The notes beneath the pieces were generated by a model, which worked only from the letters and a program-made list of their open reading frames with translations, was not told the origin of the DNA and made no database searches. From Sinimarinibacterium flocculans (GTDB lineage: Bacteria; Pseudomonadota; Gammaproteobacteria; Nevskiales; Nevskiaceae), in the NCBI RefSeq assembly GCF_003201205.1, contig NZ_QICN01000002.1:1-64000 (forward strand): DNA of 64,000 nt, given 5' to 3'. Positions 1 through 64,000 of the stretch are shown here, in pieces (within the stretch, counting starts at the first letter, position 1; the number at the start of each line of letters is the position of its first letter). The position numbers and the translations under genes were made by a program.

Positions 1-335
1 TGACGATCCACCGTCGTCGCCTGCGCGATGCTGTCGTCGAGAATCGCGATCTCTTCGCCCTGCAGTCGCAGCTGGCGCTCGAGCTGGCGGTTGTACGCCT
101 CCAGGCCCTCGATCTCGCGCAGCACCGTGCGGTACTCGTCCGCAAGTCCCCGCCGCGCTTCGCCCAGATCGTCTACACGGTCCTGGCTCGCAGCCTGCGC
201 CACCAGCCACTGGTTACCCGCGTCCAGGACTTCGGGGACTGTCGCTGCGTGGGTGGCTGCACCAAATGCGAGCACGCACCCCGCCCCCAAACCCAGTACC
301 GCGCGCCCGAGCAGGCGCGTCACCCCACTGTTCAT
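1..335 (-). CDS. DUF3450 family periplasmic coiled-coil protein, 3' end cut
   Basis: The visible 111 residues start with a signal peptide (hydrophobic stretch ending HAA) and continue as a charged coiled coil containing LADEYRTVLREIEGLEAYN and RQLERQLRLQGEEIAILDD. This matches DUF3450, a family usually encoded beside ExbB/ExbD/TonB genes and a TonB-dependent receptor. The ATG is preceded by GAGGAG at good spacing. The stop lies beyond base 1. The receptor gene lies directly upstream on the same strand, so the two probably serve one energised outer-membrane uptake system. ExbB/ExbD/TonB genes are expected just outside the window, which is inference. Confidence 0.75.
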   Translation of the reverse strand, partial: MNSGVTRLLGRAVLGLGAGCVLAFGAATHAATVPEVLDAGNQWLVAQAASQDRVDDLGEARRGLADEYRTVLREIEGLEAYNRQLERQLRLQGEEIAILDDSIAQATTVDR

Positions 336-597
336 CTTGAATTTCTCCTCAACACTCGTTCCGGTCGCACTGCCGGTCATCCGCGGTGCACGGCACGTGC
401 ATCCCGCAAGCCCGCCGCTGTCGTGGCTGCGCAGGGAAACGCCTCCGACGACCCGGGGCGTCCCGCTGCTGCGCCATGATTCTGTTTCGCGGAGCGCGTG
501 CATCTTAGCAAGACTTCCACACGATTCGCCCGGGGCCGACCGCGACTGATTCCACCATTGCGTTTCCATCCTGACTACCTACCAAAAAGGGGTGGGG
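336..597. other. Intergenic gap between receptor and DUF3450 genes
   Basis: This 262-bp stretch has no convincing gene. Apart from the DUF3450 ribosome binding site at its left edge I see no terminator or clear promoter. The gap is long for a tight operon, so the DUF3450 gene may have its own promoter here. Confidence 0.4.
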
Positions 598-3207
598 TCA
601 GAAGCTCCACTTCACGCGCAAGCCGTAGGTCCGCGGCGGCGCCAGCGTCACCGTCCGCCCGAAGTCCTGCTGGAGCATCGCCTGGATGTACTGCTCGTCG
701 AGCGCGTTGTCGATGAAGCCGGTGAGCTGGATGCCCATCGGATCGTAGAAGTACGACAGCCGTCCGCTCCACAGGTCGTACGCCGGCTGCTCGTAATGCG
801 GCGAGTTCTGCGGCGTCGTGTTGAAACCGCTGTTGTAGTAGTAGTCGACGCCGATCTCGAACGAACCGCGTCCGACCGAGATCGCCTGGTTGAGCGAGAT
901 GTTCGCAGTCAGGTCGGGCGTACGGACGATGTCGTTGCCGGTGAAGTCACGCGCCGGACCGCCGTAGAGGCTGTCGTCGCCGAAGTACAGGCCGGTGTCG
1001 TCGTCGTAGCCGACGCCGTCGCGGTAGTCGGTGTAGATGCCGCGCAGCCACGTGGCACCGGCCGAGATCGCCAGGCCCGGATTCATCGACGGCATCGGCT
1101 GCCAGAGCATGTCGAACTCCACGCCCTTGATCTCCGCTTCGCCGGCGTTGCGGAAGGTGACGATGCCACCGGAACCCAGCGAGACGATCGCCGTCAGCAG
1201 TCCGTCGATCTGCGTGTAGAACGCTGCGGCGTTGAGCCTGAGCGTGCCGTCGAGCAGGTCGGACTTGAAGCCGATCTCGTAGGCGGTCGCGGTTTCGCGC
1301 TCCACCGCGTCCGGGTTGGTGAAGAAGTTGACGATGTTGTACGTCGGGCTCTTGAACGCGCGCTGCGCCGAGGCGAAGTACTGGATGTTGTCGGACGGGC
1401 GGATCTGGATCGCCAGCTTCGGCGACAGCGTCTTGTCCTCCAGGTCCGGCGCCTCGAAGTTGCGCACGCGCAGGTTCTGCGAGGTGTCGTGACGGTCGAA
1501 GTAGTCGTTCGGCGGCGAGCCGGCCGTGGGCAGCACGACGTCGAGGTAGCTGTTGGTCAGGCCACGCGTCTCCACCTGGTAGCGCGCGCCCAGCGTGACG
1601 TCGAGCCAGTCCGTCGGCGACACCGTGCCCTGCAGATAGACCGCATCCGATTCGGTGATGAGCAATCCGCCGTTGCCGAGCACGACGTCGTTCGACGCGT
1701 TGATCAGCTGCCCCACCGTGTATCCGAGATTGGACGCGCCCAGCAGCGAGCCGAGTTGGTTGAGCACCCGCGGCAGGCCGATGACGTTGGACCCGAACCC
1801 GGCGGCGTTGACCGTGAAGTAGAGCGCGCCGAATCCGCCCTCGCCCTCCAGTCGATACAGGCCACCCACCCATTGCAGCCAGTTCGAAAACGGCGAGGCG
1901 CTGTTCGACACGAACTGCAGTTCGTAGGTGCGCTGATAGTTGTACTGGTCGTTGCTGTAGAACGTGGCCTGCGCCGTCTCGGTCGAGTCGTAGTCCATCA
2001 TCGCCTCGTCCACGTCCGCCTTGTTGTCGGAGAAGATGAACTTGATGTCGGCGAAGTCGGTCAGCCACTCCAGCGTCGCCGCGTACAGCGCGTTGGACGT
2101 GTCGTTGCCGCCGAGATAGTTGTTATGCCACACCCGGTCCGGATCGTTCGGATCGGGCTCCACGCCGGCGTCGAAGATCGGCGCGGGCCGCGTGTTCTCC
2201 TGCGAGAGTGAGTTGCTGTTGAACTGCTCGTTCAGCGCCGCGGTGACGGTTAGGCTGAGGTTGTCGGTGGCGTACATCTTCAGCTTGAGGCGTCCGCCTT
2301 CCACGTAGTCGTTGCGCATCGGTCCCGGCTCGCCGTAGACCTCGTTGCGCCCGTACAGGTCCTGGTCTTCCTTGTAGAGCGCCAGCGTCGCGCCGAGCCA
2401 GCTGGTGATCGGCGTACCGAAATAGGCCTGGTACTTGCGCGAGTTGTAGTTGCCGAACTCCGCCTTCACCGAACCGAGGAACTCGTCCGGCGGATCCGCG
2501 GTGACGATGTTGATCGCGCCGCCGGTCGCATTGCGGCCGAACAGCGTGCCCTGCGGCCCCTTGAGCACCTCCACGCGCTCGACCGGGCCGATCGTGTCCT
2601 GCTTGCCCTGACTGGGCGTGATGTTGACGCCGTCGATGTACGTGGCGACGCTGGGATCGGCGTTCGGCAGGAAGGCATCGGTGCCGACGCCGCGCATGTA
2701 GATCACGCTGTAACCGTAGGTATACGTGTAGCTCAGGCCGGGCGTGATGCGCTGCAGGTCGGCGGTGTTCTCGACGCCGAAGGCATCGAGCTTCTCGCCG
2801 CTGAACGCATTGATCATGATCGGGACGTCCTGCAGGTACTCCTCGCGCTTCTGCGCCGTCACGATGATCTCTTCGACCAGGCGGCTGGCGGAAGGACGCC
2901 GACCCGCACTCTCTTCCACCGGTTCGGGGTCCGAGGCCGGGATGGTGGAATAGACCTCGGCGCTCGCCTCGGCCTCTGCGTCCGACGACGGGCTGCTGCC
3001 CTCGTCCTGTACTTCCGCAGCTTCGGGAGATGTCCCGGCTGCAGGCGCCGTCTGCGACGCGGGCGCTTCTTGTGACTCGGTCTCCGCCGCCCAGTCCGAC
3101 GCCAGCAGACTGTCGAGATCGCCGTAGGTGGCTCCGTCCTGTGCAGGGGCTTTCATCGCGAATGCGCAGAGACCCATTGCGACCGCATGTACTGCCTTGG
3201 CTTTCAT
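598..3207 (-). CDS. TonB-dependent outer-membrane receptor
   Basis: An 869-residue active-transport porin. A signal peptide (about residues 1-23) is followed by an unusual low-complexity segment rich in Ala, Glu, Ser and Pro (about 40-105). The TonB-box-like EEIIVTAQKR is at 112-121, then comes the plug with RITPGLSY, a YMRGVG segment and the VERVEVLKGPQGTLFGRNAT motif, then the 22-strand barrel ending in a C-terminal Phe. The ATG at 3207 was chosen over an in-frame start 37 codons upstream because it has GGAAGG before it and begins a proper signal peptide. Similar receptors in the Nevskiales and sphingomonads import hydrophobic substrates. The adjacent catabolic cluster and a shared palindrome upstream suggest the receptor imports the same compound; the substrate is unknown. 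Confidence 0.93.
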   Translation of the reverse strand: MKAKAVHAVAMGLCAFAMKAPAQDGATYGDLDSLLASDWAAETESQEAPASQTAPAAGTSPEAAEVQDEGSSPSSDAEAEASAEVYSTIPASDPEPVEESAGRRPSASRLVEEIIVTAQKREEYLQDVPIMINAFSGEKLDAFGVENTADLQRITPGLSYTYTYGYSVIYMRGVGTDAFLPNADPSVATYIDGVNITPSQGKQDTIGPVERVEVLKGPQGTLFGRNATGGAINIVTADPPDEFLGSVKAEFGNYNSRKYQAYFGTPITSWLGATLALYKEDQDLYGRNEVYGEPGPMRNDYVEGGRLKLKMYATDNLSLTVTAALNEQFNSNSLSQENTRPAPIFDAGVEPDPNDPDRVWHNNYLGGNDTSNALYAATLEWLTDFADIKFIFSDNKADVDEAMMDYDSTETAQATFYSNDQYNYQRTYELQFVSNSASPFSNWLQWVGGLYRLEGEGGFGALYFTVNAAGFGSNVIGLPRVLNQLGSLLGASNLGYTVGQLINASNDVVLGNGGLLITESDAVYLQGTVSPTDWLDVTLGARYQVETRGLTNSYLDVVLPTAGSPPNDYFDRHDTSQNLRVRNFEAPDLEDKTLSPKLAIQIRPSDNIQYFASAQRAFKSPTYNIVNFFTNPDAVERETATAYEIGFKSDLLDGTLRLNAAAFYTQIDGLLTAIVSLGSGGIVTFRNAGEAEIKGVEFDMLWQPMPSMNPGLAISAGATWLRGIYTDYRDGVGYDDDTGLYFGDDSLYGGPARDFTGNDIVRTPDLTANISLNQAISVGRGSFEIGVDYYYNSGFNTTPQNSPHYEQPAYDLWSGRLSYFYDPMGIQLTGFIDNALDEQYIQAMLQQDFGRTVTLAPPRTYGLRVKWSF

Positions 3208-3346
3208 GGCACCTTCCCAATACTGATGAGCGCCATCGTCGGATTGCCGTCGAGGTCGACGGCACGGCGACGATGCGAACGTGTCACTTCCCTCTGGCGC
3301 AGACCGCACACACGGCACTGTGGCCGGCGATCGCGCTCGGGTCTTT

Positions 3347-3466
3347 CTAGGTGGAGATCTGAGGGGTCGGCCGACTGAGGCACGACGCAGTCACGCGCAG
3401 GTCAGGCAGCTGATGCCACTCGCCGCCGCGTGTTCGAGTCTTCGCGCATTTCTGGCATCTGTTCAT
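3347..3466 (-). CDS. Possible small protein or leader peptide with CxxC motif
   Basis: A 39-codon frame starts at an ATG preceded by GAGGAG at 7-nt spacing. The peptide begins MNRCQKC and has a third Cys near its end. It lies inside the leader of the receptor gene. The ribosome binding site is better than chance, but no family is recognised and nothing else supports translation. It could be a leader peptide, a tiny zinc-binding protein, or not expressed. Confidence 0.3.
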   Translation of the reverse strand: MNRCQKCAKTRTRGGEWHQLPDLRVTASCLSRPTPQIST

Positions 3467-3581
3467 GCCATTTCTCCTCTGCACGTTGTGGTCGTTGTAG
3501 TCGGAATCCGTTCCCGCTGACGGGCCGATCCATCTGCCCTAAACACTATGTCCTGATCCTGACTATGTCAATAGTTGATTG

Positions 3582-3594
3582 TGTCATTTGGACA
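3582..3594. promoter_or_regulatory. Operator-like palindrome, receptor side
   Basis: TGTC-ATTTG-GACA, within ATTGTGTCATTTGGACATC. It matches the palindromes at 6906-6918 and 8440-8452 in half-site, 5-bp spacer and flanks. It lies just past the end of the P450 operon and upstream of the receptor gene. The likely binder is the MarR-like protein encoded at 8515. Confidence 0.6.
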
Positions 3595-3599
3595 TCTTT

Positions 3600-3998
3600 T
3601 TATGACAACCGTCGCTGGCGGCTGTGCAGCGCGAGGATCGTCACCGCCTGTGCAAGGTCGATCGCACCGAAGACGACGAGCACTGCGGGCGCGCCGTGCC
3701 AGACGAACAGTGCAAACAGCGCAGCGGCGGCAAGCTTCACGCACACCGTCGCCCGCACGCCGTCGGTCGAGGCGCCGATCCGCAGGCGCAGGTACGCCAG
3801 CGCCGCACCCATCAGCCCCATCAGGTGAAGGAACAGGAGCAGCGCCGCAGTAGCCTGCGCGGCACCTCCCAGGCCCATCATCGTGTTCAGACGCAGAACC
3901 CAGTCGAACACGAGGCCGCCCAGCCCCGGGACGGCGAGCACCGAGAACAGCACCAGGTCGCCGGCGGCAACCGAGCGGTACAGCTTCTCCGCCGTCAT
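3600..3998 (-). CDS. Small four-helix membrane protein of unknown function
   Basis: A 132-residue protein with about four hydrophobic segments (near residues 11-31, 45-65, 80-97 and 100-120) and a basic C-terminal tail. No family was recognised; its layout recalls DoxX-like or other small integral membrane proteins. Its ATG overlaps the stop of the SnoaL-like gene by 4 bp (ATGA), so the two are translationally coupled and it is the last gene of the P450 operon. A role in handling a hydrophobic substrate is only a guess from context. Confidence 0.7.
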   Translation of the reverse strand: MTAEKLYRSVAAGDLVLFSVLAVPGLGGLVFDWVLRLNTMMGLGGAAQATAALLLFLHLMGLMGAALAYLRLRIGASTDGVRATVCVKLAAAALFALFVWHGAPAVLVVFGAIDLAQAVTILALHSRQRRLS

Positions 3999-4393
3999 GC
4001 CTTGAACGCGGCTTCCGCTGCGGACGTGTTCATGAAGTCGCGGAAGCGCAACCACTTGCCGTCCTGCACGGTGATGACGTGTGCGAAGGCCGACACGATG
4101 TCGCGGCCGGTCGAGCGCGCGGTGAGGTGCAGATTCCCGGTGACCGTCACCATCTGGCCGTCGTTGAGGAACTGCTCGGGCTCGAACTGGTGAATGTCGA
4201 CCGAGCCGAGGACCGTCTCGAAGAAGCGTCTGGCTTCCTCCAGGCCGCGGTACGTCCCCGCATAGGGGATCACGGACGGCCCGTAGAACTCGATCAGGAT
4301 GTCGTCCGAAAGCATTTCCAGAATGCCCGGAACGTCCTTGTTGCCGAACCGCGTGAATACTTCGACCGTGACATCGACTGGCTTGCTGCTCAT
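3995..4393 (-). CDS. SnoaL-like/NTF2-fold protein
   Basis: A 132-residue protein of the cone-shaped NTF2 fold, which includes ketosteroid isomerase, limonene-epoxide hydrolase and SnoaL cyclases. It shows the usual order: N-terminal helices, the IEFYGP strand, the YRGLEEARRFFE helix and a C-terminal strand ending FRDFMNT. The ATG follows GGAGG at ideal spacing. It lies between the ferredoxin and membrane-protein genes of the P450 operon. Isomerase or hydrolase activity is possible, but catalytic residues cannot be assigned by eye; it could also be a non-enzymatic binding protein. Confidence 0.8.
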   Translation of the reverse strand: MSSKPVDVTVEVFTRFGNKDVPGILEMLSDDILIEFYGPSVIPYAGTYRGLEEARRFFETVLGSVDIHQFEPEQFLNDGQMVTVTGNLHLTARSTGRDIVSAFAHVITVQDGKWLRFRDFMNTSAAEAAFKA

Positions 4394-4413
4394 GTCATCC
4401 TCCTGTTGTGCCC

Positions 4414-4737
4414 TCATTCGGGCTTCGCGATCTCCAGCGTCAGGCCGTCCAGATCGCCGTCCAGCGTGATCTGGCAGGACAGCCGACTGGTGGGCTGGGT
4501 ATTCGTCAGACCTTCGAGCAATTCGCGCTCGAACTCGCCGGGGGCGGAGAGGCGGGCGAAGTGGTCGGTCCCGACGTAGACCTGACAGGTGCCGCACGAG
4601 CACTCGCCGCCGCAGGTAGCGTCCACAAAGTCGCGTTCCGCGAGAACGCGCATCAGCAAGTTGCCGGCGTCGCACTCGATGATCTCGTCGTGCCCGTTGC
4701 GGTCCTTCACATGAATCTTCATCTCAGCCTTGACCAT
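4414..4737 (-). CDS. Adrenodoxin/putidaredoxin-type [2Fe-2S] ferredoxin
   Basis: A 107-residue electron carrier. Cys42-x5-Cys48-x2-Cys51-x36-Cys88 fits the ligand pattern of vertebrate-type ferredoxins that reduce class I P450s. An extra Cys46 lies inside the cluster loop. It sits in the P450 operon and almost certainly feeds that P450. No ferredoxin reductase is encoded in the window, so that partner must come from elsewhere. The start is uncertain: the first ATG (4737) has a weak Shine-Dalgarno, while the ATG five codons later has AAGG at short spacing. Confidence 0.92.
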   Translation of the reverse strand: MVKAEMKIHVKDRNGHDEIIECDAGNLLMRVLAERDFVDATCGGECSCGTCQVYVGTDHFARLSAPGEFERELLEGLTNTQPTSRLSCQITLDGDLDGLTLEIAKPE

Positions 4738-4782
4738 TTCTCGAACCGTGCCCGCAACGGCCGCGCGAACGGCCCTCCACGC

Positions 4783-5634
4783 TCACGGCAGCAAATCATC
4801 GAAGCTCGCCGCTTCGCGCTTGCGCTGGGCGGCGATGGCGACGGGGATGTCCGCCGTCGGAAACATCGCGGCGTTCCACGCGGTCATGTAGTCCAGTCCC
4901 TCGCCGATGGCGCGCCGACGCTGGCGCACGAGCGCATGCTTGGTCCCGAGGACGGCCAAGGGGGACAGCCCGCCGATCCGCGCGGCCAGCTCGCCGGCGT
5001 GCGCGTGCAGCGCCGTAACATCGTCCGCCACATGACTCACGAAACCGTGCGTCAGTGCCTCGGCGGCGGCGAACCGCCGTCCCGTCAACGCGAGATCCTG
5101 GACGACCGACGGTGCGATCAGTTGCGGCAGTCGCTGCAGCACGCCCAGGTCGGCGGTGATCGCAACGTTGATCTCATGCACGCTGAAGAACGCATCGGCC
5201 GTGCACAGGCGGATGTCGGCCGCGCAGACGAGATCCAGGCCGGCACCGATGCAGGCGCCTTGCGTGCAGGCGATCACCGGCACCCTCAGCGCCTCCAGCT
5301 GATCCATCGGACGCTGCAGGTACTGGATCTTGCGGCGCAACCATTCCCGGTAGCGCCCCGGCTCAGCGCTTTCGTGTTCGCGCACGGCGGCGAAGAAGTC
5401 CAGATCCATGCCCGCACAGAAGTGCGAACCGACCGCCGTGATGACCAGCGCACGAACGGACGGCGTCGCGTCGATGCGTTCGATCGACTCACTCAGCGCA
5501 CCCCAGAAGCGGTCCGTGAGCGCGTTCATCGCCTCTGCGCGCGCCAGCGAGATGCGGGCAACCGCACCCTCGATCCGCAGCTCGAATCCCGCGTCGGTCG
5601 TCGTACTGACCGCTTCGCGACTCATCGGCCGCAT
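4783..5634 (-). CDS. Crotonase-fold enzyme, probable delta3,5-delta2,4-dienoyl-CoA isomerase
   Basis: A 283-residue enoyl-CoA hydratase/isomerase superfamily protein. The oxyanion-hole segments are HFCAGMD (71-77) and ACIGAGLDLV (127-136). Asp134, Glu154 and Asp162 have the same spacing (20 and 8) as the catalytic Asp176/Glu196/Asp204 of rat dienoyl-CoA isomerase, and ADLGVLQRLP (161-170) is typical of that subgroup. The enzyme moves conjugated double bonds in acyl-CoAs during beta-oxidation of unsaturated chains. The start lies 2 bp after the P450 stop; an in-frame ATG at 5625 is the alternative. A plain enoyl-CoA hydratase remains possible but is less likely. Confidence 0.85.
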   Translation of the reverse strand: MRPMSREAVSTTTDAGFELRIEGAVARISLARAEAMNALTDRFWGALSESIERIDATPSVRALVITAVGSHFCAGMDLDFFAAVREHESAEPGRYREWLRRKIQYLQRPMDQLEALRVPVIACTQGACIGAGLDLVCAADIRLCTADAFFSVHEINVAITADLGVLQRLPQLIAPSVVQDLALTGRRFAAAEALTHGFVSHVADDVTALHAHAGELAARIGGLSPLAVLGTKHALVRQRRRAIGEGLDYMTAWNAAMFPTADIPVAIAAQRKREAASFDDLLP

Positions 5635-5636
5635 GC

Positions 5637-6875
5637 CTAGCTCTTGAGGATCAACGGCAGCGTCTGCAGACCGTATGTCAGCAGCCCGCCGGTCTGACGT
5701 CGCTTTTCCGTGCTGCCCGGCAGAATTTCCGAGCACCGGTCCAGCAGGACCTCGAGCATCTTCGTCGCTTCCATGCGCGCGACGCCGGAGCCCAGGCAGT
5801 GGTGGATGCCATGGCCGAAGGTCACGTGGCGGCCGATGTTCGGACGCTTGAGAATGAACTTGTCCGGGTCCGGAAAGACGCTCGGATCGCGGTTGGCCGC
5901 CGCCATGAAGAACGCCACCCACTCGCCGGCCTTGACCTGCACGCCACCGTGCTCGCAGTCCCGCGTCGCCACCCGGAACAGGCGTTGCGGCGGTCCGTCG
6001 CGGCGCAGGCTCTCCTCGATGAAGGGCCGGATCAGCGTGCGGTCCTGCTTGAGCTGCTGAAACAGCTCCGGCTCCTCCTGCAGCGTCGCGACGAGATTGC
6101 CGAGCAGGTAGGTCGTCGTCTCCGCGCCTGCCACCACCAAGGTGATGCAGAACAGCACCACCTCTTCACGCGTGAGGTGGTAACCCTCGTGCTCGGCCTT
6201 GATGAAGGCGGACATCAGGTTGTCGGGCACCGCCTCGCCGCGTTCGATGGCGGCATAGCGCTCGCCCACCTTGGCGACGTAGTACTGGAACAGTTCGACG
6301 TTGCTCTGCGTGCGCTCCTCGGGTGTGAAATCGGACGAGACCATAAAGGCGTTGGCCCAGCGCACGAGCTTGGTGTAGTCCTCGCGCGGCGTGCCGATCA
6401 GGAAGGTCATGACGACCGACGGCAGGATGCCGGCGACCTCCTTCATGAAGTCCACCTCGCGATTGAGCAGGCCGTCGATCATCGAGTTGAGCGTCTGCGT
6501 CACCAGCGGCGCGATGTCGCTTTCGACACGCTTGGGGGTGAACGCCATCCTCGCGATGTTGCGCAGCACCGTGTGCCGAGGGCGGTCGTGGTTGACGAGC
6601 ATCAGCGTCGGTGCCGCGGAGGCCTCCTGCATCGGATCGCGCGACGAGAACGTGTCGTGATCCTTCAGGACGCCGGCGACGTCCTCGTACCTGGTGAAGA
6701 CCCAGGCCGGGCTCGGCGAATCGACGCCCGGCACCGTGCCCGGCGGGTAGTCGAGCAGGCCGAACTGCGGCGTCTGGCCGCGCAGCCGCTCGTAGTACGG
6801 ATAGGGATTGGCGATGACCTCTGGCCTGAGCATGTCGGCGACGCTGAAGTCGGTCGCCGGAATTTGTCCGGACAT
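5637..6875 (-). CDS. Cytochrome P450 monooxygenase
   Basis: A soluble bacterial class I P450 of 412 residues. The I-helix carries AGAETT (249-254), with Glu and Thr as the acid/alcohol pair for oxygen activation. ExxR is Glu288-Arg291, and the heme loop FGHGIHHCLG gives Cys360 as thiolate ligand. The ATG follows GGAGG. It is first in an operon of P450, crotonase, ferredoxin, SnoaL-like and membrane protein, with an operator-like palindrome 31 bp upstream of the start. The substrate is unknown; the neighbours fit hydroxylation of a hydrophobic terpenoid, steroid or fatty side chain followed by oxidation to an acid and beta-oxidation. Confidence 0.95.
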   Translation of the reverse strand: MSGQIPATDFSVADMLRPEVIANPYPYYERLRGQTPQFGLLDYPPGTVPGVDSPSPAWVFTRYEDVAGVLKDHDTFSSRDPMQEASAAPTLMLVNHDRPRHTVLRNIARMAFTPKRVESDIAPLVTQTLNSMIDGLLNREVDFMKEVAGILPSVVMTFLIGTPREDYTKLVRWANAFMVSSDFTPEERTQSNVELFQYYVAKVGERYAAIERGEAVPDNLMSAFIKAEHEGYHLTREEVVLFCITLVVAGAETTTYLLGNLVATLQEEPELFQQLKQDRTLIRPFIEESLRRDGPPQRLFRVATRDCEHGGVQVKAGEWVAFFMAAANRDPSVFPDPDKFILKRPNIGRHVTFGHGIHHCLGSGVARMEATKMLEVLLDRCSEILPGSTEKRRQTGGLLTYGLQTLPLILKS

Positions 6876-6905
6876 ATTCTCCTCCTTTGTGTCCTGTCGA
6901 TATTA

Positions 6906-6918
6906 TGTCAACTGGACA
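6906..6918. promoter_or_regulatory. Operator-like palindrome before the P450 operon
   Basis: TGTC-AACTG-GACA within ATTATGTCAACTGGACATTAT. It lies between the end of the aldehyde dehydrogenase gene and the P450 start. A further TGTC half-site follows at 6926-6929. Its core and AT-rich flanks closely resemble the site at 8440-8452. Confidence 0.65.
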
Positions 6919-6933
6919 TTATTTGTGTCAACG

Positions 6934-8376
6934 TCATTTGCCGCTCATCGTGTAGCGGGAGAAGCGATCGAAGAGCTTTCCGTACGGCGGCCGGATCACG
7001 CGCCCCAGGTCCACGCCTGCCTGTCGATAGATGGCGCGCGCGTGGGAGAACTGTCTGAAGCCGTCGAAGCCGTGGTAGGCGCCCATGCCACTGGCCCCGA
7101 CGCCGCCGAAGGGCAGATCGTCGATGGTGTAGTGCATGATCACGTCGTTGACGGTCACGCCGCCGGATGCCGTGCCCGAGATGACCTGCCGCTGCTCGGC
7201 GGCGTCGCGTCCGAAGTAGTACAGCGCGAGCGCCCGGGGACGCGCGTTGATGTACGCCAGCACCTCGTCGATCGACTCGTAGCCGCGAATCACCAGGATG
7301 GGACCGAAGATCTCTTCGCGGCTGACCGCCAGCTGATCCGGGGGATCGACCATCAGCGTGATCGGAATGCGGTTGCTCCCGTCGCTGCCCGGCTTGGCCG
7401 CGCACAGCACGCGGACGCCGGCCGCCTCGGCTTCGCCGATGTAGCGGCGGATGCGGTCGCCCTGGCGATCGTTGATCACCGAGACGAAGTCCGGATCGTC
7501 GGCACCGGCGGGCAGCGTCCGCGCCAGCTCCCTCTGCATCGACTGGACGAAGCGCTCGAGGTCCGCGCGATGGACGAAGACGTAGTCCGGCGCCAGGCAG
7601 ACCTGGCCGGCGTTGAACACCTTGCCGAAGGCGATGCGACGGACCGCCAGATCCAGGTCGGCCGAACGACCGACGATGACCGGCGACTTGCCGCCGAGTT
7701 CGAGCGTCAGCGGGGTCAGGTTGTCGGCCGCATCGCGCATGATGTGCCGCGCGATCGCTTCGCCTCCGGTGAACACGAGGTGGTCGAGCGGCAGGCGACT
7801 GAAGGCCCGGCCGGTCTCGACGCCGCCGGTGACGACGCCGACCTCGTCCGGCGCGAACGCCGAGCGCAGCATCTCGCTCATCACCTCGGCGGTGGCCGGC
7901 GTGTGCTCCGACGGCTTGACCAGTGCGCGGTTGCCCGCGGCCAGTACGCCGGCCAGCGGCGTCAGCGTCAGGTTCACCGGGATGTTCCAGGGGCTCAGGA
8001 TGCCGACGACGCCGAGCGGCTGGTACTCGACGCGAGCACTGGCGCCGAACAGGGCGAACAGGAACTCGACGCTGCGCCGCTCCGGCTTCATCCAGCGGCG
8101 CACGCCGCGCCGCGTCAGCCGGATGAACTTGCCGGTGGTCGCCACGTCCGCGAAGTAGGACTGCCGCGGCGAGCGGTAACCGAAGTCGCTGCCCAGGGCG
8201 TCGCACAGACGGTCCGCATAGCGATCCAACGCGTCCCACAGGCGGTCGAGGCGGTCCCTGCGCACCTCGAGTGCCGGATAGCGCTCGGCGGCGAAGCCTG
8301 CACTGAGGGTCTCGAACGCTGCACGCAGACCGTCGAGATCATCGGCGGCAACGCCGCCCGCCATTCCATTCTGCAT
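6934..8376 (-). CDS. Aldehyde dehydrogenase, coniferyl-aldehyde dehydrogenase-like
   Basis: About 480 residues of the NAD(P)-dependent aldehyde dehydrogenase superfamily. Visible features are the substrate/cofactor segment SPWNIPVNLTLTPLAGVLAAG, the Rossmann FTGG loop, LELGGKSP with the general-base Glu, and NAGQVCLAPDY with the nucleophilic Cys, a form seen in coniferyl-aldehyde and medium-chain aldehyde dehydrogenases. It probably oxidises an aldehyde derived from the P450 product to a carboxylate before CoA activation. The start is uncertain: the frame is open to 8466, but that would place the operator inside the gene. ATG at 8397 or 8376 is more plausible. It is transcribed divergently from the MarR-like regulator. 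Confidence 0.9.
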   Translation of the reverse strand: MQNGMAGGVAADDLDGLRAAFETLSAGFAAERYPALEVRRDRLDRLWDALDRYADRLCDALGSDFGYRSPRQSYFADVATTGKFIRLTRRGVRRWMKPERRSVEFLFALFGASARVEYQPLGVVGILSPWNIPVNLTLTPLAGVLAAGNRALVKPSEHTPATAEVMSEMLRSAFAPDEVGVVTGGVETGRAFSRLPLDHLVFTGGEAIARHIMRDAADNLTPLTLELGGKSPVIVGRSADLDLAVRRIAFGKVFNAGQVCLAPDYVFVHRADLERFVQSMQRELARTLPAGADDPDFVSVINDRQGDRIRRYIGEAEAAGVRVLCAAKPGSDGSNRIPITLMVDPPDQLAVSREEIFGPILVIRGYESIDEVLAYINARPRALALYYFGRDAAEQRQVISGTASGGVTVNDVIMHYTIDDLPFGGVGASGMGAYHGFDGFRQFSHARAIYRQAGVDLGRVIRPPYGKLFDRFSRYTMSGK

Positions 8377-8439
8377 CGTCACGGCCCCGCTCCTCATCGG
8401 CGCACACTGCGAGCAGACATTATTGTCGTTGTGATATTG

Positions 8440-8452
8440 TGTCAACTCGACA
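8440..8452. promoter_or_regulatory. Operator-like palindrome between aldehyde dehydrogenase and regulator genes
   Basis: TGTC-AACTC-GACA within ATTGTGTCAACTCGACATAAT. A second, everted pair (GACA-TTAT-TGTC) lies at 8416-8427. The position in the divergent intergenic region suits autoregulation of the regulator and control of the dehydrogenase. The site shares its 13-bp layout with those at 3582 and 6906. Confidence 0.68.
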
Positions 8453-8514
8453 TAATTGTACGGCAATGATGGCCGGCCCTAGAATGTTTCAATCGAGAAG
8501 CGGGACGGACCTCC

Positions 8515-9072
8515 TTGAAGAACATCAGCGCCCAGATCAAAGAGATCAAACACGAAGACGCCGCGCGCCACTTTCTGGAGCTCTTCTATCCGATCCACTA
8601 CGCGATCGGCATGCAGGTCGAGGATGCGCTGCGCTGCGGCGGCGAACTCGACCGGCACCAGACCGTGATCATGTGGCTGCTGCGATCCGAGGCGGTCACC
8701 AACGGCGGGTCGAGTATGCGTCGCAAGGACATCGAGCGGCGCCTCATCAGCTGGTACGACATCACCAGCAGCACGGTCTCGAAGGCGCTGCGCGCGCTGG
8801 CAAAGCCGCCGCACAGCTTCATCGTGATCTCGGAAGACCCGAACTCGGGACGCGAGAAGCTCGTGACCGTGACGCCGGCCGGACGGCGCTACTACAAGCG
8901 GATGGTCGACAACGCGACCGCGTTCATCAAGCTCGCGACGGATCGCATGAGCGTGGAGGAGAACTCCATGGGCGTGCACATGTTCAAGACCATTTCCGAC
9001 ACGTTCCAGGAACTCCGGAACGAAGGCCGCATCGAGTCGTTCCAGGGCAACGGCTCGCCCAAGTCCCGCTAG
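8515..9072 (+). CDS. MarR-like winged-helix transcriptional regulator
   Basis: A 185-residue dimeric-type regulator. The middle holds a helix-turn-helix (ISWYDITSSTVSKALRALAK) followed by a beta wing (SFIVISEDPNSGREKLVTVTPAGRRYY), as in MarR proteins; the long flanking helices would dimerise and bind ligand. The only in-frame start near the 5' end is TTG at 8515; the frame is closed upstream by a stop at 8467-8469. It lies opposite the aldehyde dehydrogenase gene with a palindrome between them. I infer that it represses the P450 operon, the dehydrogenase, itself and perhaps the receptor, and is relieved by a pathway acyl-CoA or substrate. Confidence 0.82.
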   Translation: MKNISAQIKEIKHEDAARHFLELFYPIHYAIGMQVEDALRCGGELDRHQTVIMWLLRSEAVTNGGSSMRRKDIERRLISWYDITSSTVSKALRALAKPPHSFIVISEDPNSGREKLVTVTPAGRRYYKRMVDNATAFIKLATDRMSVEENSMGVHMFKTISDTFQELRNEGRIESFQGNGSPKSR

Positions 9073-9091
9073 CGGCCCCCATTTGCCGGCT

Positions 9092-9109
9092 GCGGCGCGC
9101 AGGCGCCGC
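9092..9109. other. Perfect GC hairpin between regulator and SDR genes
   Basis: A 7-bp stem (GCGGCGC/GCGCCGC) with a 4-nt loop lies 20 bp after the regulator stop. No U-run follows, so it is not a classical intrinsic terminator. It could slow polymerase or protect the mRNA end between the regulator and reductase genes. Confidence 0.3.
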
Positions 9110-9156
9110 GGCTCGCGCGTGCGCGTCACACCCGATCAACCGAGGAGAATGACCCG

Positions 9157-9975
9157 ATGGCGACAACTGAATCGCTGTTTCAGAGCGGCACGTTCAGCGG
9201 CCGCAACGTTTTCGTGGCCGGCGGCACTAGCGGCATCAATCTCGCCATCGCGCGACGCTTCGGCGAGCTCGGCGCACGACCGTTCGTCATCAGCCGATCC
9301 CAGGAGCGCGTCGATGCCGCGGTGGCCGAACTCGCGACGGTGGCGCCGGCCGCGGCCGGAATGGCGGCGGACGTACGCGACTACGCAGCGGTCGAGACCG
9401 CGTTGAAGACCTTCCACGATGCCGCAGGCGAGATCGACATCGTCGTATCGGGCGCGGCCGGCAACTTCGTCGCCGAGGCCGCCAAGCTGTCCTCCAACGG
9501 CTTTCGCACCGTGGTCGACATCGACCTCGTCGGCACCTTCCATGTCTGCCGCGCGGCTTTCCCGATGCTCCGCAAGCCGGGAGCGTCGCTGATCAACATC
9601 TCGGCGACGCAGGCCATCAACCCGATGCCCGGGCAGGCGCACGTGTGCGCGGCCAAGGCCGGCATCGACGCGCTGACGAAGGTGCTGGCCATCGAGTGGG
9701 GCCCGCTGGGCGTTCGCGTCAACGGCATTGCGCCCGGACCGGTCGAGGCGACCGAGGGCATGTCGCGGCTGACGCCGACCGACGCCCATCGGCAGGCGGT
9801 GCTCAGGGCGATTCCGCTGCGGCGTTACGCGCGCTTGTCGGAGATCGCCGATACCGCCGTCTTCCTGTGCAGCCCCGCCGGCGCCAACTTCAACGGCGAG
9901 ATCCTGGTCTGCGATGGCGGCCAGTCGACGCTCGGCAGTGGTGCGTTCGCTGCGGCCTGGGCCGGCGCAGGCTAA
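9157..9975 (+). CDS. Short-chain dehydrogenase, 2,4-dienoyl-CoA reductase-like
   Basis: A 272-residue Rossmann enzyme. The nucleotide-binding GGTSGIN is at 22-28 and SGAAGN at 98-103. The usual YxxxK is absent: Lys167 is present but the Tyr position is Val163, in GQAHVCAAKAG. This loss, together with the AIEWGPLGVRVNGIAPGPV segment and the following TEGMSRL, matches peroxisomal-type 2,4-dienoyl-CoA reductases. It would use NADPH to reduce conjugated dienoyl-CoA to enoyl-CoA, complementing the dienoyl-CoA isomerase-like protein at 4783. GAGGAG precedes the ATG. The substrate is inferred from family features only. Confidence 0.85.
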   Translation: MATTESLFQSGTFSGRNVFVAGGTSGINLAIARRFGELGARPFVISRSQERVDAAVAELATVAPAAAGMAADVRDYAAVETALKTFHDAAGEIDIVVSGAAGNFVAEAAKLSSNGFRTVVDIDLVGTFHVCRAAFPMLRKPGASLINISATQAINPMPGQAHVCAAKAGIDALTKVLAIEWGPLGVRVNGIAPGPVEATEGMSRLTPTDAHRQAVLRAIPLRRYARLSEIADTAVFLCSPAGANFNGEILVCDGGQSTLGSGAFAAAWAGAG

Positions 9976-9984
9976 AGTCGGCGG

Positions 9985-10968
9985 ATGCGCGCGATCGAGA
10001 TCAGCAGGCCGGGACCGCCGGAGGTGCTGCAAGCCTGCAGCCGTCCGCAGCCAACCCCGGGAGGCGGTGAAGTCCTGATCCGCGTGCGGGCCGCGGGCGT
10101 CAATCGCCCGGACGTGCTGCAGCGGCTCGGCCAGTATCGCGCCCCGCCGGGCGCCTCGGACCTGCCCGGCCTCGAAGTGGCCGGGGAGATCGTCGACGGC
10201 GACGCGCAGGCCGGCGGTTTCACGGTCGGCGATCGTGTCTGCGCGCTGACGCCCGGCGGTGGCTACGCCGAGTACGTCTGCGTACCGGCCGTGCATTGCC
10301 TGCCGATTCCGCACGGCTGGAGCGATGTCGAGGGCGCGTCCCTGCCGGAAACCTGCTTCACGGTCTGGAGCAATGTCTTCGAACGCGGACGCCTGGCAGC
10401 GGGCGAAAGCCTACTGGTGCAGGGCGGCAGCAGCGGCATCGGCGTCACCGCGATCCAGATCGCCAGCGCCCTCGGTCATCGCGTGTTCGCCACCGCCGGC
10501 AGCGACGACAAGTGTCGCGCCTGCGAGCAGCTCGGCGCCGAGCGTGCGATCAACTATCGCGAGGCCGACTTCTCCACTGAGGTGCGCTCGCTCACCGACG
10601 GTCGCGGCGTCGACGTGATCCTCGACATGGTCGGCGGCGACTACCTGCCGCGCGAGATCGGCTGCCTGGCCGACGACGGTCGACTGGTCATCATCGGACT
10701 GCTCGGCGGCGCCCAGGCACAGGTACCGCTTGCGCAAATCCTGCTGCGACGGCTCACGCTTACCGGTTCGACGCTGCGTCCGCGGTCGATCGAGTACAAG
10801 GCAAACCTTGCGCAGGCGCTACGCACGCGGGTCTGGCCGCTGATCGAGGCCGGCACGATCCGACCGATCATTCATGCGAGCTTCCCGCTCGAACAGGCAG
10901 CAGAAGCGCACCGGCTGATGGAGAGCAGCACCCACATCGGCAAGATCGTGCTGACCGTGCAGAGCTAA
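9985..10968 (+). CDS. Zinc-free quinone oxidoreductase, PIG3/zeta-crystallin type
   Basis: A 327-residue medium-chain dehydrogenase/reductase. The N-terminal GroES-like part has AAGVNRPDVLQR and QYRAPPGASDLPGLEVAGEI; the NADPH domain has LLVQGGSSGIGVTAIQIA. It lacks the Cys/His zinc ligands of alcohol dehydrogenases. The family makes NADPH-dependent reductions of quinones or enones. It begins 9 bp after the SDR gene, so they are co-transcribed. It could reduce an enone in the same pathway, although PIG3-type enzymes are also common outside catabolic clusters. Confidence 0.9.
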   Translation: MRAIEISRPGPPEVLQACSRPQPTPGGGEVLIRVRAAGVNRPDVLQRLGQYRAPPGASDLPGLEVAGEIVDGDAQAGGFTVGDRVCALTPGGGYAEYVCVPAVHCLPIPHGWSDVEGASLPETCFTVWSNVFERGRLAAGESLLVQGGSSGIGVTAIQIASALGHRVFATAGSDDKCRACEQLGAERAINYREADFSTEVRSLTDGRGVDVILDMVGGDYLPREIGCLADDGRLVIIGLLGGAQAQVPLAQILLRRLTLTGSTLRPRSIEYKANLAQALRTRVWPLIEAGTIRPIIHASFPLEQAAEAHRLMESSTHIGKIVLTVQS

Positions 10969-11015
10969 TTGGGGATAATTCGCGCCGCGCGATCCGCCGC
11001 ACAGCCTGTTCTCAC

Positions 11016-11672
11016 ATGAGCGCCGTCAGCCCCTTGATGCTTGCGATCCAGAATCGCGATCTCGCCGCCGCCGAGTCTGCCCTCGAGCGCGACGTCGGCC
11101 GGGCGACAACGCCGCTGCCGGGCGGCCTGTCACCGCTGATGTTCGCGCTCTACAACGGCGCGCCGGACATCGCGGATCTGCTCAAGCCGTTCCGCGCACT
11201 CGACCTGTTCGAATCGGCCGCCGCCAACGACGCCCGGCGGGTCGCCGAACTCGCCAGTGCAGGCGCCGGACTGGATGCGTACAGCGTCGACGGCTGGACG
11301 CCGCTGCACCTCGCAACCTTCATGGGCGCGCGCGACGCCGCACTGGTGCTGATCGGCATCGGCGCGCCGCTCGATGCCGTATCGCAGAACCCGATGGCGA
11401 ATACACCGCTGCATGCCGGCATCGCTGGCGCCGCGGGCGAGAGTCTGGCACCGCTGCTGATCGCGCTCGGCGCCAACGTGCTCCACGTCGGCGGAAGCGG
11501 GGTCAACGCGCTGCACCTGGCCGCCTCGCGCGGCTTCGAGCCGCTGTGCCGCCTGCTGCTCGCCCGCGGCGTCAACCGGCTTGCACGTACCGAGGACGGC
11601 AAGACCGCGGCCGAACTCGCACGCGAGCGGGGCCACCTGGCCGTCGCGGCGGCGCTGGAACTGGCGGACTGA
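11016..11672 (+). CDS. Ankyrin-repeat protein
   Basis: A 218-residue protein made almost entirely of ankyrin repeats: GLSPLMFALYNGAPDIADLL, then DGWTPLHLATFMGARDAALVLI, NTPLHAGIAG...LLIALGANV, GVNALHLAASRGFEPLCRLL and a C-terminal TAAELARERGHLAVAAAL. No signal peptide, so probably a cytoplasmic protein-binding scaffold; partner unknown. It ends one base before the tadA stop on the opposite strand. Confidence 0.88.
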   Translation: MSAVSPLMLAIQNRDLAAAESALERDVGRATTPLPGGLSPLMFALYNGAPDIADLLKPFRALDLFESAAANDARRVAELASAGAGLDAYSVDGWTPLHLATFMGARDAALVLIGIGAPLDAVSQNPMANTPLHAGIAGAAGESLAPLLIALGANVLHVGGSGVNALHLAASRGFEPLCRLLLARGVNRLARTEDGKTAAELARERGHLAVAAALELAD

Positions 11673-11673
11673 C

Positions 11674-12445
<772 letters not shown>

Positions 12446-12465
12446 CGATCCACGGCTCCGGAGGT

Positions 12466-14037
12466 CTATTCCCACTCGATCGTTGCCGGCGGCTTGCCGC
12501 TGACGTCGTAGACCACCCGCGAGACGCCCGGCACCTCGTTGACGATGCGCCGCGAGCAGACGTCGAGCAGCTCGTAAGGCAGGTGCGCCCACTGCGCGGT
12601 CATGAAGTCGATGGTCTGCACGGCGCGCAGCGCGATCACGGGCTCGTAACGGCGACCGTCGCCGGTCACGCCCACCGATCTCACCGGCAGGAACACCGCG
12701 AACGCCTGGCTGGTCTTGTCGTACCAGCCGGCGCGGCGCAGTTCCTCGATGAAGATGTGATCGGCCTGACGCAGCGTGTCGGCGGCCGCCTTGCTGACCT
12801 CGCCGAGGATGCGTACGCCCAGGCCAGGCCCCGGGAACGGATGGCGGTAGACCATCTCGCGCGGCAGGCCCAGTTCGACGCCGATCCTGCGCACCTCGTC
12901 CTTGAACAGTTCGCGCAACGGTTCGACCAGCTTGAGCTTCATGTGCTCGGGCAGGCCGCCGACATTGTGATGGCTCTTGATGACGTGCGCCTTCTTGGTC
13001 TTGCTGCCGGCGGACTCGATGACGTCGGGGTAGATCGTGCCCTGCGCGAGGAAGTCGATACCCTCGAGCTTTCCTGCCTCCTCGTCGAAGACCTCGACGA
13101 ACAGCCGGCCGATGATCTTGCGCTTGGCCTCGGGATCGTCGACCCCCTTGAGCGCGTCGAGGAACCGCGCCTCGGCATCGACGCGGATGACCTTCACGCC
13201 GAGGTGCTCGGCAAAGATCTTCATGACCTGGTCGCCCTCGTGATGGCGCAGCAGGCCGTGATCGACGAACACGCAGGTGAGCTGCTCGCCGATCGCCTTG
13301 TGCAGCAGCGCGGCAACGACCGACGAATCGACGCCGCCCGACAGGCCCAGCAGCGCCTTCGCTTCGCCGACCTGCTCGCGCACCGTCGCGATCGCGTCGT
13401 TGATGATGTTGCCGGGCTTCCACGCGTCGCCGCAGCCGCAGATCTCGTGCACGAAGCGCGAATAGATGCGCGCACCCTGCGTCGTATGCGTCACTTCCGG
13501 GTGGAACTGCAGTGCGTAGTAGCGCCGCGATTCGTCGGCGATGCCGGCGATCGGCACGTCCTTGGTCGAGGCGATCAGCTTGAAGCCGTCCGGCAGGCCC
13601 GACACGTGATCGCCATGCGACATCCACACGTCGAGCAGGCCGTGGCCCTCGTCGTTGACGCGGTCCTCGATGTCGCGCAGCAGCTGCGAGTGCCCGCGTG
13701 CGCGAATCTCCGCGTAACCGAATTCCTTGACCGTGCCCGGCGCCACCGCGCCGCCGAGCTGCACCGCCATCGTCTGCATGCCGTAGCAGATGCCCAGCAC
13801 CGGTACCTGCAGATCCCAGACCGCCTGCGGCGCGCGCGGCGAGTTCGCCTCGGTGACCGACTCCGGCCCGCCCGACAGGATCACCCCCTTGGGCGCGAAG
13901 GCCCGGATGTCGTCGTCGGACATGTCCCAGGGATGCAGCTCGCAGTAGACCCCCAGCTCGCGCACGCGCCGCGCGATCAGCTGCGTGTACTGGCTGCCGA
14001 AATCGAGAATCAGGATCTTGTCGGAGTGGATGTTCAA
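12466..14037 (-). CDS. guaA: GMP synthase (glutamine-hydrolysing)
   Basis: A 523-residue two-domain enzyme that aminates XMP to GMP. The N-terminal class I amidotransferase has the nucleophile Cys in [10 protein letters not shown] and the His/Glu pair in FHPEVTHT. The ATP-pyrophosphatase domain has [17 protein letters not shown], and the C-terminal dimerisation domain ends with the conserved IEWE. The predicted start is a TTG with GAGAG upstream. It follows guaB on the same strand, separated by an intrinsic terminator-like hairpin. Confidence 0.98.
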
Positions 14038-14053
14038 CGCTGTGCTCTCAACG

Positions 14054-14076
14054 AAAAAGCCCCGGCGAACCGGGGC
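14054..14076 (-). terminator. Intrinsic terminator-like hairpin between guaB and guaA
   Basis: On the minus strand a 7-bp stem (GCCCCGG/CCGGGGC) with a 4-nt loop is followed by TTTTT. It lies 12 bp after the guaB stop and 17 bp before the guaA start, so it could attenuate transcription and lower guaA relative to guaB. Confidence 0.75.
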
Positions 14077-14088
14077 ATGCGCAGTGGA

Positions 14089-16999
<2,911 letters not shown>

Positions 17000-17023
17000 T
17001 TCCCCACCCGCCCCCCCGACACC

Positions 17024-17917
17024 ATGGCCTGGCTTCAGCTCCGCGTCCGCTCCCGTCATCCCGAGTTTGCCGAGGAGGTGCTGCTCGCTCACGGCGCCAG
17101 TGCCGTCAGCTTCGTCGATGCCGTCGACGACCCGGTGCTCGAACCGCCTCCGGGCGAAACACCGCTGTGGGCTCATACCGTGACGGTGGGCCTGCTCGCC
17201 GAGCACGCGGATCTCGTCGCGATCGCCACGAGCCTGCGCGAGCTGCTGCCGGACGGCGAGACCGTGACACTCGATCACGAACTGGTCGAGGATCGCGACT
17301 GGGTGCGGGTGTGGCTCGAGGACTGTCCGCCACTGCGCTTCGGCGATCGTCTGTGGGTCGTGCCGCACGAGAAGCTGCACGAGGTCACGCAGGCCGATGC
17401 CGTGATTCTCAGGCTCGATCCGGGCCTGGCCTTCGGCACCGGCACGCATCCGACCACCGCCCTGTGTCTCGAATGGCTCGCGGTACAGGACCTGCGCGGC
17501 AAGACCGTCCTCGACTATGGATGCGGCTCCGGCGTGCTGGCGATCGCAGCCCTGCTGCTCGGCGCGACGCGAGCGGTCTGTGTCGACATCGATCCGCAGG
17601 CGGTCCAGGCGACGCGGGACAACGCGGTGGCCAACGGTGTCGCTACGCGCATCGAGGCCATGCTGCCCGACGCGTTCCCGCCCGAGGCTGCCGATGTCGT
17701 CGTTGCCAACATCCTCGCGAATCCGCTCGTCGAACTCGCACCGCAACTTGCGGCGTGCACGCGCAACGACGGGTGCATCGCGCTCGCCGGCCTGCTCGAC
17801 CGCCAGCGCGACGAGGTGCGTGCGGCCTACGCACCGTGGTTCGAGTTCGACGACGACGCAAGTCGCGAAGGCTGGACACGCATCGCCGGTCGCCGCGCGG
17901 ACAAGCGAACCGCGTAA
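17024..17917 (+). CDS. prmA: Ribosomal protein L11 methyltransferase
   Basis: A 297-residue SAM-dependent enzyme that trimethylates ribosomal protein L11. The N-terminal substrate domain begins MAWLQLRVRSRHPEFAEEVL; the conserved LRLDPGLAFGTGTHPTT precedes the SAM site VLDYGCGSGVLAIAA and the NPPY-like segment VVANILANPLVELAP. It starts 24 bp after xseA and lies upstream of fis, an order resembling that in other gammaproteobacteria. Confidence 0.97.
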   Translation: MAWLQLRVRSRHPEFAEEVLLAHGASAVSFVDAVDDPVLEPPPGETPLWAHTVTVGLLAEHADLVAIATSLRELLPDGETVTLDHELVEDRDWVRVWLEDCPPLRFGDRLWVVPHEKLHEVTQADAVILRLDPGLAFGTGTHPTTALCLEWLAVQDLRGKTVLDYGCGSGVLAIAALLLGATRAVCVDIDPQAVQATRDNAVANGVATRIEAMLPDAFPPEAADVVVANILANPLVELAPQLAACTRNDGCIALAGLLDRQRDEVRAAYAPWFEFDDDASREGWTRIAGRRADKRTA

Positions 17918-18184
17918 CGAATCCTCGGCGCCATCGCGCCTTACGTCGCAAAGCGAAGATCGCGCTGCAACTGCACGATCGATTGTGACAGTGCGGATGT
18001 CGTCGGCGCCTCGAACCGCTGCGCGCATGGAACCGCATCGCGGGATTTGCGATTCGTGCACGTGGTGCTTTTTTCGGCACGGGCGCGGGAGTATGATTGC
18101 CGCCCCCTTGACCGGTGCCCCCCCGAATACCGGGCCAATGGCGTCGCGTTCGCGCGCGCAGGCACAGCATGTCAGGAACAGACG
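17918..18184 (+). promoter_or_regulatory. Upstream region of fis
   Basis: A 267-bp non-coding stretch. A TATGAT at 18092-18097 is a possible -10 element; the matching -35 position holds only a T-run, so the promoter assignment is weak. No dusB or other gene is encoded between prmA and fis. Confidence 0.3.
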
Positions 18185-18454
18185 ATGGCACCCTTGCGTT
18201 CTTCAGACATCAAACCACTCGGGCACTCGGTACAGGAATCGCTGGACGATTTCTTCCGCACGCTCAACGGTCACGCACCGCAGAATCTCTACGACCTGTT
18301 TCTGGATCAGGTCGAGCCGCCGTTGCTGCGGGCGACGCTGCGCTATTGCCACGGCAACCAGTCGCGCGCCGCCGACATGCTCGGACTGAACCGCGCGACG
18401 CTGCGCAAGAAGCTCAAGCAGCACAAGATCAGCGCCGACTCGCACAAGCTGTGA
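18185..18454 (+). CDS. fis: Fis family nucleoid-associated DNA-binding protein
   Basis: An 89-residue homodimeric DNA-bending protein. The C-terminal helix-turn-helix ([20 protein letters not shown] followed by TLRKKLKQH) is characteristic, and the N-terminal helix holds [15 protein letters not shown]. The ATG at 18185 gives the family length; an in-frame ATG 46 codons upstream is rejected because that part has no homology. Fis controls growth-rate-dependent promoters. It lies 55 bp before purH. Confidence 0.95.
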
Positions 18455-18509
18455 TCCGGTCCGGTCGCTGCGCGGCCCTTTCTTCTTCCACCGCTGCCCG
18501 CAAGACTCC

Positions 18510-20072
18510 ATGAAGACGCCCGTCTCCCGCGCCCTGCTGTCCGTTTCCGACAAGACCGGCATCGTCGAGTTCGCCCGCGAACTGGCCGCACGCAACATCG
18601 CGCTGCTGTCGACCGGCGGCACCTACAAGCTGCTGCGGGAGTCGGGGCTCGACGCGACCGAGGTGTCGGCGCACACGGGCTTTCCCGAAATCATGGACGG
18701 GCGCGTCAAGACCCTGCATCCGAAGATCCATGGTGGCCTGCTCGGGCGCCGTGACATCGACGGCGCGGTGATGACCGAACATGGCATTGCCGGCATCGAC
18801 CTGCTCGTCGTCAACCTGTATCCGTTCGAGGCCACGGTCGCCAGACCCGACTGCACGCGCGCCGATGCCATCGAGAACATCGACATCGGCGGTCCGGCCA
18901 TGTTGCGCGCCGCGGCGAAGAACCACGCCTGGGTCACGGTGCTGACCGACCCGGCCGACTACGCCGACGTGCTCGCGCAGATCGACGCCGGCGGCGTCAC
19001 GCAGGCCACGCGCGAGAAGCTCGCGCTCAAGACCTATGCCCTGACCTCGCGCTACGACGCTGCGGTCAGTGCCTACCTGTCGAGCCTCGCCGACGATGGC
19101 AGCCGCGACCGCTTTCCCGGCGTGCTCGGCCTGCAGTTCGACCGCAAGCAGACGCTGCGCTATGGCGAGAACCCGCACCAGCAGGCGGCGTTCTACGTCG
19201 AGCGCGGCGCCGAATCCGGCACGATCGCCGGCGCCAGCCAGCTGCAGGGCAAGGAGCTGTCGTACAACAACATCGCCGACGCCGATGCCGCACTCGAGTG
19301 CGTGCGCAGCTTCGCCGAGCCGGCCTGCGTGATCGTGAAGCACGCCAACCCCTGCGGCGTCGCCGTGCGCGAGAATATCGGCGCGGCCTACGACGAGGCG
19401 TTCCGCACCGATCCGACGTCGGCGTTCGGCGGCATCATCGCGTTCAACCGCGAGCTGGACGGCGACACCGCGCGACGCATCATCGAGCGCCAGTTCGTCG
19501 AGGTGATCATCGCGCCGGCCATCAGCGCCGAGGCCCGCGCCGCCGCCGCCGCCAAGCAGAACGTTCGTCTGCTCGACTGCGGGGCCTTCCCCGCAACGCG
19601 CGCACCGAGCTGGGACTACAAGCGGGTTGCCGGCGGCCTGCTGGTGCAGGACGTCGATGCACTGTCGACGCAGCGCGCCGATCTGAAGATCGTGAGCACG
19701 CGCGCGCCGACCGAGGCCGAGATCCACGATCTGCTGTTCGCCTGGCAGGTCGCGCAGTTCGTCAAGTCCAACGCCATCGTCTACGCCAAGGACCGCATGA
19801 CCATCGGCGTCGGTGCCGGCCAGATGAGTCGCGTCTACTCGGCGAAGATCGCCGGCATCAAGGCCGCTGACGAGAAGCTCGAGGTCCGCGGTTCGGTGAT
19901 GGCGTCCGACGCCTTCTTCCCGTTCCGCGACGGCATCGACGCCGCGGCCGCCGCCGGCATCACCGCGGTGATCCAGCCCGGCGGCTCAATGCGCGATGCG
20001 GAAGTGATCGCGGCGGCCGACGAAGCCGGCATGGCGATGGTATTCACCGGCGTGCGCCACTTCCGGCACTGA
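18510..20072 (+). CDS. purH: Bifunctional AICAR formyltransferase/IMP cyclohydrolase
   Basis: A 520-residue enzyme for the last two steps of IMP synthesis. The N-terminal cyclohydrolase domain has [35 protein letters not shown] and [17 protein letters not shown]; the formyltransferase domain has [41 protein letters not shown] and ends with the conserved GVRHFRH. purD is not next to it, unlike in Pseudomonas. Confidence 0.98.
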
Positions 20073-20092
20073 GAGCCGGACGGCTTTCTCAG
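20069..20092. terminator. Shared hairpin between convergent purH and DUF4097 genes
   Basis: CTGAGAGCCG pairs imperfectly with CGGCTTTCTCAG around a 2-nt loop. The stop codons of both convergent genes fall within the hairpin. There is no long U-run, so bidirectional termination is likely but not certain. Confidence 0.45.
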
Positions 20093-20949
20093 CGTTCGAT
20101 GACGATGTCGCCGCTGAAGGTGCTCAGTTCGGCGCGCGCCGTGCCGGCACCCAGCGTGTACTCGGCGCTGCGCTGATCGCCGGACACCGGCTTTGACGGC
20201 CGCCCGCGCAGGCTGCCACTGAAGGTCTTCATCGACAGGCGCACGTCGCCGGTGTCGACCAGCCGCAGGCGCACGTCTCCGGACAGGGACTCCGCGCGCA
20301 GTCGCGATTTCGGCAGCAGGCGCACCGACAGCTGCAGGTCACCGGAAACGGTCTCGCCTGCCAGATCGCTGAAGTCCCCGCCGATCAGATCGATATCGCC
20401 GGAGACCGTTTCGGCCTTGAGCTCCCCGCGCAGCCCGCGCGCAACGACATCGCCGCTGACCGTGCGCAGCTCGCTGTCGGTCGCCGCCGACTGCACGCTG
20501 ACGTCGCCGCTGACGCTGTTGAGTCGCAGGCGCTCGCCGTCGAAACGCACGTCCACATCGCCGCTGACGCTGGCGGCGTGCAGATCGCCGCGCGTACCGA
20601 CGACGCGCACGTCGGCACTCACGGCATTCAGGTCCAGCGCCGCACCGTGCGGCACGCGCAGACGCAGCATCGTTTCCTCGACGCTGCGGCGCGACTTCTT
20701 CGGGTAGCGCACGTGAATCGACAGGCGCTCGCGGTCGCCTTCGATTTCGAGCGCCTCGACATCCTCACCCAGTTCGCCGGTCAGATGGACGGCGTTCTCG
20801 TCCCAACCGACGACCTCGATCAGACCGGCAAGATTGTTGACCTCGACCCGGCCGTCGGCAGCGAGCGCGCGGCGCTCGTCGATGGGCGTGGCGGCGATCA
20901 CCGGCAGCGCGATCAACAGCGCCGTCGCCGTCAGTGCTTGCTTGAACAT
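20089..20949 (-). CDS. DUF4097 family secreted protein with beta-helix repeats
   Basis: A 286-residue exported protein. A signal peptide (about residues 1-20, ending IAA) precedes regularly spaced repeats in which the motif VSGDV or SGDI recurs about every 18-22 residues, the signature of DUF4097 putative adhesin/beta-solenoid proteins. The ATG follows AAGGAG. It is last in a cassette of ECF sigma factor, transmembrane protein and this gene, an arrangement that often links envelope stress sensing to DUF4097 proteins. Exact role unknown. Confidence 0.85.
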
Positions 20950-20962
20950 GGCGTGTACTCCT

Positions 20963-21412
20963 TCAGGTCTCTTGCTGGCCGATCCGCGAGCGCAGATCGC
21001 CCTGCCGCTGCTCGACGCTGAGCAGCAGGCGTTTGAGGGTCGCCGATTCCGGATCCAGCTCCAGCGCGTGCCGCAGCTGGCTTTCCGCATCCTGGACGAT
21101 GGCGAGATTGGCCTTGAGCAGGGCGTCCTGCTGCGGCATGACCTGCCCGGCCCGCGGCAGTGGCTCGGCGAGAACCGCCGCGACCTCGCCGTCCGTCACC
21201 GGCGGTGCATCCGGGCGCAACTGCAGCACCACGGCAGCCACCAGCGCCGACGCCGCCAGCGCCCCGAGCCAGGGCCGGTGCCTCCGCGACCGGCGCGGTT
21301 CGATGCGCGCCGCAACCGCCGGCCACAGATCCCGCTCCGGTTCGCGGTCCAGCGACAGCTCACGCAGGGCCTCGATGCGATCTTCTCCGTCGTGCTCATC
21401 TTCGGCATTCAT
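20963..21412 (-). CDS. Single-pass membrane protein, probable anti-sigma factor
   Basis: A 149-residue protein. An acidic cytoplasmic part ends with DLWPAVAARI, common in anti-sigma N-termini; one membrane helix (WLGALAASALVAAVVLQL) is followed by a periplasmic helical, Gln/Leu-rich domain. Its ATG overlaps the sigma-factor stop (ATGA), with AAGGAG 8 nt upstream; a GTG three codons earlier was rejected. No HxxxCxxC zinc motif. Function is inferred from coupling to the ECF gene. Confidence 0.7.
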   Translation of the reverse strand: MNAEDEHDGEDRIEALRELSLDREPERDLWPAVAARIEPRRSRRHRPWLGALAASALVAAVVLQLRPDAPPVTDGEVAAVLAEPLPRAGQVMPQQDALLKANLAIVQDAESQLRHALELDPESATLKRLLLSVEQRQGDLRSRIGQQET

Positions 21413-22023
21413 CTCAACCACTCCTTCATCAGCTTGCGGGCACGGTGCAACTGCGCCTTCGACGTGCCGACCGCGATACCGGTCAGCGCCGCGATCTCGT
21501 CGTGGCGATAACCCTCGACGTCGTGAAGCATCAACACCGCGCGCGCGCCCCTGGGCAGCTTCGCCAGCGCGCGCTCCAGGTCCATGCGGTCGCCGACACG
21601 CTGCTGCGGGTGCTCACCGAACGCGGCAGCCTCTGCCGCCTCGCCGTCTTCGCCGGCGGCGACGTGGTCGTCGAAGCTGACCCAGCGCCGCAGCAGGCGG
21701 CGCTCGCCCAGCACCAGGTTCACGGTCAGCCGGTGCAGCCAGGTCGAGAACTGCGCCTCGCCGCGGAAGCCGTCCAGCTTCTCCCAGGCACGCACGAAGG
21801 CGTCCTGGGTGTACTGCTCGGCCCTGGCGCGGTCGCCATCGGTCAGGCGCACGCACAAACCGTACACGCGGCCCACATTGGCCCGGTACAGGCGTTCGAA
21901 AGCGCGCGCATCGCCGGCCGCAGCCCGCCGCACCAGCTCGGCATCGCCGGCGTTCTGATCGTCATCGTTCGCGCCGCTCTGCACGCCGGGAATCCTGTCC
22001 GCTGTCCACGCCATTGCTGTCAT
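21409..22023 (-). CDS. ECF-type RNA polymerase sigma factor
   Basis: A 204-residue sigma factor. Region 2 (FERLYRANVGRVYGLCVRLT, then EQYTQDAFVRAWEKLDGFRG and FSTWLHRLTVNLVLGERRLL) is joined by a Glu/Ala-rich linker to region 4 (LPRGARAVLMLHDVEGYRHD, then EIAALTGIAVGTSKAQLHRARKLM). It is translationally coupled to a membrane protein, its probable anti-sigma partner, and heads the cassette ending with the DUF4097 gene. A second ATG three codons in (22014) is an alternative start. Confidence 0.93.
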   Translation of the reverse strand: MTAMAWTADRIPGVQSGANDDDQNAGDAELVRRAAAGDARAFERLYRANVGRVYGLCVRLTDGDRARAEQYTQDAFVRAWEKLDGFRGEAQFSTWLHRLTVNLVLGERRLLRRWVSFDDHVAAGEDGEAAEAAAFGEHPQQRVGDRMDLERALAKLPRGARAVLMLHDVEGYRHDEIAALTGIAVGTSKAQLHRARKLMKEWLR

Positions 22024-22118
22024 GACCCGGTTTGGATGCAGCCGGCCGGCCGGGGGTTTGAAGCACCGGTCCTCGCGCTGCGCTGCGGCATGAGCGCGTC
22101 GGCGGCGGCCTGCGCATA

Positions 22119-22913
22119 ATGGCGGACCCCGTGCCCCGGTCCAAGTCCGCCATGCTCCACGGCCTCAAGGTCACCGCCTCGGTGCTCACCAGTACCGCCG
22201 CGCTCTGGCGCGGCACCGATTGCTTCGCGCCGGCACGCGAGCCGCCAGCCGAGCTGCTGCGCCTCTACGAGTTCGAAGGCTGCCCGTACTGCCGCATGGT
22301 CCGGCAAACCCTGACCGAACTCGACCTCGATGTGCTGATCCTGCCGTGCCCGAAGGGCGGTACGCGTTTCCGGCCGACGGCGCTCGAACTGGGCGGCAAG
22401 GCGCAGTTCCCGCTGCTGGAGGACCCGAATACCGGCACGCGGATGTACGAGTCGCGCGACATCGCCGCCTATCTCGCGCAGACCTACGGCGGTCACGCCC
22501 GCGCCAATGCCGAGCCGCTGCGCAGCCTGTTTCTCCTCGGCAGCATGGGCGCGAGCGCGCTGCGCCCGCTGTCCGGCATGCGTGCGCGACCGTCCAAGGC
22601 ACCCGAGCAGCCGCTGGAGCTGTACAGCTTCGAGTCCAGCCCGTACTCGCGGCTGGTGCGCGAGCGCCTGTGCGAACTCGAGCTGCCGTACATCCTGCGC
22701 AACACCGGCAAGGCGGCGTGGACCGATATGGGGCCGCCGGCGGTGCGCGACCGCCTGCTCAAGGCGCCGGCGGACAGCGGCCGCAACCGCGCGGCGCTGC
22801 TGGCGCGGACCGGTCGCGTGCAGGTGCCCTACCTGATCGACCCGAATACGAACACCGAGATGTTCGAGTCGGCGGACATCATCGACTACCTGGAGCGGCA
22901 GTACGCCGCCTGA
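22119..22913 (+). CDS. Protein with two tandem glutathione S-transferase N-terminal (thioredoxin-fold) domains
   Basis: A 264-residue protein with two GST-N/glutaredoxin-like modules. The first has a CPYC redox motif (YEFEGCPYCRMVRQTL) and FPLLEDPNTG; the second has SPYS in the same place (YSFESSPYSRLVRERL) and VPYLIDPNTN. Both have a cis-Pro segment and an MxESxDI glutathione-binding motif. No GST C-terminal helical domain is present. Only the first module could do dithiol chemistry; the second may bind glutathione or a partner. Start at 22119 or 22152, neither with a clear ribosome binding site. Confidence 0.88.
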   Translation: MADPVPRSKSAMLHGLKVTASVLTSTAALWRGTDCFAPAREPPAELLRLYEFEGCPYCRMVRQTLTELDLDVLILPCPKGGTRFRPTALELGGKAQFPLLEDPNTGTRMYESRDIAAYLAQTYGGHARANAEPLRSLFLLGSMGASALRPLSGMRARPSKAPEQPLELYSFESSPYSRLVRERLCELELPYILRNTGKAAWTDMGPPAVRDRLLKAPADSGRNRAALLARTGRVQVPYLIDPNTNTEMFESADIIDYLERQYAA

Positions 22914-22928
22914 GCCGGGGCGCGGCGC

Positions 22929-23738
22929 ATGGCCTTCGACCTCGACCCGCGTGCGCCGCTGCCGACGAGTCTGCTCGGTGCCGCCCGCATCGAGTGCAAA
23001 CAGGCCGAGGCGACGCTCGCCGAACCGACGCCGGCGCATATCCATGCCACGCGCAAGTCGATCAAGCGGCTGCGTGCCTGGTTGCGGCTGCTGCGCCCCC
23101 AGCTCGCCGGGCAGTACCGGCTGATCGACCGGCTGTTGCGCGATGCGGCGCGACAGCTCGCCGGCCGGCGTGATGCCGACGTCGCCCTGCAGACGCTGCT
23201 CAGCCTGCGTCGTGCGCGCCTGATCGACGCGGCCGCGTACCGCCAGCTGCGCGACCTGGCGTCACGGCAACGGCGCGATACGCAGGGCGACGGCGCGGCC
23301 GACGAGCGCGCGACGACGCTGTTGCGCGCCGCCGCGACCTATGTCGAAAGCCTCACCCTGCCCGACGTCGGCGAGTCCACCCTTCACGCCGCGCTGGCGA
23401 AGACGCGGCACCGCTGCCGTCGCCGCTGGAAGCGGGCGAGCGCCGACCCGACCGCCGAGGCGCTGCATGACTGGCGCAAGTGGGTCAAGCATCTGGCGAC
23501 GCAGGCGCAGCTCGTTGGCAGCCGGATCGGCGAGCCCGGCGTGGACCCCGCGGCGCTCAAGTCGCTGGCCGACACGCTCGGCCGCCATCATGATCACGCG
23601 CAGCTGCTGCAGGGCCTCGAGGCCGCCGGCCTCGCCGGCCAGCCGCTGCTGCATCTGCGTCTGCGCGATGCGGTGACGCGCCGGCAACAGGCGCTGGAAC
23701 GACGGGCGCTGCGCCTAGGCAAACGGCTGCTGGACTAG
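22929..23738 (+). CDS. CHAD domain protein
   Basis: A 269-residue helical protein rich in conserved His, Arg and Lys (HIHATRKSIKRLRAWLRLLRP, RRDADVALQTL, LHDWRKWVKHLATQ, LGRHHDHAQLL), which is the CHAD (conserved histidine alpha-helical) fold. CHAD proteins bind inorganic polyphosphate. No CYTH domain is fused and no polyphosphate kinase lies nearby. It follows the tandem GST-N gene by 16 bp and may be co-transcribed with it. Confidence 0.9.
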   Translation: MAFDLDPRAPLPTSLLGAARIECKQAEATLAEPTPAHIHATRKSIKRLRAWLRLLRPQLAGQYRLIDRLLRDAARQLAGRRDADVALQTLLSLRRARLIDAAAYRQLRDLASRQRRDTQGDGAADERATTLLRAAATYVESLTLPDVGESTLHAALAKTRHRCRRRWKRASADPTAEALHDWRKWVKHLATQAQLVGSRIGEPGVDPAALKSLADTLGRHHDHAQLLQGLEAAGLAGQPLLHLRLRDAVTRRQQALERRALRLGKRLLD

Positions 23739-23844
23739 CCGCGGCCCGTCGCGAGCCGATCCGCGCGCGTGACGGCTGACGCGGCCGTCGATGGCACCGG
23801 TCGCCGGCCCGCTATCATCCGCACCGTTTGCCGACGACGACGCC

Positions 23845-24420
23845 ATGCAAGACCTCGTCACCACCTGGTATCTGGAGATGCGCGACCCCGCGATGCTGCG
23901 GCCTGCGCGCATGCCGGCCGTCGAGCCGCTGATCATGCAGGCGCGCGCACCGCTGCCGATGCTGAGCCGCTTCCTGTACACGGCGGTCGGCGGCCACTGG
24001 TTCTGGCGCGACCGGCTGGGCTGGAGCTACGCGCGCTGGATGGCCTGGCTGGACCGGCTGCAACTGCAGACCTGGGTGCTGTATGTCGACGGCACGCCCG
24101 CCGGCTACGTCGAGCTGGAGCTACAGGCCGGCGACGACGTGGAGATCGCCTACTTCGGTTTGATGCGCGAATTCACCGGACGCGGGCTCGGCGGTCACCT
24201 GCTCACGCGCGGCATCGAGCAGGCCTGGGCGATGGGCGCGCGTCGCGTGTGGGTCCACACCTGCTCGCTGGACGGGCCTGCGGCGCTGGCCAACTACGAG
24301 GCGCGCGGCATGCGGCAGTACCAGGTCGAGCACCGGACCATCGAACGCCCGCCAACGCCGGATGGCCCCTGGCCCGGATGGGACCACGTCGCACCCGAAC
24401 CCGGCCCCGGGCCCGCATGA
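23845..24420 (+). CDS. GNAT family N-acetyltransferase
   Basis: About 191 residues. Acetyl-CoA-binding motif A is visible as LMREFTGRGLGGHLLTRGIE, after an acidic strand VEIAYFG; a C-terminal ARGMRQYQVE strand follows. The substrate is unknown. ATG at 23845 is preferred to an in-frame ATG 18 codons upstream that falls in a non-homologous stretch. Its stop overlaps the LysE-like start (ATGA). Confidence 0.85.
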   Translation: MQDLVTTWYLEMRDPAMLRPARMPAVEPLIMQARAPLPMLSRFLYTAVGGHWFWRDRLGWSYARWMAWLDRLQLQTWVLYVDGTPAGYVELELQAGDDVEIAYFGLMREFTGRGLGGHLLTRGIEQAWAMGARRVWVHTCSLDGPAALANYEARGMRQYQVEHRTIERPPTPDGPWPGWDHVAPEPGPGPA

Positions 24421-25415
24421 ACCTCGACGGAGCGGCCCTGTTCGTCGCCGTCGCGACGGCGCACGCACTCGGTGTCATGTCGCCGGGCCCGGACTTCGCG
24501 ATGGTGACGCGCCAGTCGCTGGCGCTGGGGCGTGCCGCCGGCGTCTGGACCGCGGCCGGCATCGGCAGCGGCATCCTGTTCCACGTCGCCTACGGCCTGT
24601 TCGGCCTGCGCTGGCTCACGCAGCATTTTCCCTGGAGTCTCGACGCCATCGCGCTCGCCGGCGCCGCCTTCCTGCTGTGGATGGGCGTGCAGGCCCTGCG
24701 CGCGCAACCGCTGCCGGCGGACGGCGACATGGGCGGACGCGCCGAGCGCGGGAATGCCTGGCGCAACTACCTCGTCGGACTGGCGACCAATGTGCTCAAT
24801 CCCAAGGCGACGCTGTTCTTCGTCGCCCTGTTCACGACGGTGGTCGCCGGCCCGGTGAGCACGGCGACGATGCTGGTGCTGGCCCTGTGGCTGCCGCTGT
24901 CGACCTTTGCGTGGTTCGCGACCGTCGCGCTGCTGCTGTCGCATCCGGGTCTGCGCCGCGGCCTGCACCGGCATGCGCACCGACTCGATCGCGCCATGGG
25001 TGCCGTGCTGGTGCTGCTGGCGCTCGCCGTGATCGCGCGCACCGTGTGTCGCCATAGCGCACCGCGACCCGCCGCGCACAGCCAGCGTGGATCAGCCGTG
25101 CGCCTGCAGCCACTCCAGGCGCTGCCGCCAGCGCGCCCGCTTGTCCGGCGCCAGACCGGGCGCATCGACGACACGCCGCACGGCGGCGAGATCCGGACGC
25201 GTCGCGGCGTGCAGATCCCAGTACTCGCGCAGGCTCACGGCGTCGGCCGCGCGTTCTTCGAGCATCAGGACGTCACCCGCCGCGAACCTGCCCGGCTCCA
25301 GCACGCGGTAGTACCAGCCGGCGATGCCATGTTCCGCGACAAAGCGCGTCATGCCATCGACGCCGAAGCGGGCGTCGATCTTCCAGCACGGCGAGCGCGG
25401 CTGGTTGAGCTGTAG
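24417..25415 (+). CDS. LysE family exporter with long C-terminal read-through
   Basis: The first about 210 residues are a standard LysE/RhtB amino-acid or metabolite exporter: GVMSPGPDFAMVTRQSLALG, then AAGIGSGILFH, LLWMGVQAL, NYLVGLATNVLNPKATLFFV and closing helices. The family ends near residue 215, but no stop occurs here and the frame continues for about 120 basic residues, antisense to the MOSC gene. That tail has no recognisable homology. Either the protein has a useless extension or the real stop was lost. Coupled to the GNAT gene. Confidence 0.8.
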   Translation: MNLDGAALFVAVATAHALGVMSPGPDFAMVTRQSLALGRAAGVWTAAGIGSGILFHVAYGLFGLRWLTQHFPWSLDAIALAGAAFLLWMGVQALRAQPLPADGDMGGRAERGNAWRNYLVGLATNVLNPKATLFFVALFTTVVAGPVSTATMLVLALWLPLSTFAWFATVALLLSHPGLRRGLHRHAHRLDRAMGAVLVLLALAVIARTVCRHSAPRPAAHSQRGSAVRLQPLQALPPARPLVRRQTGRIDDTPHGGEIRTRRGVQIPVLAQAHGVGRAFFEHQDVTRREPARLQHAVVPAGDAMFRDKARHAIDAEAGVDLPARRARLVEL

Positions 25416-25754
25416 GCGTACGCTGCCCAGGCGATAGACATCGCCGATGCAGACCTCGGTTTCGTCCCAGGCGGCCGTGGACAGGTTCTCGCCGAGACTG
25501 CCCGGCACCAGTCGTGCCGCGACTGCGGGAAACGCCGCGCGCAGGCGCAGCAGGTTCTTCGCCGGAAAGTGATGGACGGCCTTCTCGGGCCCGCCGTGCA
25601 CGCGACGGTCGGCCTGCGCGTCGATCTCCAGCCCCTCGATACCGACCCGGACCGGTTCGACGACGGCCGTCTTGAAGATGCCGGTGGGGCGTCCATCGCC
25701 GGGCATGGCCTGCACGCGTCCGGCGAAGACCGCGTCGACGCGCGTCTGCTGCAC
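25092..25754 (-). CDS. MOSC domain protein, YiiM-like
   Basis: A 220-residue molybdenum-cofactor-related protein: FKTAVVEPVRVGIEGLEIDA with QADRRVHGGPEKAVHHFPA, PGSLGENLST, the conserved Cys in NQPRSPCWKIDARFG, and the C-terminal 3-alpha domain (WDLHAATRPDLAAVRRVVDA). E. coli YiiM reduces N-hydroxylated purines such as 6-N-hydroxylaminopurine. The full family length is present, so its 3' end is real and overlaps the LysE-like frame by over 300 bp. Confidence 0.92.
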   Translation of the reverse strand: MQQTRVDAVFAGRVQAMPGDGRPTGIFKTAVVEPVRVGIEGLEIDAQADRRVHGGPEKAVHHFPAKNLLRLRAAFPAVAARLVPGSLGENLSTAAWDETEVCIGDVYRLGSVRLQLNQPRSPCWKIDARFGVDGMTRFVAEHGIAGWYYRVLEPGRFAAGDVLMLEERAADAVSLREYWDLHAATRPDLAAVRRVVDAPGLAPDKRARWRQRLEWLQAHG

Positions 25755-25757
25755 GCC

Positions 25758-26066
25758 CTATCGCGACGTCTGTGCGAACACGAGACCCGGATAGGCCGTG
25801 ATCGGATTCGTCAGCACCAGGTCTGCGGCCAGGCTCAGTGGCAGATCGGCCAGCGGGTAGCGCGGGGGCTGCATGCCGTAGGCGGCAAAGCGGTCGAGGG
25901 CGTCGACGTCGTAGGTCAATGCGGCAAGGTTCAGCCGCGTGCCGCCGAAGTAGACCGGCGCCCCGCGCTCGTGGTTCTGGATGACCGACGAGGTTGCGCA
26001 GCCGGTCAGCAGCAGGCTCGCGAGCGCCGGCAAGACCCGGTTCGTGCGCAGTCTCGATATCCGCAT
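25758..26066 (-). CDS. YceK/YidQ family lipoprotein
   Basis: A 102-residue lipoprotein with signal peptide and lipobox LLTGC (Cys at about residue 23). After it come the family features YFGGTRLN, AFAAYG and YPLADLPLSLAADLVLTNPI. It is probably tethered to the outer-membrane inner face; function unknown. It lies 3 bp upstream of the MOSC gene. Confidence 0.85.
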   Translation of the reverse strand: MRISRLRTNRVLPALASLLLTGCATSSVIQNHERGAPVYFGGTRLNLAALTYDVDALDRFAAYGMQPPRYPLADLPLSLAADLVLTNPITAYPGLVFAQTSR

Positions 26067-26116
26067 GGCCAGCCTCCCTTTCAGGACATCTTCGCTGCAG
26101 CCATTGTAGGCGCGTG

Positions 26117-27055
26117 TCAGGACGCCGGCGACAGGGCGAGGATCTGCCAGCCCGCGGGGATGATCCGCAGCCGGATCGTGCCCAGATCCCGGCCCGCGGC
26201 GTCCTGGATCCCGACGCGCCAGCCGTCGTCCTGGCGATCGAGCAACCGCGCCGCGTGCGCGGATGCAAAGTGCATGATGGCTGCCTCCGCGGCCGTCGCC
26301 GGCAGGCGCGCATCGAGATGCCGCGACAACCGCTCGGCGTCCTGGGCCTGCAACAGCGCGAGCAGTTCCCGCGTCGCGCCGACCCTGCGCTCGAGCGTCA
26401 CGGCCTGAGGCACCGAATCGGACAGCGGAACCGGCGGCGCGAGCGCGAAGGCGCGCGCTTCGGGTGCCGCAGGCGCAACCGGGGCCGGCCGCTCGCGTGC
26501 GGCAAGCGCGGACTGCCCGTCGCTCGCTGCCGGCGCGGCCGCCTCGCCCAGTACGGTGCCCTGTCGTTCCAGGACCGACGCCGCCGGTGGGGCCGCCCGC
26601 TTGGCGGACTCCGCCTCTTCTGCCTTGCGCGCTTCACGTGCCGGTGGCTGCGCGGCCTGCGCCGCGACCGAGGGCGGCGGCGCCTCGGCAGCCATCCCGC
26701 GCGCCGCCTGATCCGTGGTCGCCAGCGACTCGACGATCGCGGTTTCGCGCGCCTTCCGCGCCACCGTCGCCCGGTCCTCGTTCAACACCGGCACGGCCTC
26801 ATCCCGCAACTGCGAGACCAGACTCACGCCGAGCACCATCGTCGCCGCTGCGGCCAGCGGCACGCGCCAGCGCGCGCGGCGCTTGGGCGCTGCCGCCACG
26901 CCCGCGCGCGCTGCCGCGAGAACCGCCGCATCGAGTTCCGGCGGCGGCGTCTCGCGGGCGGCCTCGCGATAGCGCGCCGACACGGGGTGGCGACCGGCGA
27001 GGTAGTCCTCGAGTTCGCGATCGTTCTTTGGACCGTCGGTGCGGGCGTCAGTCAT
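26117..27055 (-). CDS. Single-pass membrane protein with Ala/Pro-rich periplasmic region, probable anti-sigma factor
   Basis: A 312-residue protein. The N-terminus (ELEDYLAGRHPVSARYREAA) resembles anti-sigma factors; one membrane helix is at about 64-84 (VPLAAAATMVLGVSLVSQL), then a long Ala/Pro/Glu linker (about 105-200) and a small C-terminal domain of about 90 residues ending IIPAGWQILAL. It overlaps the ECF gene by 8 bp. The role is inferred from this coupling. Confidence 0.7.
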   Translation of the reverse strand: MTDARTDGPKNDRELEDYLAGRHPVSARYREAARETPPPELDAAVLAAARAGVAAAPKRRARWRVPLAAAATMVLGVSLVSQLRDEAVPVLNEDRATVARKARETAIVESLATTDQAARGMAAEAPPPSVAAQAAQPPAREARKAEEAESAKRAAPPAASVLERQGTVLGEAAAPAASDGQSALAARERPAPVAPAAPEARAFALAPPVPLSDSVPQAVTLERRVGATRELLALLQAQDAERLSRHLDARLPATAAEAAIMHFASAHAARLLDRQDDGWRVGIQDAAGRDLGTIRLRIIPAGWQILALSPAS

Positions 27056-27587
27056 GGAAGGCCTCCCGCAACTTGGCGAGTGCGTAGCGCAGGCGACTCT
27101 TCACGGTCTCGCGGCCCACGCCCTGGATGTCGGCGATCTGCTCCAGCGTGAGGTTGCGCTCTTCGCGCAACACGATGATCTCGCGCTGCTCCGCGGGCAA
27201 GCGCGCGAGCGCCGCCAGCAGGCGCCGCGCCGTGTCGTCGTGCTCCACCTGCGACTCGGGGCCGCGCGCGTCGGCGTCGACCGCGTCGGCCGGCAACTCG
27301 TCGTGCGGTCGTGCGCGTCGCCAGTGATCGACGAGCCGGTTGTGCGCGATGCGGTACAGCCAGGCGGCGAAGGGGGCATCGCTGCGATAGCCGCCGCGCG
27401 CCTGGATCAGCTTCTGCCAGACATCCTGGAACAGTTCGCCGGCATCGGCGGCCTCGACATGCCGCAGGAAGTAGCGGTACAGCGCGTCCTTGTGGCGGCG
27501 ATACAGCCGCTCGAACGCCGCTGCATCGCCGCCCGCATAGGCCAGCATCAGCCTCTCATCCGAGGTCTCAGTCGCACCCGCTTCCAA
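27048..27587 (-). CDS. ECF-type RNA polymerase sigma factor
   Basis: About 179 residues. Region 2 reads DERLMLAYAGGDAAAFERLY, then ELFQDVWQKLIQARGGY and FAAWLYRIAHNRLVDHWRR; region 4 reads LPAEQREIIVLREERNLTLE, then QIADIQGVGRETVKSRLRYA. The conserved DERLMLAY needs a start upstream of the first ATG (27548). A TTG at 27587 with GGGGAGG 9 nt before it is the best choice; it overlaps the end of the VWA gene by 20 bp. It forms an operon with the VWA lipoprotein and the membrane protein. Confidence 0.9.
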   Translation of the reverse strand: MEAGATETSDERLMLAYAGGDAAAFERLYRRHKDALYRYFLRHVEAADAGELFQDVWQKLIQARGGYRSDAPFAAWLYRIAHNRLVDHWRRARPHDELPADAVDADARGPESQVEHDDTARRLLAALARLPAEQREIIVLREERNLTLEQIADIQGVGRETVKSRLRYALAKLREAFHD

Positions 27588-29325
27588 GCTCGCAAGCCTC
27601 CCCTGCGTGTCCGACCTGCTGAGCCGGCTGCGGCTGCAGGCTTTGCGCGAGCTGCACCAGCTGCACGAACTCGCCGCGCCAGCCTTGCGCATCTACCCCG
27701 CGCGCGCCGCGCGCCAGTGCCAGCGCATCGTCCCAGGTCCAGGCTTCAGTGTAGCGACCGCCGCGCAGCAATTGGCCGAATCCGGCCACCGCCGCGGCGA
27801 AGCGGAAGTCCTCGCTGCTCGCCGCCAACGCGCGCGTGATCTGGCTGCGGCGGATCGGCCGCTCGATCAGCTTGCTGCTGTCGCCGTCAGGCGCCTTGTA
27901 GCGCAGTCGCAAGTGCGCGATCTCGTCGGCCGTGCCGGCAGGCTTCGCGCCGCCGTAGCGCAGCGCCTCGATGCGCTCGCCGCCGCTGCCGACCAGCGCG
28001 ATCTCGTAGAGCGCGGTGACATTGTGACCCGCACCGATCTCGCCGGCATCGACCCTGTCGTTGGCGAAGTCCTCGCGTGCCAGCGCCCGGTTCTCGTAGC
28101 CGATCAGGCGGTACTCGGCGACGACCGCCGGGTTGAACTCGATTTGGATCTTCACGTCCTTGGCGATCGTCTGCAGCGTCGCCGCACGCGCCTGCACCAG
28201 GACGCGACGCCCCTCGGCGAGATCGTCGATGTAGCTGTAGTTGCCGTTGCCCACATCGGCCAGCTGCTCCATCAGGTGCTCGTTGTAGTTGCCTGTGCCG
28301 AAGCCCAGCGTCGACAGCGCCACCCCCGACGCGCGCTCGCGCTCGACCAGGTCCTTGAGCTGCTCGAAGTCGGTGACGCCGACATTGAAGTCGCCGTCGG
28401 TGGCGAGCAGCACCCGGTTGATGCCGCCCTCGATGAAGCCCTGCCGGGCCATCGAATACGCCAGCTCGATGCCGGCCGCGCCCGCCGTGGAGCCGCCGGC
28501 GGTCAGGCCGTCGATCACGGCGGCGATCCGCGCCTTGCGATCACCGGGCGTCGGCTCGAGCACGACGCCGCTGTGTCCGGCATAGACCACCAGGCTGATG
28601 CGGTCGCGGGCACTCAGCTGCTGCACCAGCAGCTTGAGCGAGGACTGCACCAGCGGCAGCTTGTCCGCGCTGTGCATCGATCCGGAGACGTCGATCAGGA
28701 AGACCAGGTTCGACGGCGGCAGCTCCCCCTGGGGCCGCCAGCCCTGCAGGGCGACGCGCAGCAGATGCGTCTTCGCGTTCCACGGCGTCGGCGCGATCTC
28801 GACGTGCGTCGCGAACGGCGTGGACCGATCGCGAGGCGGCGCGTAGGCATAGTCGAAGTAGTTGATGAACTCCTCGACGCGCACGGCGTCCTGCGGCGGC
28901 AGGCGCCCATTGCGCAGCCAGCGGCGCACGTTGCTGTAGGCACCGGTGTCGACATCGACACTGAAGGTCGATACCGGCGATTCGGCGACGCACAGCACAC
29001 CGGCATCGTCGAACGCCGCGTAGCGCTCGCGCTCTTCCGGCGATACCGGCGCCGGCCGGTGCACGGGCGGCATCGGTGCAGGCGCGATTGCAGACCTCGT
29101 CGGCGCCTGATGCTGCTTGCCCGCGGTCTGCGGCGACATCGCCATGCGGTCGGCGATCAGCTCCCGCGCCGCCTCCTGCTTCCCCGCGGCATCGCCCAGC
29201 TCGGCAAGCTCGGCGACGCGCCCCTCCTCGACGGGCATGCGGGAAGGCGCCTCGCGTTCCGGCTGCGCGCACGCCGCCACCAGGGCGGCCATTCCGACAA
29301 CACTGATCCACTGTATCCGTGACAT
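27568..29325 (-). CDS. von Willebrand factor A domain lipoprotein, YfbK-like
   Basis: A 585-residue lipoprotein: lipobox LVAAC (Cys19), a proline-rich segment, the VWA N-terminal domain (STFSVDVDTGAYSNVRRWLR, NGRLPPQDAVRVEEFINYF), then the VWA domain with MIDAS DVSGSM and TDGDFNVG, and a C-terminal DUF3520-like domain (LKYKAP-like RLRYKAPDG and FAAAVAGFGQLLRGGRY). It heads the operon with an ECF sigma factor and probable anti-sigma. Family members are surface-linked; binding partner unknown. Confidence 0.93.
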   Translation of the reverse strand: MSRIQWISVVGMAALVAACAQPEREAPSRMPVEEGRVAELAELGDAAGKQEAARELIADRMAMSPQTAGKQHQAPTRSAIAPAPMPPVHRPAPVSPEERERYAAFDDAGVLCVAESPVSTFSVDVDTGAYSNVRRWLRNGRLPPQDAVRVEEFINYFDYAYAPPRDRSTPFATHVEIAPTPWNAKTHLLRVALQGWRPQGELPPSNLVFLIDVSGSMHSADKLPLVQSSLKLLVQQLSARDRISLVVYAGHSGVVLEPTPGDRKARIAAVIDGLTAGGSTAGAAGIELAYSMARQGFIEGGINRVLLATDGDFNVGVTDFEQLKDLVERERASGVALSTLGFGTGNYNEHLMEQLADVGNGNYSYIDDLAEGRRVLVQARAATLQTIAKDVKIQIEFNPAVVAEYRLIGYENRALAREDFANDRVDAGEIGAGHNVTALYEIALVGSGGERIEALRYGGAKPAGTADEIAHLRLRYKAPDGDSSKLIERPIRRSQITRALAASSEDFRFAAAVAGFGQLLRGGRYTEAWTWDDALALARGARGVDAQGWRGEFVQLVQLAQSLQPQPAQQVGHAGEACELGSGCD

Positions 29326-29420
29326 GACTGACGACTCCGGCTGATGACGTCATTCGATAACGCAGCCGGCGGCCAAACGGGGTTAAATTGCCGTTCCAGA
29401 CCTTTTCCGGGGAGCCGCCG

Positions 29421-30344
29421 ATGGGCGAGCAGTTCGAACCGATCGAGTTCCACAGCCATGGCGTCACCGTGCGCGGCGCGCATTTCCGGCCGCAGTCGGA
29501 GGTCCTCGCCGCCGGCAGCGGCGCAGCCCCGTGCGTGGTGATGGCGCACGGACTGGGCGGCGTGCGCGCCGCGCGACTCGACGCCTTCGCCGAACGCTTC
29601 GCGGCCGCCGGCCTGCATGTAATGGTGTTCGACTATCGCTACTTCGGTGACTCCGACGGCGAGCCGCGCCAGCACTTCAACATCCGCGCGCAGCTCGACG
29701 ACTGGGCGGCGGCGATCGCCTGTGCGCGCAAGCTCGACGGTGTCGACGCCAAGCGCATCGCGCTGTGGGGCAGCTCGTTCTCCGGAGGTCACGTCGTCAC
29801 CGCCGCCGTCGAGGACGGCCACGTCCAGGCGGTCAGCAGCCAGGGCCCGATGATGGACGGCTTTGCCGCACTGACCAATGTGGTCCGCTACGCCGGGGCC
29901 TTGCAGGCGCTGCGCGTCACCGCGCATGCCCTGTGGGATACGCTGCTGATTCCGTCGGGACGCCGTCACCTCATTCCGCTGGTCGCGGAGCCGGGCGAAC
30001 TGGGGGTGATGACTTCGGCGGATGCGCAGAGCGGCTACACCGCGATCGTGCCGCCGGACTGGCGCAACGAGATCACCGCCGGCTGGCTGCTGGAACTGCC
30101 GCTGTACCGACCGATCGCCAAGGCGCACCGGCTGCCGTGTCCGACGCTGATCTGCATCTGCACGCAGGACAGCGTCGCACCGGCCTCGGCCGCCGAGAAG
30201 ACCGCCGCCGCGGCCGGCGACCGCGCGGAGATCCGCCGTTACGACATCGGCCACTTCGACATCTACGTTGGCGACGGCTTCGAGCGGGCGGTCTCGGACC
30301 AGACCGAATTCTTCTGCCGCGTGCTGCGCGCGCCGGCCGACTGA
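29421..30344 (+). CDS. Alpha/beta hydrolase
   Basis: A 307-residue cytoplasmic hydrolase. The oxyanion region is MAHGLGG, followed by the nucleophile elbow GSSFSGG, an acid in CTQDSVAP and the catalytic His in DIGHFDIY. This layout is that of the dienelactone/acetyl-xylan esterase-like family. Substrate unknown. The ATG at 29421 has GGGGAG upstream; an in-frame ATG 11 codons earlier is less likely. Divergent from the VWA gene. Confidence 0.9.
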   Translation: MGEQFEPIEFHSHGVTVRGAHFRPQSEVLAAGSGAAPCVVMAHGLGGVRAARLDAFAERFAAAGLHVMVFDYRYFGDSDGEPRQHFNIRAQLDDWAAAIACARKLDGVDAKRIALWGSSFSGGHVVTAAVEDGHVQAVSSQGPMMDGFAALTNVVRYAGALQALRVTAHALWDTLLIPSGRRHLIPLVAEPGELGVMTSADAQSGYTAIVPPDWRNEITAGWLLELPLYRPIAKAHRLPCPTLICICTQDSVAPASAAEKTAAAAGDRAEIRRYDIGHFDIYVGDGFERAVSDQTEFFCRVLRAPAD

Positions 30345-30360
30345 CCGTCGCGAACGCCCG

Positions 30361-30852
30361 ATGATGATGCAGCCGGTTGCGAGCCCGATGCGGTCTGCGG
30401 CACCGGCGCGACTCACCGCGGCATTGATGCTGCTGGCATCGCTGGGCGCCTGCACCGCGCTGCCGGCCGCGCCCCGCGCGATGCCGCCGGCCGACGAGGT
30501 ACGCGTGCGCGAACAGGCATTCGCGCGGACCATGGCGGATCGCGACTTCGAGGCTTTCGCGACCTTCGTCGCCGACGATGCCGTGTTCCTCAACGGCGGC
30601 CACCCGCTGCGTGGCAAGGCGGCCGTGCTGGCGCACTGGCAGCGGTTCTTCGACACCGCCGACGCCCCGTTCTCGTGGACGCCGGATCTGGTCGAGGCGC
30701 TGCCGGACGGCCTTCTTGCACATTCGGAAGGACCGGTGTCGGCGCCGGACGGCCGCGTGATCGCCCGCTTCTACTCGACCTGGCGCCGTGGCACCGACGG
30801 TGTCTGGCGGGTGGTCTTCGACAACGGGCACGACGTCTGCCCGCCACCCTGA
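30361..30852 (+). CDS. Lipoprotein with SnoaL/DUF4440-like domain
   Basis: A 163-residue protein. After a signal peptide with lipobox LGAC comes an NTF2-like domain: REQAFARTMADRDFEAFATF, DDAVFLNGGHPLRGKAAVLA, and terminal strands FYSTWRRGTDGVWRVVFDNG. Such domains bind small ligands or act as isomerases; no catalytic assignment is possible. It starts 16 bp after the hydrolase gene. Confidence 0.82.
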   Translation: MMMQPVASPMRSAAPARLTAALMLLASLGACTALPAAPRAMPPADEVRVREQAFARTMADRDFEAFATFVADDAVFLNGGHPLRGKAAVLAHWQRFFDTADAPFSWTPDLVEALPDGLLAHSEGPVSAPDGRVIARFYSTWRRGTDGVWRVVFDNGHDVCPPP

Positions 30853-30863
30853 ACCCGCGGGGG

Positions 30864-31586
30864 TCAGCCGCGACGCAGTGTCGACCGGTCGACCAGGGTC
30901 TCGGTGGCCCGGCGCGCGAGCGCCGGCAGACTGCTGCCGTCGGACACCGAGCGTTCGACGTTCACGCCGAGCAGCCAGCGCTCGTCGAGCACGACCTTGT
31001 CCGGCGAGCGCAGGATGACCTGGTCGCGCCACACCACCTTTGCCGCGGCATCGACGACGCTGATCTGCAGAATCATCTCCGGGTGACCGCTGGTCTTCGC
31101 GGTGCCGGTGCCCAGCCAGGCGAAGTACCCCGTGCCCTGGTCGGGCACGCTCACGTCGACATCGATCTCCGCCAGCAGCGGCGCCACGCCCTGTCTGGCC
31201 AGCGCCTTGGCGTCGCCCTGCGGGAAACCGAGCAGATACGGCACGCGGCCGCGCAGCGTCTCGACCGGCGCCAGCGTCAGGCGGCTGCGCGTGGACAAGG
31301 CCTGTTCGATCTGCGCGAGCACGGCATCGGCCGTCGTCTTGACCACGGTCCCTTCCGGAGTGCGCAGCGTCTCGATCGCCTCGCGGATGTCGCCGAGCAC
31401 ACGATGCGCTTCGGCGATGTCGGGAATCAGGCCGTCGCCCGGCTGCGGGAATCCGCTTTCCAGACCGTCGATGTCGAGACTGAACCGGGCGATCGTGACC
31501 TCGCCGGCGAGACTGCCGGCCGGGGGCTGGACGGCACAGGCGCAGAGCACCGCGACCGCAAGAAAAGCCGCGATTCGGATCGGCAC
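30864..31586 (-). CDS. Lipoprotein of unknown function
   Basis: A 240-residue protein with signal peptide and lipobox LCAC. No family was recognised. It shows alternating hydrophobic strands (VTIARFSLDIDGLESGF, PLLAEIDVDVSVPDQGTGYF, LQISVVDAAAKVVWRDQVIL), suggesting a beta-rich periplasmic fold. The frame is open further upstream but the signal peptide begins at a GTG (31586), chosen as start. It ends 12 bp from the convergent DUF4440-like gene. Confidence 0.65.
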   Translation of the reverse strand: MPIRIAAFLAVAVLCACAVQPPAGSLAGEVTIARFSLDIDGLESGFPQPGDGLIPDIAEAHRVLGDIREAIETLRTPEGTVVKTTADAVLAQIEQALSTRSRLTLAPVETLRGRVPYLLGFPQGDAKALARQGVAPLLAEIDVDVSVPDQGTGYFAWLGTGTAKTSGHPEMILQISVVDAAAKVVWRDQVILRSPDKVVLDERWLLGVNVERSVSDGSSLPALARRATETLVDRSTLRRG

Positions 31587-31777
31587 GGAAGCTTCGTCGG
31601 CAGACCGGCAGGCGCCGGCGGCGCATCTTGCGCTGACGGCGGATCGGCGTCCACGGCCGCTCGTCGGCTGCCGGTCGCTGCGCGGTGGCCCGCTGCCGCC
31701 GCGGCCTGAGGACAAGTCCCGTAGCACGCGGCCACCACCCTTGCCATCCTTGCCGCGGGGATTTGCGGGGGTGAACC

Positions 31778-33118
31778 GTGCGGATGCGACTGAGCGGCCA
31801 CGTGTGTGTGCTGGCCGCCGTTTCGATGCTGCTGGCGGCCTGCGGCGGCGGTGACTCGTCCGGCGCGGCACCCGCGCAGAACGATGGCGCCGTGCCGTCG
31901 GCAAGCCCGACGCCGGCCGTCGCATCGACGCCCACCCCTTCGGCCACCGCCACGCCGACCCCGACGGCAACGCCCGCTCCCGCCGCCACGCCGACGGCCG
32001 CGCCGACCCCGTCGCCCGCGCCTACCTCGACGCCGGCCGCCACGCCAACGCCAACGCCAACGCCGACACCCCTCCCCACACCCACGCCCGAGCCGACGAA
32101 GCTGAACTGCCCGCCGGTGCCGCCGTCCGGCGCCACGCCCGCCAGCGCCGTCCATCCGGTCTTCGCGTGGCAGAAGAACTGGCAGATCTGCGACGTCAGC
32201 TTCGACTCGCAGATGCATGGCACGCGCCTCTACGGCGTGCTGTTCGCACCGGCCGGCACGGACCTGTCCGGCAGCGTGCTGCCGGCGGTGGTCATCACGC
32301 CGGCCTCCGGGGGCGGGGACGAATCGATGTACCACTGGGCCGCGCGCGATCTCGCCGGCCACGGTTACATCGCGGTCACGGTCGATCCGCAGGGCGTCGG
32401 GCGCTCGCCCGGCAACGCACCGGAACAGGATTTGAACAACTATGCGGACGCGACGGTCAGCGCGCTGAACTTCCTGCTGTCGGAGCGCAATCCGGCGCGC
32501 GCGTATACCGACGTCACGCGCCTCGGCGCCGCCGGACACAGCCTCTCGGCGCGCGCGGTGAGCTGGCAGCAGGGCGAGGACCGCCGCCTGCGCGCGATCG
32601 TCGCCTGGGACAACCTGTCGAGTACGCGGCACGGCGATCCGGGCACGCCGTCGCAGGGCGGGCTCGGCGGTGCGCTGATCAGCGGCGAACTCACGCGACC
32701 CAACGCCCCGGTCACGCCGCTGGTCCCGGCGATGGGCCAGGCCTCGGACGATCCGGGCACGAGCAATCCGCCGCCGGACCGCAAGAAGTACGCGTACGAC
32801 TACTGGCGCCGCGCCGGACTCGCGTCGATGCAGGTCGTGATGCGCGACCTGCGGCACGAAGCCTGGGCGCAATACTCGACCCAGAACAGCGAGGCCGACT
32901 CCCAGCGCCTGCGGCGGATGGCGCACCTGACCCGCGCCTGGTTCGACCTGTGGCTGAAGCGCGACGACACCGCGGTCTCGCGCCTGCGTTCGCGCAGCGT
33001 CGCCGGCACCGACGCCGCGGCGGTCTACAGCGCCAAGTTCCGCTCGGCGCTGTATCTGCCGGCCTACGGCATCGACTGCGCCGACCTGCTCGCGGACGGC
33101 TGCCTGCAAGCGGACTGA
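31778..33118 (+). CDS. Lipoprotein with Pro-Thr linker and alpha/beta-hydrolase domain
   Basis: A 446-residue protein. Lipobox LLAAC (Cys22) is followed by a linker of repeated Thr-Pro/Ala-Pro (about 41-108), then a dienelactone-hydrolase-like domain: GVLFAPAG, VVITPASGGGDES, AGHGYIAVTVDPQGVGRS, and GAAGHSLSAR as nucleophile elbow, with DLRHEAW near the end. The Pro-Thr stalk probably holds the enzyme away from the membrane. Substrate unknown. Confidence 0.85.
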   Translation: MRMRLSGHVCVLAAVSMLLAACGGGDSSGAAPAQNDGAVPSASPTPAVASTPTPSATATPTPTATPAPAATPTAAPTPSPAPTSTPAATPTPTPTPTPLPTPTPEPTKLNCPPVPPSGATPASAVHPVFAWQKNWQICDVSFDSQMHGTRLYGVLFAPAGTDLSGSVLPAVVITPASGGGDESMYHWAARDLAGHGYIAVTVDPQGVGRSPGNAPEQDLNNYADATVSALNFLLSERNPARAYTDVTRLGAAGHSLSARAVSWQQGEDRRLRAIVAWDNLSSTRHGDPGTPSQGGLGGALISGELTRPNAPVTPLVPAMGQASDDPGTSNPPPDRKKYAYDYWRRAGLASMQVVMRDLRHEAWAQYSTQNSEADSQRLRRMAHLTRAWFDLWLKRDDTAVSRLRSRSVAGTDAAAVYSAKFRSALYLPAYGIDCADLLADGCLQAD

Positions 33119-33192
33119 TCGAAGCCGGTGTCGCCATCGCGACACGGTCGCCGGCTAGACTGCAGCTCGTCCGGACGAAGAGGATTCCAACG

Positions 33193-33408
33193 ATGCGATC
33201 GCCCGCCCTCGCCGCGGCCATCGGCGCAACGCTTGCGCTGCTCGCGGCCTGCAGCAACCGCGGCGTCTACGAAGGCACCCAGGCATGGCGCGCACAGGAT
33301 TGCGACGTGCAATCCTCGCGCACCGAACGCGACGACTGCCGCGAACAGGCGCGCCTGACCTACCCCGAATACGAGAAGGAACGCGACGAAGCGCTGGCCG
33401 AGCGCTAG
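33193..33408 (+). CDS. Small lipoprotein
   Basis: A 71-residue protein with lipobox LLAAC (Cys at about residue 19) and a short charged tail with two Cys (QDCDVQ, RDDCREQ) that could form a disulfide. No family recognised. It lies 74 bp after the hydrolase lipoprotein on the same strand. Confidence 0.65.
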   Translation: MRSPALAAAIGATLALLAACSNRGVYEGTQAWRAQDCDVQSSRTERDDCREQARLTYPEYEKERDEALAER

Positions 33409-33479
33409 CGCGGGCTGCGGCGCGCTCGAAGAGAGATCAAGGTCGCCGGCGAATCGACCCGGCTCGGCGCGTCCCCGTG

Positions 33480-36400
33480 TCATTGGGGTGACATGGCGCA
33501 GGCACCGTAGACGTTCAGCTCGCCGAGCACGTTCACAAGACCACCGTAGGACAGTTCCAGTGCATTGAACGGCTTCGACGGCTCGAAGCCGACAAAGAGC
33601 GGATCGGAGCCGCTCAGCAGGCCGGCGATATCAATTGTCAGCACTCCACCTGCGACGTCGGCGAGCTCCTGCGGATCGCCATCCAGATAGGTGGTGATCA
33701 CCAGACTTCTCAGAAGCTCGACATTGAGTGGTGCTCCCGGCCAGGCAACGACGAAGCCGGCCATGCCCGCCCCCGGGTAAACAGCCATCGCGTCGCTGAC
33801 GCGTAGCGACACTGCACCTTGCGCACCGATCGACGGCGCCAATGTCGCGAAGTTGTCCGGATCGGCGTCTGTGGTGTTGGCCGTACCTGTCACGGAACAG
33901 ACGACGCAGGAGGCCGAAACGAATCCGCTTGCAGTGGCGCCCGGCCTGACCAGCTGCACCAGGGGAGCCTGGTCATCGCAGACCGATCTGGCCTCGCACG
34001 CATCGCCGACACCGTTGCCATCGGCGTCGCTCTGGTCCGGATTGGGCACGTCCGGGCAGTTGTCCGTGACGTCGGGGATGCCATCCGCATCGCGGTCGGA
34101 TTCCACGCCTCCGACTGTCGGCACCTCGAAGATGAACAAGCCCTCTTCCGAGAAGTTTGGCGTGTCGCCGACGACGTAGGCCAGATTGTCTCCGACGACA
34201 ACGTCCCGCGCCTGTGCGGGTGTAGCGGGCTGAAACACGATCACCGGTGCGGCCGGATCGCGAACGTCAATCACCTGGAGTCCGCCATCGCTGTCCGCAA
34301 CGAAGGCACGATTGCCATTGACGGTGATGCCCATCGCCTCTCCTAGTGTGTCGATGCTGCCGACGATCGCGAGAGAAGCAGGGTTGCTGACATCCACGAT
34401 CTGGAGGCCTGACAGGCGATCCGCAACGAAGGCCAGGCCGTTCGCAACCTCGACGGCCATGGGCTGGTCCGGCGTGTTGATACTGCCGATCAAGGCCGGT
34501 GCGGCCGGATTGCTGATGTCCACGATCCGCAGGCCGGCATTGACGGCATTGGTCGCTCCATCGGCAACGTAGGCCCGGTCGCCCTGTATGGCGACGGCGC
34601 GGGGCAGGTCGCCCGGAGTCTCGAGCGTGTTGACCAATGCCGGCGCGGAAACGTTGCTGATGTCGACGACATGCAGGCCAGCCGATTCCGATGCCACAAA
34701 CGCAAAGCCTTGGGAGAGCGCGAGCCCGCGCTCACGTCCGGGCAGGTCGATACTGCCCATCAGGGCTGGACCGGCCGGATTGGTCACGTCTGCGACCCAC
34801 AGTCCAGAGCCGTCGCGCGCCATGTAGGCCCGGCCGGCCTCCAGAGCAATGTCTGCCTGCAGGCTGCCGCTACCACCCTCGGCCAGGCTGCCCACCACCC
34901 TCGGCGCTGCAGGATCCGTGACATCGATCACACGCAGCCGGTTGCTTTCCGTGGTGTACGCGTAGTCACCGGCACGCACGATCGACCATGCGGTCGACTC
35001 CGTCTCGACCCGTCCGACCAGTGTCGGGCCCGCCGGGTTAGCCGCGTCGATGACCTGCAGGCCGGCGGTGCCATCGGCGACGTAGATGTAGCGCCCAAGG
35101 GTCGCGACACCCGATGCCTGTCCCGGAGTATCCGTGCTGCCGATGCTGAGCGGCAGCGTGTGATCGGTCACGTCGAATATCTGAACACCCGCTCGATCAT
35201 CGACCACATAGGCCGTATGCCCAGAGACGGTGATGTCCAGCGCCTCGTCCGGCGTGTCAGCGCTGCCGACGATCAGAAAGGGCGCTGCACTCCCGCGCAC
35301 ATCGACGATCTGCAGGCCGGATGTCCCGTCTGCCACATAGGCGTACCCGTCGACCCACGCCACACCCTGAGCATCTCCCGGCGTGTTCGCCGTGCCCAGC
35401 AGTTGCGGCGCAGCTGGATTGCTGATGTCGATGACGTGCAGGCCGGCGTCACCTGCGGCCAGATATGCGCGGCTGCCCGAAACGGCGACCCCCAGGGCAT
35501 CACCGGGTGTGCTCAAGGTTCCCACCTCGACGGGCGTCGTGGGGTCGGATACGTCGACGACCTCCAGATCGTTGCCTCCGGCGATGTACGCGAAATCGCC
35601 GAGCACGGCGATGCCATAGCCTCCCGCGCCGACGAGGCTTCCGATGACCGTGGGCGCAGCCGGATTACCGACGTTGACGATCTGCAGATAACTCTGAGGC
35701 GCAGTGACGATGTAAGCAAGGTCATCGACAAGTGCGAGTGCTTGGGCACCACTGCTCGGCAAGTCCGTCTGACCGATGATCGATGGTCTTGTTGCGCTGG
35801 AAACATCGATGATCTGCAGACGCTGATTCGCTGCCACGTAAGCCAGGGAACCCACGGCCGCAACATCCAGGAACTGATTGCCGCTGGCGCCGCCCGGCCG
35901 TGCGACCGTACCCACGATCGTGGGCCCCTTCACCATGGGCGGTGCCACGAGAACATCGACAGCATCAGCGTCTTCGTAGATGTCAGACTGAAGCGTCGCC
36001 GGTTGCCCCGCCACGACTTCCGGCGCGAGATACAGCGGAGTGCCCCCATCGGCGTCACTACTGTCCGACGATACGAGGGTAGTCCCCAGGGCCGTTATGC
36101 CCAGGGCCTCCAGCTGTCGCGGCTCCATCAGCCGCCCCGAGCCGAAGTCGGTGAGACAAACCTGACGCCCGTCGGCGCAATCGCGAATCAGAACATTGGC
36201 GGGCTTCAGGTCCTTGTGCATGACGCCGACCTTGTGCGCCGCAGCCACCGCCTCTGTGATCTGCAGGAACAAGTCCAGGCGCTCCGCGCGGGATAGTCCG
36301 CTCAGGCGATCGTCGCACTGAGACCAACGCAACAGATCTGTTCCGTGATCGGCGCGCTCGACGTAAAAGGGAGGATCTGAAAAGTTCCACTCGAGGATCG

Positions 36401-36995
36401 GCGCGATGTCGGCGCGCGGACCCAGCTCCTGCAGCAAGTAGCGGGAGAGCGTCACCTCCCGCTTGAGCGCAGCCAGACCATCGCCATCCACGCAAAACTT
36501 GAACACCCGGCTCTGCGCAGATTCTGCCGCACGGGCCAGCCAGACCTCGTTGAGGCCCGTTCCCGATAGCTGCTCTTCGAGCACGAACGGATCGCGGCCC
36601 GGGACTGCCATGCCGGGCTCCAGTGAAAGCGCGCTGACCATGCCGCGCCCGGTGGCGATTCGCTCTACCGGACCATCGAACCGATAGCCGACGCGCGGAA
36701 CCGTCGTGATCCGGCCCGCGTGCTCAGGCCCCAGGGCCACACGCAGTTTCGCCATCGCCTGCTTGAGCACGTCGCGCTCGGTCACCCGATCGCGCCACAC
36801 GGCTCCATGCAGCTCCTCGTGCGTAACGACCTCGCCGACGTGGATCAGCAGCACCTCGAGAAGTTCCAGCGGGCGTCGCTCAGCCTGAACGGCGCGACCG
36901 TCGAGGATCAGCTCGAAACGCGCCTGATCGAACTCGGCAGTTCCGAAACGGAACCTGAACTGCCCCCTCGCCTGATGGTCGTCTGCGCGACTCAT
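33480..36995 (-). CDS. Chimera: OmpR-type winged helix + truncated protein kinase + LVIVD beta-propeller
   Basis: One open frame of 1171 residues. Residues 12-106 are a DNA-binding winged helix (RRPLELLEVLLIHVGEVVTH, RITTVPRVGYRF). Residues 136-340 are a Ser/Thr kinase: Lys167, Glu180, HKDLKPAN (260-267), DFG (283-285), APE (324-326) and SDIY (337-340), where the kinase stops before its C-lobe helices. Residues 350-958 hold 13-14 LVIVD repeats of about 40-45 residues (GLQIVDVSNPAAP type). Residues 968-1000 are a thrombospondin type-3-like calcium repeat, followed by a beta-rich tail. There is no membrane helix or signal peptide between the cytoplasmic and normally secreted halves, so this looks like a deletion-made fusion. 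The start has GGGGGAGGG upstream. Confidence 0.8.
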   Translation of the reverse strand: MSRADDHQARGQFRFRFGTAEFDQARFELILDGRAVQAERRPLELLEVLLIHVGEVVTHEELHGAVWRDRVTERDVLKQAMAKLRVALGPEHAGRITTVPRVGYRFDGPVERIATGRGMVSALSLEPGMAVPGRDPFVLEEQLSGTGLNEVWLARAAESAQSRVFKFCVDGDGLAALKREVTLSRYLLQELGPRADIAPILEWNFSDPPFYVERADHGTDLLRWSQCDDRLSGLSRAERLDLFLQITEAVAAAHKVGVMHKDLKPANVLIRDCADGRQVCLTDFGSGRLMEPRQLEALGITALGTTLVSSDSSDADGGTPLYLAPEVVAGQPATLQSDIYEDADAVDVLVAPPMVKGPTIVGTVARPGGASGNQFLDVAAVGSLAYVAANQRLQIIDVSSATRPSIIGQTDLPSSGAQALALVDDLAYIVTAPQSYLQIVNVGNPAAPTVIGSLVGAGGYGIAVLGDFAYIAGGNDLEVVDVSDPTTPVEVGTLSTPGDALGVAVSGSRAYLAAGDAGLHVIDISNPAAPQLLGTANTPGDAQGVAWVDGYAYVADGTSGLQIVDVRGSAAPFLIVGSADTPDEALDITVSGHTAYVVDDRAGVQIFDVTDHTLPLSIGSTDTPGQASGVATLGRYIYVADGTAGLQVIDAANPAGPTLVGRVETESTAWSIVRAGDYAYTTESNRLRVIDVTDPAAPRVVGSLAEGGSGSLQADIALEAGRAYMARDGSGLWVADVTNPAGPALMGSIDLPGRERGLALSQGFAFVASESAGLHVVDISNVSAPALVNTLETPGDLPRAVAIQGDRAYVADGATNAVNAGLRIVDISNPAAPALIGSINTPDQPMAVEVANGLAFVADRLSGLQIVDVSNPASLAIVGSIDTLGEAMGITVNGNRAFVADSDGGLQVIDVRDPAAPVIVFQPATPAQARDVVVGDNLAYVVGDTPNFSEEGLFIFEVPTVGGVESDRDADGIPDVTDNCPDVPNPDQSDADGNGVGDACEARSVCDDQAPLVQLVRPGATASGFVSASCVVCSVTGTANTTDADPDNFATLAPSIGAQGAVSLRVSDAMAVYPGAGMAGFVVAWPGAPLNVELLRSLVITTYLDGDPQELADVAGGVLTIDIAGLLSGSDPLFVGFEPSKPFNALELSYGGLVNVLGELNVYGACAMSPQ

Positions 36996-37064
36996 CGCAT
37001 ACCCTCCCCCTTGGGCCTGGGAAGGTTATGTACCAGATCGTGCCTATCGGCGCACGCAGAAAGG

Positions 37065-37679
37065 TTAGGGCTTGGAGATCGCCCGCCAGAGCATTTCGAA
37101 CAGCACGTTGGCCTGTCGCGTCAGCGAATCCTTCATGCCGCGCTGCACCCAGGTCTGCGACAGGCGGAACAGCACGCCCATGATGTAGTCGAGCAGTACC
37201 TTCTCGTCGACCTGATCGTTGAGCACGCCCTTGGCGCGCCCTTCCGCGAGCACGCGGATGAAGGTGCCGAACAGTTCGGGGTTGTCGTACTGGGCGCCCT
37301 GCTTGCGCCAGGTGTTGATGTAGACCGAGCTCATCATCAGCTGCACGATCTTCGGGTTCTTCTCGGTGAAGTCGAGGAATACCCAGAAGACCTTACGCAG
37401 GCGTTCCTTGTAGTCCTCGATGCCCTGCAGGTGATCGATCATGCGTTCGGCGAGCTTGCCGAGCCAGGCGTCGAGGCTGGAGAACAGCAGCGCCTCCTTG
37501 CTGCCGTAGTACTTGTAGATGGTCTGCAGCGAGACGTTGGCGCCGCGCGCGATCTCGATCAGGCCGACGCGGTGGAACTCGCGTTCGGAGAACACGTCGA
37601 GCACGGCACGCTCGATACGCACGCGGGTGTCCGGATCGAGCAGGGCGGCATCCGCGGTGGCGGCTTCGCTGTGGCGCAT
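37065..37679 (-). CDS. TetR/AcrR family transcriptional regulator
   Basis: A 204-residue repressor-type protein. The N-terminal helix-turn-helix reads AVLDVFSEREFHRVGLIEIA, then RGANVSLQTIYKYYGSKEAL. The C-terminal helical domain should bind a ligand, possibly acyl-CoA. The ATG follows AAGGAG. It is divergent from the beta-oxidation operon, and two GTAA-N6-TTAC palindromes flank the promoter region, so it probably controls itself and that operon, as FadR/PsrA-type TetR proteins do. Confidence 0.93.
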   Translation of the reverse strand: MRHSEAATADAALLDPDTRVRIERAVLDVFSEREFHRVGLIEIARGANVSLQTIYKYYGSKEALLFSSLDAWLGKLAERMIDHLQGIEDYKERLRKVFWVFLDFTEKNPKIVQLMMSSVYINTWRKQGAQYDNPELFGTFIRVLAEGRAKGVLNDQVDEKVLLDYIMGVLFRLSQTWVQRGMKDSLTRQANVLFEMLWRAISKP

Positions 37680-37698
37680 CAACGCTTCTCCTTGTTGT

Positions 37699-37714
37699 AG
37701 TAACAGGGCTTACT
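37699..37714. promoter_or_regulatory. TetR-type operator near the regulator gene
   Basis: AGTAA-CAGGGC-TTACT, an inverted repeat about 20 bp upstream of the regulator ATG. It shares the GTAA-N6-TTAC core with the site at 37831-37850. The position suits autorepression. Confidence 0.5.
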
Positions 37715-37806
37715 TCGGCATCCCGCCGCGGTGTTTGACCCCGGCGGGGGGCCTGATTAAGCTCCGGTGCGGATCGCCGGTTCAAGACCGCATCCTCGCT
37801 TCCCCT

Positions 37807-37824
37807 ACCATTCCTGCGAATGGT
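37807..37824. promoter_or_regulatory. Palindrome upstream of the thiolase gene
   Basis: ACCATTC-CTGC-GAATGGT, a perfect 7-bp inverted repeat. It lies 6 bp from the next palindrome and differs from it in spacer, so it may bind a different regulator. Confidence 0.4.
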
Positions 37825-37830
37825 GCACGC

Positions 37831-37850
37831 ATGGTAAGAGTCGTTACCAT
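37831..37850. promoter_or_regulatory. TetR-type operator near the beta-oxidation operon
   Basis: ATGGTAA-GAGTCG-TTACCAT, a perfect 7-bp inverted repeat with 6-bp spacer, 51 bp upstream of the thiolase ATG. Its inner half-site equals that of the site before the TetR gene. Confidence 0.6.
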
Positions 37851-37901
37851 CCGCTGCAAGCCGCATCGCGATCCTGTCACCCAACGCAACCCGAGAACAC
37901 C

Positions 37902-39107
37902 ATGGCCGAAGCATTCATCTACGACGCCGTGCGCACGCCGCGCGGCAAGGGCAAGAAGGACGGCAGCCTGCATCAGGTCACGCCGATCCACCTCGTTGCC
38001 AATCTCATGTGGGCGCTGGAAGAGCGCAGCGGTCTGGATACCGCGCTGGTCGACGACGTCGTGCTCGGCTGCGTGACGCCGGTCGGCGAACAGGGCGCGG
38101 ACATCGCGCGCGTGGCGGTGCTCTACGCCAACTGGGCGGAGACCGTGGCCGGTGTGACGCAGTCGCGTTTCTGCGCCTCCGGTCTGGAGTCGGTGAACAT
38201 CGCCGCGCAGAAAGTCATGTCCGGCATGGAAGACCTCGTCGTCGCCGGCGGTGTCGAGAGCATGTCGCGCTGGGCGATGGGCTCGGACGGCGGCGCCTGG
38301 GCGATGGACCCGCGCGTCAACCAGTTCACCGGTTTCGCGCCGCAGGGCATCGGCGCCGACACCATCGCGACGCTCGAGGGCTTCTCGCGCGAGGACGTGG
38401 ATCGCTTCGCGCTCGAGTCGCAGCGCAAGGCGACCCAGGCGCGCGAGTCCGGTCACTTCAGCAAGACGCTGGTGCCGGTCAAGGACGTCAACGGCCTGAC
38501 CGTGCTCGATCACGACGAGTACATCCGCAGCGACGCGACGATGGAGGGACTCGGTGCGCTCAAGCCCTCGTTCGAGCAGATGGGGCAGATGGGCTTCGAC
38601 GCCACGGCGCTGCGCAAGTACACGACGCTGGAGAAGATCAACCACGTGCACCACGCCGGCAATTCGTCCGGCATCGTCGACGGCGCCGCGCTGATGCTGA
38701 TCGGCAGCAAGAAGATGGGCCGCAAGCTCGGCCTCAAGCCGCGGGCGCGCATCCGCCAGACCGCCGTGATCGGATCGGAACCGACGATCATGCTCACCGG
38801 CATCGGTCCGGCGTCGAAGAAAGCGCTCAAGCGCGCCGGCATGCAGGCCAGCGACATCGACCTGTTCGAGATCAACGAGGCTTTCGCCGCCGTGGTGCTG
38901 CGCGCGCAACGCGACCTCGACATCGACCCGGCGAAGGTCAACGTCAACGGCGGCTCGATCGCGATGGGGCATCCGCTCGGCGCCACCGGCTGCATCATCC
39001 TCGGCACGCTGCTCGACGAGCTGGAGCGCCAGGACAAGCAGACCGGCCTCGCCTCGCTGTGCGTCGGCGCCGGCATGGGCATCGCGACGATCATCGAGCG
39101 CGTGTAG
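37902..39107 (+). CDS. Acetyl-CoA C-acyltransferase (thiolase)
   Basis: A 401-residue thiolase for the last step of beta-oxidation. The acyl-accepting Cys is in [13 protein letters not shown]; the catalytic His is in MGHPLGATG and the second Cys in [16 protein letters not shown] is also conserved. ATG at 37902 is chosen; an in-frame upstream ATG would overlap the operators. First gene of the operon with the FadB/J-like protein and acyl-CoA dehydrogenase. Confidence 0.95.
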
Positions 39108-39130
39108 CGCGCCGCCCCATCGCACAGACC

Positions 39131-39193
39131 TGTAGGAGCGCCGTCAGGCGCGATTCTTCTCGACACCCGGTCGCGCCTGACGGCACTCCTACA
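39131..39193. repeat. REP-like inverted repeat between thiolase and FadB/J genes
   Basis: Arms 39131-39153 and 39171-39193 (23 bp, one mismatch) flank a 17-nt loop. The outer bases are TGTAGGAG and CTCCTACA, typical of repetitive extragenic palindromes mobilised by RAYT transposases in Pseudomonas-type genomes. In RNA it would form a strong hairpin that could reduce read-through or protect the upstream mRNA. No other copy is seen in the window. Confidence 0.7.
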
Positions 39194-39216
39194 ACGAAAG
39201 CAACAGGAAGACACAC

Positions 39217-41352
39217 ATGACCGCAGTGCAATTCAACCAGGACGCCGACGGCATCGTCACGCTGACGCTGGACATGCCGGGCCGTTCGATGAACGTGCTC
39301 AACGAGGAGCTCACCGGGCCGTTCTCGGACGCGATCGCGAAGATCGAGAACGATGCCTCGATCAAGGGCGTGATCATCACCTCCGGCAAGAAGGAATTCC
39401 TCGCCGGCGCCGACATCGACAAGGTCTACAGGATGACCGATCCGGCGGAGGCCTTCGCGATGGCCGAGGCCTACAAGAGCTTCCTGCGCCGCCTCGAGAA
39501 GTGCGGCCGCCCGGTGGTCGCCGCGCTCAACGGCACGGCTCTGGGCGGCGGCCTCGAACTGGCGCTGGCCTGTCATTACCGCATCGCGATCGACAATCCG
39601 AAAGCCAAGTTCGGTCTGCCCGAGGTCAAGCTCGGTCTGCTGCCCGGCGGCGGCGGCACCCAGCGCCTGCCGCGCCTGATCGGCATCCAGGCCTCGCTGC
39701 CGCTGATGCTCGAAGGCAAGGAGCTGAAGGCCGCGCAGGCGAAGCAGCAGGGCATCATCCACGAACTCGCCGCGGACAAGGACGAGATGTTCGCCAAGGC
39801 GCGGGCGTGGATCGCCGCGAACCCCAAGCCGGTGCAGCCCTGGGACGACAAGAAGTTCAAGTGGCCCGGCGGCGACTCGAAGAGCCCGGCGAACGCGCAG
39901 GTCTGGGCGATCGCGCCCTCGATGGCCAGCGCCAAGACCTGGGGCAACATGCCGGCGCCGACCAACATCATGTCGAGTGTCTTCGAAGGCGGCATCACCG
40001 ACTTCGACACCGGCTGCCGCGTCGAGTCGCGCTACTTCGCCGAGCTGGTGGTGTCGCAGGTGTCGAAGAACATGATCGGCACGCTGTGGTTCCAGCTCAA
40101 CGGCATCAACAAGGGCAGCTCCAGGCCGGAAGGGTTCGAGCGCTCGACGGTCAGGAAGCTCGGCATCCTCGGCGCCGGCATGATGGGTGCCGGCATCGCC
40201 TACGTGTCGGCGAAGGTCGGCATCGAATGCGTGCTGCTCGACACCACGCAGGACGCCGCCGACAAGGGCAAGGCGTATTCCGCCGGCCTGCTCGACAAGG
40301 CGATCAAGCGCGGGCGCGAGACGCCCGAGGGCAAGGACGCCTTCCTCGCGCGCATCAAGCCGACGACGAGCTACGACGATCTCAAAGGCTGCGACCTGAT
40401 CATCGAAGCGGTGTTCGAGGACCGCGGCATCAAGGCCGACGTGACCAGGAAGGCCGAGGCGCAGCTCGCCAAGACCGCCGTGTTCGCGTCGAACACCTCG
40501 ACGCTGCCGATCACCGGCCTCGCCGAAGCCAGCGAGCGGCCGAAGAATTTCATCGGCCTGCACTTCTTCTCGCCGGTCGACAAGATGCCGCTGGTCGAGA
40601 TCATCAAGGGCAAGAAGACCAGCGCCGAGACGCTGGCGCGCGGCTTCGACTACGTGCAGCAGATCAAGAAGACGCCGATCGTCGTCAACGACTCGCGCGG
40701 CTTCTACACCTCGCGCTGCTTCGCGACCTACCCGATGGAAGGCCTGACCCTGCTCGCCGAAGGCCAGCATCCGCGCTCGATCGAGGTTGCCGGCCTGCAG
40801 GCCGGCATGCCGGTCGGCCCGCTGGCGCTGCAGGACGAGGTCTCGCTGTCGCTGTCGATGCACGTGCTGGAGCAGACGCGCAAGGACTACGCCGCCGAGG
40901 GCAAGACCGTTGCCGAACATCCGGGTGTCGCCGTGATCGAGAAGATGGTCAGGCAGCTCGACCGCGTCGGCAAGAAGTCCGGCAAGGGCTTCTACGACTA
41001 CCCGCAGGGCGGCCAGAAGCACCTGTGGCCGGAGCTGACAAAGCACTTCCCGCTCGCCGAAACGCAGCTCCCGCAGCAGGAGATGATCGACCGCCTGATG
41101 TACGCGCAGGCCAACGAGGCGGCGAAGTGCTTCGAGGAGAAGGTCGTGGAATCGGTGGCCGACACCAACATCGGCTCGATCTTCGGCTGGGGCTTCGCGC
41201 CGCACCAGGGTGGCGCCCTGCAGTTCATCAATGCCGTCGGCCTGGACCAGTTCGTCAAGCGCTCGAAGGTCCTGGAGAAGAAGTACGGCGCGCGCTTCAA
41301 GCCGGCCAGGATCCTCGTGCGCATGGCCAAGGAAGGCCGCCGCTTCGAGTAG
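39217..41352 (+). CDS. Multifunctional enoyl-CoA hydratase/3-hydroxyacyl-CoA dehydrogenase (FadB/FadJ-like)
   Basis: A 711-residue beta-oxidation enzyme. The N-terminal crotonase domain has [28 protein letters not shown] and the catalytic [20 protein letters not shown]. The dehydrogenase domain has the NAD site [19 protein letters not shown] and [16 protein letters not shown]; the C-terminal domains follow. The ATG has AGGAAG upstream. It hydrates enoyl-CoA and oxidises the product to ketoacyl-CoA for the thiolase encoded just before. Confidence 0.96.
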
Positions 41353-41407
41353 TCGCAGCACCCCCCGCACCCCACAGGTTCACCACCCTTCACCGAGGAA
41401 GATGTCG

Positions 41408-42565
41408 ATGCTCAACGCCGCTCTTGCAGAAGGCCGCTACGTCACCGACGAGCTGAAGATGTTCCACGACACCGCCCGCCGGTTCATGCAGGCGGAGGTG
41501 GCGCCCAACGTGGTGCGCTGGGACGAACAGGGCCACGTCGACCGCGAATTGTGGAACAAGGCCGGCGAGCTCGGCCTGCTGTGCCCGAGCATCCCCGTCG
41601 AGTACGGCGGCGGCGGCGGCGACGTCGCATTCGAGAAGGTGCTGATCGAGGAGCAGGGCCGCGCCGGATGCTCGGCCTGGGGCCTGTCGCTGCACAACGG
41701 CATCGTCGCCCATTACATCCTCGCCTACGGCACCGAAGAGCAGAAGCAGGCCTGGCTGCCGAAGCTCGCCAGCGGCGAAATCGTCGGTGCGATCGCGATG
41801 ACCGAACCGGGCACCGGTTCCGACCTGCAGAGCGTGCGCACGACGGCGATCGCCGACGGCGACGACTACGTCGTCAACGGCCAGAAGGTGTTCATCACCA
41901 ACGGCCAGCAGGCCGGGCTGGTCATCGTCGTCGCCAAGACCGATCCGAACGAGAAGGCCAAGGGCATTTCGCTCGTCGTCGTCGAGACCGACAAGGTCGA
42001 GGGGTTCCGCCGCGGACGCAATCTCGAGAAGGTCGGCATGCACGGGCAGGACACGTCCGAGCTGTTCTTCGAGAACGTGCGCATCCCCAAGGCCAACCTG
42101 CTCGGCAAGGGCGAGGGCATGGGCTTCGTGCAACTGATGGAACAGCTGCCGCAGGAGCGCCTGATCGTCGCCTGGGCCGCCGTCGCCGCGATGGAGCTGG
42201 CGCTGGACCTGACCACGCAGTACGTCAAGGACCGCAAGGCCTTCGGCAAGCGCGTGATCGACTTCCAGAACACGCGCTTCCAGCTCGCCCAGGCGCGTAC
42301 CGAGGCCACGCTGGCGCGCGTCTTCGTCGAGCGCTGCACCGAGATGCTGATCGACAAGAAGCTCGACGTCGTCACCGCGGCGATGGCCAAGTACTGGACC
42401 ACCGACAAGCAGTTCGAGATCGCCGATCTGTGCCTGCAGCTGCATGGCGGCTATGGCTACATGGACGAGTACCCGATCTCGCGGCTGTGGCGCGACTCGC
42501 GCGTGCAGCGCATCTACGGCGGCACCAACGAGATCATGAAGGAACTGATCGGACGCTTTCTCTGA
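41408..42565 (+). CDS. Acyl-CoA dehydrogenase
   Basis: A 385-residue FAD enzyme for the first oxidation of acyl-CoA. Signatures: IAMTEPGTGSDLQSV (FAD/substrate), QKVFITNG, and the C-terminal LCLQLHGGYGYMDEYPISRL with RIYGGTNEIMKELIGR; the catalytic base region fits short- to long-chain enzymes of the glutaryl/isovaleryl type. The second ATG (41408) suits the GAGGAAG ribosome binding site better than the ATG at 41402. Last gene of the beta-oxidation operon, followed by a terminator. Confidence 0.95.
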   Translation: MLNAALAEGRYVTDELKMFHDTARRFMQAEVAPNVVRWDEQGHVDRELWNKAGELGLLCPSIPVEYGGGGGDVAFEKVLIEEQGRAGCSAWGLSLHNGIVAHYILAYGTEEQKQAWLPKLASGEIVGAIAMTEPGTGSDLQSVRTTAIADGDDYVVNGQKVFITNGQQAGLVIVVAKTDPNEKAKGISLVVVETDKVEGFRRGRNLEKVGMHGQDTSELFFENVRIPKANLLGKGEGMGFVQLMEQLPQERLIVAWAAVAAMELALDLTTQYVKDRKAFGKRVIDFQNTRFQLAQARTEATLARVFVERCTEMLIDKKLDVVTAAMAKYWTTDKQFEIADLCLQLHGGYGYMDEYPISRLWRDSRVQRIYGGTNEIMKELIGRFL

Positions 42566-42585
42566 GCGCATCCCGACACGACCAG

Positions 42586-42609
42586 AGCCCCGCGAAAGCG
42601 GGGCTTTTT
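42586..42609 (+). terminator. Intrinsic terminator of the beta-oxidation operon
   Basis: AGCCCCGC-GAAA-GCGGGGCT followed by TTTT: a perfect 8-bp stem with a stable GNRA-type loop, 20 bp after the acyl-CoA dehydrogenase stop. Confidence 0.92.
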
Positions 42610-42733
42610 CGTGGCCCGGAACGCAGGCGCAACTGGCCGTTGCAGAACAACGCAACATATCGTCTCGAAACGGCTCATTGCGTTCGCGGCGCCGTTCTCA
42701 GAACGATTTTCCATCGGTGATTAGAATCGCCGG

Positions 42734-44824
42734 ATGGACCCGGATCGCTGGCAACGACTGCAGACCGCGCTCACCGCGATCGTCGATCGACCGGCACAGG
42801 ATCGCGCGTCGCTGATCGAGCGGATCTGCGCCGACGATGCGGACCTGCGCAGCGAACTCGAATCGCTGCTGCACGAATGGGATGCCGATCCGGACTTCCT
42901 CGAACGCGGCTCGGGCCTCGCCCCCGATCACCTTGCCGAAGCTGCCGGGGGCGACCCGCTCATCGGCGAGATCGTCGGCGCGTGGACCATCGTCCGGCGC
43001 ATCGACCGTGGCGGCATGGGCTCGGTCTACCTGGCCGAACGCCGCGGCGACGATTTCCACCGGCACGCGGCGATCAAGGTCATTGCCCGCGGCATGGACT
43101 CGGAGGCGGTGCTGGCACGCTTCGAGACCGAGCGACGGATCCTGGCGGCGCTCGACCATCCCAACATCGCCTCCGTCATCGACGGCGGCCTCACCGCGGA
43201 TGGCCGCCCGTGGTTCGCGATGCCCTACCTCGAGGGCGCGCAACCGCTCGACGCCTACTGCGACGAACGGCGCCTCACGCTCACCGAGCGCATCGGCCTG
43301 CTGCGCCAGGTCTGTGCCGCGGTGCAGTTCGCGCACCAGAACCTCATCGTGCATCGCGATCTCAAACCGGCGAACATCCTGGTCACGCCGCAGGGCGTGC
43401 CGATGCTGCTCGACTTCGGCATCGCCAAGCTGCTGGACCAGCCCTCGGGCGTCACCACCGGCGCCGCCACCCGCCTGTTCACGCCGCAGTACGCCAGCCC
43501 GGAGCAACGCAGCGGCGATGCCATCACCACCGCGAGCGACGTCTATCAGCTCGGCATCCTCTGCTACCGCCTGTTCTGCGGCGAGCGACCCTTCGACGAA
43601 ACGCCGGCAAGCGAAGAGGTGCTACGCAGACCGTCCGAGTGCGTCACCGCCGAAACCGCGCGGCTGCGCCGCGAGACGCCGGACGGCCTGCGCCGCCAGC
43701 TTCGCGGCGATCTCGACACGATCTGCCTGCATGCGCTGAACCTCGAACCGCAGCGCCGGTACCGCTCTGCGGAAGGCCTGGCCGACGACCTCGATCTTCA
43801 TCTGCGCGGACTGCCGGTCTACGCGCGTCCGGACACCTTCGCGTACCGCTCAGGCAAATTTCTCCGGCGCAACCGCTGGAGTGCGTCGTTCGCGGCGGCG
43901 CTGTTCGTCGTCGCGATCGGCTTCGGCGTCTTCGCGTCGGTGACCGCTGCACGCATCGGCGAGCAGGCGGAGGCAGTGCGCGCCGAACGCGATCGCGCGC
44001 AGGCCACAGCGCGCTTTCTCACCGAGCTGTTCACCCAGGCCGATCCGACCCGTGCGGAGCGCGACTACACCGCAGGCGAGATGCTCGAACGCGGGCTGAG
44101 CCTGCTCGAAGCCGACACGGCGCTGCGCGACGCGGAGCGTGCCGCGGTCCTCACCGTCGTCGGCGGCGTCTATCAGGTGCGCGGCGACTACGAGCGTGCG
44201 CGCACCGCCCTGACCGAAGCCGTGGGGTTGAGCCGGCGCGGCGGCGCGGAGGGCGAGCCGTATGCCGGCAGCCTGCTCGAACTCGCAAAGGTGGAATACC
44301 GGCTCGACAACTACGCCGCATCCGAGCAGCTCGCGCGTGAGGCGCTGGGCGTGTTCGACAGCCTCACCGAGGTCGGACCGGACGCGCGCGCCAGCGCGCT
44401 GAACCAGATCGCGATCGCGCTGAGCGAACAGGACCGGCTCGACGAGGCCACCGTCCTGCTGGAGCAGGTCGTCGCGCTGCGACGCCAGTTGCCGGGCGCC
44501 GCCACCGACCAGGATCTCGCCGCCAATCTCAACAACCTCGCACTGAACTACGTCGCGCTGCGCCGCTTCGACCGTGCCGAAACGGCGTTCGATGCCTCAC
44601 TGGCCATCGTCGAACGTCGTTACGGGCCGGTGCATCCGTATGGCGCATTCCTTCGACGCGCCCGGGCCGCGCTGCACGAGGACCGCGGTGACACCGACGC
44701 CATGCGCCGCGACCTGCAGGACGCCCTCGACATCGGGATGAGCACCCTGGGCGAGGACCACCCCTTCGTCCTCGACGTCACTCAACAGCTCGAACAGGTC
44801 GCCATGGAGGGCGACACGCCATGA
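42734..44824 (+). CDS. Ser/Thr protein kinase with membrane helix and TPR-like C-terminus
   Basis: A 696-residue protein. A short N-terminal helical region is followed by a kinase domain with GGMGSVYLAER, AAIKVI, VHRDLKPANILV, LLDFGIAKLL and the APE-like ASPEQRSG. One membrane helix (SASFAAALFVVAIGFGVFAS) is at about 385; beyond it lies a periplasmic domain of tetratricopeptide-like repeats (about 430-690). It overlaps the downstream ECF gene (ATGA). Kinase-ECF pairs of this kind occur in Xanthomonadales/Nevskiales; the kinase may phosphorylate the sigma factor. Targets are unknown. Confidence 0.94.
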   Translation: MDPDRWQRLQTALTAIVDRPAQDRASLIERICADDADLRSELESLLHEWDADPDFLERGSGLAPDHLAEAAGGDPLIGEIVGAWTIVRRIDRGGMGSVYLAERRGDDFHRHAAIKVIARGMDSEAVLARFETERRILAALDHPNIASVIDGGLTADGRPWFAMPYLEGAQPLDAYCDERRLTLTERIGLLRQVCAAVQFAHQNLIVHRDLKPANILVTPQGVPMLLDFGIAKLLDQPSGVTTGAATRLFTPQYASPEQRSGDAITTASDVYQLGILCYRLFCGERPFDETPASEEVLRRPSECVTAETARLRRETPDGLRRQLRGDLDTICLHALNLEPQRRYRSAEGLADDLDLHLRGLPVYARPDTFAYRSGKFLRRNRWSASFAAALFVVAIGFGVFASVTAARIGEQAEAVRAERDRAQATARFLTELFTQADPTRAERDYTAGEMLERGLSLLEADTALRDAERAAVLTVVGGVYQVRGDYERARTALTEAVGLSRRGGAEGEPYAGSLLELAKVEYRLDNYAASEQLAREALGVFDSLTEVGPDARASALNQIAIALSEQDRLDEATVLLEQVVALRRQLPGAATDQDLAANLNNLALNYVALRRFDRAETAFDASLAIVERRYGPVHPYGAFLRRARAALHEDRGDTDAMRRDLQDALDIGMSTLGEDHPFVLDVTQQLEQVAMEGDTP

Positions 44825-45387
44825 ACGGACCGGTCACCCAGCTGATTCTCAGCGCCCGCAACGGCAATCGCCGCGCCCTCGATGCCCTGATGCCGCTGAT
44901 TCACGACGAGTTGCAGGCAACCGCGCACCGCCAGCTGCGCGGCGAGCGTATCGGGCACACGCTCGACACTTCGGCACTGGTCAACGAGACCTACCTGCGC
45001 CTCGCCGAGCAGGACCGGGCGCAGTGGCAGAACCGCTCGCACTTCCTGGCCGTCGCCGCCATCGTGATGCGCCGGGTGCTGGTCAACTACGCCAAGCAGC
45101 ACAACCGCGCGAAGCGCGGCGGCGGCGCCGTGCAGCTCACGCTCGGTCAGGCGCAGCACGTGGCCTCGGAAACGCCCGATGTCGACGTCGAAGCGCTCGA
45201 CGAGGCGCTGACGCGGCTGGCAGCCATCGACAACCGCGCTGCGCGGGTCGTCGAGTGCCGCTACTTCGGTGGCCTCGACATCGACGAAACCGCCGAAGCG
45301 CTCAACATCGCGCCCGCCACCGTCAAGCGCGACTGGCTGCTCGCGAAGACCTGGCTGCGGCGCGAACTCGAAAGCGACGGAGCCTAG
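44821..45387 (+). CDS. ECF-like sigma factor coupled to the Ser/Thr kinase
   Basis: A 188-residue protein of the ECF subgroup often found next to PknB-type kinases. Region 2: HTLDTSALVNETYLRLAEQD, then RSHFLAVAAIVMRRVLVNYA; region 4: RVVECRYFGGLDIDETAEAL, then NIAPATVKRDWLLAKTWLRR. Its ATG lies in the kinase stop (44821-44824), so translation is coupled. No anti-sigma gene is nearby, which fits control by phosphorylation. Confidence 0.92.
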   Translation: MNGPVTQLILSARNGNRRALDALMPLIHDELQATAHRQLRGERIGHTLDTSALVNETYLRLAEQDRAQWQNRSHFLAVAAIVMRRVLVNYAKQHNRAKRGGGAVQLTLGQAQHVASETPDVDVEALDEALTRLAAIDNRAARVVECRYFGGLDIDETAEALNIAPATVKRDWLLAKTWLRRELESDGA

Positions 45388-45426
45388 GCCTTCGCGCCCA
45401 GGCTCCGCCGCAAGCCAGTCGAGCGA

Positions 45427-45711
45427 TCAGGGCATCGACGGCGACACCTTTTCCGGAGGAGTGTCACCGCCGGGCGAGCGCATGGGCTTCCGGCCGTGAA
45501 CGCAGATGCCGATCCCGCCACCCGGCCGGACCGAGTCGTCGCAGTACTGTCCCGCAGGGCACGAACCTTCACCTTGGCAGTGCGTGATCGCACTCGCGGA
45601 GGATGCCGGCCCCATCTTGAGTTCGTTCGTGGTCTTCGCCTGCTGGGCGGCCAGAGGTGTTGCCAGAGTGAAGGCAATGGCGGCCAGAGTGGCCTTGATC
45701 TTCGAGTTCAT
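45427..45711 (-). CDS. Small secreted four-Cys protein cut off from its ribosome binding site by an IS
   Basis: A 94-residue protein. A signal peptide (about 1-23, ending LAAQQ) is followed by a four-Cys segment (HCQGEGSC, GQYC and IGICVHG). No family recognised. Its start codon is intact, but the IS4-family element begins 8 bp upstream; the AAAGGAG that should lie 7 nt before the ATG is now on the far side of the element (from 47056). Expression is therefore probably lost, unless the element supplies signals. Confidence 0.65.
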   Translation of the reverse strand: MNSKIKATLAAIAFTLATPLAAQQAKTTNELKMGPASSASAITHCQGEGSCPAGQYCDDSVRPGGGIGICVHGRKPMRSPGGDTPPEKVSPSMP

Positions 45712-45718
45712 GTTCATA
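45710..45718. repeat. Target site duplication, left copy
   Basis: ATGTTCATA, identical to 47047-47055. It flanks the IS element directly and shows the insertion was a simple transposition. Confidence 0.93.
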
Positions 45719-47046
45719 CAGTAGTGTCCGGTTCGTTGAACGCCCAAACGCCAGAACACGCATTGGAGCAATGAGTTAGCGCGATTCATGGGTGTCCACG
45801 ATTTGAAATCGACTTTGCGGTGTTGTGGGCAGACTTCCGGCGTTTTCGTTGCCGGGGACCGCCATGAACACGGGCAAAACGTTGTTCGCGCAGCTGATGG
45901 AGTTCGTGCCGTGGAAGACGTTCACGCGCATCGTGGCGCGCCGCCAGGGCGACCGTGGCGTGCGCACCCTCAACTGCGTGGAGCTGTTCCGGGTGCTGGC
46001 CTTTGCCCAGCTGACCTATCGCGAAAGCCTGCGCGACATCGAAGCCTGCCTGTCGACGCAGGCCGGCAAGCTTTATCACATGGGCTTGCGTCAGGCGCCG
46101 CCGCGCTCGACGCTGGCCGATGCCCTGGCGCAGCGCGACTGGCGGATCTACTTCGAGTTCGCGCAGCGCCTGATCGCCCAGGCGCGCACGCTGTACGCCA
46201 GCGAGCCACTGGAGGTGAATCTCGACGAGACGGTCTACGCGCTGGACGCCACGACGATCGACCTGTGCCTGTCGGTTTTCGACTGGGCGCCGTTCCGCAC
46301 GACCAAGGCCGCGATCAAGCTGCACACGCTGCTCGATCTGCGGGGCCCGATTCTCAGCTTCATCCACATCAGCGACGGCAAGATGCACGACGTCAACGTA
46401 CTCGACATCCTGCCGATCGAAGCGGGCGCGTTCTACGTGATGGATCGCGGTTACCTGGATTTCGCACGCCTGTTCGTCCTCCACCAGGCGCAAGCCTTCT
46501 TCGTCACGCGTGCCAAGGCGGGCTTGGATGCGCGGCGTCTGTATTCGGCGGCCGTGGACCGCAACACCGGCGTGATCTGCGACCAGACCATCGCACTCAA
46601 TGGCTACTACTCCGCGCGCAAATACCCGCAGACACTGCGGCGCATCCGCTTCAAGGACACTGTGTCGGGAAAGACGCTGGTCTTTCTGACCAATCACATG
46701 AGGCTGCCGCCGTTGACCGTCGCCGCGCTCTACAAGAGCCGCTGGCAGGTCGAGCTGTTCTTCAAGTGGATCAAACAGCACCTGCGCATCAAGCAGTTCT
46801 ATGGCACCAGCGAGAACGCGGTGAAGACGCAGATCTGGTCCGCAGTCTGCGTCTACGTGCTCGTGGCCATCGTCAAGAAGGCGCTTCAACTGGATGTCTC
46901 GCTCTACACTTTTCTACAGATCCTGTCGGTCACGGTCTTCGAGAAAACCTCGCTGCAACAAGCTCTGGCGGGCCTCGACTACCGAACCGACATCACCGAC
47001 TTCGCTAAGCAGATGAATCTGTTTGAGATCTAACCGGACACTACTG
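45719..47046. mobile_element. IS4-family insertion sequence
   Basis: A 1328-bp complete element. Its terminal inverted repeats are 15 bp perfect: CAGTAGTGTCCGGTT at 45719-45733 and the complement at 47032-47046. A 9-bp direct duplication, ATGTTCATA, flanks it. It carries one intact transposase gene whose stop lies in the right repeat. Intact ends, gene and target duplication indicate a recent, possibly active insertion. Confidence 0.95.
45864..47033 (+). CDS. IS4-family DDE transposase
   Basis: A 389-residue transposase. Catalytic residues: Asp in ALDATTIDLCL, Asp in YVMDRGYLDF, and Glu in YKSRWQVELFFKWIK, which fits the IS4 signature Y-(2)-R-(3)-E-(6)-K. The N-terminal DUF4372-like domain starts MNTGKTLFAQLMEFVPWKTF. 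The ATG at 45864 has GGGGA upstream; an in-frame ATG 13 codons earlier is less likely. No frameshift is seen. Confidence 0.95.
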   Translation: MNTGKTLFAQLMEFVPWKTFTRIVARRQGDRGVRTLNCVELFRVLAFAQLTYRESLRDIEACLSTQAGKLYHMGLRQAPPRSTLADALAQRDWRIYFEFAQRLIAQARTLYASEPLEVNLDETVYALDATTIDLCLSVFDWAPFRTTKAAIKLHTLLDLRGPILSFIHISDGKMHDVNVLDILPIEAGAFYVMDRGYLDFARLFVLHQAQAFFVTRAKAGLDARRLYSAAVDRNTGVICDQTIALNGYYSARKYPQTLRRIRFKDTVSGKTLVFLTNHMRLPPLTVAALYKSRWQVELFFKWIKQHLRIKQFYGTSENAVKTQIWSAVCVYVLVAIVKKALQLDVSLYTFLQILSVTVFEKTSLQQALAGLDYRTDITDFAKQMNLFEI

Positions 47047-47055
47047 ATGTTCATA
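47047..47055. repeat. Target site duplication, right copy
   Basis: ATGTTCATA, the partner of 45710-45718. Next to it, CTCCTTT at 47056-47062 is the orphaned Shine-Dalgarno (AAAGGAG on the minus strand) of the small secreted-protein gene. Confidence 0.93.
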
Positions 47056-47132
47056 CTCCTTTCAATCGAATGTCGGTGCCGAGAGCATTGGCGGACTCGG
47101 CGCGTAACAACCAGAGTTGAGCTGCAGGGTTC

Positions 47133-47696
47133 TCAGCGATCGCCGCCGTCGTTGTCGACTTCGACTTCCGCGCTCATCCCGCCTGCCGAGAACTTGACCT
47201 TTACGTTGCTGTCCTCATTCAGGGCGGTCGCAATGGCGGCGACACCGGCGCCAATGACGACTCCAGCCAGAAAAGCGCCTGCTCCAGCGACTCCAATCGC
47301 CACGGCGGCCGGCAAGGCCTGCGTACTGACCTGGCCGGACTCGCCGCCGAAGCTCATGTCGGCGCTCTTCAGATCGTCCCGCAAGGTGATTCGGCCCGCT
47401 TTGCCATTTGCCACGAGACTGAGCGCCTGCGTCTTGGCGAACGCTTCCGCCACCTGCTGATACTTCTTGGAATTGCTCCTCAGGCGTGTGGTACCCGACT
47501 CCTTGCCCGACTGCCACTTGATGCTGAAGTTGCCGGATTGCGGGTCGCCCACGATGGTTCCCTCCACGCGACGCGAGCCACTCACATAGCTGAAGCGACC
47601 GCCGCCTCCGCCGCCCTGCGCAAGCACCGATGCCGGGCTCACTGCGAGAGCGCCCCCGGCCGCAAGGGCGAACTTGACGAAATCCCTGCGTTTCAT
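47133..47696 (-). CDS. Tat-exported protein of unknown function
   Basis: A 187-residue protein. The N-terminus has a twin-arginine signal (KRRDFVKFALAAGGALA), followed by a Gly-rich stretch, a beta-rich domain of about 90 residues and a hydrophobic Gly/Ala-rich segment (about 135-165) that may enter a membrane, ending with an acidic tail. No family recognised. It lies upstream of the IS-disrupted gene on the same strand and may have shared its transcript. Confidence 0.68.
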   Translation of the reverse strand: MKRRDFVKFALAAGGALAVSPASVLAQGGGGGGRFSYVSGSRRVEGTIVGDPQSGNFSIKWQSGKESGTTRLRSNSKKYQQVAEAFAKTQALSLVANGKAGRITLRDDLKSADMSFGGESGQVSTQALPAAVAIGVAGAGAFLAGVVIGAGVAAIATALNEDSNVKVKFSAGGMSAEVEVDNDGGDR

Positions 47697-47886
47697 TTGC
47701 AGACTCCTTGATTTCGGAGACCCCGGATTGGGCCTCTCAAGGATCAACGCACCGTTCTCCGCGCGGACGGCTCATCGGACACCTTGAGCCGTTTGCCGGC
47801 GCGATGTTGCGTCTTGCCATGAAGCTCCCTTCCCGCTGCATGCGCGGAACAGCGACCGCAACCCTCACGATGAAGGACGCTCGCCG

Positions 47887-48285
47887 ATGAAGTTCGTCGC
47901 CCACGTGGTGCTGATGGTCCTGCTGCTGGCCGCTACCGGCCCGGCACTGTCGACACCCGATCCGTCCAAGGACGACTTCGCCCGCATGAAGACGCAGCCG
48001 GGGGCCCTGATGCTCTCGCCCACCGACCCCGCGGTGCTCGATCTTCGCCGTCGCTCGAGATCCGGCGCCCAGAAGGCCTACGGTTCCCTGCAGGGCCATC
48101 GCTGCGCGGCAGGCGACACCCTGCGCATCCAGGAGGAGGCCGTCTGCGAACCGATGCAGCACGACGGCAAGGATGGCCGGCTGTGCTGCGCGGCGAACTG
48201 CAACTACGCCTGCGGGGGCGGGCGGCTGCAGGGCCGTTGTTCCGTGCGCAGCGGCGACTGTGCGTTCGTGCCGGCGCGGCGCTGA
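47887..48285 (+). CDS. Small secreted eight-Cys protein
   Basis: A 132-residue protein with an N-terminal signal peptide (about 1-22) and a C-terminal domain with eight Cys (HRCAAG, AVCEP, LCCAANCNYACGG, GRCSVRSGDC), probably disulfide-bonded outside the cytoplasm. No family recognised. No strong ribosome binding site is visible. It is one of several small exported proteins in this stretch. Confidence 0.6.
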   Translation: MKFVAHVVLMVLLLAATGPALSTPDPSKDDFARMKTQPGALMLSPTDPAVLDLRRRSRSGAQKAYGSLQGHRCAAGDTLRIQEEAVCEPMQHDGKDGRLCCAANCNYACGGGRLQGRCSVRSGDCAFVPARR

Positions 48286-48405
48286 AACGCCGATGAGCCG
48301 TTTTCGATGCCGACGTTGCGTCAGTTCATGAACGCCTGACCTCGTCGACGCACGACAGGCGGCGCTCGCACCCCCGTTGCACACGTCAACCAAGGAGAGT
48401 TCAAC

Positions 48406-48699
48406 GTGAAACCGAATCCTTCCACCACCCGCGTCTCGTTGTTTGCATCCGCCGCCCTGCTCATCTGCGTGAACGCACCCGCCTGGGCCTGGTCGGTGAA
48501 GGTCACCGAGCACCCGAGCGGCGGCTACGTCGCCTCGCTGATCCACGGCAGCGAGCCCGCTCAGAACAAGACGGTTGGCCACTACGCGACGAAGAGCGAA
48601 GCACGCAAGGCCGGCAAGGCAGCGAAGAAGGAGGCCGAAGGGTTCAAGGCCGAGGATTCCGGGCCGTGCGCCGACCCCATGTCCGGCGTGCGCTGCTGA
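48406..48699 (+). CDS. Small secreted protein
   Basis: A 97-residue protein with a signal peptide ending near AWA-W, a short beta-like segment (WSVKVTEHPSGGYVASLIHG) and a Lys/Ala-rich helix (KSEARKAGKAAKKEAEGFK), ending with two Cys. The start is GTG with AAGGAG 8 nt upstream, a strong ribosome binding site. No family recognised. Confidence 0.65.
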   Translation: MKPNPSTTRVSLFASAALLICVNAPAWAWSVKVTEHPSGGYVASLIHGSEPAQNKTVGHYATKSEARKAGKAAKKEAEGFKAEDSGPCADPMSGVRC

Positions 48700-48803
48700 C
48701 CGGAACGAGTCCTCGAAAGAGGCGCAGACACCCTTTGCGTTGACCCTTCCTTCCGGCCGGCGCAGGTAGACGGCGCGCCGGGCCGAACCACGCGGAACCG
48801 ACG

Positions 48804-51293
48804 GTGTACGCCAACCACCTGCGCAGGGCCCTGACGACGCTGGCCGGGATGCTGATGCTCCCGGCCGGCGCCGCGGTGCTGGTGAGTCACGTCCCCGGAG
48901 AGCCCGGTACCGCCGGCGATGCCGGCGTGGGCTACTTCGACGGCGAGTCGTTCTCGTACTACCACGCCCTCGCCCGCGACGCCGCCGTCGTCGCCTTTGC
49001 CTCGACCTCCACCGACCTCGCCACTGGCCAGGCCGGCGGCGGCGGACTGCATCTGTTCCAGCAGCGTCTGCTGGTACCGGACGGCAGCGACAACATCCTC
49101 ATCACCCACGCCTCCGGGTCGGCCGCCGAATGCCTTGCACCCGGTGGCGCGGCGGCGTTCTCGCGCCTGGGCGTCCAGGCCATCAGCGCGGACGGGCGCT
49201 ACGTCGTCTACGAAAGCCGCTGCGAAAACCTCGATGCGGACCTGCCGGGCGATGCCGGCATCTCGGTCTACCTCTGGGACGCGCAGACCGGCCTCAACAC
49301 GCTGCTGTCCCGCGATGCCACCACGGCCTTCGCCGGCGGGAACGCGATGATCAGTGCCGACGGCTCGACCATCGTCTACACCGGCGAGGCCGAGGAGCTG
49401 GGCCGCGCCGGCGGTCTGGGCTGGGATCGCGTGGTCATCCGCATGGACCGCGTCAGCGGCAGCAAGACCCTGGTCAGCGCGCCGGTGCCGGACGACGGTG
49501 TCAGCAGCGCGGACAGCTCGTCTGCGCTCGCCGTCAGCGACGACGGTCGGTACATCCTCTACGGCAGCTTCGCCAGCAACCTCGTCGCCGGACAGGTGGA
49601 CAACGGCAACGACCCCAACCTGTTCCTTTACGACAGCCTGGCCGGCACCAGCCAGCTCGTCACCCATGCCGCCGGCAACCCGACGACCCCGGCCGAAGAC
49701 GATTTCTACAGCACCGGCGACGCGGTGCTGAGCGCGGACGGTCGCTTCGTCGCCTACGACAGCGCCGCCACCGACCTGGTGGCCGGCTTCGTCGACGGCA
49801 ACGGCGTCGATACCGATCTCTACGTCTTCGACCGCGAGACCGGCAGCAACCGCCTGGTCAGTCATCGCTTCGACAACCCGCTGGCGGGCGCCGACGGGGC
49901 CAGCTTCGGACCGGGAACGCTGGCACCGACCGGCGGTGCGATCGCCTTCGTCAGCGCCGCCACGGATCTGGTCGCCGGCCAGATCGGTGGCGGCATCCAG
50001 GCCTTCCTCGAACCGTCGGCGGCCGACGCGACAGTCCTGCTGAGTCACGTTCCGGGCGATGCGCTCGTCGCCGGCAATGGCGATGCCGCCGACCCGACGC
50101 TGGGCGTCGATGGCAGCGTCGTCTACGTCTCGAGTGCGGACGATCTGGCGGCGGACGACGGCAACGGCGCAGCGCCCGACGTCTTCCTGTGGCGCGACGG
50201 TGCCAATGCGCTGGTCAGCCGCAATGCCGGCACCGGCATGTCCGCCAGCGGTTCGAGCTTTTCGCCGCAGGCGAACGGCAACGGCGTGCTGTTCGGCAGT
50301 TTCGCCACGGACCTCGCCGACGCTCAGCTCGACGGCAACGCCGAGGCGGACCTGTTCTTCGCCGCAGACGCCACGCCGACCCCAAGCCCCACGCCAACGC
50401 CCACTCCAACACCAACGCCTACACCCACACCTACACCCACACCTACACCCACACCTACGCCGACGCCGACGCCTACGCCTACGCCTACGCCTACGCCGGT
50501 TCCGACACCCACGCCGGTTCCGACTGCGGTCCCGACCCCAACACCCGCGCCCACACCGCTTCCGACGCCGACTCCGACGCCCAGCCCGACACCCGCGCCA
50601 ACGCCCGCGCCGACGCCCAGTCCGACACTTACACCTACGCCCGCGCCGACGCCCAGTCCGACGCCTGCACCGACGCCCACACCGGTGCCGACGCCATCAC
50701 CCAGCCCCACGCCCACGCCGACGCCTTCGCCGAGCCCGACACCCGCGGCCACGCCGCCGCCGGTCGTTCCGCCGCCCACACCGACACCGACGCCCACACA
50801 AACGCCCGCACCGACCCCCTCTCCGGTGCCTACGCCGACACCCGGGCCGCAGGTCAACGTCGTCACCTCGCAGGTCACGCTCGGCGAGGGATTCGAAACC
50901 GACATCTGGATCGAGCTGGACGCGCCGCGCCCGACGCAGACGCGCGTGGACTTCACGGTCGGCAGCGTGCACGGACAGCCGGGTGCGTCGCCGGACGACT
51001 ACGAGATCGCCGCCAGCCCCATCGTCATCCCGGCCGGCAGCACCCGCGCCGCGATCCGCTTCCTGGCCCTGCACGACGACCGCGTCGAGGTCGAGGAGTG
51101 CCTGTTGCTGAGCCTGCTGCCGGGCGCCGATGTCTCGCCCGGTCCGCGCGCCGATGCCCTGGTGCTGATCGGCAATGACGACGGTTCCGACGACGCCGGT
51201 GGCGGCGCACTGCCATCGAAAAATCTGCTGGCCTTGCTCGGCCTGCTGCTGCTGCGTCTCGGCCGTCCGGACAGAGGTCGGCGATGGCGATGA
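48804..51293 (+). CDS. Secreted beta-propeller/Pro-Thr/Calx-beta protein with GlyGly-CTERM-like anchor
   Basis: An 829-residue protein. A signal peptide is followed by WD40/TolB-like propeller repeats ([20 protein letters not shown] type, each with SADG and a Tyr/Phe-Val/Ile strand) to about residue 520; then a 160-residue Thr-Pro-rich tract (about 524-682); then a Calx-beta domain ([38 protein letters not shown]); then Gly-Gly-Gly, a hydrophobic helix and a basic tail, as in GlyGly-CTERM sorting signals. GTG start. It overlaps the next gene by 10 bp. Confidence 0.85.
50373..50849 (+). repeat. Thr-Pro coding low-complexity repeat
   Basis: Alternating ACN-CCN codons, with 6- and 12-bp units such as ACACCTACACCC repeated in tandem around 50420-50460. 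All units are multiples of 3, so slippage would change stalk length without shifting frame. It is not a CRISPR array: there are no unique spacers. Confidence 0.9.
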
Positions 51294-53404
51294 AGGAGCT
51301 GCGCGGCCGATGGCACCGCCGGGCCGCTGCCGTACTGGTCATCGCCGGCCTGCATCTGCCCGTCGCGGCGCAAGACCCGGATGTGGCGCAGCTCGTCTTT
51401 CCGGAAGGCCGCGAAACCTACACCGTCGATGACGACATCGTCATCCGCTTCGACCCGCAGGCCGCACAGTGGAACGACGCCTGGCTCGTCGAACTCGATG
51501 CGCTCGATGTCACCGCACTGGCTGTGCGCAGCGGCTACGGTCTGATGCGGCTGCGCCCGGTCAAGCGGCTCGCGCCCGGCACGCATCGCCTGCGCCTGAT
51601 CCGCGAGACGGCAAGCCGCGAGCTGATCGAGGTGGCCGTCTGGGAACTGGAACTGCAGCGCCCGGAACGACAGATCGAGGCCGGGATGGTCTACGCCGCC
51701 GACGTCCAGGGCAGCAGCACGGTGCTCAACAGCGAGGACCTCGACGAGGCGCGCGAGCATGTCGTCAGCGGCAGCCTGCGGCTCGAACCCTCGCTGCGCA
51801 GCCGCCATCTGGCCGTGCAGGCTGCCGCCAATCTCTACGCCAGCAGCAACGCCGACCGACTCGGTCAGGACGATCTCGAACTCGGCGATTTCCGCGTGAG
51901 CGCGGGCAGCGAATCGCTGCAGCTCGTCGCCGGTCATTTCGCCGCCGCGACCGTGGACGGCCGCCCCTACGGAAGTCTCGCCTACGACGGCGTCAGCCGC
52001 CGCGGCGTCGGTCTGAGTGCCCGCCTGCCAGTCGCCGGGGCCAACCTCGCCGTGTTCTCGCAGGGCTCGGAGCCGGTCAGCGGCTTTCGCCGGGGATTCG
52101 CCCTCTCGCGGCCCGAGCAACGCCTCAGCGGCGGCATGCTGGCACTGCAGCCGCTGGCCGGCGACGATCACCGCGTCGACCTCACACTGGGCTACATCGA
52201 AGGCCGCAGCCTGAGCGGCGGAACCGCGATCTACGACGCGGGCATCAATGACTTCGCCTATACGCCGGGAGTCGACGGCAGCGTCGGCAGCGCGGTGCTC
52301 GACACACAGTGGCTGTCCGGCGCGCTGGCGCTGCGCGCCGAATACGCGCGCAGCGAACGGCAGTTTCCGATGGTGATGGGCGTGCCGGTCGATCCGGTGC
52401 GCGACGACGCGCAGGTCTACACGCTCAGCTACCGGCCGCTCGACGGCATCGCGCTCGGCGCGCACCGGCTCACGAGCCACCTCACGCTCGAACACCAGAA
52501 GGTCGGCACGGCGTTTCGCAGCGTCGGCGCGCCCGGCGGACTGGTCGACCTCGACCAGAACCGCATCGCCGCCGGCCTGCAGTACGCGACCGTGGCGCTG
52601 GACGTCTCGGCCACGCGCTCCGAGGACAACGTCGCCGACGGCCCGCTGCCGACGACACGGGCCGACAACCTGTTCGCGCAACTCGGCTGGACACCGAAAC
52701 TGACCGGCTGGACGCTGCCGCCATTCCTGCAGCAACCCAGCCTGAGCGTCGGCGCAGGCCGCGACCGGCGACGCACCGTGGCCTTGCCGGAGAACGACGC
52801 GGGCTTTCGCGCCGACGACGACAGCCGCAGCCTGACGACCTCACTGTCGTTCGTGCAGCCCTACGGCGACTGGAGCCTGAACTACAGCCGCTCGGCCACC
52901 GACGACCGCACCGGGCAGGCCCAGGCCTACCGGGGCGATTCGGGATCGATGGACATCAGCTTCTATTTCGGCGACCGGCTCAGCCTGAGCGCGCAACTGT
53001 TCACCGACCTGTCGCGTCAGCTGCAACTGCGCGCCGGCGACGCCGATCCGTTCGCCTTCTCGCTGCCGAAGACCGCCACGCGCACGCACAGCGGCACGCT
53101 GTCGCTGCAGTGGCAGGTCGTGCCCGAGCGCTGGCAACTCTCGCTCGGCTACTCGGCGGACCGCTCGCGCACATCGGACGAGACTTACCGGACGCGCGGC
53201 GAGCAGGTGGACGTCGGCTCGAACTGGCGCGTCTGGCAGCTCAACCTGTTCGTGCGCGGCAGCTATCAGCGCATGCGCGATCGCAGCCTGATCCTGCCGT
53301 TCGAGGACGAGAACGGCATGCCGTCCGCGCCGGAGTACAACCGGTCCCGGCGCGAGAGTTACCAGGCCTTCGCCGGCCTGTCCTTGAACTTCAGCGGGGA
53401 GTGA
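51284..53404 (+). CDS. Outer-membrane beta-barrel protein of unknown function
   Basis: A 706-residue protein. A signal peptide (to about residue 30) is followed by an N-terminal globular domain of about 100 residues and about 550 residues of alternating amphipathic strands ([73 protein letters not shown]), ending [12 protein letters not shown]. It resembles large porin-like surface barrels, but no family was recognised. It overlaps both neighbours in the operon. Confidence 0.75.
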
Positions 53405-53406
53405 TC

Positions 53407-54621
53407 ATGCGCATGCCCGGGCAGCACGTATTCCTCCAGGCCGCCGTCGCGCTGGTGGCGCTGTGCGCCCTCCCGGCCCACGCCGAGATCGTTGCCGCCA
53501 GCGGCAGCAGCGGTGCACGGGCGGTCGTCGGCGCCGGCACGCGCGTTGCCATCGACTGGCGCGTGCAGGTGGCCGGCACGCAACCCGACCGCTCGCTGGC
53601 GGTGATCTCCTCGGAGGCTTTCATCACGCTGGAAGGCGACGTGAACGATCCCGTCAGCATCCGCGTGGGCCAGCCGCTCAAGCGGCTGCTGCCGCCCACG
53701 GCGGCGCCGGCCACGCAGACCGCCGTGTTCCGCGAGCAGCTCGGCGTGCCGGCGCCCATCGCCGACCTCGCGCTGGCAACGGGCCTGCGCATCTTCGTCG
53801 TACGCGAGTTCCGCGACCAGGAGACGGCGACGCCGGTCGTGGCGATGGCGCAGATTCCGCTCGGCGGCGGCAACAGCGCGCGGCTGTCGGTCTCGCGCAT
53901 CGTGCTGCGCTTCCCGGACGGCGCCAGCGACAAGATCCTCGCCCGCCATGCGCGCAGCCACGTACTGGCCGAGATCCGCTACACCGGCGCCGGTCGCCTG
54001 CACGCGGTCTGGGAGATCGCCGAGCCCAGCAGCACCGCGGGCGAGCCGATGTTCCGCACGCTGAGTTCGGTGCATCGCAACCTGGTGCGCGGGTCGCGCG
54101 AGCTGCTGCTGCGCTCGCCGGGATTGCCGAGCGGCATGGAAGGCTTGCACCTGCTGCGCCTGCGGCTGATCGCGCCGGACGCGGCGCGCGCCGTGATCAT
54201 CCGCTACGCGGTCAACGCCGCGATGCCGTCGGCGCCCGAGCCCGCGCGGCTGATCGCCCACGCGCCCGCGGCGGGTGCCGTCTACCGGCCGGATCAGGGC
54301 TTCCACTGGTCGCCGGTCGAGAACGCGGCGGTCTACCAGATCGAGTTCTTCACGCGTGAAGCCGGCGACATCGGCGACCGCCTGCCCGAACTGGGCGGCA
54401 CCGGCGTCGACGATCGCGAACCGGCGTCCGCGCCGGCCGAAGAGCGCTATCCCGATGCCGGCATCATGGTCACGGCGATCAGCACGCGCGCTTCGCTGTC
54501 GCGGCTCACGCTCTCACAGCTCACGCCCGGCCGCGTCTACGACTGGCGCGTCACTGCCTACGATGCGCAGGGCCGGCTCATCGGCGCCTCGGCGCTGCGC
54601 GGCCTCGCGATCCCGCCGTGA
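53407..54621 (+). CDS. Periplasmic protein with C-terminal fibronectin-like domain
   Basis: A 404-residue protein. A signal peptide (to AHA, about residue 27) is followed by a beta-rich N-terminal half and a C-terminal fibronectin type III-like domain (PDQGFHWSPVENAAVYQIEF to RVYDWRVTAYDAQGRLIG). No family recognised. ATG at 53407 has GGGGAG upstream; a GTG at 53401 overlapping the barrel stop is an alternative. Last gene of the 48.8-54.6 kb operon. Confidence 0.72.
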   Translation: MRMPGQHVFLQAAVALVALCALPAHAEIVAASGSSGARAVVGAGTRVAIDWRVQVAGTQPDRSLAVISSEAFITLEGDVNDPVSIRVGQPLKRLLPPTAAPATQTAVFREQLGVPAPIADLALATGLRIFVVREFRDQETATPVVAMAQIPLGGGNSARLSVSRIVLRFPDGASDKILARHARSHVLAEIRYTGAGRLHAVWEIAEPSSTAGEPMFRTLSSVHRNLVRGSRELLLRSPGLPSGMEGLHLLRLRLIAPDAARAVIIRYAVNAAMPSAPEPARLIAHAPAAGAVYRPDQGFHWSPVENAAVYQIEFFTREAGDIGDRLPELGGTGVDDREPASAPAEERYPDAGIMVTAISTRASLSRLTLSQLTPGRVYDWRVTAYDAQGRLIGASALRGLAIPP

Positions 54622-54626
54622 GAACG

Positions 54627-54654
54627 GCGGCGGGCCCGCGCGCGAGCCCGCCGC
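54627..54654. terminator. Hairpin between convergent operon end and GST gene
   Basis: GCGGCGGGC pairs perfectly with GCCCGCCGC around a 10-nt loop. It sits between two convergent gene ends (54621 and 54668). No U-run, so it is probably a weak or Rho-assisted bidirectional terminator. Confidence 0.45.
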
Positions 54655-54667
54655 GTCGAAAGCACGC

Positions 54668-55282
54668 TCAGGCCGACTTGCCCGCCTTCTCCGCCGCGTG
54701 CGCCTTCTGCACCGAGGGGCGCTCGGCAATGCGGGCGTGGAAGGCCTTGAGGCCCGGCCACTGGCCCAGATCGATGCCGACGAAGCCGGTCCAGTTGAGC
54801 ACGGTGTACAGGTAGGCATCGGCCACCGTGAACGCATCGCCCATCAGGTAGGGGCCGTCGCCGATCGTCGCCTGCAGCCAGGCGAACTTCTTCGCCAGCC
54901 GTTCGCCGGCGGCCACCTTCTCCGCATCCGCCGTGCCGGGGATGAAGAAGGTGCTGAAGCTCTTGTGGATCTCGGAGTTGACGTAGCCCAGCCACTCCTG
55001 GAGACGGTAGCGCGCCATCGTGCCGTTGGCGGGCGCCAGCCCGGCGTCCGGCTTGCGGTCGGCGAGGTACTGCAGGATCGCCGGGCCTTCGGTCAGCACG
55101 CCGCCGTCGTCCAGGCCCAGCGCCGGCACATAGCCCTTGGCGTTGATCTGCAGGTAGTCGCCGCCATCGGCGGTCTTCTTGGCCTTGGTATCGACGCGCA
55201 CGATCTCGTGCGGCAGGCCCAGCTCGTGCAGCACGATGTGCGAGGCCAGCGAACAGGCACCGGGACTGAAATACAGTTTCAT
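54668..55282 (-). CDS. Glutathione S-transferase, beta-class-like
   Basis: A 204-residue enzyme. The N-terminal thioredoxin-like domain has MKLYFSPGACSLASHIVLHE with the beta-class Cys (residue 10), GYVPALGLDDGGVLTEGPAI; the C-terminal helical domain has GDAFTVADAYLYTVLNW. It conjugates glutathione to electrophiles. Its ATG overlaps the nitronate monooxygenase stop (ATGA); an upstream extension of the frame has no homology. Confidence 0.93.
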   Translation of the reverse strand: MKLYFSPGACSLASHIVLHELGLPHEIVRVDTKAKKTADGGDYLQINAKGYVPALGLDDGGVLTEGPAILQYLADRKPDAGLAPANGTMARYRLQEWLGYVNSEIHKSFSTFFIPGTADAEKVAAGERLAKKFAWLQATIGDGPYLMGDAFTVADAYLYTVLNWTGFVGIDLGQWPGLKAFHARIAERPSVQKAHAAEKAGKSA

Positions 55283-56412
55283 GCGGATTCTCCTTCGGGG
55301 TGGGTGGAGGGATCGAGAGCGGTGCTGCTGCGCACGAAGCGGCCGAACGCCGCATCGGTCTCGCGCACCAGCGCCGAAAACAGTTCGCTCGCGCGACGAT
55401 GACGTAGCAGCGGCGCCGCCTGACCCGACCACAGCGACATCAGGCCGGGCCGCTTCTGCTCCAGGGCGGCGGCGCGCAAACCGCCGGCGAACCAGCCCTG
55501 GATCGGGTACGGCAGGATTTCGGACTCGCGGCCGCGCCAGTCGTCGACGAACTCATTGTGGATGCCGCGTGCCAGCCGGCCGCTGAAGGCGCGCGTCAGC
55601 GCCGTGTACCGCGCCGCATCGCTGAACAGCTGTTCGCGGTGCAGCGGCGTGGTACCGGATTCCTCGCAGGCCAGAAACGCCGTGCCGATCTGCACGCCCT
55701 GGGCCCCGAGCATCAGCGCCGCGGCCACGCCGCGACCGTCGGCAATGCCGCCGGCGGCAATCACCGGCGCGCGTACGCGATCGACGATCTGCGGAATCAG
55801 CGCCAGCGTGCCGGTCAGCGAGTCCTCGGCGCTGCGCTGGAAGGACACGCGGTGTCCGCCGGCCTCCATGCCGCTGGCGACGATCAGATCGACACCGGCC
55901 GCGTCCATCGCCAGCGCCTCGTCCAGCGTCGTCACCGCACCGGCGGTGACGATGCCGCGCGCGCGGCAGGCGTCCAGCACCGACGCCGAAGGAATGCCAT
56001 AGACGAAGCTGAACACGGCCGGCCGCACGTCGAGCAGAGCCTCGACCTGCTCCTCGAAGCGCCAGCCGTAGCGCGCCGGCATCGCCGGCGGCTCGATGCC
56101 CAGTGCCGCGTAGTACGGCGCGAAGCGCGCAAGCGCCTGCGCGAACTGCGCCTCGCTCAGCGTCAGCCCGCCGTCATCGTGATTGGACACCCAGAGGTTG
56201 AGATTGAAGGGCCGCTCGGTGCGCGCGCGCAGTTCCGCACCCAGCGTGCGGATCTGTTCCGGACCCAGATGCTGCACGCCGAACGATCCGAGCCCGCCAG
56301 CCTCCGATACCGTGGCCAGCAGCGCCAGCGATGACAGGCCGCTGCCGAAGGGTCCCTGCACGATCGGATACCGCAGGCCCAGGCGTTCGGTGAAGGCATT
56401 GCGCTGCCACAT
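55279..56412 (-). CDS. Nitronate monooxygenase (2-nitropropane dioxygenase family)
   Basis: A 377-residue FMN TIM-barrel enzyme. Signatures: RYPIVQGPFGSGLSS at the N-terminus, FNLNLWV, the substrate-site VDLIVASGMEAGGHR, VIAAGGIADGRGVAAAL and MLGAQGVQIGTAFL. It oxidises alkyl nitronates to carbonyls and nitrite. It is coupled to the GST gene and divergent from an HxlR regulator. Confidence 0.93.
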   Translation of the reverse strand: MWQRNAFTERLGLRYPIVQGPFGSGLSSLALLATVSEAGGLGSFGVQHLGPEQIRTLGAELRARTERPFNLNLWVSNHDDGGLTLSEAQFAQALARFAPYYAALGIEPPAMPARYGWRFEEQVEALLDVRPAVFSFVYGIPSASVLDACRARGIVTAGAVTTLDEALAMDAAGVDLIVASGMEAGGHRVSFQRSAEDSLTGTLALIPQIVDRVRAPVIAAGGIADGRGVAAALMLGAQGVQIGTAFLACEESGTTPLHREQLFSDAARYTALTRAFSGRLARGIHNEFVDDWRGRESEILPYPIQGWFAGGLRAAALEQKRPGLMSLWSGQAAPLLRHRRASELFSALVRETDAAFGRFVRSSTALDPSTHPEGESA

Positions 56413-56483
56413 GCGACGGCTCCGTTCGACGTGTGGCCGGCACTATAGGTGCTCTGGTTACGTTTGGGAACCACATTACTTGC

Positions 56484-56507
56484 GGAAACCCAGAAAATCG
56501 GGTTTCC
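56484..56507. promoter_or_regulatory. Palindromic operator between monooxygenase and HxlR genes
   Basis: GGAAACCC-AGAAAATC-GGGTTTCC, a perfect 8-bp inverted repeat with 8-bp spacer, 29 bp before the HxlR ATG. Outer GGTTAC (about 56456) and GTAACC (about 56513) form a second, wider pair. It is probably bound by the HxlR protein to control both divergent units. Confidence 0.65.
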
Positions 56508-56535
56508 TCGCGGTAACCGCCCCACTGCCAACGCC

Positions 56536-56895
56536 ATGGTCAAAGTCCGCAAGAGCAAGGTCGATCCGCCATGCAACGGCGAGTGCCCGCTGTCCGACTG
56601 CATGCGCCTGATCGCGGGCGCGTGGGCGCCGCACGTGATCTGGTACCTGCGCGAAGGCCCGCGCCGCTTCAGCGAACTCAAGGGCGACATCCGCGCCGTG
56701 ACCGCCAAGGTCCTCGCCGAACGCCTGCGCCAGCTCGAAGCCGACGGTGTCGTCCACCGGCAGGTCATGCAGACCTCGCCGCCGACGGTCGAGTACTCGC
56801 TGACCGAACTGGGCGCCGAACTGACGCCGGCGATCGCCGCGATCGTCAGCGTCAGCGAGCGCCTGAAGCGCCAGCGCGGACGGCTCGGGGCATAG
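56536..56895 (+). CDS. HxlR family transcriptional regulator
   Basis: A 119-residue winged-helix protein. The family N-terminus with Cys residues is visible (CNGECPLSDCMRLIAGAWAP); the recognition part reads RRFSELKGDIRAVTAKVLAE with the wing VHRQVMQTSPPTVEYSLTEL. Several HxlR proteins sense electrophiles or redox state through the N-terminal Cys. It is divergent from the nitronate monooxygenase-GST operon. ATG at 56536 chosen over a distant upstream start. Confidence 0.93.
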   Translation: MVKVRKSKVDPPCNGECPLSDCMRLIAGAWAPHVIWYLREGPRRFSELKGDIRAVTAKVLAERLRQLEADGVVHRQVMQTSPPTVEYSLTELGAELTPAIAAIVSVSERLKRQRGRLGA

Positions 56896-56928
56896 AACGC
56901 CGCCGGAACCGGCGCCCCCGCACAGCGC

Positions 56929-57279
56929 TCAGGCGGCGTCGGCCGGCACGGCCGTGCGCTGCGCGCGCAAGCGGCGTTCGCGCAGCAGCAGGAACAGGCC
57001 GAGGCCGAAGCCCAGGCTGACGAACACCGTCGCCGGCACGAGTACCAGCGATCCGCGCATGTCGAGCCGCAATGCCTCGAACACCATCCACAGATTGACG
57101 AGGACGTAGGTCGCCGTCAGGTCGATCAGGGCCACGGTCGCGGCGTCGTTCACCAGGCATTGCCGGATCCAGTCGAGCCATCCCGCGTCCGGCTGTTGCA
57201 GGTACTGCAGGTTGTAGTACCAGCCCCAGACCGCGGCCACGACGGCAAGGACCCCGTAAACCGCTTCGCGCACGGACAT
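56929..57279 (-). CDS. DUF2834 family membrane protein
   Basis: A 116-residue protein with about three membrane helices (AVYGVLAVVAAVWGWYYNLQY; ATYVLVNLWMVFEALRL; LVPATVFVSLGFGLGLFLLL) and the family-typical LDWIRQCLVNDAATVALIDL. Function unknown. The ATG follows GGAGGAG. It lies downstream of the AraC gene on the same strand. Confidence 0.85.
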   Translation of the reverse strand: MSVREAVYGVLAVVAAVWGWYYNLQYLQQPDAGWLDWIRQCLVNDAATVALIDLTATYVLVNLWMVFEALRLDMRGSLVLVPATVFVSLGFGLGLFLLLRERRLRAQRTAVPADAA

Positions 57280-57332
57280 CGGCTTCTCCTCCCTGGGTGA
57301 TCCTGCAGCGGCACGGGGCCGCCGCCTGCACA

Positions 57333-58370
57333 TCACTGAACCACACCGTCGCGCTCGCCGAGCGCGCGTCGACGATACTCGCCGGGCGACACGGCCTGCC
57401 AGCGCCGGAAGGCGCGGGTGAAGCTCGCGGTATCCGAATAGCCGAGCTGGATGGCCATCTCGTCCAGCGTCATCTGCGTCCCGCGCAGCAGTTGCTCGGC
57501 GAGCTGCCGCCGCTCGCCCTCCACGATCTGCCGGAACGTCGTGCCCTCGGCATCCAGCTTGCGGCGCAGGCTGCGGGCCGACATCGCCATGGCCGCGGCC
57601 ACCTCCTCGATGTCGGCCACGAGCCCGGACGGACCGAGCAACTGCGCGCGGACCTGCCCGGTCAGCCCGCCCTGCTTGCGCCGCTCGAGCTGCTGGCGGC
57701 ACTGGTCTTCGAGCATGCGAACCAGATGCGCGTCGAAGGTCGGCAGCGGCTTGTCCGCGGCCGCACGCGGAATCAGCAGCGCGTTGCGCCCGCAGCCGAA
57801 CGCGGGCCGCACGCCGCACAAGGCCTCCAGGCTCGTCGCATAGTCGGGCTCCGGAATCTGCAGCTGCAGCGCCTGGACGTGCAGACCGGTGAGGCTCAGT
57901 TCGCGGATCAGGTGGATCGCCGTGGCCATGTCGCGCTCCAGCAGGAACTGGCGCAGGTGCCGCGGAATCTCGTCGGGGTCCATGCGGATACCGAGCACGT
58001 CGTCCGCCTCGAGCATGCCGATCCGGCAGTACGCCGTGCTCAGCGGCAGATACCGCAGCGCGAGCCTGAGCGCGTCGTGCAGGGTACGGCTCGTGCGCAG
58101 GGCGAAACCCCAGATGCCGAAGGTCGCGACGTTGTACTGCAGGCCCAGCCGGAAGCCCAGGGCCGGCACGTCCGGCAGCGCCAGCATGAGGTTCTCGACC
58201 AGGCGCATCTCCTGGTCGCGCGTGATCAAGGCTTCCGCGTCGAGCAGCCGTTCCGGCTCGATGCCGGTGCCGAGCAGGCAGGTTTCCTCGCTCACGCCAT
58301 GGCCGGCGGCGAAATGGATCATCACCTGGCTGATCGCGACGGGATGCAGGATTTCGGCGCCCGGGCTCAT
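57333..58370 (-). CDS. AraC family transcriptional regulator
   Basis: A 345-residue activator-type protein. The N-terminal Arabinose_bd/OruR-like ligand domain (about 1-215) has LGFRLGLQYNVATFGIWGFA and FGCGRNALLIPRAAAD; the C-terminal double helix-turn-helix has DIEEVAAAMAMSARSLRRKL and LDEMAIQLGYSDTASFTRAF with AVSPGEYRR. It is divergent from a desaturase gene, with an 11-bp direct repeat between them, so it probably activates that gene in response to a lipid signal. Confidence 0.94.
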   Translation of the reverse strand: MSPGAEILHPVAISQVMIHFAAGHGVSEETCLLGTGIEPERLLDAEALITRDQEMRLVENLMLALPDVPALGFRLGLQYNVATFGIWGFALRTSRTLHDALRLALRYLPLSTAYCRIGMLEADDVLGIRMDPDEIPRHLRQFLLERDMATAIHLIRELSLTGLHVQALQLQIPEPDYATSLEALCGVRPAFGCGRNALLIPRAAADKPLPTFDAHLVRMLEDQCRQQLERRKQGGLTGQVRAQLLGPSGLVADIEEVAAAMAMSARSLRRKLDAEGTTFRQIVEGERRQLAEQLLRGTQMTLDEMAIQLGYSDTASFTRAFRRWQAVSPGEYRRRALGERDGVVQ

Positions 58371-58380
58371 GGGCCCGGAT

Positions 58381-58437
58381 TGTAGGCCGCTGACCGGAAG
58401 TGCACGGTGGCTGGCCGCGTCTGCCCTGTAGGCCGCT
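58381..58437. promoter_or_regulatory. Direct repeat between AraC regulator and desaturase genes
   Basis: TGTAGGCCGCT occurs at 58381-58391 and again at 58427-58437, 46 bp apart. AraC proteins often bind tandem direct half-sites, though closer together than this. The repeat fills much of the 113-bp divergent promoter region. Confidence 0.4.
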
Positions 58438-58483
58438 CCGCCGCCGGCGTAGCCTGCGCAACGTCCCGATCCCGGAGTAGCGC

Positions 58484-59386
58484 ATGTCCGCCGACCTCGC
58501 CGCCTTGAACAAGCAGGCCATCCTGGCCGCCCAGCAGCACATGAACCGCGTGGCCTGGCCGACCGTGCTGCTGGTCACCGCCGTGCTCGCCGGTTTCGTC
58601 GCGACGCTCGGGCTGTTTGCCGCCGGCCTGATGCCGGCATGGATCGCGACGCCGCTGATCGCCGCGCTGACCTACATGTCATACACGCCGTTGCACGAGG
58701 CCGCGCACGGCAACATCCACGGCGGTCGCGACCGCCTCAAATGGCTCAACGACCTGTGCGGCTACCTCGTCGCGCCGATCATCATGGTGCCGTACGGCTC
58801 GCACACGGTGGAGCATTTCACCCACCACCGCTACACCAACCAGCCCGACAAGGACCCGGACTACGTCGTCAGCCGCATGGGCGCCGGCCCGGTCGCGGCC
58901 TTCCTCACCGTGTTCCGCTTCCTGTGGGTGCAGAACAGCTTCTTCGTGCAGAACCACTGGGCCAAGGCCACCCGCAGCGAGCGCCTCACCTACCTCGCCG
59001 AGATTGCCGTGTCGGTGGGCTGGCGCGCCGCCTTCCTGGTTCTGGTTTCGCAGCCGGGCACCGTGGCCGTCATCGTCCTCGGCTACATCCTCGGCGGGCT
59101 GTTCACCGCCTACTGGTTCGCCTACCGCCCGCACATCCCGTATCGGGACCCGGCGCGCTACCGCAACACCAACAGCCTGATCATGCCGCGGTGGATGAAG
59201 CCGTTCGAATGGTTCTGGCTGGGCCAGAACCTGCATTCGATCCACCACCTGTTTCCGCGCGTGCCGTTCTACCGTTATCACGTCCTGCACCGCGAGATCG
59301 AACCTGTCCTGCGCGCCCACGGCACGCCGATCGTCGGCGTGTTCAGCCGCAAGCCGGTCCCGAACCCCGTGGCGGAGGCCTTCTAG
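58484..59386 (+). CDS. Fatty acid desaturase/hydroxylase family membrane protein
   Basis: A 300-residue diiron membrane enzyme. Three histidine boxes are visible: HEAAHG, HFTHHRYTN and HSIHHLFP, separated by hydrophobic helices. The spacing fits acyl-lipid desaturases and beta-carotene hydroxylase-like enzymes. The substrate may be membrane fatty acids, steroids or carotenoids. Divergent from the AraC regulator; no electron donor is encoded nearby. Confidence 0.92.
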   Translation: MSADLAALNKQAILAAQQHMNRVAWPTVLLVTAVLAGFVATLGLFAAGLMPAWIATPLIAALTYMSYTPLHEAAHGNIHGGRDRLKWLNDLCGYLVAPIIMVPYGSHTVEHFTHHRYTNQPDKDPDYVVSRMGAGPVAAFLTVFRFLWVQNSFFVQNHWAKATRSERLTYLAEIAVSVGWRAAFLVLVSQPGTVAVIVLGYILGGLFTAYWFAYRPHIPYRDPARYRNTNSLIMPRWMKPFEWFWLGQNLHSIHHLFPRVPFYRYHVLHREIEPVLRAHGTPIVGVFSRKPVPNPVAEAF

Positions 59387-59656
59387 CCCGCATTTCTCGC
59401 AGGGGGGGCGTGAAGTCTTCAGCCCAGTCCGGTACCGGCGCGAGGATCGAAGGCGACCCTGTGAGAAATGCGGGCCGGGACGGGCTCCCGGCGGCCGGCC
59501 GCCAACACCGGCCCTCAGGCGCGCTAACATGCGGCCCCACCGCAGTGAGCCGGCCGCGGAAGCACGGCACGCCGCGCGACGCCCCGTAACGGGCGTCGCC
59601 GCTGTTTATGCGCTTCCTGTCGCCGATTCCGTCCAGAACCGCCGGGAGTCGAACGC
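59387..59656 (+). other. Intergenic region before isocitrate dehydrogenase
   Basis: 270 bp without a convincing gene. It contains GGGAG before the TTG start at 59657, and no recognisable promoter box or terminator hairpin with U-run. Confidence 0.4.
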
Positions 59657-61888
<2,232 letters not shown>

Positions 61889-62036
61889 TCCGCCTGCGGG
61901 CCGCGGGCGGCATCGCCGGCGTCACGTCCGGAGATGCCATCCCGCGGCAACCTCAGTTGACGCTGCGGGCAGTGCCCGCGCAGCGGGCGATCGCCCCGCC
62001 GATATACTCCGGCGACGACAAGGGGGAGCATCGGCG

Positions 62037-63455
62037 ATGAGCGTAGTCATCCGTCTCGCGCTGTGTCTGGCCGTCGCCACGACGGTCGGCGCCTGTGGCA
62101 GCAGCAGCGATAGCGCGGCGCCCGTCGCGCAGGGCCCGACGCCCAAGGCCCGCTGCGGTCCGGGCTCGCGGCCCGAGACCGGCCTGCAGGGGCGCGTCAG
62201 CGCCGAGGACCACGAGAGCGGACGCGCCGCACAGGGCTATACCTGCAATACCGAACTGGTCGGCAGCTACACGACGCCGACGGCGCTCGGCACCGTCGGC
62301 GGCTTCAAGGTGCAGCGCTACGTCGACAAGGCCGGTCGCGAATGCGCGTACTACGACACGACGACGCTGTTCCCGACCAACCTGCTCGAAGGCAGCATCG
62401 GCGTGAACGTGATGGACATGAGCGACCCGGCGAACCCGGTGCTCGCACGCCGGCTGGTGACGCCGGCGATGCTGTCGCCGCACGAGTCGCTGCTGGTGTC
62501 GCAGGAGGCCGGCGTGCTCGCCGCGGTGATGGGCAACATCATCGCCTACCCCGGCATCGTCGACGTCTACGACCTGTCGGCAGACTGCCGCGACCCGCAG
62601 CTGCGCGCATCGTCGCTGACCGGCGTGTTCGGCCACGAGAGCGGCATGGCACCCGACGGCAGGACCTTCTACACCTCCTCCGTCGGCACGCCGACGCTGA
62701 CCGCGGTGGACATCTCCGATCCCGCGAACCCGCGTCGCCTGCTCACCACCAACTACCGCTCGCACGGCCTGTCGGTCAGCGCCGACGGCAACCGTGCTTT
62801 CCTCGCTTCGGCATCGCTGACCGGCACCGGCATGGTGATCCTCGACGTCTCCGACATCCAGGCGCGCAAGGCCGATCCGCAGGTGCGCGAGATCTCGCGC
62901 CTGACCTGGGACAACATGAGCATCCCGCAGAACGCGATTCCGTTCACCCGCGACGGCAGGCCCTATGTGCTGGAATTCGACGAGTTCGCCAGCAACAGCA
63001 ACACCTCCGGCATTCCGGCAGCGACGGGGCTGCACGTGGGCGCGGCCCGGATCATCGACATCGCCGACGAGACCGAGCCCCGGGTGATCTCGCAGTTGCG
63101 GCTCGAGGTGCACGAACCGCAGCACCGCGAAACCGTCGCCGACGACCCGGGCGCCGATGCGGTCACCGGCGGCTACGCGGCGCACTACTGCGACGTGCCG
63201 ACGCGGATCGACCCCGATATCGCCGCATGCACGATGATCCTGTCCGGCCTGCGCGTCTTCGACATCCGCGATCCGCATCATCCGCGCGAGATTGCCTACT
63301 ACAACGCCCCGATGGAGGCGCGTGGCCTGTTCGACGCGGCGCCGGCCAGCCAGGCGGTATCGAGCCCGGCGTTCGTGCCGGAGCGCAGGGAGATCTGGTA
63401 CAGCGACGCGTACAGCGGCTTCTACGTGGTCCGGGTGACCAACGACGCGTGGTGA
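62037..63455 (+). CDS. LVIVD-repeat lipoprotein
   Basis: A 472-residue protein. Lipobox VGAC (Cys20) is followed by a short unstructured segment and a propeller of LVIVD-type repeats: VNVMDMSDPANPVLARRLV, LTAVDISDPANPRRLLTT, MVILDVSDIQARKADP, ARIIDIADETEPRVISQL and LRVFDIRDPHHPREIAYY. Several conserved Cys could form disulfides. A TATACT at 62003-62008 is a possible -10 box. Its stop overlaps the DUF305 start. Function unknown; its repeats are of the same family as those in the 33480-36995 chimera. Confidence 0.87.
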   Translation: MSVVIRLALCLAVATTVGACGSSSDSAAPVAQGPTPKARCGPGSRPETGLQGRVSAEDHESGRAAQGYTCNTELVGSYTTPTALGTVGGFKVQRYVDKAGRECAYYDTTTLFPTNLLEGSIGVNVMDMSDPANPVLARRLVTPAMLSPHESLLVSQEAGVLAAVMGNIIAYPGIVDVYDLSADCRDPQLRASSLTGVFGHESGMAPDGRTFYTSSVGTPTLTAVDISDPANPRRLLTTNYRSHGLSVSADGNRAFLASASLTGTGMVILDVSDIQARKADPQVREISRLTWDNMSIPQNAIPFTRDGRPYVLEFDEFASNSNTSGIPAATGLHVGAARIIDIADETEPRVISQLRLEVHEPQHRETVADDPGADAVTGGYAAHYCDVPTRIDPDIAACTMILSGLRVFDIRDPHHPREIAYYNAPMEARGLFDAAPASQAVSSPAFVPERREIWYSDAYSGFYVVRVTNDAW

Positions 63456-64000
63456 ACCGACTGTTCGGCCGGACCCGCGCGAACGGTGACGCGCGCACGA
63501 CGCGGCAGGCGACCTCGGTTGTCCTCGCGGCGGCCATCGCGCTGCTGGCGCTCGGCCTGTTCGCGTTGGCGCTGCCGCGCCTGGGCGCGCCACCGGCACA
63601 GGCGATCCCCCTTCCCGGACCGATCGACATCGGTTTTGCGCAATCGATGAGCCTGCATCATCAGCAGGCCATCGGCATGGCGCAGCTGATGCTGGACGGA
63701 CGACCGACGCCCTTGACGCCGCTGGCGCGCAGCATCGTCGCCGAACAACTGCTCGAACTCGGCGAGATGCGCGGCTGGCTGCGGCTGTGGGACGCGCCGC
63801 TGATCGCCGCCAGGCAGGGCATGGACTGGATGCGCCTCGCCGACCGGCCGCTGGCGCCCGAGGAGCTGGACTACCTGCTCGACTGCCAGCGCTCGCCGAC
63901 CGGCATGTCCGGTCTCGCCACCGACCATGAGGTCAACCGCCTGCACCAGCTCGAAGGCCGCGAGCGCGATGCACACTTCCTGCGGCTGATGCTCGCCCAC
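63452..64000 (+). CDS. DUF305 family exported protein, 3' end cut
   Basis: 183 residues are visible. An N-terminal membrane anchor (VVLAAAIALLALGLFALAL) is followed by the DUF305 helices with SMSLHHQQAIGMAQLML and, at the window edge, HFLRLMLAH. DUF305 proteins are ferritin-like and often linked to metal, especially copper, handling. The GTG start overlaps the LVIVD gene stop (GTGA), so the two are coupled. The stop lies outside the window. Confidence 0.85.
   Translation, partial: MNRLFGRTRANGDARTTRQATSVVLAAAIALLALGLFALALPRLGAPPAQAIPLPGPIDIGFAQSMSLHHQQAIGMAQLMLDGRPTPLTPLARSIVAEQLLELGEMRGWLRLWDAPLIAARQGMDWMRLADRPLAPEELDYLLDCQRSPTGMSGLATDHEVNRLHQLEGRERDAHFLRLMLAH

Follow-up and report, generated by a model that had tools for sequence, protein, structure and literature searches.

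The 64,000-nucleotide window analysed here, from Sinimarinibacterium flocculans, contains a single open frame in which the first part of a winged helix-kinase regulator is followed by a propeller of LVIVD repeats and thrombospondin type 3 (TSP3) repeats (Table 1). As judged from the DNA and its relatives, this gene is a real and precisely placed chimera, so far found in one lineage. We consider it probable that the gene is confined to this lineage, as far as the searches reach, and that it arose from a winged helix-kinase regulator gene and an LVIVD/TSP3 gene.

Table 1. Features of the chimeric gene and the segment around it (window coordinates)
Feature	Position	Strand	Details
Chimeric gene	33480..36995	-	single open frame, 1171 codons, ATG start
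OmpR-type winged-helix DNA-binding domain	36678..36896	-	residues 34-106, Trans_reg_C 44.6 bits, cut-off 26.2
Kinase domain, N-lobe and C-lobe to first residues of helix F	35976..36593	-	residues ~135-340, Pkinase 54.6 bits
Fusion point, codon 340 (Tyr) / codon 341 (Glu)	35975..35976	-	homologue comparison
14 LVIVD-type repeats	34116..35927	-	residues ~357-960; 12 Pfam LVIVD stretches
Thrombospondin type 3 repeats	33990..34103	-	residues ~965-1002; TSP_3 31.5 bits
C-terminal domain	33483..33983	-	residues ~1005-1171; also in lipoprotein-like proteins of genus/family
Lineage-specific segment, approximate	30400..37060	.	comparison with sister species

Domain architecture of the fusion protein

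The Pfam hits on the fusion protein were Trans_reg_C (residues 34-106), Pkinase (232-340), LVIVD (344.8 bits over 12 stretches) and TSP_3 (965-988). By motif count the protein has 14 LVIVD-type strands (residues 393-959), which may perhaps fold as two seven-bladed propellers if they divide as 2 x 7, and the TSP3 region matches COMP and thrombospondin chains. An earlier note on this DNA, made by reading the letters, had listed 13-14 LVIVD repeats in frame and a calcium-type repeat, and both were recovered as the 14 motifs and the TSP_3 hit. What we take to be the kinase motifs, VFKF (164), KREV (178), HKDLKPAN (260), DFG (283), APE (324) and SDIY (337-340), are all present from the Lys to APE.

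The winged helix sits at the N-terminus, where no signal peptide or lipobox was visible in the hydropathy profile. Between the kinase and propeller halves neither a membrane helix nor a visible signal peptide was found with a 19-residue hydropathy scan, as the earlier note had stated; the peak was 1.2 for stretches starting at residues 320-380, versus 1.5-2.8 in homologues, and 1.48 across the whole protein. Pfam found no TPR in the fusion protein, and AlphaFold run on its single sequence returned a model too poor to use (mean pLDDT 33.9), which carries no weight for or against a working protein.

The fusion point lies within the kinase domain

Kinase homology stops after Tyr340 (last base 35,976), and together with the Pfam hits this agrees with the description of a winged helix followed by a kinase that ends at SDIY. 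Winged helix-kinase relatives in the order align to query residues 340-344 (E<=1e-60), with two further rows that reach 351 and 363, the latter of which (G029:C20:54801, read as L194) is an ordinary homologue. We read 44 distinct homologues past the break, a set that omits G021:C5:30162 (to 351) and four weaker kinase rows of the genus reaching 346-361, and all continue after SDxY or its like with helix F, as ALG in 42 and SLG in two; the ALG continuation was also present in 5/5 homologues from the class and phylum samples. In homologues about 65 residues of C-lobe come after helix F (estimated by eye), all 44 have a hydrophobic peak (1.5-2.8) 91-103 residues past the break point, and TPRs (TPR_12) were found in both intact homologues scanned whole with Pfam. 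The fusion protein has neither the part from helix F onward (SDxY-[AS]LG), which is kept in 44/44 distinct homologues, nor the membrane helix expected ~92 residues after SDxY. Instead it reads Glu-Asp-Ala-Asp after the break, and LVIVD blade 1 starts ~15 residues on. Comparison with homologues past SDIY, which had been proposed beforehand, thus bore out the view that helix F and all that follows it are missing from the kinase. The Pkinase profile match ends at position 181 of 263 in the fusion protein and likewise short of the profile end, at positions 190 and 195, in two intact homologues, so that the end of the Pfam match alone is no proof of truncation, which is provided by the homologue comparison.

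A hidden frameshift, with the kinase resuming in another frame, was ruled out by three-frame reading and codon shuffles: the three frames past the join displayed no C-lobe when compared with one homologue, and for 0/44 homologues did the similarity of the DNA after Y340 to kinase genes rise above the best of 30 codon shuffles. One alternative frame stops 17 codons after starting at Asp338. By eye, an 11-base run past the join recurs in homologue L053, two bases out of step, but carried no weight in the shuffle test. Helix F is the anchor of the protein kinase core, and hence no kinase activity would be expected of the fusion protein.

Relatives of the kinase half

The winged helix and the kinase up to SDxY are shared, at 40-54% identity, with winged helix-kinase-membrane helix-TPR proteins of the same order, such as L048 from G007 (912 aa) and L047 from G004 (933 aa). 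These proteins go on with helix F, C-lobe, membrane helix and TPRs (two scanned), all of which the fusion protein lacks. They are frequent, with a match in 42/85 genomes of the order (its own genome included), often several per genome, at E<=1e-60, and a literature search found no paper on them. An example is G000:C3:438985-441279 (L002, L049), with homologues in L018-L075. An N-terminal OmpR-type winged helix is also found in CadC/ToxR-type one-component regulators, but the CadC model scores only 29 bits on the fusion protein, far under its cut-off of 400. The single membrane helix that follows the winged helix in those regulators is absent here, and consequently there is no periplasmic sensor.

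For the tree and the analysis of conserved columns we used 43 homologues plus the fusion, with duplicates and homologues starting after query residue 30 excluded. The kinase half falls inside a clade of the order's own genes (support 99/100), with a gene of the same genus as nearest neighbour, the latter at weak support (88/85), and its end branch is long (0.93 vs a median of 0.22). It has kept 55 of the 57 columns that are >=95% conserved, ranking 13 of 44 rows, and the two changes (F211Y and L259M) are both conservative; the two relatives of most similar branch length have lost six columns each, and three with slightly shorter branches 2-3. This retention indicates that the first half evolved under constraint for a large part of its history.

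Relatives of the propeller half and the C-terminal domain

LVIVD repeats have been described in cell-surface proteins (PMC2447325). Exported LVIVD-repeat proteins with TSP3 (choice-of-anchor B type, TIGR04312) have the 14 LVIVD-type motifs and TSP_3 in common with the fusion protein, which scores 87.5 bits with TIGR04312, under the cut-off of 100. It differs from them in having no visible signal peptide or lipobox, with a winged helix-kinase in front instead. Relatives of the propeller half were present in 34/368 other genomes of the class sample (E<=1e-25). None of 29 propeller loci, each retrieved with flanks of up to 1500 bases, has a winged helix-kinase match; a hydrophobic leader or lipobox was recognised by eye in 20, the others being 5'-cut or unclear. 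The 57 other genomes of the family gave a single propeller-half match at E<=1e-30, which spans TSP3 and the C-terminal domain.

The C-terminal domain (after ~residue 1005) recurs in proteins of the genus and family, and a lipobox was seen by eye in four of these (L013, L035, L036 and L046/L051). This domain of ~150 residues is also present in L033, L042 (G007:C12), L051 (G012:C81), L013 (own), L035 and L036, where its partners are TSP3 arrays or Ig-like repeats, and one protein has it twice. A separate gene of the same genome (G000:C3, L050:9658-13383) encodes 1241 aa, with a leader seen by eye and LVIVD-like repeats that follow many CxxC(H) motifs; its product resembles a multihaem cytochrome fused to a propeller.

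Searches for a second fusion

Queried with the whole protein, the 10 other genomes of the genus gave no second fusion, and nor did 84 others of the order (E<=1e-60, up to 8 candidates scored per genome), 368 others of the class sample (1e-85, up to 2 candidates per genome) or 397 of the phylum sample (1e-50, up to 2 candidates per genome). The class and phylum sets are overlapping samples, and a fusion of greater divergence could have escaped these strict cut-offs and the small number of candidates scored in each genome. In a scan of named-genome contigs, in which the best 80 of 183 relatives (mostly TSP3 matches) were examined, 15 of these 80 loci matched both halves, yet none is a fusion like that at 33,480-36,995, as their two matches differ in strand or reading frame, come in the wrong order or belong to separate genes. 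One of the candidates, L112 (query 234-990), was rejected since its kinase and TSP3 matches belong to separate genes. Nothing in viral contigs matched the junction, and none of the 113/72,556 plasmid records with a partial match covers 80% of the query. Literature searches on LVIVD repeats, alone and together with protein kinases, and on winged helix-kinase proteins turned up nothing on the fused architecture.

The search for the same architecture thus gave no second case in the genus, the order or the class and phylum samples, and the suggestion of a new class of cytoplasmic sensor found no support beyond the one gene. With no second example and a kinase that is cut through its core, a one-off hybrid gene is more likely than a new sensor class.

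The join in the assembly

The fusion gene lies on a contig of 594,828 bases. It could be an artefact in which unrelated stretches were misjoined at 35,976, as the assembly is a draft of 39 contigs, the fusion is known from one genome only, and the break is placed unnaturally within a kinase. Against this, the 301 bases around the join have no other match in the assembly (E<=0.001) and there is thus no long repeat to explain a misjoin; a query with the C-lobe, membrane helix and TPRs of a close homologue retrieved the intact paralogue on contig 3 but no orphan half; no orphan 5' part turned up for the propeller half either; and the frame is retained, with codon usage alike on either side. For a misassembly, two stretches would need to be joined in frame in the absence of a long repeat, with both leftover halves lost; the earlier note had raised this possibility, and we regard it as unlikely, with very little probability left to it.

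Genomic context and composition

The fusion start codon lies 69 bases after a TetR gene (37,065-37,682, same strand), which is kept in 11/11 genomes of the genus. In 3/10 sister species a homologue of 29,436-30,401 directly follows TetR, and in the other 7/10 the next conserved homologues are farther away. Neither fusion half adjoins TetR in any of the ten (18-kb stretches), the sole first-half match in these stretches being an ordinary kinase-TPR gene in G004. By this layout ~6.6 kb (30,400-37,060) is specific to this genome at that place. Consensus scans of 33,100-37,200 gave 0 promoter-like and 0 terminator-like sites, with 0.4 and 1.6 expected from shuffles.

Several other genes of the window were noted in passing. 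Inside the lineage-specific segment, a lipoprotein-like hydrolase with a Pro/Thr-rich linker (31778-33118) is weakly PETase-like (27.3 bits, cut-off 28) and had no match in the ten other genus genomes (E<=1e-20). A kinase-TPR gene at 42734-45387 has an ECF-like sigma factor gene (named by eye) directly after it on the same strand, and sister genome G004 has a comparable pair close to TetR (L176). By eye, a DDE transposase-like ORF was recognised at 45825-47033, ~9 kb from the fusion gene.

The propeller part had been described as less GC-rich than its neighbours. Its GC3 is indeed low (0.734), but this is not special to the propeller, as the kinase half (0.762) is about as atypical. Conserved neighbouring segments have a mean GC3 of 0.881 (sd 0.041, minimum 0.789, n=16), two other genes of the lineage-specific segment 0.870 and 0.899, and the corresponding part of the intact kinase paralogue 0.951. 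Sixteen homology-confirmed segments served as baseline, since there were spurious-looking ORFs among the 65 called mechanically and one candidate reference ORF (13,606-15,555) looks antisense. The GC3 of the fusion is the sixth lowest, with 5/65 of the mechanically called ORFs lower, several of them apparently spurious, and values range from 0.625 to 0.951 across homologues in other genomes and the own paralogue, so that a low GC3 is no proof of import. A GC step at the join, considered as a mark of the fusion, was not found in the codon and GC profile across 35,976, the two halves being alike. The lack of a GC3 step points to a history common to both parts, be it before their arrival or since, and argues against a very recent join of native genes. 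From the even codon usage it seems that the union of the two parts, or at least their coexistence, dates from the arrival of the segment or earlier.

The earlier note had also proposed a deletion joining two genes near 35,976. The join itself is supported by the homologue comparison, but a local deletion between native neighbours is less well supported, given the shared codon usage, the lineage-specific segment and the layout of the parental genes elsewhere. Among 19 stretches holding a winged helix-kinase gene, some of them cut by a contig end, none has a propeller-half match (E<=1e-4) beside it, which counts against a deletion between neighbouring native genes; a twentieth stretch, L051, has propeller-half matches only, in TSP3 and the C-terminal domain. 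In a named Lysobacterales MAG (L076), a kinase-TPR gene (4954-6654, minus strand), in which no winged-helix match was found, and a propeller/TSP3 gene (8001-8861, plus strand) are ~1.3 kb apart, which indicates that kinase-TPR and propeller genes can be neighbours.

Interpretation

We propose that a gene for a winged helix-kinase-membrane helix-TPR regulator contributed its 5' part, up to the Tyr340 codon, and that this part was fused in frame to the body of a gene for an LVIVD/TSP3 protein whose relatives are exported. The joining would strip the propeller part of its export signal, and the product would stay in the cytoplasm. A kinase without helix F would be unable to fold a working catalytic core, and at most the winged helix may still bind DNA and the propeller bind something. 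Our best reading is a chimera of a crippled kinase and a propeller that would be stranded in the cytoplasm; the likeliest status of the gene is that of a hybrid that would lack its parents' functions, and most likely it has no selected function, or a residual DNA-binding one only. Decay was not seen, with 0 stops or frameshifts across 1171 codons, and the break spares the propeller, falling ~15 residues ahead of blade 1 and leaving 14 motifs. Together with the conserved columns these features would fit a recent fusion, but a selected one too. The intact frame, the conserved columns, the spared propeller, the long branch, the caveats on GC3 and the gene pair of L076 all have to be counted against a private chimera that may be non-functional.

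The same features could instead belong to a functional, soluble one-component regulator, with a DNA-binding winged helix, the truncated kinase acting as a linker or a pseudokinase, and a cytoplasmic propeller of 14 blades that senses a ligand or partner. Each half does look intact (2/57 conserved columns changed, 14 motifs, no stops), a purine-rich AGGGGGAGGG stands directly before the start codon by eye, and the gene follows TetR closely on the same strand. Yet no second example turned up in the genomes searched, the missing helix F and membrane helix are present in 44/44 homologues, and relatives of the propeller half and the C-terminal domain are by eye mostly exported or lipid-anchored, and we regard such a regulator as rather unlikely. 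A related option is a young working hybrid that may stem from one-step joining of a membrane-bound regulator to a secreted protein, and would combine a soluble winged helix, a pseudokinase without helix F and a cytoplasmic 14-bladed LVIVD propeller sensing an intracellular ligand; to this we give a rather low probability.

Import of the fusion as an established architecture, from a donor group outside the collections searched, would account for the atypical codon usage along the whole gene and for the absence of the segment at the same place in sister species. The kinase half, on the other hand, groups, at weak support, with a gene of the same genus inside the clade of the order's own genes, and the C-terminal domain is shared with other proteins of the genus and family, so that both parts look home-grown, and import appears distinctly improbable.

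Conclusions

The gene offers a clean natural example of a new gene born by fusion: a cytoplasmic regulator and an exported protein meet at a sharp in-frame join, and relatives of both parents are available for comparison. Should it be functional, it would show that cells can recruit propellers of the extracellular type as cytoplasmic sensors; if it is not, it is a warning that annotation from a list of domains would wrongly call the product a kinase or a secreted protein.
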